Origin: a virus
IMG/VR virus record: IMGVR_UViG_3300012920_007377
Coordinates: 1 to 32,052 of that record
Direction: 5' to 3' (one strand)
DNA: 32,052 nucleotides
Part shown: piece after piece, positions 1 to 32,052 of the stretch
Numbering within the stretch: position 1 is the stretch's first letter
How the letters are laid out: every line of letters starts with the position of its first letter
Notes under the pieces: generated by a model
Told to the model about the DNA's origin: nothing
The model's input: the letters and a program-made list of their open reading frames with translations, nothing else
Databases searched by the model: none
Position numbers and translations under genes: made by a program

Positions 1-742
1 ACTTTTCTAGTTCTGCTTCAACTCTTTCTTTGCCGAACAGTTCGAACAATAGTTTTGAGTATGCGCCATCTGTAATTGAATGGAATGTATCACGCATCAT
101 TTCTATATCTGTGCTACGCTCTGCACTACCTATAGTTTCCATACCTCCAAGTATTACATCAATTTTTTTACTTTCTGTTTCGCCAGGATATCTACTCATG
201 TTCCAAAAAGGACTTGTAAACTCTGGAAAGTCAGTTATCATTGTACTGCCATGTTCGTCAAACATATCATTTTCATGGTGTGCGGCTAGTTCTTCGTTGC
301 TGTCTAGTCCATAACTTTCTTGCCATTGTGCATAAGTTTTTTCTGTTGGTTTATCGAATCCCATGTATTCACAAAGTTCGTATTCCATGCTTTTAAGATC
401 GTTTATATCTCCTGGAAACTCAAACTCAAACATTGGGAAAATAATATCGTGTCTGCCTGGTATAGCATTTGGCTCTTGTCTATAAGACGTTGAAACACAA
501 AAAAAGCCCTTTGAATCGGGCTTTGAGAGAAGTTCATGTTCTAACCACATCTGGCCCGTTTGCGGCAACGGCCATACCTGGCCTGCATAATTATATGTTG
601 CAACATTAAACGGATCTTCACAAGCCGCTAGTATGCTTAATCTATTCTGTGTATGCACTTCCTCGAATCCTTTTTCTAAAAAAAAGGACCTTAAAAGGCC
701 CACTGTGTTTGTAAACTGTGTTGGATTAATTAATTGAGTCAT
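1..742 (-). CDS. Class II aminoacyl-tRNA synthetase-like protein (Asn/Asp-type core), 3' end cut by window
   Basis: The 247 codons visible begin with MTQLINPTQF and run off the left edge. The start at 742 follows an AAAGGA ribosome-binding site. The protein opens directly in a class II catalytic core, without the N-terminal OB-fold anticodon domain of normal AsnRS/AspRS. Around residues 85-110 there is a motif-2-like segment (STSYRQEPN, then a FEFEF strand), and further on METIGSAERSTD, which resembles the AsnRS-type active site. Motif 3 would lie outside the window. Known relatives of this architecture include synthetase paralogues such as AsnA-like enzymes. It may charge a tRNA or instead make an amino acid or modify another substrate; the sequence here cannot decide. 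A terminator at 783-805 separates it from the gene upstream. Confidence 0.75.
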   Translation of the reverse strand, partial: MTQLINPTQFTNTVGLLRSFFLEKGFEEVHTQNRLSILAACEDPFNVATYNYAGQVWPLPQTGQMWLEHELLSKPDSKGFFCVSTSYRQEPNAIPGRHDIIFPMFEFEFPGDINDLKSMEYELCEYMGFDKPTEKTYAQWQESYGLDSNEELAAHHENDMFDEHGSTMITDFPEFTSPFWNMSRYPGETESKKIDVILGGMETIGSAERSTDIEMMRDTFHSITDGAYSKLLFELFGKERVEAELEK

Positions 743-782
743 TTATTATTTTTCCTTTCTTTCGCTCAAAAAAAATTTAGCT

Positions 783-805
783 CAAAAAAAATCGCCCAGG
801 GCGAT
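783..805 (-). terminator. Intrinsic terminator after the DUF1674 gene
   Basis: Read on the minus strand, a GC-rich hairpin ATCGCC-CTG-GGCGAT (positions 791-805) is followed by eight T residues (783-790). It lies 50 bases past the stop of the DUF1674 gene and 40 bases before the start of the synthetase-like gene, so it should end the upstream topoisomerase-region transcript. Confidence 0.75.
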
Positions 806-857
806 CACTCAAAAAAATTTTAAGCTATTTTTTGCTTCTTTTTATTTAGCATATTCG

Positions 858-1112
858 CTAAAAATCTATTTCTCTACCTTTAAATTCCCAAGTTCCAAAA
901 CGTGTAGGCTCAGCGCCTTTAGGACCACCATGTTCTTTTTGTTTATGCTCGTGCCACTCTTTGCTATATCCGTCAGGATATTCTTCTGCAATAGTTTTTT
1001 CTTCTTCGTGTTTTTGCCCTTTATTGTTAAACTGATCTACATCAATAAAAGATTCTTCCTCTTGTTCTTTATTTTTAAACCAGTCTACTATTTGCCAAGG
1101 ATTTAATGCCAT
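858..1112 (-). CDS. DUF1674 / SDHAF4-like small protein
   Basis: 84 aa, acidic, with an AAGGAG ribosome-binding site. The C-terminal 23 residues (about 62-84) match the signature of DUF1674/SDHAF4: GGPKGAEPTRFGTWEFKG followed by REIDF. In mitochondria and alphaproteobacteria this family binds flavinylated succinate dehydrogenase subunit A during assembly of complex II. The N-terminal half (Gln/Glu/Lys rich) is not recognisable. A phage copy could stabilise or redirect host succinate dehydrogenase, but that is inference; only the C-terminal motif is seen. It lies ten bases after a small phage-type gene and just before a terminator. Confidence 0.75.
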   Translation of the reverse strand: MALNPWQIVDWFKNKEQEEESFIDVDQFNNKGQKHEEEKTIAEEYPDGYSKEWHEHKQKEHGGPKGAEPTRFGTWEFKGREIDF

Positions 1113-1121
1113 TATTTCTCC

Positions 1122-1361
1122 TTATTGTTGTTTATGCTGACAATCCATAATCATACGATAAGCATCACTAGTATCAGTAGTAGTATTTACTTCTGCATCT
1201 ATATATGCCCATTGTATTAAACCTGTAAGTGTAGTAACTTCACGTAAATTATCTGGAGTTAAACTCTCCATCCATTCATACAATTCAGGTGCTGTATCTT
1301 TCTCCCAAATAATATCCAATAACATTATCTGATGTTCTGTTAAACCTTCGAATCTAATCAT
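1122..1361 (-). CDS. Small conserved phage protein, unknown function
   Basis: 79 aa starting MIRFEGLTEHQ. The start at 1361 is preferred over in-frame upstream codons because it has a GGAG site about 8 bases upstream and overlaps the stop of the 35-aa membrane peptide gene as ATGA. The protein is soluble-looking, with a LLDIIWEKDTAPELYEWMESL helix-rich middle. No function recognised. Confidence 0.65.
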   Translation of the reverse strand: MIRFEGLTEHQIMLLDIIWEKDTAPELYEWMESLTPDNLREVTTLTGLIQWAYIDAEVNTTTDTSDAYRMIMDCQHKQQ

Positions 1362-1465
1362 AATCCTAAACTCCACATCCATATAGGTATTACAATAAAA
1401 TGTAGTGCCAAACACAAAAATATCATTAACTTAACTGTTAACATATTATTGTTTTTGTTGCTCAT
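1358..1465 (-). CDS. 35-aa single-span membrane peptide
   Basis: The peptide starts MSNKNNNMLTVKLMIF and continues with one hydrophobic stretch (residues 12-30), ending WSLGL. Its ATG overlaps the stop of the topoisomerase medium subunit (ATGA, 1462-1465) and its own TGA overlaps the next ATG (1358-1361). Such perfect double coupling suggests a real gene. No family recognised. Confidence 0.55.
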   Translation of the reverse strand: MSNKNNNMLTVKLMIFLCLALHFIVIPIWMWSLGL

Positions 1466-2778
1466 AATATACTAAGGTCCTCAATAAATTGATCTTCAGG
1501 TGTAGTACCTTTCCAGTATTTAAGCGTTTTTGCATTTTCTTTTAATTGTTTTTGTAGTTCATCTACTTGCTCTTGTGTAAGAGTCATAATATTCAAACGC
1601 AATAGTCTGTCTGTATCCTCAGGTATTGCACTTGTATGTGTTAGTATAAGTTGTGCAACTTGATCTTTTTTGTTGCCTTTGAATACAATCTTGTTGTCTA
1701 ATACTGCTAGGATAAACTCCATTTTTACACGTAACCATCTGTCAAGCTCTGTGTATTCAGCAATACGTGCAGTGATACGTTTTTGTAAGATGTCTAATCT
1801 AAACCTACAAAAGTCTACAATTAGTTCACGCTCATCAGTATACTCACGTAGTGCAAAGTTTTCATCAATAACAGTTAAGTTCTCACTATGGTTTTTAGTG
1901 AGCTTAAAATGCTTCATAATCTTATCGTGTTTCCACTTAGCACTTGTGTTTTGTTTTAATTTAATATCGAAACGGAAACCATGTGTACCACACTGATCAT
2001 CATAACTATAGATTTCATTCTCATCTTCCAATTTGTCTAAAATCTTTACATAACTTTCTCTATCAAAGCCATAAGGTATTTCTGTTATAACCATACGTGT
2101 TGAACTTGGTTTGTGATAAACACCATTACACACATAACGATCAATACTAGCATCATATGTAGTTGTTCCTGTAAAGTCAGGAAACTCTACATCCAAACGT
2201 TTTGCAATTTTACCTGTAGTCAAGAACTCTTTACAAGCGTCACGAAGTGCATTTACACCACGTGGCAATATGTTTGTTGCAAAACCAGTTGCAATGCCTT
2301 TTGTACCATTAGCCAATACTAGCGGCAATACAGGAATATAAAATTGTGGAGGAGTATGCTCTGGATCTTCATGCTCAGGTGCCAAGTCTAGATCTTTAAT
2401 GTACTTGTTAAAGTTTTCATGTACACGTGTATATACATAACGTGCCGCACCTGCTTCTTGTACTTGACGTGTACCAAAACTACCACGCCCTTCTACTAAG
2501 CATACATTGTTATTCCAGGTTGCCGCCATAAGTTGGCCTGCACCTGCCGCACTGGTCTCACCATGTTGGTAACCATAATCACTAACAACACCACTAACTG
2601 CACTTACTTTTTTGTAGTCTTTTTTACTGTTAACAAGACTACTGTAAAGATAAAAACGTTGTACTGGCTTTAGGCCATCATACATATTTGGAATAGCACG
2701 ATTACTAATTGTGTACATAGCATAGTCGTGCATCTCATTTGCGGCAACATCACTAATTAAATATGTTGAGCTTTGCAT
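1462..2778 (-). CDS. 52: DNA topoisomerase II medium subunit (T4 gp52-like)
   Basis: 438 aa; T4 gp52 is about the same length. It is the GyrA/ParC-type DNA cleavage subunit. Visible motifs are VQRFYLYSS, YGYQHGE, GRGSFGTRQVQEAGAARY with the expected catalytic tyrosine at about residue 114, and a LANGTKGIATGFATN block. There is no GyrA C-terminal wrapping domain, which fits phage topoisomerase rather than gyrase. The start at 2778 (MQSSTYLISD) is chosen because it forms a TAATG overlap with the large-subunit stop and has an AAGGAGG site; a longer in-frame start at 2823 would run into the upstream gene. With its partner it should relax and decatenate phage DNA during replication. Confidence 0.93.
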   Translation of the reverse strand: MQSSTYLISDVAANEMHDYAMYTISNRAIPNMYDGLKPVQRFYLYSSLVNSKKDYKKVSAVSGVVSDYGYQHGETSAAGAGQLMAATWNNNVCLVEGRGSFGTRQVQEAGAARYVYTRVHENFNKYIKDLDLAPEHEDPEHTPPQFYIPVLPLVLANGTKGIATGFATNILPRGVNALRDACKEFLTTGKIAKRLDVEFPDFTGTTTYDASIDRYVCNGVYHKPSSTRMVITEIPYGFDRESYVKILDKLEDENEIYSYDDQCGTHGFRFDIKLKQNTSAKWKHDKIMKHFKLTKNHSENLTVIDENFALREYTDERELIVDFCRFRLDILQKRITARIAEYTELDRWLRVKMEFILAVLDNKIVFKGNKKDQVAQLILTHTSAIPEDTDRLLRLNIMTLTQEQVDELQKQLKENAKTLKYWKGTTPEDQFIEDLSIL

Positions 2779-4646
2779 TATGCGGCCTCCTTGACTTTTT
2801 GCGGTGTTTGTCCACTTAACCATTCTTTACGTGGTCCACTATCAGCACCCATCATAACTTCAAACCACACAGGCTTGTCTATTTCAATTGTGCTTAACAC
2901 TGGCTGGTTAATAATACTGTGGTATTCTTGTTCTGTTAAACTAGCCAAGCCCTTGATGTATCTGTGGCTATAGCCTTTGCTTTTATCTGCACTTTTAAAT
3001 GCTTTTGCGTCACTGTAACGATAAAACCATTTTACATCACTGCCTTTTGTACTAATCATTATAGGAGTACGTGTCATGTGTACTCGCTTTTCAGTAAACA
3101 ATCTGGGCCAAAACTTATAAAAGAATGCCAACAACAATGCACTAATATGGTTACCATCCATATCTGCATCTGCAAGTGTAGCAATGTTTTTGTATGTCAT
3201 ATCATCTACACTATCTGGGTTGTTGATATCTAGTCCTAGCACTGCAACAAGCTCACTAAGCTCTTTGTTTTTAAGTGCATCTGCTGGCTTAATATCCCAG
3301 GTGTTCATTACAACACCACGTAACGGAAAGCCTCCCACTGTTTTGGGATCACGTACTTTAATCAAAAAGCCTATAGCACTGTCGCCCTCACATAAAAACA
3401 ATGTACCATCTTCGTTACCTGCTTGTATATGTTTTGCAACTTTTACTTTGCGTAGTTTCTTTTGTGCTAGTGTAGCCGCACGTTTGTCAGCGGCAATCTT
3501 TTTAGCAAGTTGTGCTTCTATAATTGGATCTATAATATCAGCACTGTTCATTATCTTTTTAGCAATACTATTAAAATTAGGGATCATTGCTGTTTCATAA
3601 TGTGCTTTTACTGCACTAACATTGTTTGTTAGACGCTCTTTAGTCTGACTATCATATTGTGGATTTGTAAAGTTACGTGCAAACAACACATATGTTAAAC
3701 CATTTTTAATTGTGCTTTTGCCTACTTCAATTTTGTGCTTGCGTTTAATCATAGCACCTAGTTCTTCAACTACACCGTTTACAATAAAGTCTACATAAGC
3801 ACCGCCTTGACGTGTGTTTACTCCGTTAATGTAACTTGTAGTACGGAAACCATCAGTACTGCTACTAAAGAAGTACGCAACATTTTCACTTTGTGCATGT
3901 ACTATACTGCCTACTTCATCTTCATTATAAAGTGCCGCATACTTTCGTATATTGCTTTCTTTAATACGTCTTGCATTAAACTTAAAACGTATTTCAGGAA
4001 ACGCAATTTGTAGTGCAGTTAATCTGTCTTCTATTAACTGTACAGTGGCTACATCATCTATATTTTCCACAGCCAATAAACTTAAATCAGGTGTAAACAC
4101 AACTTGTGTGCCTTTGCCCATTTTATCGCCATGTTCTACTTTTGTTTTCTTAGCACCATCTGTACTTGTAATTTTTATACTTTTGCCATTTTGCCAAGTT
4201 AGTCCTACAAACTTTTTACTCATGAAGTTTGTACAAGCACTACCTACACCATTAGCACCAATAGTTACTCGCTCGTCATCAAAACTTGTACCAGCATTTA
4301 CTTTAGTCCAGGCGGCCACAGGACGTAACACTTTTTTGTTGGTGTTGGTATCTACTACCTCGTCCTGTGGAATGCCACGTCCATTGTCTGTAATAGTAAT
4401 GCTATTGCCTTTTACTGTTACAGATATTTCGTTTGCATGTTTAAAATTTGTACGTATTGCTTCATCAATACAGTTATCTATAATTTCATCAATCATTTTA
4501 TTAAGTGCAGGAACATACTTTATCTTTTGCCATTTGCCCAAGACAAAGCGTTCAACATCTTCCTGAGCTGTTGATCCCAAATACATTCCTGTACGCATAC
4601 GCACATGATCACGTGCGCTCAGTACTTTAAAATCTTCTTTTGACAT
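2778..4646 (-). CDS. 39: DNA topoisomerase II large subunit (T4 gp39/gp60-like, unsplit)
   Basis: 622 aa with the complete GyrB-type order: GHKL ATPase (EIIDNCIDEA at 54-63, DNGRGIP at 87-93, GANGVGSA near 149), transducer region, then TOPRIM (LCEGDSAIG and ADADMDGNHI). T4 splits this subunit into gp39 and gp60; here it is one gene. The start has an AAAGGA site, and a promoter with boxes TTGACT and TATAGT at 17-bp spacing lies just upstream (4672-4700). The medium subunit gene follows with a one-base TAATG overlap, so the two subunits should be made together. Confidence 0.95.
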   Translation of the reverse strand: MSKEDFKVLSARDHVRMRTGMYLGSTAQEDVERFVLGKWQKIKYVPALNKMIDEIIDNCIDEAIRTNFKHANEISVTVKGNSITITDNGRGIPQDEVVDTNTNKKVLRPVAAWTKVNAGTSFDDERVTIGANGVGSACTNFMSKKFVGLTWQNGKSIKITSTDGAKKTKVEHGDKMGKGTQVVFTPDLSLLAVENIDDVATVQLIEDRLTALQIAFPEIRFKFNARRIKESNIRKYAALYNEDEVGSIVHAQSENVAYFFSSSTDGFRTTSYINGVNTRQGGAYVDFIVNGVVEELGAMIKRKHKIEVGKSTIKNGLTYVLFARNFTNPQYDSQTKERLTNNVSAVKAHYETAMIPNFNSIAKKIMNSADIIDPIIEAQLAKKIAADKRAATLAQKKLRKVKVAKHIQAGNEDGTLFLCEGDSAIGFLIKVRDPKTVGGFPLRGVVMNTWDIKPADALKNKELSELVAVLGLDINNPDSVDDMTYKNIATLADADMDGNHISALLLAFFYKFWPRLFTEKRVHMTRTPIMISTKGSDVKWFYRYSDAKAFKSADKSKGYSHRYIKGLASLTEQEYHSIINQPVLSTIEIDKPVWFEVMMGADSGPRKEWLSGQTPQKVKEAA

Positions 4647-4671
4647 ATTAGTCCTTTGTTAAATCTTGTAT

Positions 4672-4700
4672 ACTATATATGCAATAAATGGATAAGTCAA
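4672..4700 (-). promoter_or_regulatory. Sigma70-type promoter for the topoisomerase genes
   Basis: Minus strand: TTGACT (4695-4700), 17-bp spacer, TATAGT (4672-4677). The -35 box overlaps the TGA stop of the HD hydrolase gene. No palindrome lies in the spacer, unlike the promoter at 5236-5264. Confidence 0.65.
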
Positions 4701-5212
4701 CTAATTTGCTGACTTACCACTGAAAATAACTCTGTATCATGCACTTTATCCATTGCATCCAACAGTAATTCTTTCTCTTTTAAGTACACTTTAGCAAATT
4801 TAGGATCATGCTTAACAATACTTTTTGTGTTGTCCAGCAAGTCTGCTAACTTGATAAACTGTGCTTCTGCAGGCGAATCTGCACTGTGCTTTCTGTCTAT
4901 TGCTTTACGAACAGCTCTGTTACCGTCTGTAGGCCTACTAATATCTGTCAACCAACCTACTAAATTTGCAACTTTAAGTCCAAAATTCTGTTCTATATCC
5001 ACAATTGCTATGTGCGTGTCTTCTACAACATCATGTAAAAATGCGGCCATTTGCATTTCTTCTGTTCCGCCATAATCTTTTACAATTTGTGCAACTGCCA
5101 AAGGATGCATCATATAAGGCTCGCCAGTATACTTGCGCTTTTGATCGCCATGTGCTTTATATGCAAAATAAAAGGCTTTATATAATTTTGAATCTTTGTA
5201 ACTCTTACTCAT
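4697..5212 (-). CDS. HD-domain protein, (p)ppGpp hydrolase-like (MESH1/SpoT HD type)
   Basis: 171 aa, the size of single-domain alarmone hydrolases. Motifs in order: AYKAHGDQKRKYTGEPYMMHP (His21, His36), AAFLHDVVEDT (the HD pair His60/Asp61 and the ED), and IKLADLLDNTKSI (Asp124). This set is typical of RelA/SpoT HD domains, which remove pyrophosphate from (p)ppGpp using Mn2+. No synthetase, TGS or ACT domain is present. A phage hydrolase would keep the host stringent response off during infection; this is inference. TAGGAGA site at the start. It is the only gene between a palindrome-containing promoter (5236-5264) and the topoisomerase promoter. Confidence 0.85.
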   Translation of the reverse strand: MSKSYKDSKLYKAFYFAYKAHGDQKRKYTGEPYMMHPLAVAQIVKDYGGTEEMQMAAFLHDVVEDTHIAIVDIEQNFGLKVANLVGWLTDISRPTDGNRAVRKAIDRKHSADSPAEAQFIKLADLLDNTKSIVKHDPKFAKVYLKEKELLLDAMDKVHDTELFSVVSQQIS

Positions 5213-5235
5213 TATAATCTCCTAATTACTTCTAC

Positions 5236-5264
5236 ATGATAAAGTAAAACGTTTTACTTGTCAA
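5236..5264 (-). promoter_or_regulatory. Promoter with palindromic operator (copy 1)
   Basis: Minus strand: TTGACA (5259-5264), 17-bp spacer, TATCAT (5236-5241). The spacer is filled by the perfect palindrome AAGTAAAACGTTTTACTT (5242-5259). Three near-identical copies lie at 11419-11447, 12252-12280 and 12971-12999. The placement between -35 and -10 is that of a repressor operator, though the regulator is not identified. Confidence 0.8.
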
Positions 5265-5291
5265 GCAAAAAAATTATATAAGGTGTTTAAA

Positions 5292-5309
5292 TAAGCGGAA
5301 ATCCGCTTA
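5292..5309 (+). repeat. Inverted repeat in the leader of the 5363 gene
   Basis: TAAGCGGAAATCCGCTTA forms a 7-8 bp hairpin 54 bases before the start codon. No U tract follows, so it is more likely an mRNA leader structure or protein-binding site than a terminator. Confidence 0.45.
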
Positions 5310-5362
5310 AATATATGCAGTTGAACAAGGTTTCAACTCAAACAGAGAAGGAGGGTTCAATA

Positions 5363-5596
5363 ATGGACATTCTTAATAAAGTAAAAGCATGGGCTGGATC
5401 ACTAGCGGAAGTTGGTGTAAGTTTAGCGGCTCTTGCAATCGTACTAGAGGTACTAGGTATGGGCGATATGCCTTTCATGCCTGCAGGCCTTAGTGTCGTA
5501 GATAACGTAAGTGCAATGCTAGCATCATTAGGCGCACAAGGCGTTATGGGATTGATTGCAATCTGGGTACTATGGAGTATCTGGGAACGTAAGTAA
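5363..5596 (+). CDS. Small two-span membrane protein, unknown
   Basis: 77 aa starting MDILNKVKAWAGSLAEV. The start has a very strong AAGGAGG site. Two hydrophobic segments (about 13-29 and 55-73) flank a short loop containing GMGDMPFMPAG. It stands alone on the plus strand between minus-strand genes and has its own terminator, so it is probably transcribed separately and strongly. Size and topology would fit a holin or a virion-associated membrane peptide, but there is no direct evidence for either. Confidence 0.75.
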   Translation: MDILNKVKAWAGSLAEVGVSLAALAIVLEVLGMGDMPFMPAGLSVVDNVSAMLASLGAQGVMGLIAIWVLWSIWERK

Positions 5597-5630
5597 TCCA
5601 AAACCACACATAATCGATTAGTACTTTAAT

Positions 5631-5675
5631 AAGGTTGAAAACCCTAGATCTGGAAATCAACCTTCTTTACTTTTT
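5631..5675 (+). terminator. Intrinsic terminator of the 5363 gene
   Basis: AAGGTTGA (5631-5638) pairs with TCAACCTT (5657-5664) and is followed by CTTTACTTTTT. It overlaps the last codons of the convergent dioxygenase gene. Confidence 0.65.
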
Positions 5676-6326
5676 CCAAAAGGGATCTGTCCAACTATCC
5701 TCTAATAATGTTGGTCTACTTACAGTCATAGTGTAAAGACTATTTTCCAATAATTTATTATATTGTTCTGTAGGGTCACCACACCAGGGTGCGCCTATAC
5801 ATAATGTAACTTTTTCTTCTGTACCAGGCTTTAGTGCATGTGGATGACTGCCGTCTAGTACATATGTGTGGTAATTATCAGGTATGTATACTTCATTTAA
5901 ATCTCTATCTATAAAGTAAAGTTTATCTACATTACCATTTAATACAATTCTAAATTTATGTTGATTTGTGCCTATTTCATCTTCTGTACTATCCAAGTGT
6001 ACATTTAATCCATAGCCTGCAGGTGTACGTAAAATTGTAACTCTGCCTTCGGGCTCCATCCAAGGAAAGACTTTTGTGTTTAAAATTTGTTGAGTACGAT
6101 ACCATTTTTTTGCTGGCTCTGTGTAATTGTACTCGCCATATTTTGTATTTTTACCTTTTGCTTGTCCGCCCAATTGTCCGCCTGCATTATATACAGGCAA
6201 CATGTAACACCCTCTAAATTCATTAAAGTGCCAACTATCAGCATCACTACTCATAACTTCAGAATACATTGCTTGTCTGTCTTCTTCTGATATTTTTAAG
6301 TCTAATGCTGTAAATGTAATATTCAT
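5667..6326 (-). CDS. 2-oxoglutarate/Fe(II) dioxygenase-like (Asp/Asn hydroxylase type)
   Basis: 219 aa from MNITFTALDL. A jelly-roll iron centre is visible: His110-x-Asp112 in GYGLNVHLDS, and a distal His161 or His163 in LDGSHPHALKPG; the downstream EEKVTLCIG strand carries a Lys where many members have the Arg that binds 2-oxoglutarate. Marine T4-like phages commonly carry several such enzymes of unknown substrate. The ATG at 6326 overlaps the zinc-ribbon stop (ATGA), which is why this start is preferred to an upstream in-frame ATG at 6383 lying inside that gene. Confidence 0.75.
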   Translation of the reverse strand: MNITFTALDLKISEEDRQAMYSEVMSSDADSWHFNEFRGCYMLPVYNAGGQLGGQAKGKNTKYGEYNYTEPAKKWYRTQQILNTKVFPWMEPEGRVTILRTPAGYGLNVHLDSTEDEIGTNQHKFRIVLNGNVDKLYFIDRDLNEVYIPDNYHTYVLDGSHPHALKPGTEEKVTLCIGAPWCGDPTEQYNKLLENSLYTMTVSRPTLLEDSWTDPFWKK

Positions 6327-6496
6327 TCTGTGTCTAGGGGATCCTGTTTTTTTACATTGCCTTTGTGTCCGCAATGAGGACAATAAAGTTGCAGTCTATC
6401 TATACAGAGTTTATCCTCCATTGTAGCATATGTAAACCAATTGCTACATTTACTGCATGTTAAGTGCCAAATTATTTCTTTGACTGCATTGAACAT
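6323..6496 (-). CDS. 57-aa zinc-ribbon protein
   Basis: The peptide MFNAVKEIIWHLTCSKCSN... has two CxxC knuckles, CSKC (14-17) and CPHC (39-42), spaced as in a zinc ribbon, then a Lys-rich tail. Its stop overlaps the dioxygenase start as ATGA. No clear ribosome-binding site; a late-promoter motif CATAAATAA lies 9-15 bases upstream (6505-6511). Partner or nucleic-acid target unknown. Confidence 0.65.
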   Translation of the reverse strand: MFNAVKEIIWHLTCSKCSNWFTYATMEDKLCIDRLQLYCPHCGHKGNVKKQDPLDTE

Positions 6497-6504
6497 TTCA
6501 ATGT

Positions 6505-6511
6505 TATTTAT
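6505..6511 (-). promoter_or_regulatory. Late-promoter-like motif ATAAATA
   Basis: Minus strand ATAAATA, between tRNA-Gly and the zinc-ribbon start. It matches the T4 late consensus TATAAATA at seven of eight positions. Confidence 0.4.
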
Positions 6512-6515
6512 GGTA

Positions 6516-6589
6516 TGGAGCGGGTACCCGGAATCGAACCGAGGTCTTTGGCTTGGAAGGCGATTGTAATACCATTATACTATACCCGC
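6516..6589 (-). tRNA. tRNA-Gly (UCC)
   Basis: 74 nt with encoded CCA. Acceptor GCGGGTA pairs with TACCCGC, anticodon loop CTTCCAA carries TCC, and the T arm is CTCGG-TTCGATT-CCGGG. Reads GGA/GGG codons. Confidence 0.95.
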
Positions 6590-6596
6590 AACACGG

Positions 6597-6803
6597 CTAT
6601 TCGAAATACTTTTCAATCATTTCGAGTCGATCGCTTGCCGCTGCCATTTTATCAAGTTCAGCTATGATTGCTTCTGTAACATCACTATGTTCGCCGATAC
6701 CTGCTGGCATGGCTCTATAGACTTCAATGTTTGCTTTATGCACTGCAATCTCGCCTTCTGCTTGCTTACGAGCAGCTTCAATTAATGCTTCTCCAACTTT
6801 CAT
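6597..6803 (-). CDS. Conserved small marine-phage protein, unknown
   Basis: 68 aa, almost entirely helical: MKVGEALIEAARKQAEGEIA, then AMPAGIGEHSDVTEAI and a C-terminal ELDKMAAASDRLEMIEKYF. Proteins with this HSDV/T-EAI-x-ELDK pattern are frequent in T4-like cyanophages, from memory. AGAGGAA site. Its stop is seven bases before tRNA-Gly. Confidence 0.75.
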   Translation of the reverse strand: MKVGEALIEAARKQAEGEIAVHKANIEVYRAMPAGIGEHSDVTEAIIAELDKMAAASDRLEMIEKYFE

Positions 6804-6814
6804 ACTGTTTCCTC

Positions 6815-7315
6815 TTATTCGTGTTCACCACCAGGATCATCATGATCCAGCAAAACCTTTTCGCCATTTATCCACAAATTACGTCGAGTGCGACTTACAC
6901 TGTGATACCCAGGGCGCAGGCTAAAAAGTTTTGGATTCCTTTTTGCTGTTTCAAATGTACCTACTGTAACTGCAATAGCCGCGAGTACTATCATGTGTGC
7001 AATTGCGCTAACGCCAAACACAATGAAACTACTCAAATACATACTGAAAACAATACACCACATCCATGCTAAAATTTGCAATACCATATGGCGTGTACTC
7101 GTATCTGGAATATGTCGTAGTGGATTCCTGTCGGCGTCCATTACACTAGTCCAGCATTCGTATACCCATTCCTTCATACTGAAGACTCCTTGTTCAAATG
7201 TTACTTTTTTTGGATAATGCGCATCTGCGGTATCCCTAAAATCTATAGCATCATAAATGTTATAAAACTTTTGACTTACTTTGCTATCTCTAAAATACGC
7301 AGTTACTTTGTACAT
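6815..7315 (-). CDS. Two-span membrane protein, unknown
   Basis: 166 aa from MYKVTAYFRDS (GGAG site; a longer frame would begin inside tRNA-Leu). The N-terminal 80 residues are soluble (SKVSQKFYNIYDAIDFRDTAD...), then two adjacent hydrophobic spans (about 82-103 and 107-125), then a basic and acidic tail ending DHDDPGGEHE. The N-terminal part resembles small proteins that take in sequence-encoded metadata in no known way; no family recognised. Confidence 0.65.
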   Translation of the reverse strand: MYKVTAYFRDSKVSQKFYNIYDAIDFRDTADAHYPKKVTFEQGVFSMKEWVYECWTSVMDADRNPLRHIPDTSTRHMVLQILAWMWCIVFSMYLSSFIVFGVSAIAHMIVLAAIAVTVGTFETAKRNPKLFSLRPGYHSVSRTRRNLWINGEKVLLDHDDPGGEHE

Positions 7316-7330
7316 TACATTCTCCAATTT

Positions 7331-7415
7331 TGGTGCGAGTAGAGGGACTTGAACCCCCACGTCTTGCGACACTAGAACCTAAATCTAGCGTGTCTACCAA
7401 TTTCACCATACTCGC
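7331..7415 (-). tRNA. tRNA-Leu (UAG)
   Basis: 85 nt including CCA; acceptor GCGAGTA, anticodon loop TTTAGGT, long variable arm as expected for leucine. First of a cluster of four tRNA genes transcribed from a promoter at 7710-7738. Confidence 0.93.
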
Positions 7416-7418
7416 ATA

Positions 7419-7494
<76 letters not shown>

Positions 7495-7504
7495 ACTGGT
7501 TTAT

Positions 7505-7512
7505 TATTTATA
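7505..7512 (-). promoter_or_regulatory. Late-promoter-like motif TATAAATA inside the tRNA cluster
   Basis: Minus strand TATAAATA, exact match to the T4 late consensus, between the Trp-type and Thr tRNAs. It could add late transcription of tRNA-Thr and tRNA-Leu and of the membrane-protein gene beyond. Confidence 0.45.
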
Positions 7513-7516
7513 AATT

Positions 7517-7601
7517 TGGCACAGGTGGAGGGATTCGAACCCACTCAGCTAAAGCACTGGTTTTGGAGACCAGCCTACCTCTCCTACTGTAGCGCACCTG
7601 C
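7517..7601 (-). tRNA. tRNA-Trp (CCA) with unusual long variable region
   Basis: 85 nt including CCA. Acceptor GCAGGTG/CACCTGT, anticodon stem CTGGT/ACCAG around loop CTCCAAA, so anticodon CCA. Discriminator base G73 fits tryptophan. Oddities: a 12-nt variable region (normal Trp has 5), a 10-nt D loop, C rather than T at position 8, and a T-T mismatch in the T stem (GTGGG/CCCTC). The core around the anticodon is Trp-like while the overall frame is that of a class II tRNA. Confidence 0.8.
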
Positions 7602-7607
7602 GTATTA

Positions 7608-7697
7608 TGGCGGAGGATGTGGGAGTCGAACCCACTCTACGCTTATACACGTAGTACGGATTAGCAATCCGCTGCATTACCGTCCTGCCCATCCTCC
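7608..7697 (-). tRNA. tRNA-Ser (GCU)
   Basis: 90 nt including CCA; acceptor GGAGGAT/ATCCTCC, anticodon loop TTGCTAA, long variable arm (TACTACG...CGTAG stem) as normal for serine. Promoter-proximal member of the cluster. Confidence 0.94.
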
Positions 7698-7709
7698 TAT
7701 TAAGTTACT

Positions 7710-7738
7710 AATATAAGGCAAACACGGTTGGAAGTCAA
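7710..7738 (-). promoter_or_regulatory. Sigma70-type promoter for the Ser-Trp-Thr-Leu tRNA cluster
   Basis: Minus strand TTGACT (7733-7738), 17-bp spacer, TATATT (7710-7715). The -35 box touches the TAG stop of the 7739-7933 gene. Start of transcription would be about ten bases before the serine tRNA. Confidence 0.7.
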
Positions 7739-7933
7739 CTACTTTTTTAATTTAAAATAGATAAACTCTTCGCCAGCTTCATTACGACTTGTAATTGCTG
7801 GAGATCCATCTGGAATTGTCTTACCAATATAATGCCAGTTGTGTCCTGCTTTTACTTGTTTGTCAGCAGTAGCAAAAAATTCTGCATTATCTTGGAAAAA
7901 TAATCCTGTCATTAAAACTAGAACTATACTCAT
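7739..7933 (-). CDS. Small exported or membrane-anchored protein, unknown
   Basis: 64 aa with hydrophobic N-terminus MSIVLVLMTGLFFQD, then a hydrophilic part with WHYIGKTIPDGSPAI and a Lys-rich end FIYFKLKK. TAAGGAG site. Upstream lies a minus-strand ATAAATA motif (7958-7964). No family recognised. Confidence 0.65.
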   Translation of the reverse strand: MSIVLVLMTGLFFQDNAEFFATADKQVKAGHNWHYIGKTIPDGSPAITSRNEAGEEFIYFKLKK

Positions 7934-7957
7934 TTTATTCTCCTTAAAGTATGTATA

Positions 7958-7964
7958 TATTTAT
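7958..7964 (-). promoter_or_regulatory. Late-promoter-like motif ATAAATA
   Basis: Minus strand AGTCAATAAATATATA, with the core 25 bases before the 7933 start; the same 16-base string occurs on the plus strand upstream of the 23649 gene. Confidence 0.45.
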
Positions 7965-7971
7965 TGACTAA

Positions 7972-7993
7972 GGGGGCAAGTTGCCCTGCCCCC
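7972..7993 (-). repeat. GC-rich hairpin after the outer-membrane protein gene
   Basis: GGGGGCA (7972-7978) pairs with TGCCCCC (7987-7993); a nested alternative GGGCA-AGT-TGCCC is also possible. No T run follows on the minus strand, whereas AATTTGTTTTC follows on the plus strand. A transcript-end or processing structure is possible. Confidence 0.5.
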
Positions 7994-8030
7994 AATTTGT
8001 TTTCTAGTAAAAATAATCTTTTCAGTATTT

Positions 8031-8429
8031 TTAGAAGCTAAATGACACACCTACTGTGATTTCATTGCGATCTTCTGCGTTGAAATCGTATGATGTCTCT
8101 GCATATGCTTTTGCACTGTCGCTTATTTGATAATCCATTCCCATTTCTAATAATGGTAACTGGCCGTCGTCTAACATATTCATAATAGCAAGATCATCAC
8201 CACTTGCGTGGTCTGTTTCATAAACAGTGATTGGTGATTCTGCCCATAAACTTAATGGACCAGCAACGTCCCAACGTACTTCTGGTTCTACTGTAATATG
8301 GTTAGTTCCTGCTTCCACTTTGTGAAATGCTTTTGCTTCTGTGTTTAGTGATACACCATTCCCAAGCTCTGCCGCTGAAACTGATGTTGCTGCAAATAGT
8401 GCAACAATTGCTAATAATGTTGAACGCAT
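8031..8429 (-). CDS. Small outer-membrane beta-barrel-like protein
   Basis: 132 aa with a signal peptide MRSTLLAIVALFAATSVSAA cut before ELGNG, then alternating beta strands (VEPEVRWDV, LSLWAESPITVY, LLEMGMDYQI, AKAYAETSYDF) and the terminal strand ITVGVSFSF. A final Phe on an amphipathic strand is the recognition signal of outer-membrane proteins. About 112 mature residues would form a very small barrel or barrel fragment. AAAGGAAA site. A phage copy could modify the host surface, for example to block superinfection, but this is inference. Confidence 0.7.
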   Translation of the reverse strand: MRSTLLAIVALFAATSVSAAELGNGVSLNTEAKAFHKVEAGTNHITVEPEVRWDVAGPLSLWAESPITVYETDHASGDDLAIMNMLDDGQLPLLEMGMDYQISDSAKAYAETSYDFNAEDRNEITVGVSFSF

Positions 8430-8465
8430 GTTCTTTTCCTTTAGTTCGTCTTATCGTTAGTCAAT

Positions 8466-8498
8466 AAAAAATGCAGTGCGAAGTATGCCGCATTGCAT
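8466..8498 (-). terminator. Intrinsic terminator of the tmRNA transcript
   Basis: On the minus strand a 10-bp stem (ATGCAATGCG with CGCACTGCAT, one G-T pair), 8-nt loop, then TTTTTT. It lies at the 3' end of the tmRNA precursor. Confidence 0.8.
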
Positions 8499-8608
8499 CA
8501 TATATACTTAGTTACAGATACCACGAGTTTCAAGGCCTGTTAATAAATTAGTTGAATGTGTGTTGAAAATGCCACACTTCTGTTGCTAGGCAGTGGCCGC
8601 CCCCTTAA

Positions 8609-8653
8609 TTATGCCGCTAGGGCGTAATCAGAAGGTGCAAAATTATCGTTTGC
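8609..8653 (-). other. tmRNA proteolysis-tag reading frame
   Basis: Resume codon GCA at 8653; encodes 14 residues ANDNFAPSDYALAA followed by TAA. With the alanine delivered by the charged tmRNA, stalled proteins would receive a 15-residue tag. ANDNFA is common to alphaproteobacterial tags; the middle PSDYA is a distinctive segment to compare with host tags. Confidence 0.92.
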
Positions 8654-8744
8654 AATTATAGTTTTTGACCAATAACGCAGTCATCCGGTTAACTCCACGC
8701 CTCTACTTACTACCTGTCGATCCTGGTTCGGCCCCATAAAAAAG

Positions 8745-8876
8745 CTATAAACCGTTTTTTAATATACGTAAAGCAACGGCTTTATTTTCTGTGTGTATAA
8801 GAATCCAACCTTTTTCGTCTTCTACGATATAGTATCTGACTCTTTTACTGTTTTCTTTTTCAATTAATCGTCTCAT
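8745..8876 (-). CDS. 43-aa open frame filling the tmRNA intervening segment
   Basis: MRRLIEKENSKRVRYYIVED then EKGWILIHTENKAVALRIL and KNGL. It starts seven bases after the encoded CCA of the acceptor piece and stops nine bases before the first base of the coding piece, so it occupies nearly all of the 148-base spacer that must be removed from the precursor. Codon choice and residue pattern look protein-like, but there is no clear ribosome-binding site. A longer frame beginning at 8948 would translate the acceptor piece itself and is not credible. Could be a real peptide or a chance frame. Confidence 0.4.
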   Translation of the reverse strand: MRRLIEKENSKRVRYYIVEDEKGWILIHTENKAVALRILKNGL

Positions 8877-8953
8877 AGCTTTTTGGTGGAGCCGTCGGGT
8901 ACCGCCCCCGAGTCCAGTATAGTGTTGAATTTGCTTCAACGTTAACAATACTA

Positions 8954-8982
8954 TTTATATAGTATTTTAACTATTTTGTCAA
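8954..8982 (-). promoter_or_regulatory. Strong promoter for tmRNA with overlapping late motif
   Basis: Minus strand TTGACA (8977-8982), 17-bp spacer, TATAAA (8954-8959). The same bases contain TATAAATA (8952-8959), an exact T4 late consensus, so the tmRNA could be expressed both early and late. Confidence 0.75.
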
Positions 8983-8983
8983 G

Positions 8984-9202
8984 TTACCACTTAACACTTA
9001 ACTTTTGCTTAAATGCTCTTTGACTTCTAATTGCGTTCATACATGAAAGTAATCGTCTGGATCTTTCCATTGGTTTGCCATAACCATTTTTAGTCTTGCT
9101 TAATTGATGTTGTTCGTTTTCTTTTGCAAATTCTTTACTAAGAATAGTTTCTATTAACATTAAATCTGAATCACTGAGATTCTGCAATTGTTGTGCCACC
9201 AT
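8984..9202 (-). CDS. Small basic protein, unknown
   Basis: 72 aa from MVAQQLQNLSDSDLMLIETI. The start at 9202 has an AGGAGA site and overlaps the upstream gene by 32 bases. N-terminal half acidic helix, C-terminal half strongly basic (GKPMERSRRLLSCMNAIRSQ and KQKLSVKW), suggesting RNA or DNA contact. No family recognised. Confidence 0.6.
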   Translation of the reverse strand: MVAQQLQNLSDSDLMLIETILSKEFAKENEQHQLSKTKNGYGKPMERSRRLLSCMNAIRSQRAFKQKLSVKW

Positions 9203-9404
9203 TATGAAATCTCCTGTTGTAAGCCTCTTCAAATCCTTCTTCATAAAGATAAAGGGGAGCACCGTTGCTCCCATCAATCCATAATCTTTTGAAATAGCTG
9301 TCTTTCGATGCAAGGACCGTTTGCTCTGATGTATTGAGATGGCCTTTTACCATCCAAAAATATCTGTGGGCTTCCTTGTGATGTTCTCTTTCCGCTTCTG
9401 TCAT
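9171..9404 (-). CDS. Small conserved phage protein, unknown
   Basis: 77 aa beginning MTEAEREHHKEAHRYFWMVK, with an AAAGGAG site. Charged N-terminal helix, then a strand-rich middle (SNGAPLYLYEEGFEEAYNRR). A GTAAATA late-like motif lies about 30 bases upstream (9434-9440). Confidence 0.65.
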   Translation of the reverse strand: MTEAEREHHKEAHRYFWMVKGHLNTSEQTVLASKDSYFKRLWIDGSNGAPLYLYEEGFEEAYNRRFHNGGTTIAESQ

Positions 9405-9454
9405 TTGCGTACTCCTTTCATCAGTTGACGTAGTATTTACACAGGCTAATAATG

Positions 9455-9598
9455 TTAGCGCAAATTAAGTACATTTTTATACATAATGCGCAACTGTTTT
9501 TCTACATTACTCCAATATTGTTTTCCCCATTCACTAGTGCAAGTATTGTATGCTTTTTTACAGTTCATAATTAATTTGGTTGCTCTTTGTTTTGTCAT
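9455..9598 (-). CDS. 47-aa basic protein, unknown
   Basis: Starts MTKQRATKLIMNCKKAYNTC. The 9598 start is chosen for its CAGGAGG site and the ATGA overlap with the 37-aa membrane peptide. Two Cys and many Lys/Arg and aromatic residues. No family recognised. Confidence 0.55.
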   Translation of the reverse strand: MTKQRATKLIMNCKKAYNTCTSEWGKQYWSNVEKQLRIMYKNVLNLR

Positions 9599-9708
9599 GT
9601 TAATCCTCCTGTAATTAAATAAAAAATCCAATTTAGTACTAAAGTAGCACTTATAATAATTACTATCATTGCTAATAGCATAACGGCTTCGTTGGGTTCG
9701 TAATCCAT
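9595..9708 (-). CDS. 37-aa single-span membrane peptide
   Basis: Starts MDYEPNEAVMLLAMIVIIIS; one transmembrane segment spans residues 9-32. GAGGAAA site; stop overlaps the next gene start as ATGA. Diverges from the 9730 gene with only 21 bases between. Confidence 0.55.
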   Translation of the reverse strand: MDYEPNEAVMLLAMIVIIISATLVLNWIFYLITGGLT

Positions 9709-9717
9709 GTTTCCTCA

Positions 9718-9724
9718 CTAAATA
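9718..9724 (+). promoter_or_regulatory. Late-promoter-like motif CTAAATA
   Basis: CTAAATA on the plus strand, six bases before the ATG at 9730. With late start sites a few bases downstream of this motif, the mRNA would be almost leaderless. Confidence 0.45.
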
Positions 9725-9729
9725 ATAAT

Positions 9730-10170
9730 ATGAAAGACGAATACGTAAATGCCTTTCACGATGTTATTAAAGAAACTACAGAAACACGTGGTTATAGCAT
9801 TCCTGTAGATGTAGAAGCCTATCTCGTTATGCTTCTAAGTAGTTATGTTGAACGCACAGATTTTTTACCTAATCCAAGTTTTGCAGAACAACATATTAAA
9901 TTAACACACAATAAACCTTATCATGCTAAAGAGCTTGGCGATGTGTGCCTTTTTGTAACAGGCGTTTTTCCAGATTATGGCACTAAGGCTGGATTGCCTA
10001 ATGAATACTTTCAAAATATAGGACGTAATAGTTATCACGTTGCTAGCATAAAATTAAACACGGAATTATTTTCCGTGCTTTGTAAACATTTTCCACTTGT
10101 AAGTAACATTTTAAAAAGTGCTACTGGTAATCATAAAACTCAAAAAATAGTAGAACATTTATTAGGATAG
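9730..10170 (+). CDS. Conserved hypothetical protein
   Basis: 146 aa, MKDEYVNAFHDVIKETTETR. No signal peptide or membrane span. Mixed alpha/beta; C-terminal half contains GRNSYHVASIKLNTELFSVL. No ribosome-binding site; it may be read from a leaderless late mRNA. Stop is one base before the 3' end of convergent tRNA-Leu. No family recognised. Confidence 0.65.
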   Translation: MKDEYVNAFHDVIKETTETRGYSIPVDVEAYLVMLLSSYVERTDFLPNPSFAEQHIKLTHNKPYHAKELGDVCLFVTGVFPDYGTKAGLPNEYFQNIGRNSYHVASIKLNTELFSVLCKHFPLVSNILKSATGNHKTQKIVEHLLG

Positions 10171-10171
10171 T

Positions 10172-10255
10172 TGGTGCGCCCACCCGGACTCGAACCGGGA
10201 CGCCATAAGCGACAGATTTTAAGTCTGTTGTGTCTACCTATTCCACCATGGGCGC
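10172..10255 (-). tRNA. tRNA-Leu (UAA)
   Basis: 84 nt including CCA; acceptor GCGCCCA/TGGGCGC, anticodon loop CTTAAAA, class II variable arm. Second leucine tRNA in the window, reading UUA/UUG, codons common in this AT-rich genome. Confidence 0.94.
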
Positions 10256-10261
10256 AATCAA

Positions 10262-10540
10262 CTACTTGGGCTCTTTACCCGTAATTGCTGTCATTTTCTT
10301 GATGATTCCTGTAACTGCTGTTTCAGTTAACCAACCCTTTACAGTATCACCTTCCTGTGTAATACCAGGTAACTCTACCATATTTGCGCCTTGGAAAACA
10401 CCAATCTCATAAAGTCCTGCACTGCCACCATAACTTCCTTCATGACATACTACACTTAATTGATACTTTCCAAAGTTCAACAAGGCAGATTTGCCTTTAG
10501 GTATATGCTGTTCTGTAAATTTTATATCTTCAAACTGCAT
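10262..10540 (-). CDS. Conserved marine-phage protein, unknown
   Basis: 92 aa from MQFEDIKFTEQHIPKGKSAL; GGAGG site; start forms TAATG with the 56-aa membrane gene. Strand-rich with LNFGKYQLSVVCHEGSYGG and a C-terminal helix GWLTETAVTGIIKKM. The pattern is common in T4-like cyanophages from memory, without assigned function. Confidence 0.7.
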   Translation of the reverse strand: MQFEDIKFTEQHIPKGKSALLNFGKYQLSVVCHEGSYGGSAGLYEIGVFQGANMVELPGITQEGDTVKGWLTETAVTGIIKKMTAITGKEPK

Positions 10541-10710
10541 TATAAACCTCCAAAATACCATACTAGTACGGCACATACTACTATGAACGGTGCATACTGA
10601 AATCCTAACTTAGCAAAGCCAATCAAAATACCAACTACTACACCTAACATTACACCTATGATTGCAAGTATTTGCAAACTTTGCCAGGCTAAATCAAATT
10701 CTCCGCCCAT
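10540..10710 (-). CDS. 56-aa two-span membrane protein
   Basis: Starts MGGEFDLAWQSLQILAIIGV; hydrophobic spans about 11-32 and 40-55, ending VWYFGGL. TAATG overlaps at both ends (10710 and 10540) place it firmly in the operon. No family recognised. Confidence 0.6.
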   Translation of the reverse strand: MGGEFDLAWQSLQILAIIGVMLGVVVGILIGFAKLGFQYAPFIVVCAVLVWYFGGL

Positions 10711-10964
10711 TATACAGGCACTCTATAAACACGAACTGCACCACTAGCAAGGCGAACTGTCTGAAATTTTACATCAGGATTCTTTTTCATATACCTATAA
10801 CATGCACTTGCAGTACGATTACCACCGCCACTGTTCCGTTTAGCATTAACGTCATTTGCAGGTACATCAAAATAATGACCTACTTTAATTTTATCAAAGG
10901 GAAATTTATTTTTAGGATCCTTTTTGAGATCCATTGGTGTCCCTTTACTAACTTTATATTGCAT
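10710..10964 (-). CDS. Conserved small phage protein, possible DNA-binding-like fold
   Basis: 84 aa with AAGGAGA site. FPFDKIKVGHYFDVPANDVN, then RNSGGGNRTASACYRYMKKN and a final strand VRLASGAVRVYRVPV. The FPFDKxxVGxYFDVP...YxxKN...YRV arrangement recurs in T4-like phage small proteins and superficially resembles domains with a basic helix between strands. Function unknown. Confidence 0.7.
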   Translation of the reverse strand: MQYKVSKGTPMDLKKDPKNKFPFDKIKVGHYFDVPANDVNAKRNSGGGNRTASACYRYMKKNPDVKFQTVRLASGAVRVYRVPV

Positions 10965-10975
10965 AACTTTCTCCT

Positions 10976-11389
10976 TTATGCGGCTTCCAACCAGCGATCG
11001 AGTGTTGCACGATCTACATTTAGTTCGCTTGCAAGTTTCGCCATTTGAGCATCTTCTTCAGCCGCTTCTTGTCTTTCACGTTCCAAATCATACTCAATGC
11101 TTTTACAAGCACTTTCACAAAGCTCATTTAACTCTGCATCAGTCATACTACTGAAGTCATGAGCTCTAGCATAACTTTTACTATATGCTTCTGCAAGTGT
11201 ATAGTAAGCATCTTCTTCTAGTTCAATACGTTTGAACTCTGCAAGTGTACCAGTAGGAACTCGCTCGCTCCAATACTTAGTATCACTTGGATCCACAAGT
11301 TTACCCATCCAACGATCAGGACTTTCAGCCATCCATGCATCTGCTTCTGCATGTTGCTCTAAAATATAATCTACAAGTGCCTGTTCCAT
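10976..11389 (-). CDS. Conserved hypothetical, helical
   Basis: 137 aa, acidic and helical. MEQALVDYILEQHAEADAWM, then PDRWMGKLVDPSDTKYWSER; C-terminal coiled-coil-like stretch RERQEAAEEDAQMAKLASEL followed by a short NVDRATLDRWLEAA that resembles a helix-turn-helix end. AGGAGTT site. First gene after palindromic promoter copy 2. Confidence 0.65.
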   Translation of the reverse strand: MEQALVDYILEQHAEADAWMAESPDRWMGKLVDPSDTKYWSERVPTGTLAEFKRIELEEDAYYTLAEAYSKSYARAHDFSSMTDAELNELCESACKSIEYDLERERQEAAEEDAQMAKLASELNVDRATLDRWLEAA

Positions 11390-11418
11390 AAGTAACTCCT
11401 GTTTTTAACTATACCTAC

Positions 11419-11447
11419 ATATTAAGGTAAAACGTTTTACTTGTCAA
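11419..11447 (-). promoter_or_regulatory. Promoter with palindromic operator (copy 2)
   Basis: Minus strand TTGACA (11442-11447), 17-bp spacer, TAATAT (11419-11424). Spacer contains the palindrome GTAAAACGTTTTAC (11427-11440). Drives the 11389-10262 gene block. Confidence 0.8.
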
Positions 11448-11455
11448 CAACTTTT

Positions 11456-11587
11456 TTACATTTTTCCTGTTTTTGTAGGATATCCTGCCGTTATAGCAAG
11501 GTTACGCAGAAACAATACCTGCTCTGCGTTAACACCTTCATAAATTGTTAAATGCCCATCTGGCATTGCAATTTCCAACCAGTACAT
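11456..11587 (-). CDS. 43-aa small protein, unknown
   Basis: Starts MYWLEIAMPDGHLTIYEGVN; TAATG overlap with the upstream gene at 11587. Stops nine bases before the -35 box of promoter copy 2. Beta-rich N-terminus; no family recognised. Confidence 0.5.
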   Translation of the reverse strand: MYWLEIAMPDGHLTIYEGVNAEQVLFLRNLAITAGYPTKTGKM

Positions 11588-11901
11588 TAGTACTCCTTAT
11601 AATTGCCTTGTTCTTCATTGTAAGCATAACCAGCCATGTATTCCAGCACTTGCTCCTCAGTCATATCTTCCTGACTAATACGGTCGCTGGAACCGGTTGC
11701 TTCAACATAAAAATGTGGGTCAGAACCACGACGGTAGTAACTATCAGCACTTCCACGATCCCAAGGTCCTCCATGTCTAATTAATTGGTTATCATCTTCC
11801 CAAGTACAATCATATAATAGTCCTTGGTATTCGAAAAATTCACGTTTTTGACTTTCCAAAAAGTCTGCAACATTGGTAAAAATCAAATCGTTCTGGCTCA
11901 T
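11587..11901 (-). CDS. Conserved hypothetical, acidic
   Basis: 104 aa, MSQNDLIFTNVADFLESQKR, then YDCTWEDDNQLIRHGGPWDR and DPHFYVEATG. Both ends share TAATG junctions with neighbours. No family recognised. Confidence 0.65.
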   Translation of the reverse strand: MSQNDLIFTNVADFLESQKREFFEYQGLLYDCTWEDDNQLIRHGGPWDRGSADSYYRRGSDPHFYVEATGSSDRISQEDMTEEQVLEYMAGYAYNEEQGNYKEY

Positions 11902-12221
11902 TAGTCCAACCTCGAATTGACGTAAAGTTTAATACCAGTAAGTTTACCAAATATCTCTACATATTTTTGAGCGGCGGCTTCTTTGATGTCCACATTTTGC
12001 ACATAACTACCACTTGGGTTCCAAAGCTGATATCCACCACCTGAATAGCTCTTTTTAAAACCAGCGGCTTTAAGGGCTTTACCTTCTTTAGTATTGCCTT
12101 TAACATAACTTGTTACCCAAGCAAAACCACAAGGATAACCATCTCCATGCATGCTTTCAAGCACTTTAGCTTCTGCTTTTGCTTCTCCACATGCTACCTG
12201 ATGCGCTGTCATAATGTCCAT
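11901..12221 (-). CDS. Conserved phage protein ending SRLD, unknown
   Basis: 106 aa with AAAGGAG site. Motifs PCGFAWVTSY, EGKALKAAGFKKSYSGGGYQ and terminal NSRLD. From memory this pattern (CGFAWV, a gap, a GG-y-x-W, terminal SRLD) occurs in phages of several bacterial groups, with no assigned role. First gene after palindromic promoter copy 3. Confidence 0.72.
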   Translation of the reverse strand: MDIMTAHQVACGEAKAEAKVLESMHGDGYPCGFAWVTSYVKGNTKEGKALKAAGFKKSYSGGGYQLWNPSGSYVQNVDIKEAAAQKYVEIFGKLTGIKLYVNSRLD

Positions 12222-12251
12222 AAGTCACTCCTTTTTATTAACTATACCATC

Positions 12252-12280
12252 AGTATAAGGTAAAACGTCTTACTTGTCAA
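12252..12280 (-). promoter_or_regulatory. Promoter with palindromic operator (copy 3)
   Basis: Minus strand TTGACA (12275-12280), 17-bp spacer, TATACT (12252-12257). Spacer AGTAAGACGTTTTACCT keeps the palindrome with one mismatch. Drives the 12221-11456 block. Confidence 0.78.
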
Positions 12281-12283
12281 CCT

Positions 12284-12466
12284 TTATTTTACAGATTCAG
12301 GAAAATCCACTGCCATTTGATGTTCGAACTCTGTTACTGCATCTTTCTTTGCAAGTAACATCTTTTCCAAACTGTAAATTGCGGCGTATTTTTCATCACT
12401 TGCGCCTTCGTTCAATGCAATTAGTGCATTTTCCAAAACTGCAATATCTTCAAGTAAGTCTACCAT
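12284..12466 (-). CDS. 60-aa helical protein, unknown
   Basis: MVDLLEDIAVLENALIALNE with further heptad-like helix (SLEKMLLAKKDAVTEFEHQM). TAATG junction with the upstream gene at 12466. Ends just before promoter copy 3. No family recognised. Confidence 0.6.
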   Translation of the reverse strand: MVDLLEDIAVLENALIALNEGASDEKYAAIYSLEKMLLAKKDAVTEFEHQMAVDFPESVK

Positions 12467-12732
12467 TATGCTACCTTTCTGTTAAACAATGCATAAAACT
12501 CATTGTCAACTGTTGTCCACTGATCTGCCAGTGTGTCAAAAGCTTCTTGTATGTAGCTATCAGCATATATACCACTAAGTGTCATGTACATATCTGACTC
12601 TACAAAATTCCAAAAGTCTGTAGTGCCTTCGCCTTTTGCCACGTTGTCATCTGCAATTACTGCTTCATCAAATGCAGCTACAATATCAGCATGTATTGCG
12701 CTACCGTTTTCTAAATGAACAATTCTGGACAT
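12466..12732 (-). CDS. Conserved hypothetical, acidic
   Basis: 88 aa with AAGGAG site: MSRIVHLENGSAIHADIVAA, then GTTDFWNFVESDMYMTLSGI. Helical, soluble, no family recognised. Confidence 0.6.
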   Translation of the reverse strand: MSRIVHLENGSAIHADIVAAFDEAVIADDNVAKGEGTTDFWNFVESDMYMTLSGIYADSYIQEAFDTLADQWTTVDNEFYALFNRKVA

Positions 12733-12741
12733 ATCTACTCC

Positions 12742-12939
12742 TTAAAGTTTAACAGTTTCTATGGATAAAATATCTTGTGCAACTCCGCCTTCTGCAACAA
12801 AATCTGCAATTGCTCCGTCACAAGACTCTTTTGCAGTAGAACCCCAAGAGTTCTGACCACAACTATCTACAATAAATTTAGTACCATCTTCAAAAGTTTT
12901 AACGTAAAGTATCGAAGTATTGTAATCCATATTTGACAT
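12742..12939 (-). CDS. Conserved hypothetical
   Basis: 65 aa, MSNMDYNTSILYVKTFEDGT; a second in-frame ATG three codons later is an alternative start. Middle segment DSCGQNSWGSTAKESCDGAI carries two Cys. First gene after promoter copy 4. No family recognised. Confidence 0.6.
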   Translation of the reverse strand: MSNMDYNTSILYVKTFEDGTKFIVDSCGQNSWGSTAKESCDGAIADFVAEGGVAQDILSIETVKL

Positions 12940-12970
12940 TTTGTTCTTTCTTTTTATTAACTATACCATG

Positions 12971-12999
12971 ATAATAAGGTAAAACGCTTTACTTGTCAA
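12971..12999 (-). promoter_or_regulatory. Promoter with palindromic operator (copy 4)
   Basis: Minus strand TTGACA (12994-12999), 17-bp spacer, TATTAT (12971-12976). Spacer palindrome GTAAAGCGTTTTAC has one change. Lies in the divergent region between the minus-strand block and the plus-strand cluster. Confidence 0.78.
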
Positions 13000-13054
13000 C
13001 AAAAAACAGAACTAAAAAATCCTTTGGTTATAATGGGTTATAATTTAATTTAGA

Positions 13055-13061
13055 ATAAATA
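13055..13061 (+). promoter_or_regulatory. Late-promoter-like motif ATAAATA for the plus cluster
   Basis: GAATAAATACT on the plus strand, 37 bases before the first gene of the 13098-14770 cluster. Two TTATAAT strings just upstream (13028-13043) could be alternative -10 boxes. Confidence 0.5.
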
Positions 13062-13097
13062 CTACTGAGAGATGATTTAGACAGAGGAGGCAACACA

Positions 13098-13376
13098 ATG
13101 GAGATATTTAAATTAATAGCCGAAGTAGGCTTTCCCATTGCTGGTGCATCGGCAGCAGGGTTCTTTGTATTCACTACACTAAAATATATTTTAGATAGTG
13201 TTAGTGGAAGTGTAAAAGGGTTAAATGGCATAATTAGTGCCCTAGATAACCGTGTACAAACAATGAACCATGATGTGGTCCGTATTGATACTTTGATGAG
13301 TAATGCGTTAGGTATACGTCCTGACATAGATCGAATTGCACGTGCAGATGGGAAAAATGATGCAAGGAGAGACTAA
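13098..13376 (+). CDS. Small membrane-anchored coiled-coil protein
   Basis: 92 aa, MEIFKLIAEVGFPIAGASAA: one N-terminal span (about 8-30), then a helix with heptads (NGIISALDNRVQTMNHDVVR) and a charged tail. GAGGAGG site. Same plan as the 14112 gene in this cluster (N-terminal YGFPI/VGFPI span followed by an LDN-x2-(I/V)R coil), suggesting duplication. Confidence 0.7.
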   Translation: MEIFKLIAEVGFPIAGASAAGFFVFTTLKYILDSVSGSVKGLNGIISALDNRVQTMNHDVVRIDTLMSNALGIRPDIDRIARADGKNDARRD

Positions 13377-13378
13377 TT

Positions 13379-13609
13379 ATGACTTACAAAGTGGTAAAAC
13401 TAAGGAATGACGTACTTGTTTATGATGTAGATAAACCTGATGACAAGATGGAATTCATGGACAATATAGACGCCAAACCTGGCGATGTATTCCGATTTAC
13501 ATATAATGGTTGGTTGGAGTTTTTAGGCAACGATTTCGAACAAGTAGAAAATCGTAGTAAAGAAGATTCTGATGCTGTAGAACTATTACAGCAAATTAAT
13601 GGTGTATGA
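13379..13609 (+). CDS. Small protein with PGDVF-x-NGWLE motif, unknown
   Basis: 76 aa, MTYKVVKLRNDVLVYDVDKP; AAGGAGA site inside the preceding stop region. Contains KPGDVFRFTYNGWLEFLG, echoed in the next protein as EPGDVLMVNTDGHLIKV. Beta-rich; no family recognised. Confidence 0.6.
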   Translation: MTYKVVKLRNDVLVYDVDKPDDKMEFMDNIDAKPGDVFRFTYNGWLEFLGNDFEQVENRSKEDSDAVELLQQINGV

Positions 13610-13896
13610 CTATGATGTGGGTAGACTACACAGTAGAAAGTGGACCATATGGATTTACAGTACGTGGGGATTGGCCAGGCGAAGTAATGGGCAGAAACCA
13701 AGACGGCAGTTGGGGAGGCAAAAGCCAACCACTGTATAGTCCTGGAGAACATTACATTGTTAACGAAAATGGCTGGCTTGTTAGAAACAAGTTTGAACCA
13801 GGCGATGTATTAATGGTAAATACAGACGGTCACTTAATTAAGGTTGCCGCAGATACATTAGAAGTGGATAAAGATAATGGGAAAGAAAAAGAGTAG
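13606..13896 (+). CDS. Small beta-rich protein, unknown
   Basis: 96 aa, MTMMWVDYTVESGPYGFTVR; start overlaps the preceding stop (ATGA). Has two related units, SPGEHYIVNENGWLVRN and EPGDVLMVNTDGHLIKV, suggesting an internal repeat shared with the preceding protein. No family recognised. Confidence 0.6.
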   Translation: MTMMWVDYTVESGPYGFTVRGDWPGEVMGRNQDGSWGGKSQPLYSPGEHYIVNENGWLVRNKFEPGDVLMVNTDGHLIKVAADTLEVDKDNGKEKE

Positions 13897-14110
13897 AGCT
13901 CAATATGTTAGCAAAGGAATTGTTGGCACAACAAAAAGTCGTAGTAAGAAAGACGCAGATTACGCTAGTCGTAGAATTACAAACCAGTTAAAAGCATTTA
14001 TGGCTGGTAAGAATGTTGTACTTACTATTCCTAACCCTAATACTAATGAAACTAATAAACCCTTTATTAAAGTAAACGCACGTGATGTGTGGAAGTCGCA
14101 AAGACGATAA
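13877..14110 (+). CDS. Small basic protein, unknown
   Basis: 77 aa, MGKKKSRAQYVSKGIVGTTK; strongly basic N-terminal half (SRSKKDADYASRRITNQLKA) likely to touch nucleic acid. Overlaps the preceding gene by 20 bases. From memory, GKKKSRAxYxSKGIVG-type proteins occur in T4-like cyanophages. Confidence 0.65.
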   Translation: MGKKKSRAQYVSKGIVGTTKSRSKKDADYASRRITNQLKAFMAGKNVVLTIPNPNTNETNKPFIKVNARDVWKSQRR

Positions 14111-14111
14111 A

Positions 14112-14405
14112 ATGGATATTACTAGCGTTATAAACCAATATGGTTTTCCTATAGTTGCCGCTGTCGGCATGGGATATTTTATATACTATGTTTGGCAGTG
14201 GGTAACAAAAGAAGTAAAACCTGTATTAGGAGAAGCCAATAAAACACTTATTGGACTTATAGACAGAATACGAATGCTAGATAACGACTTAATACGCCTA
14301 AACCAAAAACTCAATATAGTGCTACAACTTCGAGAACAAGAACTTGAAGAGCTACGTGCAAAAAACAAAAAACTTGTAGAAAAATTAAAGGATACTGACG
14401 ATTGA
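14112..14405 (+). CDS. Membrane-anchored coiled-coil protein, conserved in marine T4-like phages
   Basis: 97 aa from MDITSVINQYGFPIVAAVGM. One span (about 8-28), then TKEVKPVLGEANKTLIGLID and a long coiled coil (IRMLDNDLIRLNQKLNIVLQ, then REQELEELRAKNKKLVEKLK). Size and topology recall spanin-like or holin-associated proteins but no lysis role can be shown. Related in layout to the 13098 gene. Confidence 0.68.
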   Translation: MDITSVINQYGFPIVAAVGMGYFIYYVWQWVTKEVKPVLGEANKTLIGLIDRIRMLDNDLIRLNQKLNIVLQLREQELEELRAKNKKLVEKLKDTDD

Positions 14406-14770
14406 TAGCAACCTTAATGTTCCTGTTTACAATTAAACATAGCATTGCTGATGTTTTTTTGCAAACTTACCATACCGGTGTGGATAAATCAAAATATGTA
14501 AGTTGGAAAGGTCACAGGCACTACATTGAACATGGTGTTTGTACATTTATACTATTAATATTTTTTATTAATCCTATTTTTGCGGCTTTAGCTGCTCTTT
14601 TAGATTATATAATTCACTGGCACGTTGATTGGCTAAAGACAACTTTTTGTCTTCGGGCTGGTATAAAGAGGAATACTCCTTTGTTTTGGCGTATCCATAC
14701 ACTTGATCAGATGGCACACTTTGGTACCTACGGTCTAATAGTTTATTTTGTTCATTTATACGCTTTTTAA
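14402..14770 (+). CDS. DUF3307 membrane protein
   Basis: 122 aa beginning at a TTG (14402) that overlaps the preceding stop, with AAAGGA nine bases upstream; an ATG at 14417 is the alternative. Conserved DUF3307 features: FTIKHSIADVFLQT, HGVCTFILL, LDYIIHWHVDWLK and a final HTLDQMAHFGTYGLIVYFVH (the DQxxH signature). Three or four spans. DUF3307 proteins are common in phages and prophages; function unknown. Convergent with the CHASE2 gene, 29 bases apart. Confidence 0.75.
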   Translation: MIATLMFLFTIKHSIADVFLQTYHTGVDKSKYVSWKGHRHYIEHGVCTFILLIFFINPIFAALAALLDYIIHWHVDWLKTTFCLRAGIKRNTPLFWRIHTLDQMAHFGTYGLIVYFVHLYAF

Positions 14771-14799
14771 GTGCTAGTATGCGTTCTTCTGTAATTAAA

Positions 14800-16854
14800 T
14801 CATTTGCTTGATGCGATAAAGACTCCGTTCCAGTCTTTGGGGAGGTCTTGCGTTTGCATGTAAGCACAACGTTCCATCCACATATCGTAATATCCATCAA
14901 TTTGTCCATCAAACTTTCCTTTGTTTAATGCACACAATTCGCTAGCACGTTTAAAGTCTTGTGCCTTGTAATGTGTGTGCATTAAATCATGTATTTCTCT
15001 GCTTTGTTCATATTGTGCTTTGTATTTTCCAGGATTGTCTAATACTGTGTATATACTAAGTCCAACACTTTTACCTTTTACTTGTAAGTCATCAACTTTA
15101 AGGAAAAAGAAATCATCTTTTGTATGTTTATATGTGGCTTCGCCTACTAGTAACACACATCCATATTCTTTACACTTGCTTTCGATACGGGCGGCTGAGC
15201 TGACGCTGTCCCCCAGTACATCATAACTGTGCCTTGCTGTTGACCCCATTTCTCCAATGTACCCAAGTCCGGAATTAATACCTGCGCCCATTCCAACTGG
15301 AGGCCTACCTTCGCTAGTAATCTTTTCATTAAATTTCTCCACTGCTTTTAGCATGTCGAGTCCACATTGCACCGCTGTTCGTGGGTGCTGTGGATCATCT
15401 ATAGGAGCATTGTGTATGTGCATACTTGCATCTCCTATATACTTAATTATCATTCCGTTGCTGTCTAAAACGGGCTGAGTAATAGCGTCCATGTATCCGT
15501 TCATAACTTTCGTCAATCCCTTTACATCATCTCCAAAACTTTCGCCCAGTGGTGTAAACCCACGCAAGTCACTAAAAACTATGCTTACTTCTTTTTTAAC
15601 CCCTTCTTTGATAAGTGCTGGATTTTCCTGTAGCATTTTAACTACAGTAGGACTTGCATAACCTGCAAACTGCTTTTTAATTGCTTGTTTCTGTAAAAAT
15701 TCATCTAAAAACTTTACAATGTAACGCAATAGTCCTACAACTACAATAAATGCAGCTGGTATAAATCCATCTACTAATATATTTTGTGTTTCAAACATAT
15801 AGTAACTTGTGTAAACAATACCGCCTGTACTGCCTACAAAAAATATTAATCCTATATAAGTCCAACGTGCTAATAATATTACCAGCAATCCTATTATTAC
15901 AATAGCGGCTAATTCTGCCCATGCTTCTGCATCTGGATGTCTGCTAATATTACTTTCATTAAATACTGTACCCAACAAAACTGCTTGCATTTCGTGTCCA
16001 TAAACACTACCTGCGGCTGTTGCAATTGGTTGTGTTGTTCCTGCCGCTGTTGGGCCTACAAATACAATACCTCCTTCAAAGTCGTCAGGTAAACTTAATG
16101 CACTAAGACTAGTACTACGCTGACTCCAGTCTATCCAAACACGCCCTAAATTATCTGTTTGTAAAAATCCATATTGTGGAATACGTAACTTGTCTACTCC
16201 TAGTGGATTTAATTTTATTTGGAAACTTGGATCTCCAGCAAGCACTCGCAACACTTCCATTGTAACATTAGGATACAAAGTATCTCCGCTGTTTAGCACA
16301 AGTGGTGCTCTACGTGTAACACCATCTAATTCAGGAAACGTGTTTATAATACCTGCGCCTACTGCTTTGTTTTCAAGTATAGGCACATTTGCAATAATAC
16401 CTGGCATACTTGGAATAAGGTCTCTGTACTGTGGATTAATAACTGCCGCACCAGGATTAATGGGCTCATTTTTACCTTGTGAACTACCTAGCATACTTAA
16501 AACAACAGGATAGTCTTGCATTAATTGTGCAAGTTCTAGATCCTGTCCACTGCGATCTGTTTCGCTCATTAATACATTAAACACAACAAGTCCTGCATTG
16601 CGTTCGTATAATTGTTTGATTAAATCAGCATAATCGCCACGTGGAAACGGCCACTGTCCATATTGATTTATTGTGGGTTCATCTATGTTAACAGTATAAA
16701 TGTTGTTTAACATAGGCTCTTGGTTCAATATTAGTGTATCAAAATATCTTAATCTTAGACTTTCTACAAAATTAAAGTTAGAATAGAATGTCCAACTAAG
16801 TAATACCAATGCAACTACACTGTATATTGGACTTAGTAAAAGTTTCTTTACCAT
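14800..16854 (-). CDS. CHASE2 sensor fused to class III adenylate-cyclase-like domain
   Basis: 684 aa. N-terminal span (10-26), extracytoplasmic CHASE2 domain (about 35-300: TVNIDEPTINQYGQWPFPR, GGIVFVGPTAAG, VYGHEMQAVLL), three spans (about 312-385), then a class III nucleotide cyclase (about 420-610). Metal aspartates D429 (VFSDLRGFT) and D475 (KYIGDASM), adenine-selecting K471 and D545, and R556 are present, but the transition-state Asn of the usual VNxAxR motif is Ser (VSSAAR, S552). Activity may therefore be reduced or altered. Last gene of the curli-like operon; FecR proteins and CHASE2 cyclases occur together in bacteria, so it may sense the surface module and signal through cAMP. AAAGGAA site. 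Confidence 0.88.
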   Translation of the reverse strand: MVKKLLLSPIYSVVALVLLSWTFYSNFNFVESLRLRYFDTLILNQEPMLNNIYTVNIDEPTINQYGQWPFPRGDYADLIKQLYERNAGLVVFNVLMSETDRSGQDLELAQLMQDYPVVLSMLGSSQGKNEPINPGAAVINPQYRDLIPSMPGIIANVPILENKAVGAGIINTFPELDGVTRRAPLVLNSGDTLYPNVTMEVLRVLAGDPSFQIKLNPLGVDKLRIPQYGFLQTDNLGRVWIDWSQRSTSLSALSLPDDFEGGIVFVGPTAAGTTQPIATAAGSVYGHEMQAVLLGTVFNESNISRHPDAEAWAELAAIVIIGLLVILLARWTYIGLIFFVGSTGGIVYTSYYMFETQNILVDGFIPAAFIVVVGLLRYIVKFLDEFLQKQAIKKQFAGYASPTVVKMLQENPALIKEGVKKEVSIVFSDLRGFTPLGESFGDDVKGLTKVMNGYMDAITQPVLDSNGMIIKYIGDASMHIHNAPIDDPQHPRTAVQCGLDMLKAVEKFNEKITSEGRPPVGMGAGINSGLGYIGEMGSTARHSYDVLGDSVSSAARIESKCKEYGCVLLVGEATYKHTKDDFFFLKVDDLQVKGKSVGLSIYTVLDNPGKYKAQYEQSREIHDLMHTHYKAQDFKRASELCALNKGKFDGQIDGYYDMWMERCAYMQTQDLPKDWNGVFIASSK

Positions 16855-16891
16855 TAATGTATTCCTTTCGGCAACGGTTTACATTAAGTAT

Positions 16892-17212
16892 TTACCATTT
16901 AAATTCGTACCCAAAAACAACTCCTACGTTATCTTCTCCCTCTATTGCAGGTGCAATAAAGAAGTCATCATAAGTTGCTCTCAAGTAAGGCAACACTGGT
17001 GCTGTTGTATAGCCTGTTACTGCGCCTGCTTCCAGACCAATTTCTCCAAACTCCCAGCGTTTGCCTCCGTAAAAACTTACTGCATTTTCACTATTATAGT
17101 ATGCACCTGCTATTGCGCTGTTCTCGGTATAACGCACGTGCGGGTGTATAGCATTATAGTCGTTGTTAAAACCCAAATGTAAACTTAGTGCTAGTCCTAG
17201 TTCAATCATCAT
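16892..17212 (-). CDS. Outer-membrane-barrel-like small protein
   Basis: 106 aa, MMIELGLALSLHLGFNNDYN. Short hydrophobic start without a clear cleavage site, then alternating strands (IHPHVRYTENSAIAGAYYNS, VSFYGGKRWEFGEIGLEAGA, FIAPAIEGEDNVGVVFGYEF) and final KW. Aromatic-ended last strand suggests an outer-membrane beta fold. Overlaps the 48-aa gene by 11 bases. Related-looking proteins occur in cyanophages, from memory. Role in the curli-like operon unknown. Confidence 0.62.
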   Translation of the reverse strand: MMIELGLALSLHLGFNNDYNAIHPHVRYTENSAIAGAYYNSENAVSFYGGKRWEFGEIGLEAGAVTGYTTAPVLPYLRATYDDFFIAPAIEGEDNVGVVFGYEFKW

Positions 17213-17348
17213 AATTTACTGGATTAAACATTTTGTCCCATCTAGGTCCAACTGCTTGCCAGTATTCCTTACTACTATCACTGTATACATTTACACCGTA
17301 TGCTACAAAAAATACAAGAATTAAACATATAACACTACCCTTTAGCAT
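17202..17348 (-). CDS. 48-aa single-span membrane protein
   Basis: Starts MLKGSVICLILVFFVAYGVN, one span (5-20), then SDSSKEYWQAVGPRWDKMFN and PVNYDD. Overlaps the upstream secreted-protein gene by 14 bases and the downstream gene by 11. The conserved-looking tail with WxxVGPRW and NPV suggests it is real. No family recognised. Confidence 0.55.
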   Translation of the reverse strand: MLKGSVICLILVFFVAYGVNVYSDSSKEYWQAVGPRWDKMFNPVNYDD

Positions 17349-17751
17349 CTCTATTATCCCAAGGTGCATTTTCGTAACATCCTGCAGGTAGAGTATCTTT
17401 ATAACTTACTCCTGCTTCGAACCCGCCGGGTGTTTGTTTAATGTATGCACTGTCAAACGGCATTACCCGTGGCTTACCCCAACAGCGATTCATACTCTGT
17501 CCAGGCACTCTGTAACGTGCATTATGTTTTAAGAAGTCTCGTAACTCTTTTAAGTTTTGGGCATTTACTGCCACTCTAAAATCGCTAGCACAAGCCGCGG
17601 CTTTTCTAAAGTCAAAACTATCGAAATTATCGACGCTATAGCCATACTTGGCCAAGCAAAGTTTTGATGCCTCGTTGTTGCTTAACGATTCTGCTGATGC
17701 TGAGGCCACTCCTAACCCTAGCATTAGCACTGTCGCTAATATTGTTTTCAT
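17335..17751 (-). CDS. Secreted Cys-containing protein in curli-like operon
   Basis: 138 aa with signal peptide MKTILATVLMLGLGVASASA cut before ESLSN. Mature part has four Cys (KLCLAKYGYS, AAACASDFRV, SMNRCWGKPR, PAGCYENAPW) likely to pair in the periplasm or outside. It does not resemble CsgE or CsgC. Position between the second curlin-like gene and the CHASE2 end of the operon suggests a role in the same surface module. Function unknown. Confidence 0.65.
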   Translation of the reverse strand: MKTILATVLMLGLGVASASAESLSNNEASKLCLAKYGYSVDNFDSFDFRKAAACASDFRVAVNAQNLKELRDFLKHNARYRVPGQSMNRCWGKPRVMPFDSAYIKQTPGGFEAGVSYKDTLPAGCYENAPWDNRDAKG

Positions 17752-17776
17752 TTTTTTCCACTCTCACTCTTTCTGT

Positions 17777-18559
17777 TCAGTTTTGTACTACGGATACTGA
17801 ACATCCGCCAAATGTTTGACAATTTTGTGTCAAACTATAACTCATAGCACTGCTAGTGCTACTTTGTGTTAAACTTAAATCTGTTCCATAATTACCATCT
17901 AATGTAATTGTTGCTGTATGCCCATATGATTTCTTTTGATGTACAAACACATTGTTATCGTCATTGTTAATAGTCAAATCTAGTGTTTTGTCCTGGTTTG
18001 CTTCTTGCATTACATGTACATTGTTGTCATTACCAGTTATATCTACATCCATATTATGATCGCTTATGCTGTTTTGTGAACGTTGGGATAGTTTTATACT
18101 ATTGTCATTACCATTAACAGACAATTCCATATTATGTCCTCCGTGTTCAACGTTATCATACAACCAATCGTTTGCTGTAATCTTATATCCTTGTCCTAGT
18201 TCCATACTATTGCCTGTTCCTGTTACATCTAAGTCCATTGCGTCTGCATTGCAAAGGCTACCATTATGACATTTTTGTTTTGCAAGCATTGTATTATTGT
18301 TGCCGTCTATAGATAATTCTATTGATGCACCATCTGTTTCTTGGTTAAGTGTAACATCAATATTATCGCCATCTAAACTAACAGGTGCTGTACTCGTGCC
18401 TATAGTGTTATCTTCTCCATCTTGTGTAATAGATAAATTTAGATCGTCCCCTACTTGGTTAATGTAAATATCATTGGAATAAGTTATCGTTGGAACAGCC
18501 ATCATCACACTGAGTAATACTAATCTGATTATTAGTGCTGACCCCCAATTTGTATCCAT
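17777..18559 (-). CDS. Curlin-repeat protein 2 (CsgA/B-like)
   Basis: 260 aa from MDTNWGSALIIRL; the start is uncertain because the frame is open further upstream inside the FecR gene (18586), and MMAVPTITYS at 18505 is also possible. Signal peptide to about TITYS, then mature start NDIYINQVGDDLNLSITQDG. At least seven degenerate repeats with the pattern xLxVxGNDNxxxxxQ (for example LSVNGNDNSIKLSQ and VDITGNDNNVHVMQ), close to the curlin strand-loop-strand Q-x-G-x-N-x5-Q. Mature N-terminus is nearly the same as that of curlin protein 1, so the two are paralogues. Probable amyloid fibre or surface-strand subunit exported by CsgG. Confidence 0.75.
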   Translation of the reverse strand: MDTNWGSALIIRLVLLSVMMAVPTITYSNDIYINQVGDDLNLSITQDGEDNTIGTSTAPVSLDGDNIDVTLNQETDGASIELSIDGNNNTMLAKQKCHNGSLCNADAMDLDVTGTGNSMELGQGYKITANDWLYDNVEHGGHNMELSVNGNDNSIKLSQRSQNSISDHNMDVDITGNDNNVHVMQEANQDKTLDLTINNDDNNVFVHQKKSYGHTATITLDGNYGTDLSLTQSSTSSAMSYSLTQNCQTFGGCSVSVVQN

Positions 18560-19625
18560 AGATTTTAAATTCACTTTGTTGTACATTTAATTCATATCCA
18601 TATTCATCATTCATACGTACTCTTACGTAATTGTTTCCTACTCTATCTTCTCTTTCAAATATCCAGGTTTGTCCATCTTTTTGTAAGTTAATACCAGTTT
18701 CTGCATCAAAGCCTATTGTTGCTCTGTTATTTTGCATAAGAATTGCATTTTGTCTTAAAAGTTCGTCCTCAAATAATCTGCGTAATGCTTCATTTAATTG
18801 ATCTAATATATCGTATAATAGATCTCCTAGTCGCCAGTCCATTTCATCTAGTGCAGTAACCCATAAACTTGCATCATCTAACCAACTGTCACTATCTAAT
18901 AAGTCCACATCTAGCCAATCCAAGCCCAAAAAGTCTGCACGTTTTGCATGCCTATATATAATTTCTTCTGCTTCATCATAAGGATTACGTTTGCGTAATA
19001 TAATCAGATGATTTAGTAATTTTTCGTCTACGTCAATAAGTAGTGGAGGAGAAGGTGGCTGCCAGCGAGTGGTTGTCTGAGTGGATTGAAAGGCTTGATT
19101 CATTACCACTGCCCCAACATCGGTCATCACTTCGATCTCACCTACGTAACACATACCATTTGTGTCACAGCTGGGCAACAGAGTAATCATACTACCACCC
19201 ATCTCATCCACTACCATGACAAAATCCGTACCCCTTACACCGATCGTTGCACTGGGAGTTTGGATTTTGACGTTCTGGCGGCTACGCTTTGCTATTTGTC
19301 CACTAGCATACCTTATACCGCCCAACGTTGCTTTAATTGATAAATTTCCTTTTCCGCTGTTGGGATCATAAACAAATTCATCAATTGTTAGTCTTGCATG
19401 TTCAGTTAAATCTACTCTAGTATCGTCCATAAAATCTAATCGCATGGTGCCTTTGGCTGTAACGGCTGTGTCTTGCATTTCAATACCAACACCATCGCTT
19501 CCAGGAATAGTATCCTTTCCACGTTCGATAGCACCGCTACCTGTCATTTTGCCAATATTACCCGCTGTATTGGCGAACACGGGCGGCACCCATAACAATA
19601 AGATTGTGACGATAACCCAGCGCAT
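18471..19625 (-). CDS. FecR-domain exported protein
   Basis: 384 aa with signal peptide MRWVIVTILLLWVPPVFA. FecR domain at about 40-170: GSDGVGIEMQDTAVTAKGTM, RVDLTEHARLTIDEF and TPSATIGVRGTDFVMVVDEM, the last being the family signature. Two Cys lie in the region after it (PSCDTNGMCYVGE). The C-terminal 190 residues are acidic and then strand-rich, unrecognised. FecR domains normally relay envelope signals; here it sits between two curlin-like genes, one-base TAATG overlap with the first and about 90 bases overlap with the second. Confidence 0.85.
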   Translation of the reverse strand: MRWVIVTILLLWVPPVFANTAGNIGKMTGSGAIERGKDTIPGSDGVGIEMQDTAVTAKGTMRLDFMDDTRVDLTEHARLTIDEFVYDPNSGKGNLSIKATLGGIRYASGQIAKRSRQNVKIQTPSATIGVRGTDFVMVVDEMGGSMITLLPSCDTNGMCYVGEIEVMTDVGAVVMNQAFQSTQTTTRWQPPSPPLLIDVDEKLLNHLIILRKRNPYDEAEEIIYRHAKRADFLGLDWLDVDLLDSDSWLDDASLWVTALDEMDWRLGDLLYDILDQLNEALRRLFEDELLRQNAILMQNNRATIGFDAETGINLQKDGQTWIFEREDRVGNNYVRVRMNDEYGYELNVQQSEFKIYGYKLGVSTNNQISITQCDDGCSNDNLFQ

Positions 19626-20335
19626 TAGTCGCTCTGGGTTATATCTACGTCTTGACTATCTCCGTCAAACGTTGCATTTACTGTTGCATCGTTAACACCA
19701 CTTTGATCTATATCATATGTGCTACCGCCGCCAGTAATGTCAAGTATTACAGTATGTCCAGCACTGTCTCCATTACCATCCATGTCAATGTTTAATGTAT
19801 TACCTTCATCACTATTTGCACTTGTTGTAGCTAAACTATTTGCATTGTTCATTACAACTGTAAGTACTGCACTTGTACCGTCAATATCAGAGTTAATAAT
19901 ATTGTTATCACCTGTTACAGTAAAACTAACTGTTGCACTATCTGCATCCTCATTTTCTCCAATATCAAAGTCAAATGTGTTGTCATTACCAGTTGTTGTT
20001 ATGTTTAATGTTACAGTATCACAATCTCCTGTAGAAGTAGAACTACACTGTAAATCTACTGTGTTAGTGTTACCTGTAAATTGCCAAGTACCAGTGTAAT
20101 CTGTGCCTTTAATTGTTGCCACTATTTCGTTAAAATTACCTGTTTGTGTAATTGCAAAAGTCATATCATCACCAGCCAAAGTCATATCTGCCTGTGATGT
20201 TCCTACTTTGTTATCTTGCCCGTCTTGCGTAATATCTAAATCTAAAGTATCGCCAATTTGATCTATATAAATCTCGTTTGCCAGTACACTTGATCCAGAC
20301 ATTAGCATGAGCATTATTGTTAATATTCTAAGCAT
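19625..20335 (-). CDS. Curlin-repeat protein 1 (CsgA/B-like)
   Basis: 236 aa with signal peptide MLRILTIMLMLMSGSSVLA. Mature part starts NEIYIDQIGDTLDLDITQDG, then repeats such as FAITQTGNFNEIVATI, LNITTTGNDNTFDFDI, SFTVTGDNNIINSDI and ending DVDITQSD. The Q-x-G-x-N and I-x-Q spacing is that of curlin repeats, though degenerate and Asp-rich. Follows csgG after nine bases. Confidence 0.75.
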   Translation of the reverse strand: MLRILTIMLMLMSGSSVLANEIYIDQIGDTLDLDITQDGQDNKVGTSQADMTLAGDDMTFAITQTGNFNEIVATIKGTDYTGTWQFTGNTNTVDLQCSSTSTGDCDTVTLNITTTGNDNTFDFDIGENEDADSATVSFTVTGDNNIINSDIDGTSAVLTVVMNNANSLATTSANSDEGNTLNIDMDGNGDSAGHTVILDITGGGSTYDIDQSGVNDATVNATFDGDSQDVDITQSD

Positions 20336-20344
20336 TTTAGCTCT

Positions 20345-21151
20345 CTACTTTCTGAACTTCCAAAGTCCTTTTCTTTCACCTTCGTATACTAGTTCAACAA
20401 TTCCTGCTTCAATTGCAGCTCGCACTGCATAATTGACTGGTTCATTAACTGAATATCCAGCTTCTGTCTCTACTAGTTTTGTTCCCATGTCGAGGAACTT
20501 AAAAACATCTGCACCGCTTCTATGACTGGCTATTGTCTTTTGCGTGGCAATGCTCATTAATACTCTACCTGTACTGACGCTTACTAGCCTCATACTAACA
20601 GTTACAGTATCTACTCGATACTCAGTCTGAGTACCAATTCCTAAATAACGTGCGCCTGCACCTCCTACTACGTTGTTGCTATCGTATCCTACTATTCCAC
20701 CTTCTAGAATAATACCTGCAAACAACATAGGCTTTAACGGTGTAGGCCCTCTTTTAATTTCTTTTTCATAAACTTCTCGTGTATTACGAATCAATTGACG
20801 TTCTTTAATCAAATGATCCATTCCAATGCGTTCTACAACTTCGAACCAGCCTTCGTTACCTACTGTTTGTAGGCCCTGAATAACCCATACTTCTGCACCT
20901 TGCGTAACTGCACTTGATAGGTTTGCTATTCTGTCGTTGGGTTTTCGTTGTCCAGTTTTGTCAGTAAATCCATATACAGCAATTGTAATCTTTTTGCCTT
21001 CTATAGGAGGAACTGCACTCAACATGTGTTTAACAGGACTATCCTGCCTAGTAGGCGGTTCGCCTATAGGAACACTACGATCTTTGAAATAACTTATGTT
21101 ACTACATCCTGACAGTAGTATAACTGTCAACAACGCAAATAATGTACGCAT
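20345..21151 (-). CDS. csgG: Curli secretion channel lipoprotein CsgG
   Basis: 268 aa (E. coli CsgG is 277). Lipobox LLSGC with acylated Cys16. Conserved CsgG blocks: VYGFTDKTGQRKP, GWFEVVERIGMDHLIKERQL, AGIILEGGIVGYDSNNVVGG, GARYLGIGTQTEYRVDTVTV, LVSVSTGRVLMS, SIATQKTI and a C-terminal GLWKFRK. The known role is a nonameric outer-membrane pore that exports curlin subunits. TAATG overlap with csgF. Confidence 0.94.
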   Translation of the reverse strand: MRTLFALLTVILLSGCSNISYFKDRSVPIGEPPTRQDSPVKHMLSAVPPIEGKKITIAVYGFTDKTGQRKPNDRIANLSSAVTQGAEVWVIQGLQTVGNEGWFEVVERIGMDHLIKERQLIRNTREVYEKEIKRGPTPLKPMLFAGIILEGGIVGYDSNNVVGGAGARYLGIGTQTEYRVDTVTVSMRLVSVSTGRVLMSIATQKTIASHRSGADVFKFLDMGTKLVETEAGYSVNEPVNYAVRAAIEAGIVELVYEGERKGLWKFRK

Positions 21152-21615
21152 TAAAAATTAAACTCCCCAGCACCTGGGATAGTGATAGTGGTTGTAGTTC
21201 CTTCGTCGTCTATAATTTCAAGGGTAATGCTTCCTGTGGTTTCGTCTTTGATCCATGTAATAGTAGAACCTTCAATTTCTGCTGTTCCTGTTGTTGCACA
21301 ATTTGTACTACAATCAGCAAACATTGCATCCACCATCTGTTTAGATAGTGTAGCATAAATTCTAGACTCAACGTTTTTAAGGAATTTGTTTAAAGTAGTA
21401 TTTTCCAGCTCACGCTCAATACGTGCTAGCTCAGACTTTCGCGCATCTGCTAACTCTTTTTTGCGATTAAACTGTAACTGTTCTACACTAAGCACGTGTG
21501 TACTATATCCATTACCGTAATGGAATGCTGGACTTTTAAACTGCCAACTCATCTCACTATGTGCTGATGTAACCACTAGGCAGAAACCTAGCGTCAATAA
21601 TACTAATTTTTTCAC
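21151..21615 (-). CDS. csgF: Curli assembly factor CsgF
   Basis: 154 aa beginning at a GTG codon with GGAGAG upstream. Signal peptide MKKLVLLTLGFCLVVTSAHS, then SWQFKSPAFHYGNGYSTHVL, the counterpart of the CsgF N-terminus that plugs into the CsgG pore. A helical middle (LQFNRKKELADARKSELARI) and a beta C-terminus (EGSTITWIKDETTGSITLEI) follow. First gene of the operon, with CTAAATA 18-24 bases upstream. CsgE is not found in the window. Confidence 0.9.
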   Translation of the reverse strand: MKKLVLLTLGFCLVVTSAHSEMSWQFKSPAFHYGNGYSTHVLSVEQLQFNRKKELADARKSELARIERELENTTLNKFLKNVESRIYATLSKQMVDAMFADCSTNCATTGTAEIEGSTITWIKDETTGSITLEIIDDEGTTTTITIPGAGEFNF

Positions 21616-21632
21616 TCTTCACTCTCCGTTTG

Positions 21633-21639
21633 TATTTAG
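21633..21639 (-). promoter_or_regulatory. Late promoter motif CTAAATA for the curli-like operon
   Basis: Minus strand GAGCTAAATACAAACGGAGAG. CTAAATA is the form of the late motif described in T4-like cyanophages. Its place directly before the csgF ribosome-binding site implies late expression of the operon. Confidence 0.55.
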
Positions 21640-21687
21640 CTCAAATGGAGAATTAAATGGTAATATATCTAATTTTCAGGGGAAAAT

Positions 21688-21781
21688 TGGTAGTCCTGGC
21701 GGGATTCGAACCCACATCGCTCTCTAATCTGGAGACTTTGCCGGATATAAGCCGGGTGTTTTACCGTTAAACTACAGGACT
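21688..21781 (-). tRNA. tRNA with UAU anticodon (Ile) and long class II variable arm
   Basis: 94 nt including CCA. Acceptor AGTCCTG/CAGGACT, D stem GTTT/AAAC, anticodon stem CCCGG/CCGGC (outer C-C mismatch) around loop CTTATAT, T arm GTGGG-TTCGAAT-CCCGC, discriminator A. Variable region of 24 nt forms TCTC-CAGATTA-GAGA. Isoleucine tRNAs have short variable loops and bacteria usually read AUA with a lysidine-modified CAU anticodon, so this is atypical. Serine, leucine or tyrosine identity by shape is possible. Confidence 0.8.
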
Positions 21782-21786
21782 ATAAT

Positions 21787-21863
21787 TGGTGCGCCTGTGA
21801 AGATTCGAACTCCAGGCCTCTTGATTCGTAGTCAAGTGCTCTATCCAGCTGAGCTACAGGCGC
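21787..21863 (-). tRNA. tRNA-Arg (ACG)
   Basis: 77 nt including CCA; acceptor GCGCCTG/CAGGCGC, anticodon loop CTACGAA. A34 would need TadA conversion to inosine. Six bases from the odd UAU tRNA. Confidence 0.94.
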
Positions 21864-21869
21864 ATTATA

Positions 21870-22076
21870 TTAGGGGGAAGTTAACATATCCTCTTCTACA
21901 CGTACACATATGGCTTGTGCATTTATAGGATTGTTGTATTCGTCTAAGTCTAATTCATTTTCTATTATGTATTCTCTAGCCCAAAAACAATCATACATGT
22001 CATTAAATATGCCAGCATTTAGTGGATAAGGATCTGGTGACCCTGCAAAGCTAATTACAACTAAAACCCACATCAT
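21870..22076 (-). CDS. Small exported protein of the MW-leader type
   Basis: 68 aa from MMWVLVVISFAGSPDPYPLN. Start at 22076 overlaps the preceding TGA (ATGA). Hydrophobic leader then FNDMYDCFWAREYII and a second Cys (QAICVRV). Same plan as the 22073-22369 and 26757-26990 proteins. No family recognised. Confidence 0.6.
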   Translation of the reverse strand: MMWVLVVISFAGSPDPYPLNAGIFNDMYDCFWAREYIIENELDLDEYNNPINAQAICVRVEEDMLTSP

Positions 22077-22369
22077 GCGCTTGTTCCTGTCCATAATGGA
22101 ATGTGTAGACTTGTGATAGGATCTCTATCTTGTTCAGGCTGGTTGAAGTCTGCAGTTGCATGAGCGCAACCTATCTCTTTAATTGTTACTGATTGATTAT
22201 AATGTCTTTCTGCAAACACATTTAATCCTTTAATAACCTTATTTTCGTTCTCTTCGAAAAATTCCATACATTGTTCATGATGATTAAATGTAAGACCCCA
22301 AGTAAGGTGCTCTACATCTTCTCCATTAGGAGCAGTAATCAGTGCATATAAAACAATTGCCCATTTCAT
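22073..22369 (-). CDS. Small exported protein of the MW-leader type
   Basis: 98 aa, MKWAIVLYALITAPNGEDVE. Hydrophobic leader, then LTFNHHEQCMEFFEENENKV and IGCAHATADF; one Cys in each half. Served by the TTGACA promoter at 22465-22493 with a roughly 90-base structured leader. No family recognised. Confidence 0.65.
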   Translation of the reverse strand: MKWAIVLYALITAPNGEDVEHLTWGLTFNHHEQCMEFFEENENKVIKGLNVFAERHYNQSVTIKEIGCAHATADFNQPEQDRDPITSLHIPLWTGTSA

Positions 22370-22374
22370 AAGAT

Positions 22375-22462
22375 ACCTACCTTTTTAACTGTAGAGCTAA
22401 CCGTGGCCCTACACGTGCTTATTAAGTAGCAACCCTTCTTATAAGATGTTTTTCTTATTCTC
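22375..22462 (-). promoter_or_regulatory. Structured 5' leader of the 22369 gene
   Basis: On the minus strand, TGTAGGGC (22406-22413) pairs with GCTCTACA (22390-22397) in an 8-bp stem with loop CACGGTTA, preceded by GCTACTTAATAAGC and CTTATAAG, both able to fold. The ribosome-binding site follows the hairpin. No known riboswitch class is matched by eye. Confidence 0.45.
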
Positions 22463-22464
22463 TT

Positions 22465-22493
22465 AATATAGTATTTCTTAGTTTATTTGTCAA
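22465..22493 (-). promoter_or_regulatory. Sigma70-type promoter
   Basis: Minus strand TTGACA (22488-22493), 17-bp spacer, TATATT (22465-22470). The -35 box lies within the last codons of the AlgH-like gene (Leu-Asp-Lys-stop). No operator palindrome. Confidence 0.72.
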
Positions 22494-23034
22494 GTAAAAA
22501 ATTACTTAGATCTTTTGCAGTTTGTCGTATGCCACGATCCCAACTTTGTACAGTATCCATTCTACCATAAAAGTATTCCATTGCGGGTTCTGTGACTACC
22601 CAATTTGGCAAATCAAAAGGAGGCTTTCCTCCTATTTCCAATTCCAGTTGACCCGGTGCCCAAGCACTGTGTCCTAGTATTATCATATAGTCCTTGGGAC
22701 CTTTATTCTCTTGTATGTCTTTAATAATATGTACACCTGGTGTAAAGTGTATTCCATCTATAAGCGTTGCAGTTTTTTTATTATTATAATCTTCACTGTG
22801 CAATACAAATCCAGTTTGTTGTTCTACTGGTCCGCCAAAATGTATTTTTGTATGATCTTTAAGTTTAAGTTGGCTTGCAACAAACTTTGCACGACTTGTA
22901 GGATACTTTTTATTAATTACAAATCCTATAGCACCCTCAGCGTCTTTGCCATGCATAAAGATAACACTTTTGTGAAATATGCCTGTTTTTATATTTGGTA
23001 ATGCTACCAGTAATTTGTTTGTGAACTGATTCAA
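22483..23034 (-). CDS. AlgH/YqgE-like protein (UPF0301, DUF179)
   Basis: 183 aa, starting at a TTG preceded directly by in-frame stops, with only a weak GAGA site. Family landmarks: VALPNIKTGIFHKSVIFMH, GAIGFVINKKYP, HFGGPVEQQTGFVLH and GHSAWAPGQLELEIG. Family members affect alginate and other regulators and redox or nucleotide-linked functions in bacteria; the biochemical role is not settled. TAA lies inside the next promoter. Phage role unknown. Confidence 0.88.
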   Translation of the reverse strand: MNQFTNKLLVALPNIKTGIFHKSVIFMHGKDAEGAIGFVINKKYPTSRAKFVASQLKLKDHTKIHFGGPVEQQTGFVLHSEDYNNKKTATLIDGIHFTPGVHIIKDIQENKGPKDYMIILGHSAWAPGQLELEIGGKPPFDLPNWVVTEPAMEYFYGRMDTVQSWDRGIRQTAKDLSNFLLDK

Positions 23035-23037
23035 TTA

Positions 23038-23268
23038 TTATTTTCTCTTTTTTAGTTTTAACACAAATGATCCCTTATTGGGATTTTGTTGTGTGCAACT
23101 ACTTACCTTTGTATGATTGTATGCCCATATATTTAGTTCACTTTGTATAGTACCATATCCTGTAATAACTCTACAGGTTTTGTGTCCAGCATAATATGCA
23201 TCTGTAATTCTGCTATTAAATACACGCCATGCAGCGTGTACAGTTAATCCATGTAAATCTATCGTCAT
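23038..23268 (-). CDS. Smr-domain protein
   Basis: 76 aa, the bare Smr domain: IDLHGLTVHAAWRVFNSRIT, then CRVITGYGTIQSELNIWAYN, and a basic tail KLKKRK. LDLHG and the GxG loop are the conserved parts; Smr domains bind or nick nucleic acids and some rescue stalled ribosomes. The ATG lies only five bases after the encoded CCA of tRNA-Arg, with no ribosome-binding site visible. The next gene starts four bases after its stop. Confidence 0.85.
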   Translation of the reverse strand: MTIDLHGLTVHAAWRVFNSRITDAYYAGHKTCRVITGYGTIQSELNIWAYNHTKVSSCTQQNPNKGSFVLKLKKRK

Positions 23269-23273
23269 AAAAA

Positions 23274-23351
23274 TGGCCCGCCCTGCAGGACTCGAACCTG
23301 CGACCTACGGTTTAGAAGACCGTTGCTCTAATCCTGCTGAGCTAAGGGCGG
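23274..23351 (-). tRNA. tRNA-Arg (UCU)
   Basis: 78 nt including CCA; acceptor CCGCCCT/AGGGCGG, anticodon loop CTTCTAA, T arm GCAGG-TTCGAGT-CCTGC. Reads AGA/AGG. Its 5' 24 bases are shared with the 3' end of the upstream CDS. Confidence 0.95.
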
Positions 23352-23573
23352 TTTATTTTTATATTCCATTTCTGTAGGAATATCATCAGTTTCATTATCA
23401 TAAGCAATACCCAATGCCATTGCTTGTACTTGATCTATTAAGTGTTTACATTGTGCATGATCATAATCTTTGTTACTGATTGCTGAATATTCATTACGCA
23501 CACGGTGTGCCTGCACTGCTAAATCGTGCATTGAATTAATACGCCTTATAAGTTCTTCTAAACTGTGTCTCAT
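23328..23573 (-). CDS. Helical conserved hypothetical overlapping tRNA-Arg
   Basis: 81 aa, MRHSLEELIRRINSMHDLAV, helical throughout with KHLIDQVQAMALGIAYDNET. AGGAC site. Its last eight residues (PPLAQQD region) are encoded by the first 24 bases of tRNA-Arg, so tRNA processing would cut the message at its 3' end. No family recognised. Confidence 0.6.
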   Translation of the reverse strand: MRHSLEELIRRINSMHDLAVQAHRVRNEYSAISNKDYDHAQCKHLIDQVQAMALGIAYDNETDDIPTEMEYKNKPPLAQQD

Positions 23574-23595
23574 ATAAATGTCCTAGTGTTCATTA

Positions 23596-23624
23596 AATAT
23601 ATACTTATATTTACTAAAAGTCAA
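23596..23624 (-). promoter_or_regulatory. Sigma70-type promoter for tRNA-Arg and Smr block
   Basis: Minus strand TTGACT (23619-23624), 17-bp spacer, TATATT (23596-23601). Shares bases with a plus-strand late motif, making a compact divergent promoter. Confidence 0.65.
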
Positions 23625-23630
23625 TAAATA
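23624..23630 (+). promoter_or_regulatory. Late-promoter-like motif ATAAATA
   Basis: Plus strand GTCAATAAATATATATTAGG; the ribosome-binding site AGGAGA and ATG at 23649 follow. Confidence 0.5.
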
Positions 23631-23648
23631 TATATTAGGAGACATGAT

Positions 23649-24074
23649 ATGGAAACAGAGATAATGAGCGCATCCGGCGTAGGACTTCAGGTCGGTGAAT
23701 TACTTACTCCATTTATTATAGCATTAGTAAGTTTAGTTGTAACTCTTTGGTTTAAAGACTATGCAACTAAAATAGCCAAAGGTATGGCATTCCAGATGAA
23801 CAAGAGCTTTGGGGAAGGCGACAAAGTTATTCTTGATGGCGAAAAGGCACTTATAGTAAAAATAGGCTTAACTGAAACAGTTTTTGGTATAACAAAGGAA
23901 AACGGCGACTACCACTGGCGCTTTGTTCCTAACGAACGTATACCTTTGTTAAAATTGGAAAAGGTTATTTTTGATAATACTCCACATGAAAACGGAGCAA
24001 AAACAGAACTTAACAAAGAAGCAATTTTAGAAAATAAAGCTATGATTGAGGAAATACTCAATAGGGAGAAGTAA
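23649..24074 (+). CDS. One-span protein with MscS-like beta domain
   Basis: 141 aa, METEIMSASGVGLQVGELLT. One long span (about 20-36), then NKSFGEGDKVILDGEKALIV, KIGLTETVFGITK and WRFVPNERIPLL, matching the beta (Sm-like) domain that follows the pore helix in MscS channels. The pore-lining helix is short and the C-terminal alpha/beta domain is absent, replaced by a charged helix. A small mechanosensitive-like membrane protein is possible. Followed one base later by the lipase gene. Confidence 0.68.
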   Translation: METEIMSASGVGLQVGELLTPFIIALVSLVVTLWFKDYATKIAKGMAFQMNKSFGEGDKVILDGEKALIVKIGLTETVFGITKENGDYHWRFVPNERIPLLKLEKVIFDNTPHENGAKTELNKEAILENKAMIEEILNREK

Positions 24075-24839
24075 ATGGACTTAGATGGCTGGTGTTTTGA
24101 CGACACCAATTTTAATTATAAAAAGGCACACTGGCTAGCAAAACTAGCAGGAATGGCATATGCACAACCGCTAACGGCACGTAAGGCATTAAAAGAAGCA
24201 GGCATTACGGAAAACAAATATTTTGACAAAGAAGGCGCTCAGGCATATGGCATAGAAAAGAATGGTATCATTATCCTTGCATTTAGAGGAACTGAACCTA
24301 CACAAGCCTCAGATTTATTGGCTGATGCCAAAGCATGGCATAAAAAATCACAGTATGGCGGAAGTGTACATGCTGGATTCAGAGGCGAAATAGATAAAAT
24401 ATGGCCACAAATAGAAGAATGGTTAAAGGCACACACAGGCAAACAAATATATGTAACAGGACATAGTCTGGGAGCGGCAATGAGTACACTTGCTACAAGC
24501 CGTTTACCAGCAGGCACAATATGTTATAACTTCGGTTCTCCAAGAGTCGGCAGTCCAAGTTTTAGTAAAGAGTTCGACAAAAAATATGAACTACATCGTT
24601 TTGTAAACAATAATGATGCAGTATGTCGTGTTCCACTTTGGGCAATGTTTTTTAGACATGTTGGAAAACTACACTATATAAACACTTACGGAAATATTAG
24701 AAATGCTACGCCTTGGCAACGCTTTAAAGATAGATTTAGAGGATATAGACAGGCCTGGAAGAAAGGACAAGTGTTTGATAGTTTGTACGACCATAGTATG
24801 GTTGCGTACACAAAACGTATTGGAAATTTTAATGAGTAA
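24075..24839 (+). CDS. Class 3 lipase-family hydrolase
   Basis: 254 aa, cytosolic-looking (no signal peptide). Class 3 lipase pattern: IIILAFRGTE near 65-74, VHAGF at 98-102, nucleophile motif TGHSLGAAM with Ser131, NFGSPRVGS at 152-160, Asp181 in NNNDAV and His240 in YDHSM, giving a Ser-Asp-His triad. Known members cut acylglycerols or phospholipids. Paired with the membrane protein before it and a Met/His membrane peptide after it; membrane damage or lipid recycling late in infection is a reasonable guess. Confidence 0.88.
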   Translation: MDLDGWCFDDTNFNYKKAHWLAKLAGMAYAQPLTARKALKEAGITENKYFDKEGAQAYGIEKNGIIILAFRGTEPTQASDLLADAKAWHKKSQYGGSVHAGFRGEIDKIWPQIEEWLKAHTGKQIYVTGHSLGAAMSTLATSRLPAGTICYNFGSPRVGSPSFSKEFDKKYELHRFVNNNDAVCRVPLWAMFFRHVGKLHYINTYGNIRNATPWQRFKDRFRGYRQAWKKGQVFDSLYDHSMVAYTKRIGNFNE

Positions 24840-25050
24840 ACTCAAAAACTATAAAGCGGGCATTTTGTTCGCAATACTAGGCGCAATATTTTACTACATG
24901 GATATGGCACCCGCAATGGATCACATGGGCCACGCAACACATGGCAATGAATTATTAGGCATAGGAGAAATGACCTGGATGTGGTTTACTATGGCAATAG
25001 TCCATTTCTTTTTAAAGGACTGCCACTGTAAACACTGTAAGGGGGAATAG
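24832..25050 (+). CDS. Met/His/Cys-rich small membrane protein
   Basis: 72 aa from MSKLKNYKAGILFAILGAIF; ATG overlaps the lipase stop region by eight bases. Span 1 (about 9-25), then MDMAPAMDHMGHATHGNELL rich in Met and His, span 2 (about 47-62), then DCHCKHCKGE with three Cys and two His. Both segments look able to bind Cu or Zn. No family recognised; proximity to the pseudoazurin gene may be meaningful. Confidence 0.65.
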   Translation: MSKLKNYKAGILFAILGAIFYYMDMAPAMDHMGHATHGNELLGIGEMTWMWFTMAIVHFFLKDCHCKHCKGE

Positions 25051-25054
25051 AAGA

Positions 25055-25081
25055 ACCCGGTAATTGTTTAAGTTACCGGGT
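25055..25081 (+). terminator. Terminator hairpin after the lipase cluster
   Basis: ACCCGGTAA (25055-25063) pairs with TTACCGGGT (25073-25081), 9-nt loop, followed by CTTCGTTTGATTATATT. Moderately U-rich tail. It sits where the plus and minus clusters converge. Confidence 0.65.
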
Positions 25082-25147
25082 CTTCGTTTGATTATATTAT
25101 CTAGTAACGGCTTCTTATCTGCCTTTTCACCTTTAATTTTGTTTTTA

Positions 25148-25456
25148 TTACTTTTGGTTTACAAATTTGTAGAACTTATCTGCAGCTTCTAATACTGCAT
25201 CTGCGCCAGGGACTTCTGGCATTTCTACTTTAGTTACGATCTCGTCTCCCTCTTGTTTAATAGAAGTCTCAAACGCACCTAGTTTGGCGTGGTAATCGTT
25301 CCAAACATTGTTTTGTGCCATTTCCAGCACTTTTGTACGTATTTCGTAACCGTTTTTATTCATGTTGACTTTCGGCATTGCTTGCTTAAACATGTCTGCA
25401 ATTTCTTGCGTTTGTTTTAAGATAGTCTCGCCGTATGTGGTTTCCACTTTTGACAT
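25148..25456 (-). CDS. Conserved phage protein of phasin-like size
   Basis: 102 aa, MSKVETTYGETILKQTQEIA, then FKQAMPKVNMNKNGYEIRTK and an amphipathic region ending ADAVLEAADKFYKFVNQK. AAGGAG site. NMNKNGYEIRTKVLEMAQ is a distinctive block that I recall in marine T4-like phages without a function. Own promoter at 25506-25534. Confidence 0.7.
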   Translation of the reverse strand: MSKVETTYGETILKQTQEIADMFKQAMPKVNMNKNGYEIRTKVLEMAQNNVWNDYHAKLGAFETSIKQEGDEIVTKVEMPEVPGADAVLEAADKFYKFVNQK

Positions 25457-25505
25457 TTTATTCTCCTTATGTGTGTCTGTGTGTTGCTATTAAGTATAGT
25501 TTACT

Positions 25506-25534
25506 ATAATAGTATATTATTTATTAAATGTCAA
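25506..25534 (-). promoter_or_regulatory. Sigma70-type promoter
   Basis: Minus strand TTGACA (25529-25534), 17-bp spacer, TATTAT (25506-25511). Drives the 25456 gene; lies just after the stop of the 25539 gene. Confidence 0.72.
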
Positions 25535-25538
25535 TAGG

Positions 25539-25763
25539 TTAACCGCTTACGTATATGCCTTTGTTGGGCCTATACCAGTGTTTTTGGTTGTGTAATCTGC
25601 CCAATAAGTCTCGGATCTGTGTTGCTTCTTCTGCAAGTTTAGCTACATCTCCTTCGCCTTTTAATATACGCATGCCTCTACGGCCTGCTTTTGCAGTTAA
25701 TGCTCTTTCTATTATTTCTATATCTTCTACAGACAAGTTAAAGCTATTATTGGGCTTTGCCAT
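25539..25763 (-). CDS. Small helical protein, unknown
   Basis: 74 aa, MAKPNNSFNLSVEDIEIIER, then TAKAGRRGMRILKGEGDVAK and EEATQIRDLLGRLHNQKHWY. AGGGGA site; TAATG with the pseudoazurin stop. No family recognised. Confidence 0.65.
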   Translation of the reverse strand: MAKPNNSFNLSVEDIEIIERALTAKAGRRGMRILKGEGDVAKLAEEATQIRDLLGRLHNQKHWYRPNKGIYVSG

Positions 25764-26191
25764 TACAGTTCCCCTAAAAGGTCTTTTAGCTTTTTCTTGC
25801 TTTTGCCACGTACTTTAGCTTTGCTAATATCGTTCATTGGTACTTCGCCGTCTTGTGCTACTGTAACAATACCAATCATACCCATTGTTGCATGTGGTGT
25901 ACATACATATAGATATACGCCTGGTGTGTCAAAAGTAATTGCTACTTCTTTACCATTTTTGGATTTTTTAGGAAGATCCCATCCATCTGGACCTTTAATA
26001 AACTGGACATTGTGTCCCTTTGAAGTTGGCACCCATGTGATTGTATCGCCAACATTAATTCGGGCAATATCTTCACTGTACACCATCTTAGCACCATCAT
26101 CACGCTTGTTTAGCATGTCAATAGTCATATCTTCGGCATAGGCTGTACCCATACCCAATGCAATTAAAATTGCCGCTAGTGTAAATCTCAT
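25763..26191 (-). CDS. Pseudoazurin-like type 1 copper protein
   Basis: 142 aa with signal peptide MRFTLAAILIALGMGTAYA. Copper ligands are all present: His60 (KGHNVQF), Cys97, His100 and Met105 in YVCTPHATMGM. The sequence DTITWVPTSKGHNV and GVYLYVCTPH are typical pseudoazurin. A C-terminal extension with Lys-rich KAKVRGKSKKKLKDLLGEL is a feature of the family. Known role: periplasmic electron carrier, for example to nitrite reductase or oxidases. A phage copy may keep electron flow going during infection (inference). ATGA overlap with the upstream small protein. Confidence 0.9.
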   Translation of the reverse strand: MRFTLAAILIALGMGTAYAEDMTIDMLNKRDDGAKMVYSEDIARINVGDTITWVPTSKGHNVQFIKGPDGWDLPKKSKNGKEVAITFDTPGVYLYVCTPHATMGMIGIVTVAQDGEVPMNDISKAKVRGKSKKKLKDLLGEL

Positions 26192-26412
26192 TTTTTGTCC
26201 TTTACATTTAAGTTATAGGGCTCATATTGAGCTCCGTTGTAACCTGAACCAGTTGCATTAGGTCCAGTTTCTACTCCACTATTGCATCCAACAACTACTA
26301 CTAATAGTCCAAATACAATAACGTAGCACGTATACTTTGTTATTTTCATAAAAAGTGCAAACGTGCGTTCAGCCTCTTCTAATGCGGCTTGTTTTACGTC
26401 TAACTCCCCCAT
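26188..26412 (-). CDS. Small single-span protein, aa3-oxidase subunit IV-like or lipoprotein
   Basis: 74 aa from MGELDVKQAALEEAERTFAL (GAGGAG site; 13-base overlap with upstream gene). One span, about 26-42, after a charged helix ending ERTFALFMKITKY, which is the layout of the short bacterial cytochrome oxidase subunit IV. After the span comes VVVVGCNSGVE, which looks like a lipobox; an internal ATG (26349) would make a lipoprotein precursor but lacks a ribosome-binding site. Both readings are tentative. Confidence 0.6.
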   Translation of the reverse strand: MGELDVKQAALEEAERTFALFMKITKYTCYVIVFGLLVVVVGCNSGVETGPNATGSGYNGAQYEPYNLNVKDKK

Positions 26413-26594
26413 CCAGCAAACTCCTCTTTGTCTTTGTTTTGCATTCTTACATGTCGTGTAGGCAAAGTATATTCGTGGATGCCTATACAAGTGATGTTAG
26501 GAGAGTTTTTTAGCCATTGTTCTTTTTTAGCATCTGTTTCAAAAAACATAGTAAAAGCATCTCCGTTGTTTGTGTTTAAAAAATTATAATTCAT
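26400..26594 (-). CDS. Small conserved phage protein, unknown
   Basis: 64 aa from MNYNFLNTNNGDAFTMFFET; start overlaps upstream stop as ATGA. Ends with LPTRHVRMQNKDKEEFAGWG, a block reminiscent of cyanophage proteins. No family recognised. Confidence 0.62.
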   Translation of the reverse strand: MNYNFLNTNNGDAFTMFFETDAKKEQWLKNSPNITCIGIHEYTLPTRHVRMQNKDKEEFAGWGS

Positions 26595-26767
26595 TCTTTT
26601 AATCCAAAACAAGGTAAAAGTGGTGTCATTTTACAATACCTAGCATACTCGCTAGGTCCTACCATTATATATGTCATACCCCAAGGCACAACTAAAATAA
26701 AGAAAGTGAGTATAGCAAACGCATACCCTAGTCCTTTAGTAGTACAATATTGTGTATTATGCTGCAT
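26591..26767 (-). CDS. 58-aa single-span membrane protein with four Cys
   Basis: Starts MQHNTQYCTTKGLGYAFAIL; span about 14-30, then MVGPSEYARYCKMTPLLPCF. The 11-base overlap with the upstream gene and the ATGA with the downstream gene place it in the operon. RGAA-type site AGAGAA upstream. No family recognised. Confidence 0.55.
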   Translation of the reverse strand: MQHNTQYCTTKGLGYAFAILTFFILVVPWGMTYIMVGPSEYARYCKMTPLLPCFGLKE

Positions 26768-26990
26768 TTTCTCTAATATCCTTAATTACATTTTGATTTT
26801 CTGGCAAACAGAGTATTGCTGTCATGGGATCATTGAATCCTGCTACTGCTATAGTTTCTATTGCAAGTACATCTATATTTTCTGGATTGTTAACATACTT
26901 TACACACTCTTGTTTGCTGTCAAACTTTAGTGTTTTAATTACAAAAGGATCTCCTATTGTAAGTGTAATGTATATAAACCATTCAATCAT
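26757..26990 (-). CDS. Small exported protein of the MW-leader type
   Basis: 77 aa, MIEWFIYITLTIGDPFVIKT; hydrophobic leader, then FDSKQECVKYVNNPENIDVL and AILCLPENQ. Cys-x-(11-40)-Cys layout shared with the 21870 and 22073 proteins. ATGA overlap with doxX stop. Confidence 0.62.
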   Translation of the reverse strand: MIEWFIYITLTIGDPFVIKTLKFDSKQECVKYVNNPENIDVLAIETIAVAGFNDPMTAILCLPENQNVIKDIRENAA

Positions 26991-27394
26991 GTTCTGTTGC
27001 CTCTAAGAGCAAAAAATAATCCGCCTACCCATAATAGTACGTGTAAATTATCATATAGTATAACGTCCCAAAAACTTGCTGGCTCTCCGACCCAAATTAC
27101 ACCTGTCATAATACTACAAATTGTAATACCGCTAAAACGTGTAATTATGTCCTGTAGTTCTTTTAGTTTTTTCCATATTACTGCGCCGCCAAGTAATAGT
27201 CCTATACCTGCACCTACTTCGCCCCAGGCCGCAAACCACCATACAATGTAAGGTAAATCAAAACTTTCAGCACCTTCCATTGTTACGGGTAATTTACTAA
27301 TACCTTGCTGTAAGAATACAATTGCAAGTGGTATCCTTAGTAGCCAGTGGCTCATGCAAAATTCAGGTATTTTAGTATATATGTTTTTTAACAT
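26987..27394 (-). CDS. DoxX-family membrane protein
   Basis: 135 aa from MLKNIYTKIPEFCMSHWLLR with an AAGGA site; the longer frame from 27439 lacks one. DoxX signature IPLAIVFLQQGISKLPVT near 24-41; spans at about 18-32, 55-80, 98-110 and 116-130 give the usual four-helix fold. DoxX proteins are linked to thiosulfate oxidation, thiol or quinone chemistry and oxidative stress. Start of an operon leading to pseudoazurin. Confidence 0.85.
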   Translation of the reverse strand: MLKNIYTKIPEFCMSHWLLRIPLAIVFLQQGISKLPVTMEGAESFDLPYIVWWFAAWGEVGAGIGLLLGGAVIWKKLKELQDIITRFSGITICSIMTGVIWVGEPASFWDVILYDNLHVLLWVGGLFFALRGNRT

Positions 27395-27427
27395 AGACAA
27401 ATTCCTTCTTGTATATAATATATATAG

Positions 27428-27453
27428 CAGGATCGACATAAAAGTCGATCCTG
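27428..27453 (-). repeat. Perfect 10-bp hairpin before doxX
   Basis: CAGGATCGAC (27428-27437) pairs exactly with GTCGATCCTG (27444-27453), loop ATAAAA. No U run on either strand. Sits 34 bases before the doxX start, so a transcript-processing or attenuation element rather than a simple terminator. Confidence 0.6.
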
Positions 27454-27496
27454 ATATTGTGCGTTATATTGTAGCAGATAGTCTAAAACGAATGTT

Positions 27497-27553
27497 TTAC
27501 TTGCTAGGTTTACCGTTGATGATTTCTAGTTCTTCATCTGTATAAGGCCACAT
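27497..27553 (-). CDS. 18-aa peptide MWPYTDEE-type
   Basis: MWPYTDEELEIINGKPSK, TAATG overlap with the preceding stop. The MWPYTxEE opening is, from memory, a recurrent N-terminus of very small alphaproteobacterial and phage proteins. Short, so tentative. Confidence 0.4.
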   Translation of the reverse strand: MWPYTDEELEIINGKPSK

Positions 27554-27762
27554 TAAACTTCTCCTCTAAGTTGTTTAATCTCCACCATTAAAGCCTTTGC
27601 TTCTTCTTGATAACCAAGTCTGGCTAGTTCTGCGGCCGCTCTTGAACGACCAGCAATTTCTCCTGATGCAACTACATATGCTATAAATGTTATAAATGCA
27701 TTGCGAATCAGTAAACAGGGTTTACAAATAATATTCCATGATGTCATTGCAATTGCGCTCAT
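27553..27762 (-). CDS. Small protein of the DUF1127-neighbour type
   Basis: 69 aa from MSAIAMTSWNIICKPCLLIR; TAATG overlap at 27762. Amphipathic middle IRNAFITFIAYVVASGEIAG, then RSRAAAELARLGYQEEAKAL. The RAAAELARLGYxEEAK block resembles proteins encoded next to DUF1127 in roseobacters. Function unknown. Confidence 0.7.
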   Translation of the reverse strand: MSAIAMTSWNIICKPCLLIRNAFITFIAYVVASGEIAGRSRAAAELARLGYQEEAKALMVEIKQLRGEV

Positions 27763-28019
27763 TACACCCACCCCTTTAAATTATCATTTGCTTCTGTTGT
27801 ATTTTCTTCTTTTTCATTCCAAATGCCATTGCTAATTGCAGTGATATCGCTACGGTAAATACCTATATCCTGTAATTCAGCATCTGATAGACTTTGTAAT
27901 TGATTGTAAGTTTCTCGTTGTAATCTACGTTTTTGTAAATTTTGTTGGACATTTTTTAGCCATTGTCCGAAACTGGCCCAGCTGAATATATCAGCTACTT
28001 TCATTGCCATTGCAGTCAT
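27762..28019 (-). CDS. DUF1127 protein
   Basis: 85 aa, AAGGAGA site. C-terminal DUF1127 motif: RRLQRETYNQLQSLSDAELQ then DIGIYRSDITA. Small DUF1127 proteins in alphaproteobacteria bind RNA and modulate RNA decay and sRNA action in stress. Starts an operon; a long structured leader RNA precedes it. Confidence 0.87.
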   Translation of the reverse strand: MTAMAMKVADIFSWASFGQWLKNVQQNLQKRRLQRETYNQLQSLSDAELQDIGIYRSDITAISNGIWNEKEENTTEANDNLKGWV

Positions 28020-28074
28020 ACTGCTCTCCTTTATGTGTATATGTATGTGTGTGAATTTTAGGAACTCAACTAAA

Positions 28075-28172
28075 ACCCCAGGTCTATCCCTGGCGCCTCC
28101 ACTTTTAACGGATGGGAAATCCGCTAGTCTTTCCTAGTGCCACTCATTTTTTCGGAGCTGAGGTCGCTCTTT
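28075..28172 (-). ncRNA. Structured RNA upstream of the DUF1127 gene
   Basis: On the minus strand four adjoining hairpins can form: GAGC-GACCTCA-GCTC (28155-28169), CTAG-GAAAGA-CTAG (28124-28137), CGGAT-TTCCC-ATCCG (28109-28123) and CCAGG-GATAGA-CCTGG (28078-28093). CTCA in the first loop can pair with TGAG at 28143-28146, giving a pseudoknot. A late motif ATAAATA (28183-28189) places transcription start at its 5' edge. No protein frame is found. It may be a regulatory leader or an independent small RNA. I know no class that matches. Confidence 0.5.
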
Positions 28173-28182
28173 CTTACACTGT

Positions 28183-28189
28183 TATTTAT
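28183..28189 (-). promoter_or_regulatory. Late-promoter-like motif ATAAATA
   Basis: Minus strand GTAATAAATAACAG, immediately before the structured RNA and the DUF1127 operon. Confidence 0.5.
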
Positions 28190-28251
28190 TACACATATGT
28201 AAGTATTACTGTACTATTTTCGTAAAGACTGTCATGCAGTCAGTGCATAGA

Positions 28252-29331
28252 TTAACCAATACCAGCGGCACTCATTGTGATTTGTGCAAACTGTTCCCTT
28301 GGTCCTGCTTTTGTAGGAATCATACTGATTCCAAAGCCTGTGATTTGTCCTGTTTCTCTTAACTTAAGAATATCTTCGCCTACTCGTCCCATGCCAGTTT
28401 TTTGACGTGTAAAACTAATTAACAAATAAGCATCAAAGTTATCACGGTTTTTGTACCATTCAAAGTTTTGTTTTACATATTCAGCAATACACACATTTGG
28501 ATCTGTTTGTCCAAATGTTTCTGCAATACTGTTTGCATAAGGACCAAAGTTAGGCTTCATAAGTTCTAGTGCAATTTTTTGACGTAACTGTCTGTTAGCA
28601 CTATCACTTGGATCTAACTCTGCATTTAAACTTTTAACAAACTCGCTAATACCAATACTACCGCCTTTGCTTCCACGGATACGCTCTAGTGTAGCAGGAA
28701 TGTTTTCTTCGTATTTTTCTAGTGTAGCCATTTGCTGTGCTTGTCCAGCGCCACCGTGTCCTAAACGTCCACCAGCACCACTACTACCCACAGCGGCTTT
28801 TACTTCCACTTTACCAATACCTTCTATTTCAGTATCGCCATCGCCTTCTGCTAAACGTATTTTATTACTAAGCATTGCAAGTGCAAATTCGCCTGGACCT
28901 TTTTGTGCTTGTCCAACACCATACTGCTTTAAAACATCAAATGCTTTTATAGCAACTGCATCTCCATCAAATACTGCGCTAAAAGTGTTTACAGGTTTTT
29001 TAAGTTGTTCTATATTAATTACGCCGCCTGTTTCTAGTTTTTTAAGAAACTTGTTCATGCTTGCATAATCGCTATCTAGTTGACTGAGAATTTTTGTAAG
29101 TTGTATACGGTGTGCTTCTTTTGTTTTTTCTGGCATAAGTTCATCTGCCATAGGACTTTTAAAAGCGTTTGTTATATTGTTACCTACTGTATCACTGTTA
29201 AGTAATTTCCAGATACGGTCTAATAATTTTGCTTGCTCTTCATCAGTGGCTTCTAGTCCACTAATTGTAGCAATAATCTTTTCTTTTTCAGTATTTAGAT
29301 CATCATACTCACGTAATTCACTGTATCTCAT
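28252..29331 (-). CDS. Large hypothetical protein, candidate PD-(D/E)xK nuclease fold
   Basis: 359 aa, GAGGA site. The N-terminal 120 residues are helical (MRYSELREYDDLNTEKEKII). Around 145-192: GPGEFALAMLS (Glu148), GDGDTEIEG (Asp164/166), VEVKAAVG (Glu176, Lys178) and GGRLGHGG, matching the spacing of the PD-(D/E)xK restriction-type nuclease core. C-terminal 160 residues contain FEWYKNRDNFDAYLLISFTR and end KAGPREQFAQITMSAAGIG. A structural role is equally possible. Transcribed from a late motif at 29356-29362. Confidence 0.6.
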   Translation of the reverse strand: MRYSELREYDDLNTEKEKIIATISGLEATDEEQAKLLDRIWKLLNSDTVGNNITNAFKSPMADELMPEKTKEAHRIQLTKILSQLDSDYASMNKFLKKLETGGVINIEQLKKPVNTFSAVFDGDAVAIKAFDVLKQYGVGQAQKGPGEFALAMLSNKIRLAEGDGDTEIEGIGKVEVKAAVGSSGAGGRLGHGGAGQAQQMATLEKYEENIPATLERIRGSKGGSIGISEFVKSLNAELDPSDSANRQLRQKIALELMKPNFGPYANSIAETFGQTDPNVCIAEYVKQNFEWYKNRDNFDAYLLISFTRQKTGMGRVGEDILKLRETGQITGFGISMIPTKAGPREQFAQITMSAAGIG

Positions 29332-29355
29332 TTTGCAATCCTCAGTTATTACACT

Positions 29356-29362
29356 TATTTAT
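29356..29362 (-). promoter_or_regulatory. Late-promoter-like motif ATAAATA
   Basis: Minus strand CGATAAATAAGTG, 25 bases before the start of the 28252-29331 gene and directly after the guaC stop. One of the clearest examples in the window. Confidence 0.55.
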
Positions 29363-29366
29363 CGAT

Positions 29367-30485
29367 CTAAGTTGTTCTTAAGGTTGTTGATTCGTAAGTA
29401 CGATTAAATTGATTTGCAACTTGTACAAAGGTTGTACACTTACTCAAGTGCTTGAGTTTAATTGCGCCTGCATATGTACAAGTGCTACGTACACCGCCTA
29501 GTATGTCTTGTAGTGTTTTGCCTACTGCACCTCTATAAGGTACAAGCACTTCTCTACCTTCACTACTGCGGTATTCTTTTAGTCCACCAAAATGTTTTTC
29601 GTTTGCGGCATTACTACTCATGCCATAAAACTGTACAAATTTTTGCTCTTCAAAATAAGGAATAAATGTTCCCTCTGGTGTTTTATATGCTCCGCCTGTG
29701 GCAATATGTTTTGTAACAATAGATCCGCCACCTTCATCGTGTCCAGCAAGCATGCCTCCAAGCATTACAAAATCTGCACCTCCAGCAAAAGCCTTTGCCA
29801 CATCACCAGCGCAAGTACAACCGCCGTCAGCAATAATATGTCCGCCCAATCCATGCGCCGCATCGGCGCACTCAATAACCGCACTAAGTTGGGGATAGCC
29901 CACCCCAGTCTGTATGCGAGTCGTACAAACCGACCCTGGTCCGATTCCGACTTTGACGATGTCTGCTCCATTTAAAATTAACTCCTCAGTCATTTCGCCT
30001 GTAACTACATTACCTGCAATAATTACAACATCAGGATATTGTTCACGAAATTGTTTTACAAAAGCAACAAATCGTTCGCTATAACCGTTTGCTACATCAA
30101 TGCATACATACTTTAGTTTTTCTCCAACTTGTTCGTATACATCTCTAAATTTTGCATGGTCTCTGTCTTGTATACCAATACTCATTGCAACATAGTCTGT
30201 GCGTTCTGGTATATCACTATCAAAGTATGCAACTAAATCTTTTACACTAAGTGTTTTTACTAAACAAGTAAACACTCCGCCAGTTGCTAAAAAGTCTCCC
30301 ATTTCCATTGTGCCAACACCGTCCATGTTGCTAGCCATAATAGGAATACCTTCATAGTCTTGTTTACTGTTACGGAAAGTAAAACGTCTTTCTAATCGCA
30401 CTTCTTTACGACTTCCTAGTGTGCTACGCTTGGGTCTAATCAAGACGTCACTATAGTCCAGCTTCTGGTCCTGTTCTATTCTCAT
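29367..30485 (-). CDS. guaC: GMP reductase (IMPDH/GMPR family)
   Basis: 372 aa; E. coli GuaC is 347. IMPDH/GMPR barrel signatures: [25 protein letters not shown], the catalytic loop [12 protein letters not shown] with Cys187, [43 protein letters not shown] and the FYGMSS motif. No CBS domains. The last three features and the Cys position favour GMP reductase (GMP to IMP with NADPH) over IMP dehydrogenase. A phage enzyme would rebalance purine pools from degraded host RNA. Follows clpS after four bases. Confidence 0.88.
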
Positions 30486-30489
30486 GGGT

Positions 30490-30795
30490 TTACTCTTTTT
30501 CTAGATCAACTGTTAAGTCATGACCCTGATTACGTGAGTCGCTTAACGTTTCAGCACACTTTTGTTCTGCTATCTCATAAGGATAAACGCCAGCGGTGCC
30601 TCTACCGGCTTGGTGTATTGTAAGTGTAATGTCTTTTGCGGCATCAAAATCGTGCCCAAAAATACGCATTAAAACTTCAATTACATAATCCATAGGTGTA
30701 GTGTCATCATTATGTAACACCACCTTCCATTTATCAGGGGGTGCTAAATTAATAACAGTGTTGGTTCTTTTTTCAATTGCTACATCTACAGTCAT
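30490..30795 (-). CDS. clpS: ClpS adaptor protein
   Basis: 101 aa; host ClpS are about 100-110. Core motif [20 protein letters not shown] (27-46), then [20 protein letters not shown] and [11 protein letters not shown]. ClpS binds N-degron substrates through the DD/His pocket and hands them to ClpA; the Asp pair and the downstream His are present. The N-terminal 20 residues, which block ClpA processing, are also present. Weak ribosome-binding site. Followed by guaC after four bases. Confidence 0.93.
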
Positions 30796-30814
30796 TATCT
30801 ATCTCGTTGTGTGT

Positions 30815-30836
30815 GGGCAGGAACTAAGTCCTGCCC
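30815..30836 (-). repeat. GC-rich hairpin between hsp20 and clpS
   Basis: GGGCAGGA (30815-30822) pairs with TCCTGCCC (30829-30836), loop ACTAAG. The T run (TTTT) lies on the plus-strand side, so on the coding strand it cannot be a normal terminator; it may be an mRNA-stabilising or processing element in the clpS leader. Confidence 0.55.
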
Positions 30837-30843
30837 TTTTGTA

Positions 30844-30850
30844 TATTTAT
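30844..30850 (-). promoter_or_regulatory. Late-promoter-like motif ATAAATA before clpS
   Basis: Minus strand AAAATAAATATACAAAA overlapping the hsp20 stop codon; the GGGCAGGA hairpin then lies in the clpS leader. Confidence 0.4.
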
Positions 30851-31284
30851 TTTACTTGTGTAATGCTAATTGACTTTGGTTTTAGTTCTTCTGGAACTTC
30901 TCTAACCAAATGTACATTTAACATACCAAGTTCAAGTGTAGCAGTTTCTACATGCACATGCTCTGCAAGTTGAAAAGTACGCTTGAAGTTTCGTGTACCA
31001 ACTCCTTTGTGTAGGTAATTGGTATCCTCACTGCCTACAGGCTGTTTGCCTTCGATTTGTAGTTCGTTACCGTCTTGTGTAACATCGAGGTTATCCATAC
31101 TAAAGCCAGCAACTGCAATACTAATCATGTATTCATCGTCGTTAATCTGTACAATGTTGTATGGAGGGTAATTGCCGCTACTTGATGTGTTAGCAAATGT
31201 TCTTTCCATCTCGTTAAACATTCTGTCAAAACCGATAGTCGCACGGTGGAAAGTTGGTAGGTCTAGTGTTGTTAATCTTGTCAT
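30847..31284 (-). CDS. Small heat-shock protein (Hsp20/alpha-crystallin)
   Basis: 145 aa, AAAGGAG site. N-terminal arm MTRLTTLDLPTFHRATIGFD, alpha-crystallin domain about 38-130 (YNIVQINDDEYMISIAVAGF, NFKRTFQLAEHVHVE, LELGMLNVHLVREVPEEL) and C-terminal KPKSISITQVK with the Ile-x-Ile motif that locks oligomers. Hsp20 genes are common in T4-like marine phages and may protect phage proteins during assembly. Confidence 0.93.
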   Translation of the reverse strand: MTRLTTLDLPTFHRATIGFDRMFNEMERTFANTSSSGNYPPYNIVQINDDEYMISIAVAGFSMDNLDVTQDGNELQIEGKQPVGSEDTNYLHKGVGTRNFKRTFQLAEHVHVETATLELGMLNVHLVREVPEELKPKSISITQVK

Positions 31285-31285
31285 T

Positions 31286-31335
31286 TTGTTTCTCCTTTAA
31301 AAGCAAGAATTGTTATGGAGCCCTTATGGCACTCC
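31286..31335 (-). promoter_or_regulatory. hsp20 leader with hairpin and possible thermometer
   Basis: The leader carries a hairpin GGAGTGCC-ATAA-GGGCTCC (31317-31335). Nearer the start, TTCTT can pair with AAGGA of the ribosome-binding site around loop GCTTTTA, which would hide the site at low temperature in the manner of short RNA thermometers. Only the pairing potential is seen. Confidence 0.35.
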
Positions 31336-31372
31336 TGATGTATCACAAATTTCATTTTTGCTCTACATATAT

Positions 31373-31401
31373 TATTTATGTACTCCGACATAAAAAGTCA
31401 A
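31373..31401 (-). promoter_or_regulatory. hsp20 promoter, overlapping early and late motifs
   Basis: Minus strand TTGACT (31396-31401), 17-bp spacer, TAAATA (31373-31378), the last overlapping late motif ATAAATA (31373-31379). Leader of about 85 bases follows. Confidence 0.55.
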
Positions 31402-31420
31402 TACCTTCAACAAAAAAAAT

Positions 31421-31684
31421 TTAATATTTTTTGCTTTCTACGTTTGGTACGCCTGGCAAACCTTCTTTAGTTGCTTTTTTAATCCAACGTTTACGAGCCG
31501 CCGCTTTTGCTTTTTTTCGTTTAAGGCTGGGTTTTTCATAATGCTGACGTTCTCTTAGCTCTTTGAGAATACCTTCATTATTAACCATTTTCTTTAACCT
31601 GCGTAATGCACGGTTTACGTCATTGTTATGCACTTTAACAACCATGCCGTTTTCAGGGTCTTTTTTGTGTGCTTTTCTACTCAT
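31421..31684 (-). CDS. rpsU: Ribosomal protein bS21
   Basis: 87 aa, the alphaproteobacterial length. Body MVVKVHNNDVNRALRRLKKM, then LRERQHYEKPSLKRKKAKAA and RKRWIKKATKEG. bS21 sits at the mRNA exit of the 30S subunit near the anti-Shine-Dalgarno sequence and is one of the ribosomal proteins known from phage genomes, including pelagiphages, from memory. ATGA overlap with infC upstream couples the two. Confidence 0.95.
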   Translation of the reverse strand: MSRKAHKKDPENGMVVKVHNNDVNRALRRLKKMVNNEGILKELRERQHYEKPSLKRKKAKAAARKRWIKKATKEGLPGVPNVESKKY

Positions 31685-32052
31685 TTTTCACTCTTAATAA
31701 TTGCAATTAATCTATTACCGTTTAATTGTGGTTTACTCTCAAAGTCCAAGCCAGTGATTTCTTCCATTAAGCGGTTTATAATATCAAAGCCAACTTGCGT
31801 ATTGGCCATTTCTCGTCCTCTAAAACGGACAAGTAACTTTACGTGATTACCTTTTTCTATAAACTTACGAACATGATTACACTTTGTTGTAAAGTCATGT
31901 GTGTCTATACCAGGACGAAACTGAATCTCTTTTAATTCAATTCTACTTTCACGTTGTTTCTTCGCCTGCTCTTTAGCCTGGCGTTTTTTCTCAAATAGAT
32001 ACTTGTTTAAATTTGTAATTTTACAAACAGGAACATCAGATTTATCTGTAAT
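31681..32052 (-). CDS. infC: Translation initiation factor IF-3, 5' part outside window
   Basis: The last 123 residues are visible. They begin near the end of the N domain (VPVCKITNLNKYLFEKK), then linker RQAKEQAKKQRESR and IF-3 C domain IELKEIQFRPGIDTHDFTTK, HVRKFIEKGNHVKLLVRFRG and REMANTQVGFDIINRL, ending IIKSEK. The RPGIDTHDF and RFRGRE blocks are the signature of bacterial IF-3. Stop overlaps the bS21 start (ATGA). Confidence 0.93.
   Translation of the reverse strand: MTDKSDVPVCKITNLNKYLFEKKRQAKEQAKKQRESRIELKEIQFRPGIDTHDFTTKCNHVRKFIEKGNHVKLLVRFRGREMANTQVGFDIINRLMEEITGLDFESKPQLNGNRLIAIIKSEK

What the first reader, a model, noticed from the sequence alone, without database searches (positions are those of the whole stretch)
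5236..12999. Four copies of a TTGACA-palindrome-TATNNT promoter: a phage regulon
At 5236-5264, 11419-11447, 12252-12280 and 12971-12999, the 17-bp spacer is a (near-)perfect palindrome centred on AAAACGTTTT. All four control minus-strand blocks: the (p)ppGpp-hydrolase gene and three blocks of small conserved genes. Other sigma70-type promoters here (4672, 7710, 8954, 22465, 25506) lack it. Conservation of spacing and of the palindrome implies a dedicated dimeric regulator acting at early promoters.
Basis: seen in the sequence. Interest (0 to 1): 0.82.

Follow-up and report, generated by a model that had tools for sequence, protein, structure and literature searches.

The report
Dyad operator inside phage early promoters
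Four promoters in this marine T4-like phage carry a mirror-image DNA site between their two polymerase-recognition boxes; dozens of related uncultured phages keep the same design, which suggests that a not yet identified paired protein switches a set of early genes off (or tunes them) together.

Summary
In detail: four minus-strand promoters, TTGACA-A-GTAARRCGYTTTAC-YT-TATNNT, each with an intact or 1-mismatch dyad GTAAAACGTTTTAC in the 17-bp spacer (4 seen; 0.01 per shuffle). It is not local. The same promoter occurs in 45 stretches of IMG/VR DNA, and in 59 with the centre left open. It was absent from 84,980 bacterial and archaeal genomes and from the five cultured phage relatives scanned. 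In large contigs it forms a regulon: about 20 copies in a 192-kb phage, beside ordinary promoters with random spacers. There the consensus relaxes to GTAAG-N4-CTTAC: the outer arms hold, the centre changes, and among 48 distinct sites the arms co-vary (p=0.0002; weaker in stricter tests). In one phage the element sits 2 bp nearer the -10 box. More distant homologues of the same genes have early promoters without it. The best explanation is a clade-specific operator, bound by a dimer that represses or times early transcription, carried on a shared promoter cassette. No regulator was found, although Pfam scans covered most small and mid-sized ORFs of one large contig (long family lists were cut). 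Regulator identity, repression and timing are inferred.

The parts
5236..5264 (-). Dyad promoter 1: TTGACA-A-GTAAAACGTTTTAC-TT-TATCAT; dyad at 5244-5257 (perfect)
4697..5212 (-). First gene behind promoter 1: 171-aa HD-domain hydrolase (HD_4 type, the fold of (p)ppGpp hydrolases)
   Evidence: Pfam PF13328 E=1e-18; phrog_990 metal-dependent phosphohydrolase
11419..11447 (-). Dyad promoter 2: TTGACA-A-GTAAAACGTTTTAC-CT-TAATAT; dyad at 11427-11440 (perfect)
   Evidence: kept in close relative L146
10262..11389 (-). Small-gene block behind promoter 2 (10976-11389, 10710-10964, 10540-10710, 10262-10576); the first, 137 aa, ends in a helix-turn-helix-like sequence LASELNVDRATLDRWL
12252..12280 (-). 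Dyad promoter 3: TTGACA-A-GTAAGACGTTTTAC-CT-TATACT; dyad at 12260-12273 (one broken pair)
   Evidence: homologous promoters in L132, L133
11456..12221 (-). Small-gene block behind promoter 3 (11901-12221, 11587-11901, 11456-11587)
   Evidence: 11901-12221 matches phrog_22149 of unknown function
12971..12999 (-). Dyad promoter 4: TTGACA-A-GTAAAGCGTTTTAC-CT-TATTAT; dyad at 12979-12992 (one broken pair)
   Evidence: same promoter in L036
12284..12939 (-). Small-gene block behind promoter 4 (12742-12939, 12466-12732, 12284-12466)

Best explanation
The four sites are members of a clade-specific family of sigma70-type early promoters in uncultured marine T4-like phages. Each holds a 14-bp dyad operator, consensus GTAAG-N4-CTTAC, in the 17-bp spacer between the -35 and -10 boxes, centred near -21. 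A dimeric DNA-binding protein, most likely phage-encoded, would bind the two half-sites; because the site overlaps the stretch RNA polymerase must cover, binding should block initiation. Host polymerase would read these strong promoters at once after infection, and the accumulating regulator would then turn the block of small early genes down together. The whole unit (-35, operator, -10, conserved start region, ribosome-binding site) has been copied to many genes as a cassette, while mutation of the operator centre and arms lets individual promoters differ in affinity. Shown here: the sites, their spread, the multi-copy regulon, symmetry that looks maintained by selection, absence from non-members. 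Inferred: that a protein binds, that it is a dimer, that it represses, that it is phage-encoded, and the timing.
For: (1) Four near-perfect dyads against 0.01 expected, all in spacers. (2) 45 viral stretches with the strict composite and 59 with the six central bases open; with the centre unforced it is RRCGYY in 34 of 45 distinct sites. (3) None in 257 Gb of bacterial and archaeal genomes. (4) Multi-copy regulon: about 20 in G001, several each in G009, G011 and G004, next to ordinary promoters with unrelated spacers. (5) For promoters selected without looking at the dyad, arm complementarity peaks at the spacer centre: 0.575 within sites against 0.470 between sites, within-phage shuffles p about 0.001; 48 distinct 14-mers selected on the left arm alone give 0.661 against 0.604, p=0.0002. 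(6) Perfect dyads with different centres (AACGTT, GACGTC, GATATC, GGATCC) and a paired arm change GTAA/TTAC to GCAA/TTGC in G004. (7) In G011 the same element lies 2 bp nearer the -10 with the 17-bp spacer unchanged, so it is a module of its own and not an extension of the -35. (8) Close homologues found without using the motif keep it (L132, L133, L134, L146), while remoter ones have other early promoters without it.
Against: No regulator gene was recognised in G001, nor an HTH_3 match over the cut-off in any of seven phage records, though several Pfam lists were cut at 25 families and only G001 was scanned broadly. When the covariation test is limited to sites that keep the AA...TT core and shuffled within phages it is not significant (p=0.12; pooled 0.012). 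Part of the similarity between copies must come from cassette duplication, since the start region is conserved too. No expression data exist and the host is unknown.
Confidence: 0.62

Rival explanations
1. Cassette only: the promoters are recent copies of one strong early promoter (like the mobile early-promoter cassettes described for T4-type phages), and the palindrome is inherited sequence with no protein bound to it.
For: Conservation runs from the -35 past +1 to the ribosome-binding site; copies sit in front of interchangeable small genes; sister phages have their own shared start regions with mostly random spacers.
Against: Spacer arms are kept while the centre changes, arms covary, the element shifts relative to the boxes in G011, and perfect dyads with different centres occur.
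Confidence: 0.2
2. Host operator: the dyad is the binding site of a host transcription factor, so that the phage senses host state.
For: No phage regulator was found; some host regulators bind palindromes of this size (own knowledge).
Against: The strict composite is absent from 84,980 species genomes and TTGACANGTAARNNNNYTTAC from 187 genomes of one candidate host family, reached from a weak IscU hint. These tests need the -35 box next to the dyad, so host sites placed elsewhere would be missed, and the host is unknown. The operator sequence varies between phage lineages.
Confidence: 0.12
3. Activator site: a dimer bound in the spacer helps polymerase, as MerR-type regulators do.
For: Position between -35 and -10 on the DNA.
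Against: Boxes are near consensus with an optimal 17-bp spacer, which needs no help; MerR-type promoters have 19-20 bp spacers (own knowledge).
Confidence: 0.06

Closest known systems
Operators of lambdoid repressors, above all phage P22 c2/Cro and 434 (14-bp sites, arms contacted, central 4 bp not; from own knowledge)
   Same: Short dyad with conserved outer arms and a freer 4-bp centre (AAG-N4-CTT core), overlapping a sigma70 promoter; several sites of graded quality per genome
   Different: Here about 20 scattered single sites over a T4-like genome rather than a tandem operator at one immunity region; no CI/Cro-like gene found
T4 early promoters and mobile early-promoter cassettes of T4-type phages (Arbiol et al. 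2010, not readable here; T4 early promoters reviewed in PMC2988021; per-phage promoter logos in PMC1524935)
   Same: Strong sigma70 promoters with extra conserved positions in front of small genes; each phage group has its own consensus
   Different: No dyad in the spacer is mentioned in the passages read of PMC2988021 and PMC1524935; here the symmetric element lies within the promoter itself
Pelagibacter phage HTVC008M and Methylophilales phage Melnitz
   Same: Closest cultured phages by curli CsgG (51% and 47%); phage-borne CsgG/CsgF and, in Melnitz, a two-piece tmRNA (PMC9004378)
   Different: No credible dyad promoter in either genome

Membership tests
Dyad operator overlapping a sigma70 promoter (class of site) | Symmetric site of HTH-dimer size at a fixed place in the promoter | tested here: met
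   14-bp dyad centred in the 17-bp spacer in all four sites and many relatives
Dyad operator overlapping a sigma70 promoter (class of site) | Symmetry maintained by selection | tested here: met
   p=0.0002 over 48 distinct sites; weaker in a stricter subset, p=0.12; no correction for phylogeny
Dyad operator overlapping a sigma70 promoter (class of site) | A protein binds it and changes transcription | not testable with these tools
   needs footprint or reporter assay
Lambdoid CI/Cro-type control | XRE-type (HTH_3) repressor encoded by the phage | tested here: inconclusive
   no HTH_3 match over the cut-off in 7 phage records, but the records may be incomplete and only this one family was searched in all of them
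Lambdoid CI/Cro-type control | Tandem operators between divergent repressor genes | tested here: not met
   sites are single and scattered
T4-type early promoters | Strong sigma70 boxes before small genes in a T4-like genome | tested here: met
T4-type early promoters | Transcribed immediately after infection | not testable with these tools
   no expression data
MerR-type spacer activators | 19-20 bp spacer | tested here: not met
   spacer is 17 bp in all four sites

The most novel reading that the evidence does not exclude
A group of lytic T4-like marine phages runs a genome-wide early-gene regulon under one phage-encoded dimeric repressor of a new, unrecognised fold or family, giving programmed early shut-off (and possibly superinfection control), a step whose mechanism is still unknown in T4 itself.
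Probability: 0.3. Interest if true: 0.72.

Novelty: new variant of a known kind. Interest (0 to 1): 0.5.

Why it matters
How T4 shuts off its early promoters is described as still unknown (PMC2988021). A symmetric operator built into about 20 early promoters of a T4-like phage would make that question directly testable in this clade and would show regulon-style repression in phages usually thought to time genes by promoter strength, sigma appropriation and a late sigma factor. The motif is also a ready bait for finding the regulator and a marker for this uncultured phage group.

Tried and rejected
Regulator hunt: pattern search for helix-turn-helix in G001 and G004, Pfam on 145 G001 ORFs and on subsets (the lists were cut at 25 families), HTH_3 in seven phage records: nothing over a cut-off. 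The 137-aa protein behind promoter 2 has a helix-turn-helix-like C-terminus conserved among homologues, but Pfam matches are marginal (HTH_Tnp_1 E=0.048, DUF3853 E=0.065), the confident model (pLDDT 94) is all-helical with one long helix and a short terminal helix, no solved structure matches, it also occurs in phages without the dyad, and homologues in dyad phages (L016, G009) lack this tail: not accepted as the regulator. A T4 DsbA-like protein (named from memory) lies second behind a dyad promoter in G004 and occurs in G009 and G011, but was not detected in G001: left open. NtcA-like reading (GTA-N8-TAC) and LacI-family reading (central CG): set aside, since the centre varies and the position differs from activator sites. 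Host identity by IscU gave only generic, mostly beta/gammaproteobacterial matches. L043 site: probably unrelated, a contig with a T7-like RNA polymerase and an integrase and no proper -10. Sites in L094 and L041 with the start codon very close to +1 may be chance or another phage group. The upstream DNA printed for HD-hydrolase homologues shows no dyad promoter.

Full report
Observation. The window is a 32,052-base IMG/VR record of a T4-like marine phage: T4-type topoisomerase subunits, curli CsgG and CsgF, with CsgG closest to Pelagibacter phage HTVC008M and Methylophilales phage Melnitz, an alphaproteobacterial-type permuted tmRNA and nine tRNAs. Four 14-mers lie within one mismatch of GTAAAACGTTTTAC, against 0.01 per shuffled window. 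Promoter 1 drives an HD-domain hydrolase; promoters 2-4 drive three blocks of small genes, almost all without known function. The other sigma70-like promoters lack the dyad.

It is a regulon shared by many phages. An exact scan of viral contigs for TTGACANGTAARRCGYYTTACNTTA gave 45 stretches; with the six central bases free, 59. Most sites lie about 50-65 nt before a start codon of a small gene and are often repeated in one contig. With the centre unforced it was still RRCGYY in 34 of 45 distinct sites; some of these sites come from closely related contigs, so the count is not of independent events. The strict pattern was absent from one genome for each of 84,980 bacterial and archaeal species, where chance alone would give about 0.1 (own estimate).

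Whole-contig view. In the 192-kb contig G001 about 20 promoters share TTGACAAGTAAG-N4-CTTAC..TATAATAGTTATATAAGTTAAT, while many other sigma70-like promoters of the same contig have unrelated spacers and start regions. The operator centres differ: AAGGATCCTT, AAGGCGCCTT, AAGACGTCTT, AAGGCTCCTT. G009 (184 kb) carries GTAAGACGTCTTAC and variants; G004 (168 kb) carries GTAAAACGTTTTAC, GTAATGCGTTTTAC and GCAATGCGTTTTGC, the last a paired change of both arms; G011 (117 kb) has copies in which the element lies 2 bp nearer the -10 although the spacer stays 17 bp. The arms therefore behave as a separate symmetric element. Five cultured relatives (HTVC008M, Melnitz, phiM12, Atu_ph07, V45v66) have no credible copy.

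Statistics. For 42 promoters from four contigs chosen by -35, -10 and start region only, complementarity of the two arms was scanned over 34 possible centres. It stood out at the spacer centre: 0.575 within sites against 0.470 between sites. Shuffling within each phage gave p about 0.001, but some of that comes from mixing sites with and without the dyad: restricted to sites with the AA...TT core, p was 0.12 within phages and 0.012 pooled. With 48 distinct 14-mers selected on the left arm alone, arms covaried at p=0.0002, and at p=0.004 after requiring TT in the right arm. Symmetry is thus supported, covariation fairly but not overwhelmingly so. The tests do not correct for phylogeny, the pool includes loci that had been fetched with the motif, and several selections were tried.

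Motif-blind relatives. Homologues of the genes behind promoters 2 and 3 were fetched without using the motif. The closest ones keep the dyad (L132 and L146, which are one contig; L133; and, at neighbouring genes, L134, including a new perfect centre GATATC). Remoter ones have other early promoters, each phage group with its own start region and mostly random spacers. HD-hydrolase homologues in other phages show no dyad promoter in the upstream DNA printed, so the link to that gene is particular to this phage.

Regulator. None was identified. Pfam over 145 G001 ORFs and four subsets, a helix-turn-helix pattern, and HTH_3 in seven phage records found nothing over a cut-off; several of those lists were cut at 25 families and long ORFs were not scanned, so this is an incomplete negative. 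The 137-aa protein behind promoter 2 has a helix-turn-helix-like tail, but its predicted fold matches no solved structure and its spread does not follow the dyad. A DsbA-like protein in G004, G009 and G011 is an open lead.

Mechanism. A dyad centred in the spacer of an otherwise near-consensus promoter is where a repressor excludes polymerase; activators of the MerR type need longer spacers. The layout of conserved arms and a freer 4-bp centre recalls P22 and 434 operators (own knowledge). I therefore favour a dimeric repressor giving coordinated turn-down of early genes. Binding, repression and timing are inferred. The shared start region shows that cassette duplication also shaped the set, as for T4-type early-promoter cassettes, and this is the main rival.

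Verdict. Real, conserved and clade-specific; a new variant of a known kind of site, with the regulator missing.

Noticed in passing
window 8518-8986, minus strand: Permuted (two-piece) alphaproteobacterial-type tmRNA gene with tag ANDNFAPSDYALAA; its promoter spacer holds a different inverted repeat, ATAGT-N6-ACTAT. No glutamine riboswitch reached the Rfam cut-off, unlike what is reported for Melnitz.
   Followed up: partly
window 17777-21615, minus strand: Curli-like set: CsgF, CsgG, a curlin-repeat protein and a FecR-domain protein, next to a CHASE2 plus nucleotide cyclase protein (14800-16854); similar neighbours are annotated in HTVC008M.
   Followed up: partly
window 25534-25506 and 22493-22465, minus strand: A second promoter flavour with TAC directly before the -10 (ATACTATWWT), without the dyad; a similar ATACTA-TATAAA is seen at the tmRNA promoter.
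   Followed up: no
L145:2411-5300 and L144:445-5611: Two large phages (158 and 353 kb) carry many copies of another early promoter, TTGACAG...TATAATACATACA; several spacers hold a hairpin such as GCGCCGAAAGGCGC.
   Followed up: no
L150:2932, L151:146, L149 upstream of 3001: Early promoters of remoter relatives with other dyads in the spacer (TTGTTGTGAAAACAA; CTTTCTATA-AAAG-TATAGGAAG), which might mean that operator sequence differs by lineage; not tested against chance.
   Followed up: no
L084:5021-5278 (G004): Protein that looks like T4 DsbA (double-stranded DNA binding; identified from memory), second gene behind a dyad promoter; homologues in G009 and G011.
   Followed up: partly

Follow-up and report, generated by a model that had tools for sequence, protein, structure and literature searches.

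A phage-encoded two-piece tmRNA whose spacer appears to double as a site for small nested genes

We report that a 32,052-base virus record (the whole stretch of DNA analysed here, henceforth referred to as the window) carries a functional-looking phage two-piece tmRNA whose spacer, the segment between the two RNA pieces, appears to double as a site for a small nested gene, a reading to which we assign a probability of roughly 70%. The phage-encoded permuted tmRNA is in itself already known, and the window is a further example of it: Melnitz, a phage of marine Methylophilales, was published in 2022 with a permuted tmRNA, and the same source puts the number of two-piece tmRNA structures in phage genomes at 53 and reports a permuted tmRNA in 17 of 47 Melnitz-cluster contigs (PMC9004378). 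With this precedent in a phage of the same kind, the bare claim of a phage tmRNA is not new. No mention of an ORF in a tmRNA spacer was found in the available portions of the open-licence literature, including PMC9004378, PMC11915505, PMC3978253 and PMC3985003, and the initial annotation of the window, which described the tmRNA, overlooked both the ORF in its spacer and the recurrence of such ORFs in other phages.

That the window carries a phage two-piece tmRNA is, in our judgement, close to certain. The tmRNA, its promoter and its terminator all lie on the minus strand, which the initial annotation had left unstated. In cmscan the covariance model RF01849 (alpha_tmRNA) matched positions 8986-8568 over its full length at 119.7 bits (E 2.3e-32, gathering cut-off 50), RF04321 (tmRNA_permuted) matched positions 8946-8609, also over its full length, at 116.1 bits (cut-off 47), and ARAGORN called c8518-8976 a permuted tmRNA with the tag ANDNFAPSDYALAA. 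With a covariance E-value of 2.3e-32 chance is untenable, and the earlier assignment to a phage-borne, circularly permuted two-piece tmRNA of alphaproteobacterial type, for which a covariance-model search had been proposed as the check, is borne out. The window resembles the alphaproteobacterial two-piece tmRNA (RF01849; Caulobacter type) in the order of the pieces, the tRNA-like domain and a tag starting AND-N. The acceptor piece (8884-8946; delimited by RF04321, RF01849 and the fold) comes first and holds the T arm, the 3' acceptor strand and an encoded CCA; it is followed by a spacer of 148 nt (8736-8883), which is expected to be removed on processing and whose ends form an 11-bp stem continuing the acceptor stem. 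The coding piece (8568-8735; ARAGORN and Rfam) comes second and holds the 5' acceptor strand, the resume region, the tag and the downstream helix, its 3' end at 8568 being the end of the RF01849 match rather than a mapped RNA end. The CCA at 8884 and the start of the coding piece at 8735 with GGGGCCG, both given in the initial annotation, are confirmed in the sequence, and the acceptor halves GGGGCCG and CGGCTCC, which were said to pair fully, do so at 7/7 positions, the third being a G-U pair (G3-U70). A G3-U70 pair is the alanine signal in the acceptor stem. The fold of the segment that begins with the acceptor piece and reaches the first bases of the coding piece contains the T arm, the 7-bp acceptor stem and a GTTAAC/GTTAAC closing helix. 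ARAGORN also found the resume consensus, and the tag frame with its stop codon (8609-8653) encodes ANDNFAPSDYALAA, with an LAA-type end as first described.

The tmRNA has its own transcription signals, as had been proposed. A sigma70-like promoter, TTGACA-17-TATAAA (8954-8982), consists of boxes at 8982-8977 and 8959-8954 that lie 17 nt apart and together match 11/12 consensus bases; it was unlisted by the scan tool, which requires a T at the sixth base. At the other end, an intrinsic terminator (8466-8499) is formed by a stem-loop at 8499-8470 (-12.3 kcal/mol) and a T-run. The late motif claimed alongside these signals fared less well: the T4-late-like TATAAATA is indeed present on the minus strand at 8952-8959, overlapped by the second promoter box, but the window contains 2 copies of it against 4.9 expected by chance, and since this count is not above chance the motif alone proves nothing. 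The other copy (7505-7512, minus strand) lies between the genes for tRNA-Trp and tRNA-Thr, so both copies in the window precede RNA genes. The T4-like character of the phage fits with its type II topoisomerase subunits and with the curli, FecR and cyclase genes that it has in common with Melnitz (Kyanoviridae). SmpB (PF01668) was found in 0/7 viral records searched, including those of the window, Melnitz and Mosig; as the window record has no smpB, SmpB would therefore have to be supplied by the host.

The spacer of the window contains an ORF, MRRLIEKENSKRVRYYIVEDEKGWILIHTENKAVALRILKNGL, of 43 codons and a stop codon (8745-8876, minus strand), which starts with an ATG at 8876, 7 nt after the CCA, ends with a TAG at 8745 and takes up 129 of the 148 nt. 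It thus fits the definition used here for a spacer-nested gene in its layout, which is an ORF with its ATG no more than 30 nt from the CCA that covers at least 60% of a spacer of at least 100 nt. An ORF as long appeared in 53/20000 dinucleotide shuffles of the spacer, and its codon score measured against the window's genes was above that of 1969/2000 stop-free shuffles. No homolog was found among the collected tmRNA loci, phage records, PHROGs or Pfam, nor in viral contigs searched with exact 8-residue seeds only, and the ATG is not preceded by a Shine-Dalgarno (SD) motif, which is usual, not universal, in nested ORFs. The similar-looking ORF of another locus (L258) was considered as a relative and rejected, BLASTP having returned no alignment. 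From the shuffles and the codon score we hold, with moderate confidence, that the window's own ORF is probably a real gene.

Permuted tmRNA loci were collected from viral contigs, in a sample that is not exhaustive, using patterns in the T arm/acceptor or resume region chosen without regard to the spacer; the finder required each locus to have a CCA end, a GG start that pairs with the acceptor and a TCGAC-like motif. Among the matches listed, at least 198 permuted tmRNA loci were obtained; their spacers comprised 156 unique sequences and fell into 115 clusters, which were defined by 6-mers in common (0.35 of the shorter set) and not by tree. Two finder matches with spacers of more than 400 nt (L018 and L063) were dropped as false, and the loci L169-L245, found via a spacer protein or acceptor reading, are excluded from the spacer-ORF statistics. 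IMG/VR contigs are partly near-duplicates, an effect that is lessened in cluster counts, not in pair counts. Among the matches listed, when the first 30 nt were searched for an ATG whose ORF takes up 60% or more of the spacer and 1000 shuffles served as the null, such an ORF was found in 16/19 clusters with spacers of 140-400 nt (12 with SD; shuffle mean 0.76, maximum 4), in 0/19 of the same clusters on the reverse strand, and in 11/21 clusters with spacers of 100-140 nt (8 with SD; shuffle mean 2.77, maximum 8). Spacers below 100 nt showed no ORF excess among these matches (11/75 against a shuffle mean of 17.35; 1 with SD). Still among the matches listed, an SD motif was present in 20/27 ORF-bearing clusters and, counted by locus, 47/198 have an ORF in a spacer of at least 100 nt. 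Six of 10 long proteins from ten ORF-bearing loci matched a phage family in PHROGs (E no higher than 1e-5), so some contigs are shown to be of phage origin, while for the others this rests on the IMG/VR listing. On these counts, nested spacer genes are very likely real in related phages.

The alternative that survives best is that the window's tmRNA is an ordinary phage one whose long spacer is non-coding, the ORF being open by chance while the nested genes elsewhere are real. The window's ORF lacks a homolog and an SD motif, as would suit this explanation, and the syntenic relatives of the window have spacers without an ORF: the closest of them, L335, has a 66-nt spacer without one, and 60 loci, with 29 complete tmRNAs and 15 unique spacers, yielded a single open spacer (78 nt). 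We nonetheless consider chance opening unlikely, as equally open frames were rare among the shuffles (53/20000), the codon usage fits the phage's genes (above 1969/2000 shuffles) and spacers this long are nearly always ORF-bearing in other phages (16/19 among the matches listed). As a separate observation, eight loci (L225, L226, L228, L229, L232, L235, L237 and L335) share a conserved spacer of ~65-67 nt with no ORF, in which an A/T-rich stem, AAAATACATTC / GAATGTATTTT, surrounds a shared core; this spacer may itself be a structured RNA element.

Much less probable is that the window's tmRNA acts as a decoy or has lost its activity, for instance as what remains of an integration into host ssrA. 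The literature describes both a tag-less tmRNA-like RNA of phage DS6A that inhibits host tmRNA (PMC11915505) and ssrA as a known integration site (PMC9004378). However, the DS6A-type decoy has no tag frame whereas the window's tmRNA has an intact one, with its stop codon; the window's tmRNA is full-length, with all acceptor pairs and its own promoter and terminator, and lytic isolates as well as many viral contigs have the same layout.

The nested ORFs are under purifying selection in the seven families tested (pN/pS 0.10-0.33). The WISW family (M..DWHWISWFKGTPFQWGEF...GPLLIRVF) occurs at 56 viral loci, with CCACCA no more than 45 nt upstream of the ORF in 51/56 (5/56 are without it) and with 39 loci inside an ARAGORN permuted tmRNA; its pN/pS is 0.205 for 27 unique cores from 55/56 loci, and its variable columns are distributed over codon positions 1/2/3 as 5/11/26. 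For the other families pN/pS was 0.10 (L258/L265), 0.27 (L124/L315), 0.33 (L234/L155), 0.21 (L031/L081), 0.30 (L152/L276) and 0.18-0.31 (the Melnitz family, four pairs). Among the nested proteins, only that of L078 could be assigned through PHROGs or Pfam; it belongs to Pfam DUF6356 (E 5.1e-12, above the cut-off). A strongly hydrophobic segment is present in 6/27 nested ORFs among the matches listed, and the nested ORF of L244 has a CxxC motif. When four of the nested proteins were searched by tblastn against 50,697 phage records, no match was obtained, and AlphaFold returned no usable fold for WISW from an alignment of 15 sequences (pLDDT 51.9). The spacers of L027, L034, L082, L245 and L307 hold nested proteins of 50-96 aa with no confident family; these proteins, which include a basic CxxC protein and membrane proteins, are candidates for host-takeover factors.

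The tmRNA precursors also share a covarying stem that continues the acceptor stem. In 107 cluster representatives with a length of 28 nt or more among the matches listed, the first 10 nt after the CCA pair with the bases ending 4 nt before the GGGG in 89.8% of cells, against 32-62% when the alignment is slid by 1-3, and 3-6 standard pair types occur per position; the 4 nt before the GGGG are TGAT in 85/107 of these representatives. Because it is present with and without an ORF, the extended stem belongs to the precursor and not to the nested gene. Two rhizobial records resemble the phage precursors in having a short spacer with a stem directly after the CCA and a TGAT end. In the window the stem is 11 bp long, includes the ATG and continues the acceptor stem past a short internal loop, leaving the ORF in the loop. 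Among the matches listed, the SD or the ATG lies within the stem in 23/27 ORF-bearing clusters, and in 7/27 the nested stop codon lies past the RNase P site, inside the coding piece. That the open frames and their conservation reflect an RNA-level constraint, such as a structured regulatory RNA or riboswitch, and not proteins is scarcely credible: the precursor stem is conserved and a glutamine riboswitch is reported for Melnitz (PMC9004378), but the stem is there with and without an ORF, substitutions follow codon positions (5/11/26) with pN/pS of 0.10-0.33 in seven families, one nested ORF is a Pfam family, free-standing relatives exist, and no riboswitch was matched at 8000-9500 of the window at E up to 1.

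Several nested genes have relatives outside spacers. The spacer ORF shared by L124 and L315 is related to a Melnitz gene that ends just upstream of the Melnitz tmRNA (E 7e-25), and the spacer ORF of L085 is related (46% identity, E 3e-11) to a small free-standing gene of the window upstream of the tmRNA (9171-9404, minus strand), whose relatives start 497-525 nt upstream of the acceptor end in 17/28 loci with a complete same-strand tmRNA. A WISW gene is found just upstream of the tmRNA in L171 and outside the tmRNA in L205 and L222, where GGGGGTCGAAC is fused in frame to the gene end; this sequence resembles the start of a tmRNA coding piece, and the gene seemingly left a spacer. L150 and L127, which are 99% identical in the coding piece and 95% in the acceptor piece, have spacers of 142 nt with an ORF and of 54 nt with none, respectively. 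Where WISW cores are at least 95% identical, the coding pieces are less than 75% identical in 55/129 pairs, which are pairs and not events and include near-duplicate contigs and L187 (256-nt spacer). The relatives inside and outside spacers, L150 and L127, the WISW pairs and the 66-nt ORF-less spacer of L335 all argue for an exchange of spacer contents, and we conclude from these comparisons that the spacers of phage permuted tmRNAs serve as an exchangeable site for small nested genes.

Melnitz is the only one of seven named phages examined to have a spacer ORF (1/7; the others are Mosig, Phosso, Ruegeria phages V10 and DSS3P8, Mesorhizobium phage Cp1R7A-A1 and Rhodobacter phage RcSimone-Hastad). 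Melnitz (MZ577097) is like the window in being a T4-like marine phage with a permuted alphaproteobacterial-type tmRNA and with csgF/csgG, FecR and cyclase genes, and the csgF, csgG, FecR, curlin-repeat and cyclase genes of the two share 26-65% protein identity; the window genes at 9171-9404 and 8031-8429 had no match in a 30-kb Melnitz stretch. The Melnitz tmRNA has the tag ANDNYVPVDYALAA and its spacer likewise holds an ORF (MFKWL...), preceded by GGAG and without annotation in the GenBank record, although this ORF is of a family other than that of the window's. Pelagibacter phage Mosig (MT647606) also resembles the window in having a permuted phage tmRNA with a stem after the CCA, but it differs in its spacer of 44 nt, its tag GEDNFALAA and its lack of a nested gene. 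In Sinorhizobium phage Phosso (L330) a permuted tmRNA-like gene, unannotated in the phage's record, has a spacer of about 410 nt. In contrast to the 148 nt of the window, the spacers of four bacterial plasmid records, which provide a weak control, measure 30, 34, 22 and 22 nt and could not accommodate an ORF of this kind; a scan of bacterial genome contigs for permuted tmRNAs matched four contigs, none of them alphaproteobacterial by title.

For the Caulobacter-type two-piece tmRNA, processing, pairing, alanine charging, SmpB rescue and tagging are established (PMC3985003), and the window's tmRNA should behave likewise. In the window, a single minus-strand transcription unit runs from the promoter at 8982-8954 through the acceptor piece, the spacer and the coding piece to the terminator near 8470. 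From known tmRNA biology, RNase P would cut before the GGGG and 3' processing would expose the CCA; the two tmRNA pieces would remain paired, host alanyl-tRNA synthetase and host SmpB would bring the tmRNA to stalled ribosomes, and the tag ANDNFAPSDYALAA would direct the products to ClpXP-type proteases. The spacer would tolerate foreign sequence because it is cut out of the RNA, and small protein genes would be exchanged in it through recombination in the conserved tmRNA flanks. Since the folded extended stem covers the start signals (in the window, the ATG), ribosomes would translate the nested gene on a transcript that is still nascent or unprocessed. Translation and tmRNA maturation might even be mutually exclusive, a tentative proposal on which we would not rely but which, if true, would be a new form of gene regulation. 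Rather unlikely, in our view, is the further proposal that the spacer is a dedicated exchangeable socket in which small-protein expression is wired to ribosome rescue: each transcript would yield either protein or tmRNA, because one and the same stem would present the precursor for processing and conceal the start signals; with a stop codon located beyond the RNase P site, processing would create a non-stop message whose product the mature tmRNA would tag, in a self-limiting loop.

Homing endonuclease genes can be nested in phage group I introns. The spacer genes are like these intron-nested genes in that a protein gene lies within a cut-out RNA segment while the host gene still works. Unlike an intron, however, the spacer is a gap that a permuted two-piece RNA has by nature, and unlike the intron endonucleases the nested spacer proteins are small and of many families, none of which was recognised as an endonuclease. 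If the nested genes are real, a set of small phage proteins escapes any annotation in which the entire stretch counts as an RNA gene. The genes in the gap are varied, with products that include membrane proteins, a CxxC protein and a DUF6356 member, and some are possibly host-takeover or counter-defence factors. A gap that offers a safe, recombination-prone site for small genes would also suggest why a permuted tmRNA suits phages. As cultured Melnitz carries a spacer ORF, nested genes can be tested now.

The window further encodes ClpS, the Clp protease adaptor (30490-30795, minus strand; PF02617, E 7e-29), next to Hsp20 (30847-31284); this ClpS had no match in the complete Melnitz genome. In E. 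coli, ClpS diverts ClpAP from ssrA-tagged substrates, and a phage with both a tmRNA and ClpS may act on tagging as well as on the fate of the tagged proteins. Elsewhere on the minus strand the window encodes an IMP dehydrogenase/GMP reductase family protein (29367-30485; PF00478, E 1e-67) and, at 14800-21615, CHASE2-cyclase, FecR-like and curlin-repeat proteins, CsgG and CsgF, as in Melnitz.

Follow-up and report, generated by a model that had tools for sequence, protein, structure and literature searches.

A probable type VIII (curli) secretion operon of a T4-like marine phage, with a FecR protein and a CHASE2 nucleotide cyclase

Results

The window analysed here, a stretch of viral DNA of 32,052 nucleotides, contains nine genes on the minus strand between positions 21615 and 14800, all running in one direction with short overlaps, and this layout agrees with that given in the original prediction (Table 1). 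The order from the 5' end is csgF, csgG, curlin-1, fecR, curlin-2, three small genes and the CHASE2 cyclase. The core order was kept in the cultured phages HTVC008M and Melnitz, in 24 IMG/VR CsgG loci and in the FecR loci, and the scattering among relatives that the prediction had named as a refutation was not seen. The locus is probably a complete type VIII (curli) secretion operon of a T4-like marine phage, with expression that is probably late.

Table 1. Features of the operon and their positions in the window.
Feature	Position	Strand	Description
T4-type late promoter-like motif CTAAATA	21633..21639	-	Located 17 nt upstream of the GTG codon that starts csgF
csgF	21151..21615	-	Protein of 154 aa with a signal peptide; N-terminal MSWQFKSPAF conserved, of CsgF type; Pfam CsgF 9.8e-13; alignment
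csgG	20345..21151	-	Outer-membrane lipoprotein pore, lipobox LSGC, invariant Cys16; Pfam CsgG 6.4e-48; alignment
curlin-1	19625..20335	-	Secreted curlin-repeat protein; Pfam Curlin_rpt 1.4e-3; length fairly constant in relatives
fecR	18471..19625	-	Secreted FecR-domain protein; Pfam FecR 4.5e-9; C-terminal curlin-like half-repeat NNQISITQ
curlin-2	17777..18559	-	Secreted curlin-repeat protein, overlaps fecR; Curlin_rpt 4.2e-4; C-terminal Cys-Cys cap CQTFGGCSVSVVQN
insert gene 1	17335..17751	-	Secreted four-Cys protein, no known family
insert gene 2	17202..17369	-	55-aa single-span membrane protein, accompanies insert gene 1
insert gene 3	16892..17212	-	Small PagP-like outer-membrane protein; phrog_3600 3.4e-9
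CHASE2 cyclase	14800..16854	-	CHASE2 periplasmic sensor + class III nucleotide cyclase; CHASE2 3.4e-36, Guanylate_cyc 4.6e-17

The identities proposed for csgF and csgG were borne out by the Pfam matches and, for CsgG, by a match to the E. coli CsgG structure 3x2r (3.2e-50 over 266 residues). The Pfam match of CsgF spans the full model, and a solved CsgF was matched only by the N-terminal ~35 residues, weakly (E = 0.06). The locus encodes a CsgG lipoprotein pore with a lipobox Cys and a CsgF with an N-terminal plug, as expected of a type VIII system. CsgE had been noted earlier as not seen, and neither the window nor any of eight related phage records and 60 SAR11-family genomes yielded a match to it; according to PMC7029224, E. 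coli can express curli without it. The CsgG eyelet was considered as an argument for pore opening and rejected. The Tyr of the E. coli constriction is absent from the phage CsgGs, and also from bacterial CsgGs of Xanthobacteraceae (L040, L043); its loss is therefore not specific to phages.

Scores of the two curlin-repeat proteins against the Curlin_rpt model were 20.6 bits (curlin-2) and 18.9 bits (curlin-1), both just below the Pfam cut-off of 20.7 bits. The assignment nevertheless holds, because several orthologues clear the cut-off, with values of 5.5e-25 for curlin-2 of locus L017 and 2.5e-12 in L014. Although csgA/B were said to be missing from Melnitz (PMC9004378), its record annotates two curlin-repeat proteins which are both above the cut-off (8.6e-6 for curlin-1, and 1.9e-4). 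These comparisons support the presence of predicted curlins in the phages, a point on which the published papers disagree. The AF2 model of curlin-1 was fairly confident (pLDDT 81.6, pTM 0.79) and showed a repeated strand-turn-strand arrangement; that of curlin-2, made from a single sequence, was poor (pLDDT 46), with repeated strands present. Neither protein gave a significant Foldseek match in the PDB. The start of curlin-2 most likely lies at 18559 and not at 18586, as judged from the relatives. Its length among relatives, leaving aside one contig-end fragment, ranges from 117 to 506 aa, and the Cys cap is present in 67/76. A PA14 domain is found on curlin-2 of HTVC008M and L025; since none was seen in L102-L208, fusion to PA14 was rejected as a general feature. 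The variation in length, the Cys cap and the PA14 domain in two phages would suit an outward-facing binder.

FecR consists of a signal peptide followed by the PF04773 domain only, with a single N-terminal hydrophobic segment. The anti-sigma layout of an N-terminal cytoplasmic part with an internal membrane helix is not present, and no sigma-factor family, such as a FecI-type ECF sigma factor, was found among the nine operon proteins. The curlin-like half-repeat at the tail of FecR was seen in its loose form in all of the 57 tails compared (57/57) and in its strict form in 55/57. Among other phage ORFs the strict form occurred in 8/566, and among bacterial FecRs in 0/44. It is not a by-product of the overlap with curlin-2, being kept where there is little or no overlap (L025, L026, L120, L185, L198-L201). 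Apparent 'curlin-like repeats' in the FecR proteins of L063 and L082 were rejected as fusions, the sequence being low-complexity GQNQG. Phage FecR is probably a fibre or sensor protein and not an iron regulator, as it was taken to be in PMC9599517, and our comparison suggests that its name has been misread. It has also been proposed that CsgG lets in nutrients, cofactors and siderophores, with FecR as an iron sensor (PMC7029224, PMC9599517). The name of FecR, and a CsgG possibly open in the absence of CsgE, are in keeping with such an uptake pore, but FecR has no membrane-anchored anti-sigma arrangement, many of its bacterial relatives are large proteins, in some cases bearing RTX-type repeats, and the curlins and CsgF would be left unexplained, so that we regard uptake as very improbable.

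The late motif before csgF, which had been part of the original prediction, is not in excess within the window, where six were found and 9.9 expected, and the claim stands because such motifs are enriched around the csgF start in the relatives (37/71, against 5.6% of background windows). This enrichment indicates that the operon may be read late. Neither TATAAATA near csgF nor an Rfam riboswitch upstream of the operon was found. Late timing, together with the absence of CsgE from the phage records and host-family genomes, would suit a CsgG pore that, being ungated, breaches or depolarises the outer membrane and so aids or times lysis and release. A pinholin- or secretin-like role was proposed for Melnitz CsgG with the help of an AlphaFold analysis (PMC9004378). 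However, a lysis pore leaves unexplained the two secreted curlins, FecR and the CHASE2 cyclase, which are ordered in about 100 loci, and the curlins reported missing from Melnitz are annotated in its record. We consider this explanation quite unlikely.

The three small genes between curlin-2 and the cyclase are passengers at a variable site. Neither HTVC008M nor Melnitz has them, and most relatives also lack them; the Cys-protein/small-membrane pair is also found apart from curli genes. The idea of a complete surface system is therefore upheld for the conserved core but not for this insert. The protein of insert gene 3, described earlier as outer-membrane-like, matches a PagP-type phage family, and a PagP-like gene recurs at this site in 14/80 FecR loci and in L030. 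Masking of the surface or superinfection exclusion, by a fibre coat or an altered outer membrane that repels competing phages, was suggested in PMC9599517. PagP-like genes beside the operon and the high variability of curlin-2 are consistent with this. Superinfection exclusion is, however, normally an early function, yet late-type motifs stand at csgF in half of the relatives, and this reading appears unlikely.

The CHASE2 cyclase was correctly named in the original prediction, as both of its domain matches are strong. The metal-binding residues Asp429 and Asp475, along with Lys471 and Arg556, were invariant in the alignment. At the transition-state position, the window and the main phage clade have Ser, whereas bacterial relatives and some phages have Asn; the protein is thus classed as a CHASE2 class III cyclase by domain architecture only, and synthesis of cAMP or cGMP is its predicted function. 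In several alphaproteobacteria FecR is a near neighbour of a CHASE2 protein, which in one case has a SpoIIE output instead of the cyclase, and FecR clusters with CHASE2 cyclases in Campylobacterota (PMC9239204). Neither FecR nor a cyclase was found in the bacterial curli loci examined (L034-L036). Since the pair exists in bacteria, but outside these loci, the phage appears to have joined two modules. A cNMP-binding domain was absent from 58/60 SAR11-family genomes and found in 0/9 phage records, so that the cyclase product would be without a known receptor there; class III cyclases were absent from all or nearly all of the 60 genomes.

Discussion

On balance we think it probable that the operon is a type VIII module to which a bacterial FecR/CHASE2-cyclase sensor pair has been added, acting as a late fibre exporter and as a sensor of the state of the fibre. 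The CsgG pore and CsgF would be inserted into the host outer membrane late in infection, and curlin-1 and the highly variable curlin-2 would be exported through CsgG to assemble into a fibre of curli type at the surface of the infected cell. With the curlin-like strand at its C-terminus, secreted FecR may dock on, or cap, the fibre or the pore. Its FecR domain could then signal to the CHASE2 domain that the inner-membrane cyclase exposes to the periplasm, leading to production of a cyclic nucleotide. The model draws on features read from the sequence, namely the gene set and its conserved order, the predicted signal peptides, the lipobox of CsgG and the N-terminal motif of CsgF, the curlin repeats found across the family, the curlin-like end of FecR and the main catalytic residues of the cyclase.

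Altered adhesion, a block to superinfection and a lysis pore had all been offered in the original prediction. An adhesive fibre is favoured over a bare lysis pore because the curlins and the sensor are maintained; the other two are less supported, and none is proven. The fibre may serve adhesion near release, keeping daughter or neighbouring cells close to the burst, a 'sibling capture' proposed in PMC7029224. We hold this purpose tentatively, at somewhat less than even chances; no clumping was seen in Melnitz cultures (PMC9004378). More doubtful is a role for FecR as a reporter of the fibre end, in which its curlin-like strand joins the fibre or the CsgG pore and its FecR domain controls the cyclase as an assembly checkpoint. 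If true, such a reporter would bring cyclic-nucleotide signalling into a SAR11-type cell that is without a CRP-type receptor or a class III cyclase. The question is therefore raised of what role a cyclic nucleotide has in cells apparently devoid of a CRP-type receptor. If confirmed, the operon would represent a viral amyloid machinery equipped with a transmembrane sensor of its own.

The operon is a further example of a published kind. The statement in the original prediction that CsgG and CsgF occur in pelagimyophages was correct, and the linked FecR-curlin-cyclase layout it pointed out is real, but is already in print, the full CsgF/G/AB-FecR-cyclase set having been described by Wittmers et al., 2022 (PMC9599517), who reported phage curli genes at all 65 ocean stations surveyed. 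The main text of that paper makes no mention of CHASE, PA14, late promoters or signal peptides. Relative to it and to the pelagimyophage (2020) and Melnitz (2022) papers, we did not find there the secreted FecR that has a curlin-like tail and no anti-sigma half, the joining of two modules, the late motif at csgF, the gene absences in the host family or the passenger status of the small genes.

The pelagiphage T8SS/curli cluster (PMC9599517; Zaragoza-Solas et al., 2020, PMC7029224) comprises CsgF, CsgG, curlin, FecR, curlin and adenylate cyclase in the order of the window, and both are without CsgE; the window has in addition the Cys-protein/small-TM/PagP-like insert. The operon of Melnitz, a Methylophilales phage, is syntenic (csgG 47% and cyclase 51% identical to the window), as is that of the Pelagibacter phage HTVC008M (51% and 35.5%, respectively); both lack the insert, and curlin-2 of HTVC008M has the PA14 domain. 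Bacterial curli systems (E. coli csgBAC/csgDEFG; alphaproteobacterial csg loci L034-L036) share CsgG, CsgF and curlin-repeat subunits with the phage, whereas CsgE is missing from the phage, and FecR and the cyclase from the bacterial loci examined. The outer-membrane receptor NsrA carries a FecR domain. With CyaD1/CyaD2/CyaK of S. meliloti and NsrA (PMC7529298, PMC13001267), as proposed for the phage, signalling runs from an outer-membrane or extracytoplasmic protein to an inner-membrane CHASE2 cyclase. Compared with the bacterial FecR/CHASE2-cyclase clusters, the phage FecR alone has a curlin-like end and a location within a curli operon.

A conserved, co-directional curli gene set

The 32-kb virus record represents a marine phage of the T4-like kind, which encodes tRNAs as well as a permuted tmRNA of alphaproteobacterial type. 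Pfam matches and gene positions bore out the original prediction that csgF, csgG, two curlin-repeat genes, fecR and a CHASE2 cyclase gene lie in one direction with short overlaps. The window CsgG matched the solved E. coli CsgG over almost its full length (3.2e-50). Curlin_rpt scores were marginal for both window curlins and clear for the orthologous genes of several relatives (5.5e-25 in locus L017, 2.5e-12 in L014, 5.2e-8 in HTVC008M and 8.6e-6 for Melnitz curlin-1).

Features of the window and of two compared loci (L-numbers)
Sequence	Feature	Coordinates	Strand	Pfam match or remark
Window	Operon	21615 to 14800	minus	
Window	csgF		minus	CsgF 9.8e-13
Window	csgG		minus	CsgG 6.4e-48
Window	Two curlin genes		minus	Curlin_rpt 1.4e-3 and 4.2e-4
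Window	fecR		minus	FecR 4.5e-9
Window	Cys protein	17335..17751	minus	
Window	55-aa membrane protein	17202..17369	minus	
Window	PagP-like protein	16892..17212	minus	
Window	Cyclase gene		minus	CHASE2 3.4e-36 and Guanylate_cyc 4.6e-17
Window	Phage-encoded type II topoisomerase subunits	1462-4646	minus	Gyrase/topo IV A and B
Window	AlgH/YqgE-like and Smr-domain genes	22483-23268	minus	Upstream of operon; tRNA genes on both sides
Window	Class 3 lipase-like gene	24075-24839	plus	Strand opposite to operon
Window	Enzyme like IMP dehydrogenase/GMP reductase	29367-30485	minus	
L031	2[4Fe-4S] ferredoxin-like and SufT/MIP18-like genes	4225-4852		Between curlin-2 and cyclase; sequence read by eye
L090 (G105)	FecR adjoining CHASE2-SpoIIE protein	6049-8085 and 9405-10919		Genome from Pelagibacter family search group

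Window CsgG and cyclase were found by tblastn in the cultured phages HTVC008M (on Pelagibacter) and Melnitz (on Methylophilales), which share the window's order csgF-csgG-curlin-FecR-curlin-cyclase. The genes were not scattered among relatives, since the core order was kept, within contig reach, in 24 IMG/VR loci with close CsgG and in the best 80 FecR loci of at least 571 FecR relatives in the virus collection. Exceptions were a few loci with the cyclase-model match on the opposite strand, and L026 and L120, where a recognised curlin-2 was absent. A YqgE-like gene also lies upstream of csgF in L025.

Curlin-2 varied from 117 to 506 aa in relatives, carried a Cys-Cys cap in 67/76, and included PA14 in HTVC008M and L025. 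The curlin-1 model, built from a 14-sequence alignment, had regular strands (pLDDT 81.6, pTM 0.79); that of curlin-2, for which no alignment was used, was poor, and a Foldseek search with the curlin models gave no significant match. The late motif predicted ahead of csgF was corroborated across relatives, with T4-type late motifs around the csgF start in 37/71 compared to 5.6% of background windows. Superinfection exclusion, one of the roles suggested originally, fits poorly with such late timing.

FecR and the CHASE2 cyclase

Phage FecR has a single N-terminal signal-type hydrophobic stretch, and Pfam and hydrophobic-segment analysis found no anti-sigma part in it. Its C-terminus, N-x-[IV]-x-[IV]-x-Q, resembles the final strand of both curlins. 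The strict form occurred in 13 of 18 FecR-labelled tails of a first set, the other five being three window-type variants with an extra 12-residue tail and two cut or incomplete ORFs. In a larger set, the loose form fitted every one of 57 FecR tails and the strict form fitted 55. The strict form was seen in 8/566 other phage ORFs and in 0/44 bacterial FecR proteins, several of which were cut at the locus end, and the motif was kept in loci without fecR/curlin-2 overlap.

Alphaproteobacterial FecR relatives were very variable in size, some with RTX-type repeats. A protein matching the phage cyclase model lay within about 10 kb in 8/20 of their neighbourhoods, and closeness by chance is, in our informal judgement, unlikely because each genome has only 2-39 such matches. 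Matches extending into the CHASE2 part include L083, L090, L092, L093, L100 and L101; that of L086 was restricted to the cyclase part. The L090 CHASE2 protein has a SpoIIE output instead of a cyclase, giving the same sensor pair a different output. Neither FecR nor a cyclase was present in the csg loci of bacteria (L034-L041 and L043).

Alignment showed cyclase residues D429, D475, K471 and R556 to be invariant. With residue roles assigned by what is generally known about class III cyclases, the main phage clade has Ser at the transition-state Asn position (YDVLGD[AS]VSTAAR); bacterial relatives have Asn there. Clustering of CHASE2 cyclases with a FecR-domain outer-membrane protein has been reported independently (PMC9239204).

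A variable insert between curlin-2 and the cyclase

The curli gene set stands as a conserved system; the Cys, 55-aa membrane and PagP-like proteins, originally included in it, do not belong to that conserved part. Their site between curlin-2 and the cyclase is empty in relatives or occupied by other genes, which in L004 and L008 are small ones of a different kind, and the Cys/small-TM pair, present in about 25 loci, occurred in 7 without recognised csg genes in the available stretch. PagP-like genes were present in 14 of the best 80 FecR loci. The pair, or a lone Cys protein, was seen with csg genes not nearby in L105, L106, L107, L110, L115, L125 and L126. These genes adjoin another conserved secreted-protein gene set in L106, L110 and L126, and L110 has the window's whole trio, PagP-like gene included.

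Host-side genes

The window phage may infect SAR11 or OM43. A cNMP-binding domain was absent from 58 of 60 genomes from the family of a Pelagibacter MAG, and a class III cyclase was also absent from 58 of the 60. In the two cyclase-bearing genomes, csgG lies about 3.5 kb from the cyclase on the same contig (G292:C11, G255:C1), a proximity which suggests that phage contigs were placed in host bins. Bacterial MAG records also include L028-L033, which resemble additional phage contigs. The nine phage records held no cNMP-binding protein, and CsgE, unseen in the window originally, was likewise absent from them and from the 60 SAR11-family genomes.

Discussion

The best supported reading is a late-made curli exporter, with the fibre or pore monitored by the FecR/CHASE2 sensor. 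Family membership suggests export and fibre formation, the tail motif points to docking of FecR, and the pairing in bacteria is consistent with signalling from FecR to CHASE2; an adhesive purpose of the fibre would be the weakest step. A lysis pore, proposed for Melnitz in 2022 with csgA/B stated to be absent (PMC9004378), leaves the conserved curlins and sensor unexplained. That premise conflicts with the annotation of two curlin-repeat proteins in the Melnitz record.

CsgF, CsgG and associated genes were reported in pelagimyophages in 2020, with sibling capture proposed (PMC7029224); the original prediction noted such CsgG/CsgF-like genes in pelagimyophages. The linked FecR-curlin-cyclase layout is not new, because a 2022 study of podo- and myophages described the complete set with its two curlins, FecR and adenylate cyclase, without CsgE, with alphaproteobacterial ancestry and an ocean-wide distribution (PMC9599517). 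The present system adds details to those published, and these make its function testable.

Follow-up and report, generated by a model that had tools for sequence, protein, structure and literature searches.

The window, i.e., the whole stretch of DNA analyzed here, is a virus record of 32,052 bases and is probably incomplete. It carries a permuted tmRNA of the alphaproteobacterial type, a phage-type topoisomerase subunit, and a curli cluster, and on the basis of these three features it was interpreted as part of the genome of a large marine phage of the T4-like type. A comparison with 16 tags from 18 loci yielded no match for the tmRNA tag, and one end of the window, searched as nucleotides against phages, gave no match either. 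Between positions 25539 and 27394, the minus strand bears seven genes encoding DoxX, s77, s58, s70, cox4L, pseudoazurin, and p74 (Table 1), with successive overlaps of 4, 11, 4, 13, 4, and 1 nt, in agreement with the sequence-only reading, which had described a chained set of DoxX, an oxidase-IV-like protein, and pseudoazurin. The gene set was considered real rather than a chance arrangement because the same genes recur together in many phage contigs. Regarding transcription signals, the T4 late promoter TATAAATA had two matches in the window, which is below chance, and none near the run; likewise, a scan for sigma-70 promoters and terminators gave no clear signal for it.

Table 1. Features of the gene run, its surroundings in the window, and the corresponding run in the sister phage (locus L176, all genes on one strand, listed in order).
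Sequence	Feature	Positions	Strand	Description	Basis
Window	DoxX	26987-27394	-	135 aa, DoxX-family protein with four predicted membrane helices; first gene of the run	PF07681, 23-member alignment
Window	s77	26757-26990	-	Small protein with two invariant Cys; frequent module companion	9-member alignment
Window	s58	26591-26767	-	One-span peptide YCTTKGLG...C...C with three invariant Cys; core module member	13-member alignment
Window	s70	26400-26594	-	Small, soluble-looking; module companion	10-member alignment
Window	cox4L	26188-26412	-	74 aa, aa3-oxidase subunit-IV-like one-span peptide; phage-specific tail after Cys at span end	PF07835-like
Window	pseudoazurin	25763-26191	-	Putative exported type-1 copper electron carrier	PF00127, PDB profile match, ligands
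Window	p74	25539-25763	-	Small, soluble-looking; TAATG coupled; module companion	12-member alignment
Window	Met/His/Cys-rich peptide	24832-25050	+
Window	tm2	6815-7315	-	Apparent two-span protein ending GGEHE; module part in other phages, here displaced by about 18 kb
L176	COX2	2123-2863
L176	CtaG	2838-3371
L176	COX1	3368-5026
L176	tm2	5102-5530
L176	s70
L176	cox4L	5777-5992
L176	DoxX	5992-6405
L176	s77
L176	p74
L176	pseudoazurin	7298-7735

Proteins encoded in the run

The copper protein scored 66.1 bits against the Copper-bind family (PF00127; cut-off 21.2; E 4e-18), and its top PDB profile matches were pseudoazurins, the best being 3tu6 (E 2.8e-31). H60, C97, H100, and M105, which we take to be the His, Cys, His, and Met ligands of a type-1 copper site, were invariant in 28/28 aligned relatives, so that the ligands are all intact, as had been noted from the sequence. 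The best NCBIfam family was TIGR02375, spanning 115 of 116 positions with 93.7 bits; since this is under the equivalog cut-off of 109.85, the name pseudoazurin designates here a protein that is pseudoazurin-like by sequence. A match was also obtained to PHROG phrog_515 (E 4e-8), presumably the petE family. In a tree of 97 rows, poorly resolved owing to few columns, the phage pseudoazurins clustered near marine alphaproteobacterial ones and did not form one supported clade.

DoxX was assigned to its family by a score above the Pfam cut-off (PF07681; 34.1 bits, cut-off 23.6, E 4.4e-8) and by the four membrane helices predicted in an AF2 model (pLDDT 81; main helices 16-32, 49-70, 75-98, and 108-131). 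No Foldseek match of the model fell below E 0.001, and the best VIA-align match, the assembly factor NACHO/TMEM35A (9h9e_B; Z 9.8, rmsd 3.7, 110 aligned), lay within the chance range for helical bundles, so no function was read from the fold. A DoxX profile search of PDB sequences yielded only weak reaction-centre matches. DoxX families have varied functions, mycobacterial members having been tied to thiol and superoxide defence and archaeal ones to thiosulfate oxidation; in the general Pfam search, no module protein matched DoxD/DoxA, the partner subunits of thiosulfate:quinone oxidoreductase DoxDA. Close bacterial DoxX copies (E 3.4e-55 or better) were present in three of 12 genome bins, while the copy in a fourth bin was on one phage contig.

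The assignment of cox4L is at the limit of detection by the Pfam family COX4_pro_2 (PF07835; cut-off 22), with 22.0 bits for the ATG form and 21.3 bits for the TTG-extended frame. A PF07835 match at E <= 1 was found in 19 of 22 cox4L members (best 5e-6), and five of the six PDB sequences matched by the cox4L profile at E <= 10 were subunit IV of aa3 oxidases, each match being weak (E 0.76 to 2.2). By sequence, aa3 subunit IV is the one family that cox4L resembles with any consistency, and the matching stretch takes in a conserved part before the span; matches of this type were found in 0/13 s58 and 0/20 tm2 sequences, the other one- and two-span module families. A native PF07835 gene was present in 81 of 97 Pelagibacterales genomes. 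The Pelagibacterales subunit IV sequences inspected end with the membrane span, whereas cox4L continues for about 30 residues past a nearly invariant Cys near the span end (22/22 in one alignment).

The remaining proteins of the run are small, and s58, s70, s77, p74, and tm2 had no convincing family match in Pfam, PHROG, or NCBIfam searches; s58 was likewise without a PDB family match. The earlier description of several one-span peptides with Cys pairs was correct in part: s58 combines a single apparent span with three invariant Cys (13/13 aligned) and s77 has two invariant Cys (9/9 aligned), but cox4L has only one Cys near the span end, and s70 and p74 look soluble. Median pairwise dN/dS was 0.11 for DoxX, 0.20 for pseudoazurin, 0.33 for s58, 0.37 for cox4L, and 0.78 for s77, the last value indicating, on this crude measure, that s77 is weakly or not constrained.

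Recurrence of the module and exchange of the electron carrier

Stretches encoding relatives of the four core genes were numerous in IMG/VR (312 for pseudoazurin, 370 for DoxX, 547 for cox4L, and 431 for s58, redundancy included). At most 80 loci per scan were carried into the linkage counts (80, 75, 77, and 71, respectively), and after clustering of the anchors at 90% identity and removal of loci with less than 2.5 kb on either side, 29/80 pseudoazurin, 27/75 DoxX, 25/77 cox4L, and 16/71 s58 loci remained. One or more of the remaining core genes lay within 2.5 kb on the same strand in 24/29, 21/27, 25/25, and 13/16 of these loci, respectively; pseudoazurin is therefore not isolated in relatives, which supports the neighborhood proposed in the sequence-only reading. 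When the neighbors of pseudoazurin were counted irrespective of family, setting aside spurious opposite-strand frames of pseudoazurin itself, DoxX (19/29) and cox4L (17/29) were the commonest, followed by DUF1127 and a partner (12-13/29), a pair whose recurrence points to some general synteny as well. Within the same distance, s58 was found at 22 of the 25 non-redundant cox4L loci and p74 at 10 of the 29 pseudoazurin loci, while tm2 homologues occurred in 219 of the loci (redundancy kept), near cox4L in 165 cases and near s58 in 166. The four core genes were co-oriented in 374/374 distinct gene pairs, and their order was permuted, with pseudoazurin-DoxX in 41 cases versus DoxX-pseudoazurin in 21, and cox4L-DoxX in 34 versus the reverse in 30. 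Across marine phage contigs, the set thus forms a module whose gene order is permuted but whose members always have the same orientation, and a shared function would be expected to produce just this pairing of constant company and shuffled order. The Met/His/Cys-rich peptide on the plus strand, which had been associated with the set, is indeed present, but it does not belong to the module, given that none of its nine viral relatives had a module family within 4 kb.

No match to pseudoazurin, DoxX, cox4L, or s58 was obtained in 50,697 phage records, a collection that may lack records close to the window. Pseudoazurin and DoxX have bacterial homologues. Among bacterial loci, L238-L240 showed no module partner beside DoxX, and DoxX was also present in one of the 80 pseudoazurin loci listed from the bacterial collection, on a contig (L085) bearing phage-like genes. 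Both cox4L and s58 were found in 0/289 alphaproteobacterial genomes; a positive control for this search, run for cox4L only, gave a match in 26 of 41 phage records.

In place of pseudoazurin, certain other phages have a class I cytochrome c, which sits beside DoxX. It was found in five of 36 long module records, in three of them immediately beside DoxX and with pseudoazurin missing there. A scan with the phage cytochrome c reached 51 viral loci, whose 49 usable anchors formed 13 clusters; seven of these had DoxX, and eight had DoxX, cox4L, or s58, within 2.5 kb, several loci being short-flanked. The cytochrome c and DoxX genes overlapped or were separated by no more than 30 nt in 11/11 distinct pairs. 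Pseudoazurin was present in none of the 51 cytochrome c loci and in none of the 17 long cytochrome c records (13 reached by the cytochrome scan and four via other genes). Viewed from DoxX, 52 distinct loci comprised 35 with pseudoazurin within 2.5 kb, two with cytochrome c, 15 with neither, and none with both. One pseudoazurin record, G428, had a weak match to the cytochrome, located well away from the module. The replacement of a copper protein by an iron-haem protein supports electron transfer over copper supply as the common role.

Oxidase genes in a sister phage

Among the 36 long module records, COX1 was found in one, IMGVR_UViG_3300027859_000890, a 134 kb phage contig whose phage genes encode a clamp loader, thymidylate synthase (ThyX), PhoH, an endolysin, and a virion protein. 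The curli cluster is common to this sister phage and the window, as is most of the module (CHASE2 cyclase 70%, CsgG 67%, and DoxX 84% identity), including a copy of s77 that is 80% identical; s58 was not found in the 134 kb contig. Directly upstream of tm2-s70-cox4L-DoxX-s77-p74-pseudoazurin, it bears COX2-CtaG-COX1, i.e., the aa3 catalytic core, so that tm2 directly follows COX1 and s70 is again located next to cox4L, between it and COX1. The family E-values were 1e-45 for COX2, 2e-56 for CtaG, which serves the oxidase as a copper chaperone, and 9e-159 for COX1. COX1 aligned over its full length to Paracoccus COX1, and COX2 aligned to Rhodobacter COX2, with conservation of segments whose residues we take to act as metal ligands. 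The run from COX2 to cox4L was repeated at approximately 97% nucleotide identity on a contig from a second metagenome, which argues against a chimera; the combination of module and COX1 was seen in this one phage lineage (two contigs). It is this gene context, with cox4L in the same run as COX2-CtaG-COX1, that ties cox4L and the other small genes to an aa3 enzyme.

The phage COX1 was 80-82% identical to that of marine Rhodobacteraceae, 62-65% to that of other alphaproteobacteria, and 42-44% to the remaining matches, including SAR11, which suggests from sequence similarity a Rhodobacteraceae host for the sister phage. Four further IMG/VR contigs carried COX1 at 49-60% identity without the module, one of them (L439) with a tail-fibre gene nearby, and a repeat scan with a COX1 alignment returned the same six contigs. 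Named phage records gave 12 COX1 matches that were not counted as phage oxidases: ten were in bacterial-looking contigs, judging from their names, their sizes, and a cyoB annotation, and the other two were short (118 residues, Flavobacterium phage 6H). In the window itself, visual inspection of the ORFs showed neither COX1 nor COX2; its 32 kb probably derive from an incomplete record. Denitrification, with pseudoazurin feeding a copper nitrite reductase, was considered as well and set aside, no such enzyme being seen among the window ORFs.

Proposed role, alternatives, and relation to known systems

Taken together, we consider it likely that the genes constitute a phage respiratory module that feeds and tunes the aa3 oxidase of the host; these linked genes would probably let the virus keep or steer host respiration in infection. 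Assuming expression during infection, pseudoazurin would be exported to the periplasm and carry electrons from the upstream chain of the host to its docking partner, the aa3-type cytochrome c oxidase. The cox4L peptide would sit in the membrane like subunit IV and join the oxidase, and its putatively periplasmic tail could favor the phage carrier or stabilize the enzyme. DoxX, small and with four helices, would act as a membrane partner, either delivering electrons or aiding complex assembly, with s58 as a further such partner. Oxygen respiration would thereby be kept, raised, or redirected while host gene expression fails, and the energy for phage production would last longer. Weighing against this reading are the single lineage that combines the module with COX1, the DoxX loci lacking both carriers, the borderline Pfam score, weak PDB matches, and lipobox-like motif of cox4L, the varied functions of DoxX families, and the lack of an oxidase core gene among the ORFs inspected in the window. 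A more far-reaching version holds that many marine T4-like phages install their own terminal respiratory step, in which cox4L replaces the host subunit IV, its tail makes the aa3 oxidase prefer the phage carrier (pseudoazurin or cytochrome c), DoxX and s58 are further phage subunits, and, at its fullest, the phage supplies its own oxidase core, giving a virus-made respiratory branch. We put this version forward tentatively and regard it as rather doubtful.

The sequence-only reading had proposed electron flow or copper supply, and the evidence separates the two. Electron flow is well supported, more so than the window by itself could reveal, by the cytochrome c exchange and by the presence of COX2-CtaG-COX1 in the same run of the sister phage. 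Copper handling or oxidase assembly, in which pseudoazurin would store or pass on copper and DoxX and cox4L would help to load the copper centres of the oxidase, could draw on CtaG being encoded between COX2 and COX1 and on the NACHO/TMEM35A match of the DoxX model, an assembly factor matched with a Z that helical bundles can reach by chance; we nonetheless find it unlikely, because the substitution of an iron protein for pseudoazurin is what one would expect if both carry electrons, and not if their task concerned copper. The three invariant Cys of s58, along with the thiol and superoxide links of DoxX proteins, might instead indicate redox or oxidative-stress protection, with DoxX and the Cys-rich peptides handling envelope thiols or superoxide and pseudoazurin serving them. 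This would leave both the subunit IV likeness of cox4L and the oxidase genes in the run unexplained, and it appears quite improbable.

Another reading concerns cox4L itself. In most members, the Cys belongs to a lipobox-like V-x-[G/S/A]-C and follows G, S, or A (98/104), and the longer frame falls below the Pfam cut-off; cox4L might hence have nothing to do with the oxidase and be a small lipoprotein of the outer membrane, leaving only pseudoazurin and DoxX as respiratory. Given that the subunit IV match covers the part before the span, that the Cys is missing in 2/106 members of a wider set and preceded by K in 6/104, and that the gene lies in the oxidase run, we hold this to be decidedly improbable. 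The recurrence of DUF1127 and its partner near pseudoazurin could also mean that unrelated accessory genes have simply gathered in a hypervariable part of the genome. Mere co-location of this kind would hardly produce a same-strand arrangement in every distinct pair despite the permuted order, nor the tight overlaps, the carrier exchange, and the oxidase operon, and it is the explanation to which we attach the least credence.

If the respiratory reading is true, a module that hundreds of viral contigs carry, whose electron carriers are interchangeable and which in one lineage is joined by an oxidase core, would mean that infection directly affects marine oxygen consumption. The module also offers a clear way to test for which purposes infected cells need energy, and it places several gene families without an assigned function in a likely context. 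We know of no demonstration that phages of heterotrophic marine bacteria manage respiration as cyanophages manage photosynthesis. Electron-transport genes of cyanophages include the plastocyanin gene petE, PTOX, and NDH.

An earlier report of the module was not found in a full-text literature search covering few subscription papers or preprints. A close parallel is plastocyanin in cyanophages, as described in the consulted part of PMC9636769; like the present module, petE puts on a phage genome a copper electron carrier believed to support the energy metabolism of the host. They differ in that the carrier here is a pseudoazurin, its proposed partner belongs to aerobic respiration (an aa3 oxidase) and not to photosynthesis, and DoxX, cox4L, and s58 are added. 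Pelagimyophages (PMC7029224) and Melnitz-type methylophages (PMC9004378) carry CsgG/CsgF curli genes and a permuted tmRNA, as does the window, and Melnitz has a tm2 homologue; the main text of these two papers names neither pseudoazurin nor DoxX. Oxidase subunit I reads have been claimed earlier from marine viromes (PMC3474794, PMC3877843). As far as the consulted parts of those papers go, that evidence consisted of reads, of the cbb3 type in one case and possibly contamination, whereas here an aa3 COX2-CtaG-COX1 run lies in module-bearing phage contigs. For the phage vAlaS of haem synthesis, a role in maintaining haem-based respiration during infection has been proposed (PMC11480375); judging from the portion of that article consulted, it concerns cofactor synthesis, while the module described here would supply an electron carrier and oxidase parts. 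Likewise, viral nirK and norB are virus-borne enzymes that use a terminal electron acceptor (PMC8115048), in their case for denitrification in oxygen-poor water, and the consulted part of that report names neither pseudoazurin nor DoxX. Phage genes for host electron transport are already known as a kind, and the module reported here is a variant of it and an unusually strong case for follow-up.

Oxidase genes without the module, and pseudoazurin in bacterial bins

Four viral contigs (L438, L439, L440 and L441) carried COX1 of another type (49-60% identity) situated among phage-like genes, with COX2 also present in one of them. The module was not found in these four contigs, and their COX1 suggests that the oxidase genes of phages possibly have a second origin. 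Phage-type pseudoazurin, accompanied by phage-like genes, was identified on two contigs assigned to Neomarinimicrobiota and Muricauda MAGs (L096 and L085), which are likely phage contigs wrongly placed in bacterial bins.

Other genes of the window

The genes encoding the DUF1127 protein and s72 were frequent module neighbours (12-13 of the 29 non-redundant pseudoazurin loci), and the alpha_tmRNA was found in 24 of the 36 long module records. No linkage to the module was found for the membrane peptide family among its nine viral relatives; its members look like metal-binding proteins.

Features of the window around and beyond the module
Feature	Position	Strand	Remarks
tmRNA, permuted, alphaproteobacterial-type	8518-8986	-	long tag ANDNFAPSDYALAA
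Curli cluster	14800-21615	-	CHASE2-cyclase, FecR, CsgG, CsgF and a secreted-looking protein
Secreted-looking protein of curli cluster	19625-20335	-	curlin-repeat match, sub-threshold
Membrane peptide	24832-25050	+	conserved in its family: MDH, GEMTWMWFTMAIVHFF, C-x-C
DUF1127 protein and partner s72	27553-28019	-	mutually overlapping genes
IMPDH/GMP reductase-domain gene	29367-30485		adjoins S21/ClpS genes
ClpS, phage-borne	30490-30795	-
Ribosomal protein S21, phage-borne	31421-31684	-

A candidate curlin

The secreted-looking protein of the curli cluster bears a curlin-repeat match (E 0.0014, below threshold). Melnitz and the pelagimyophages are said in PMC9004378 to lack csgA and csgB, so the window phage may encode a curlin of its own.
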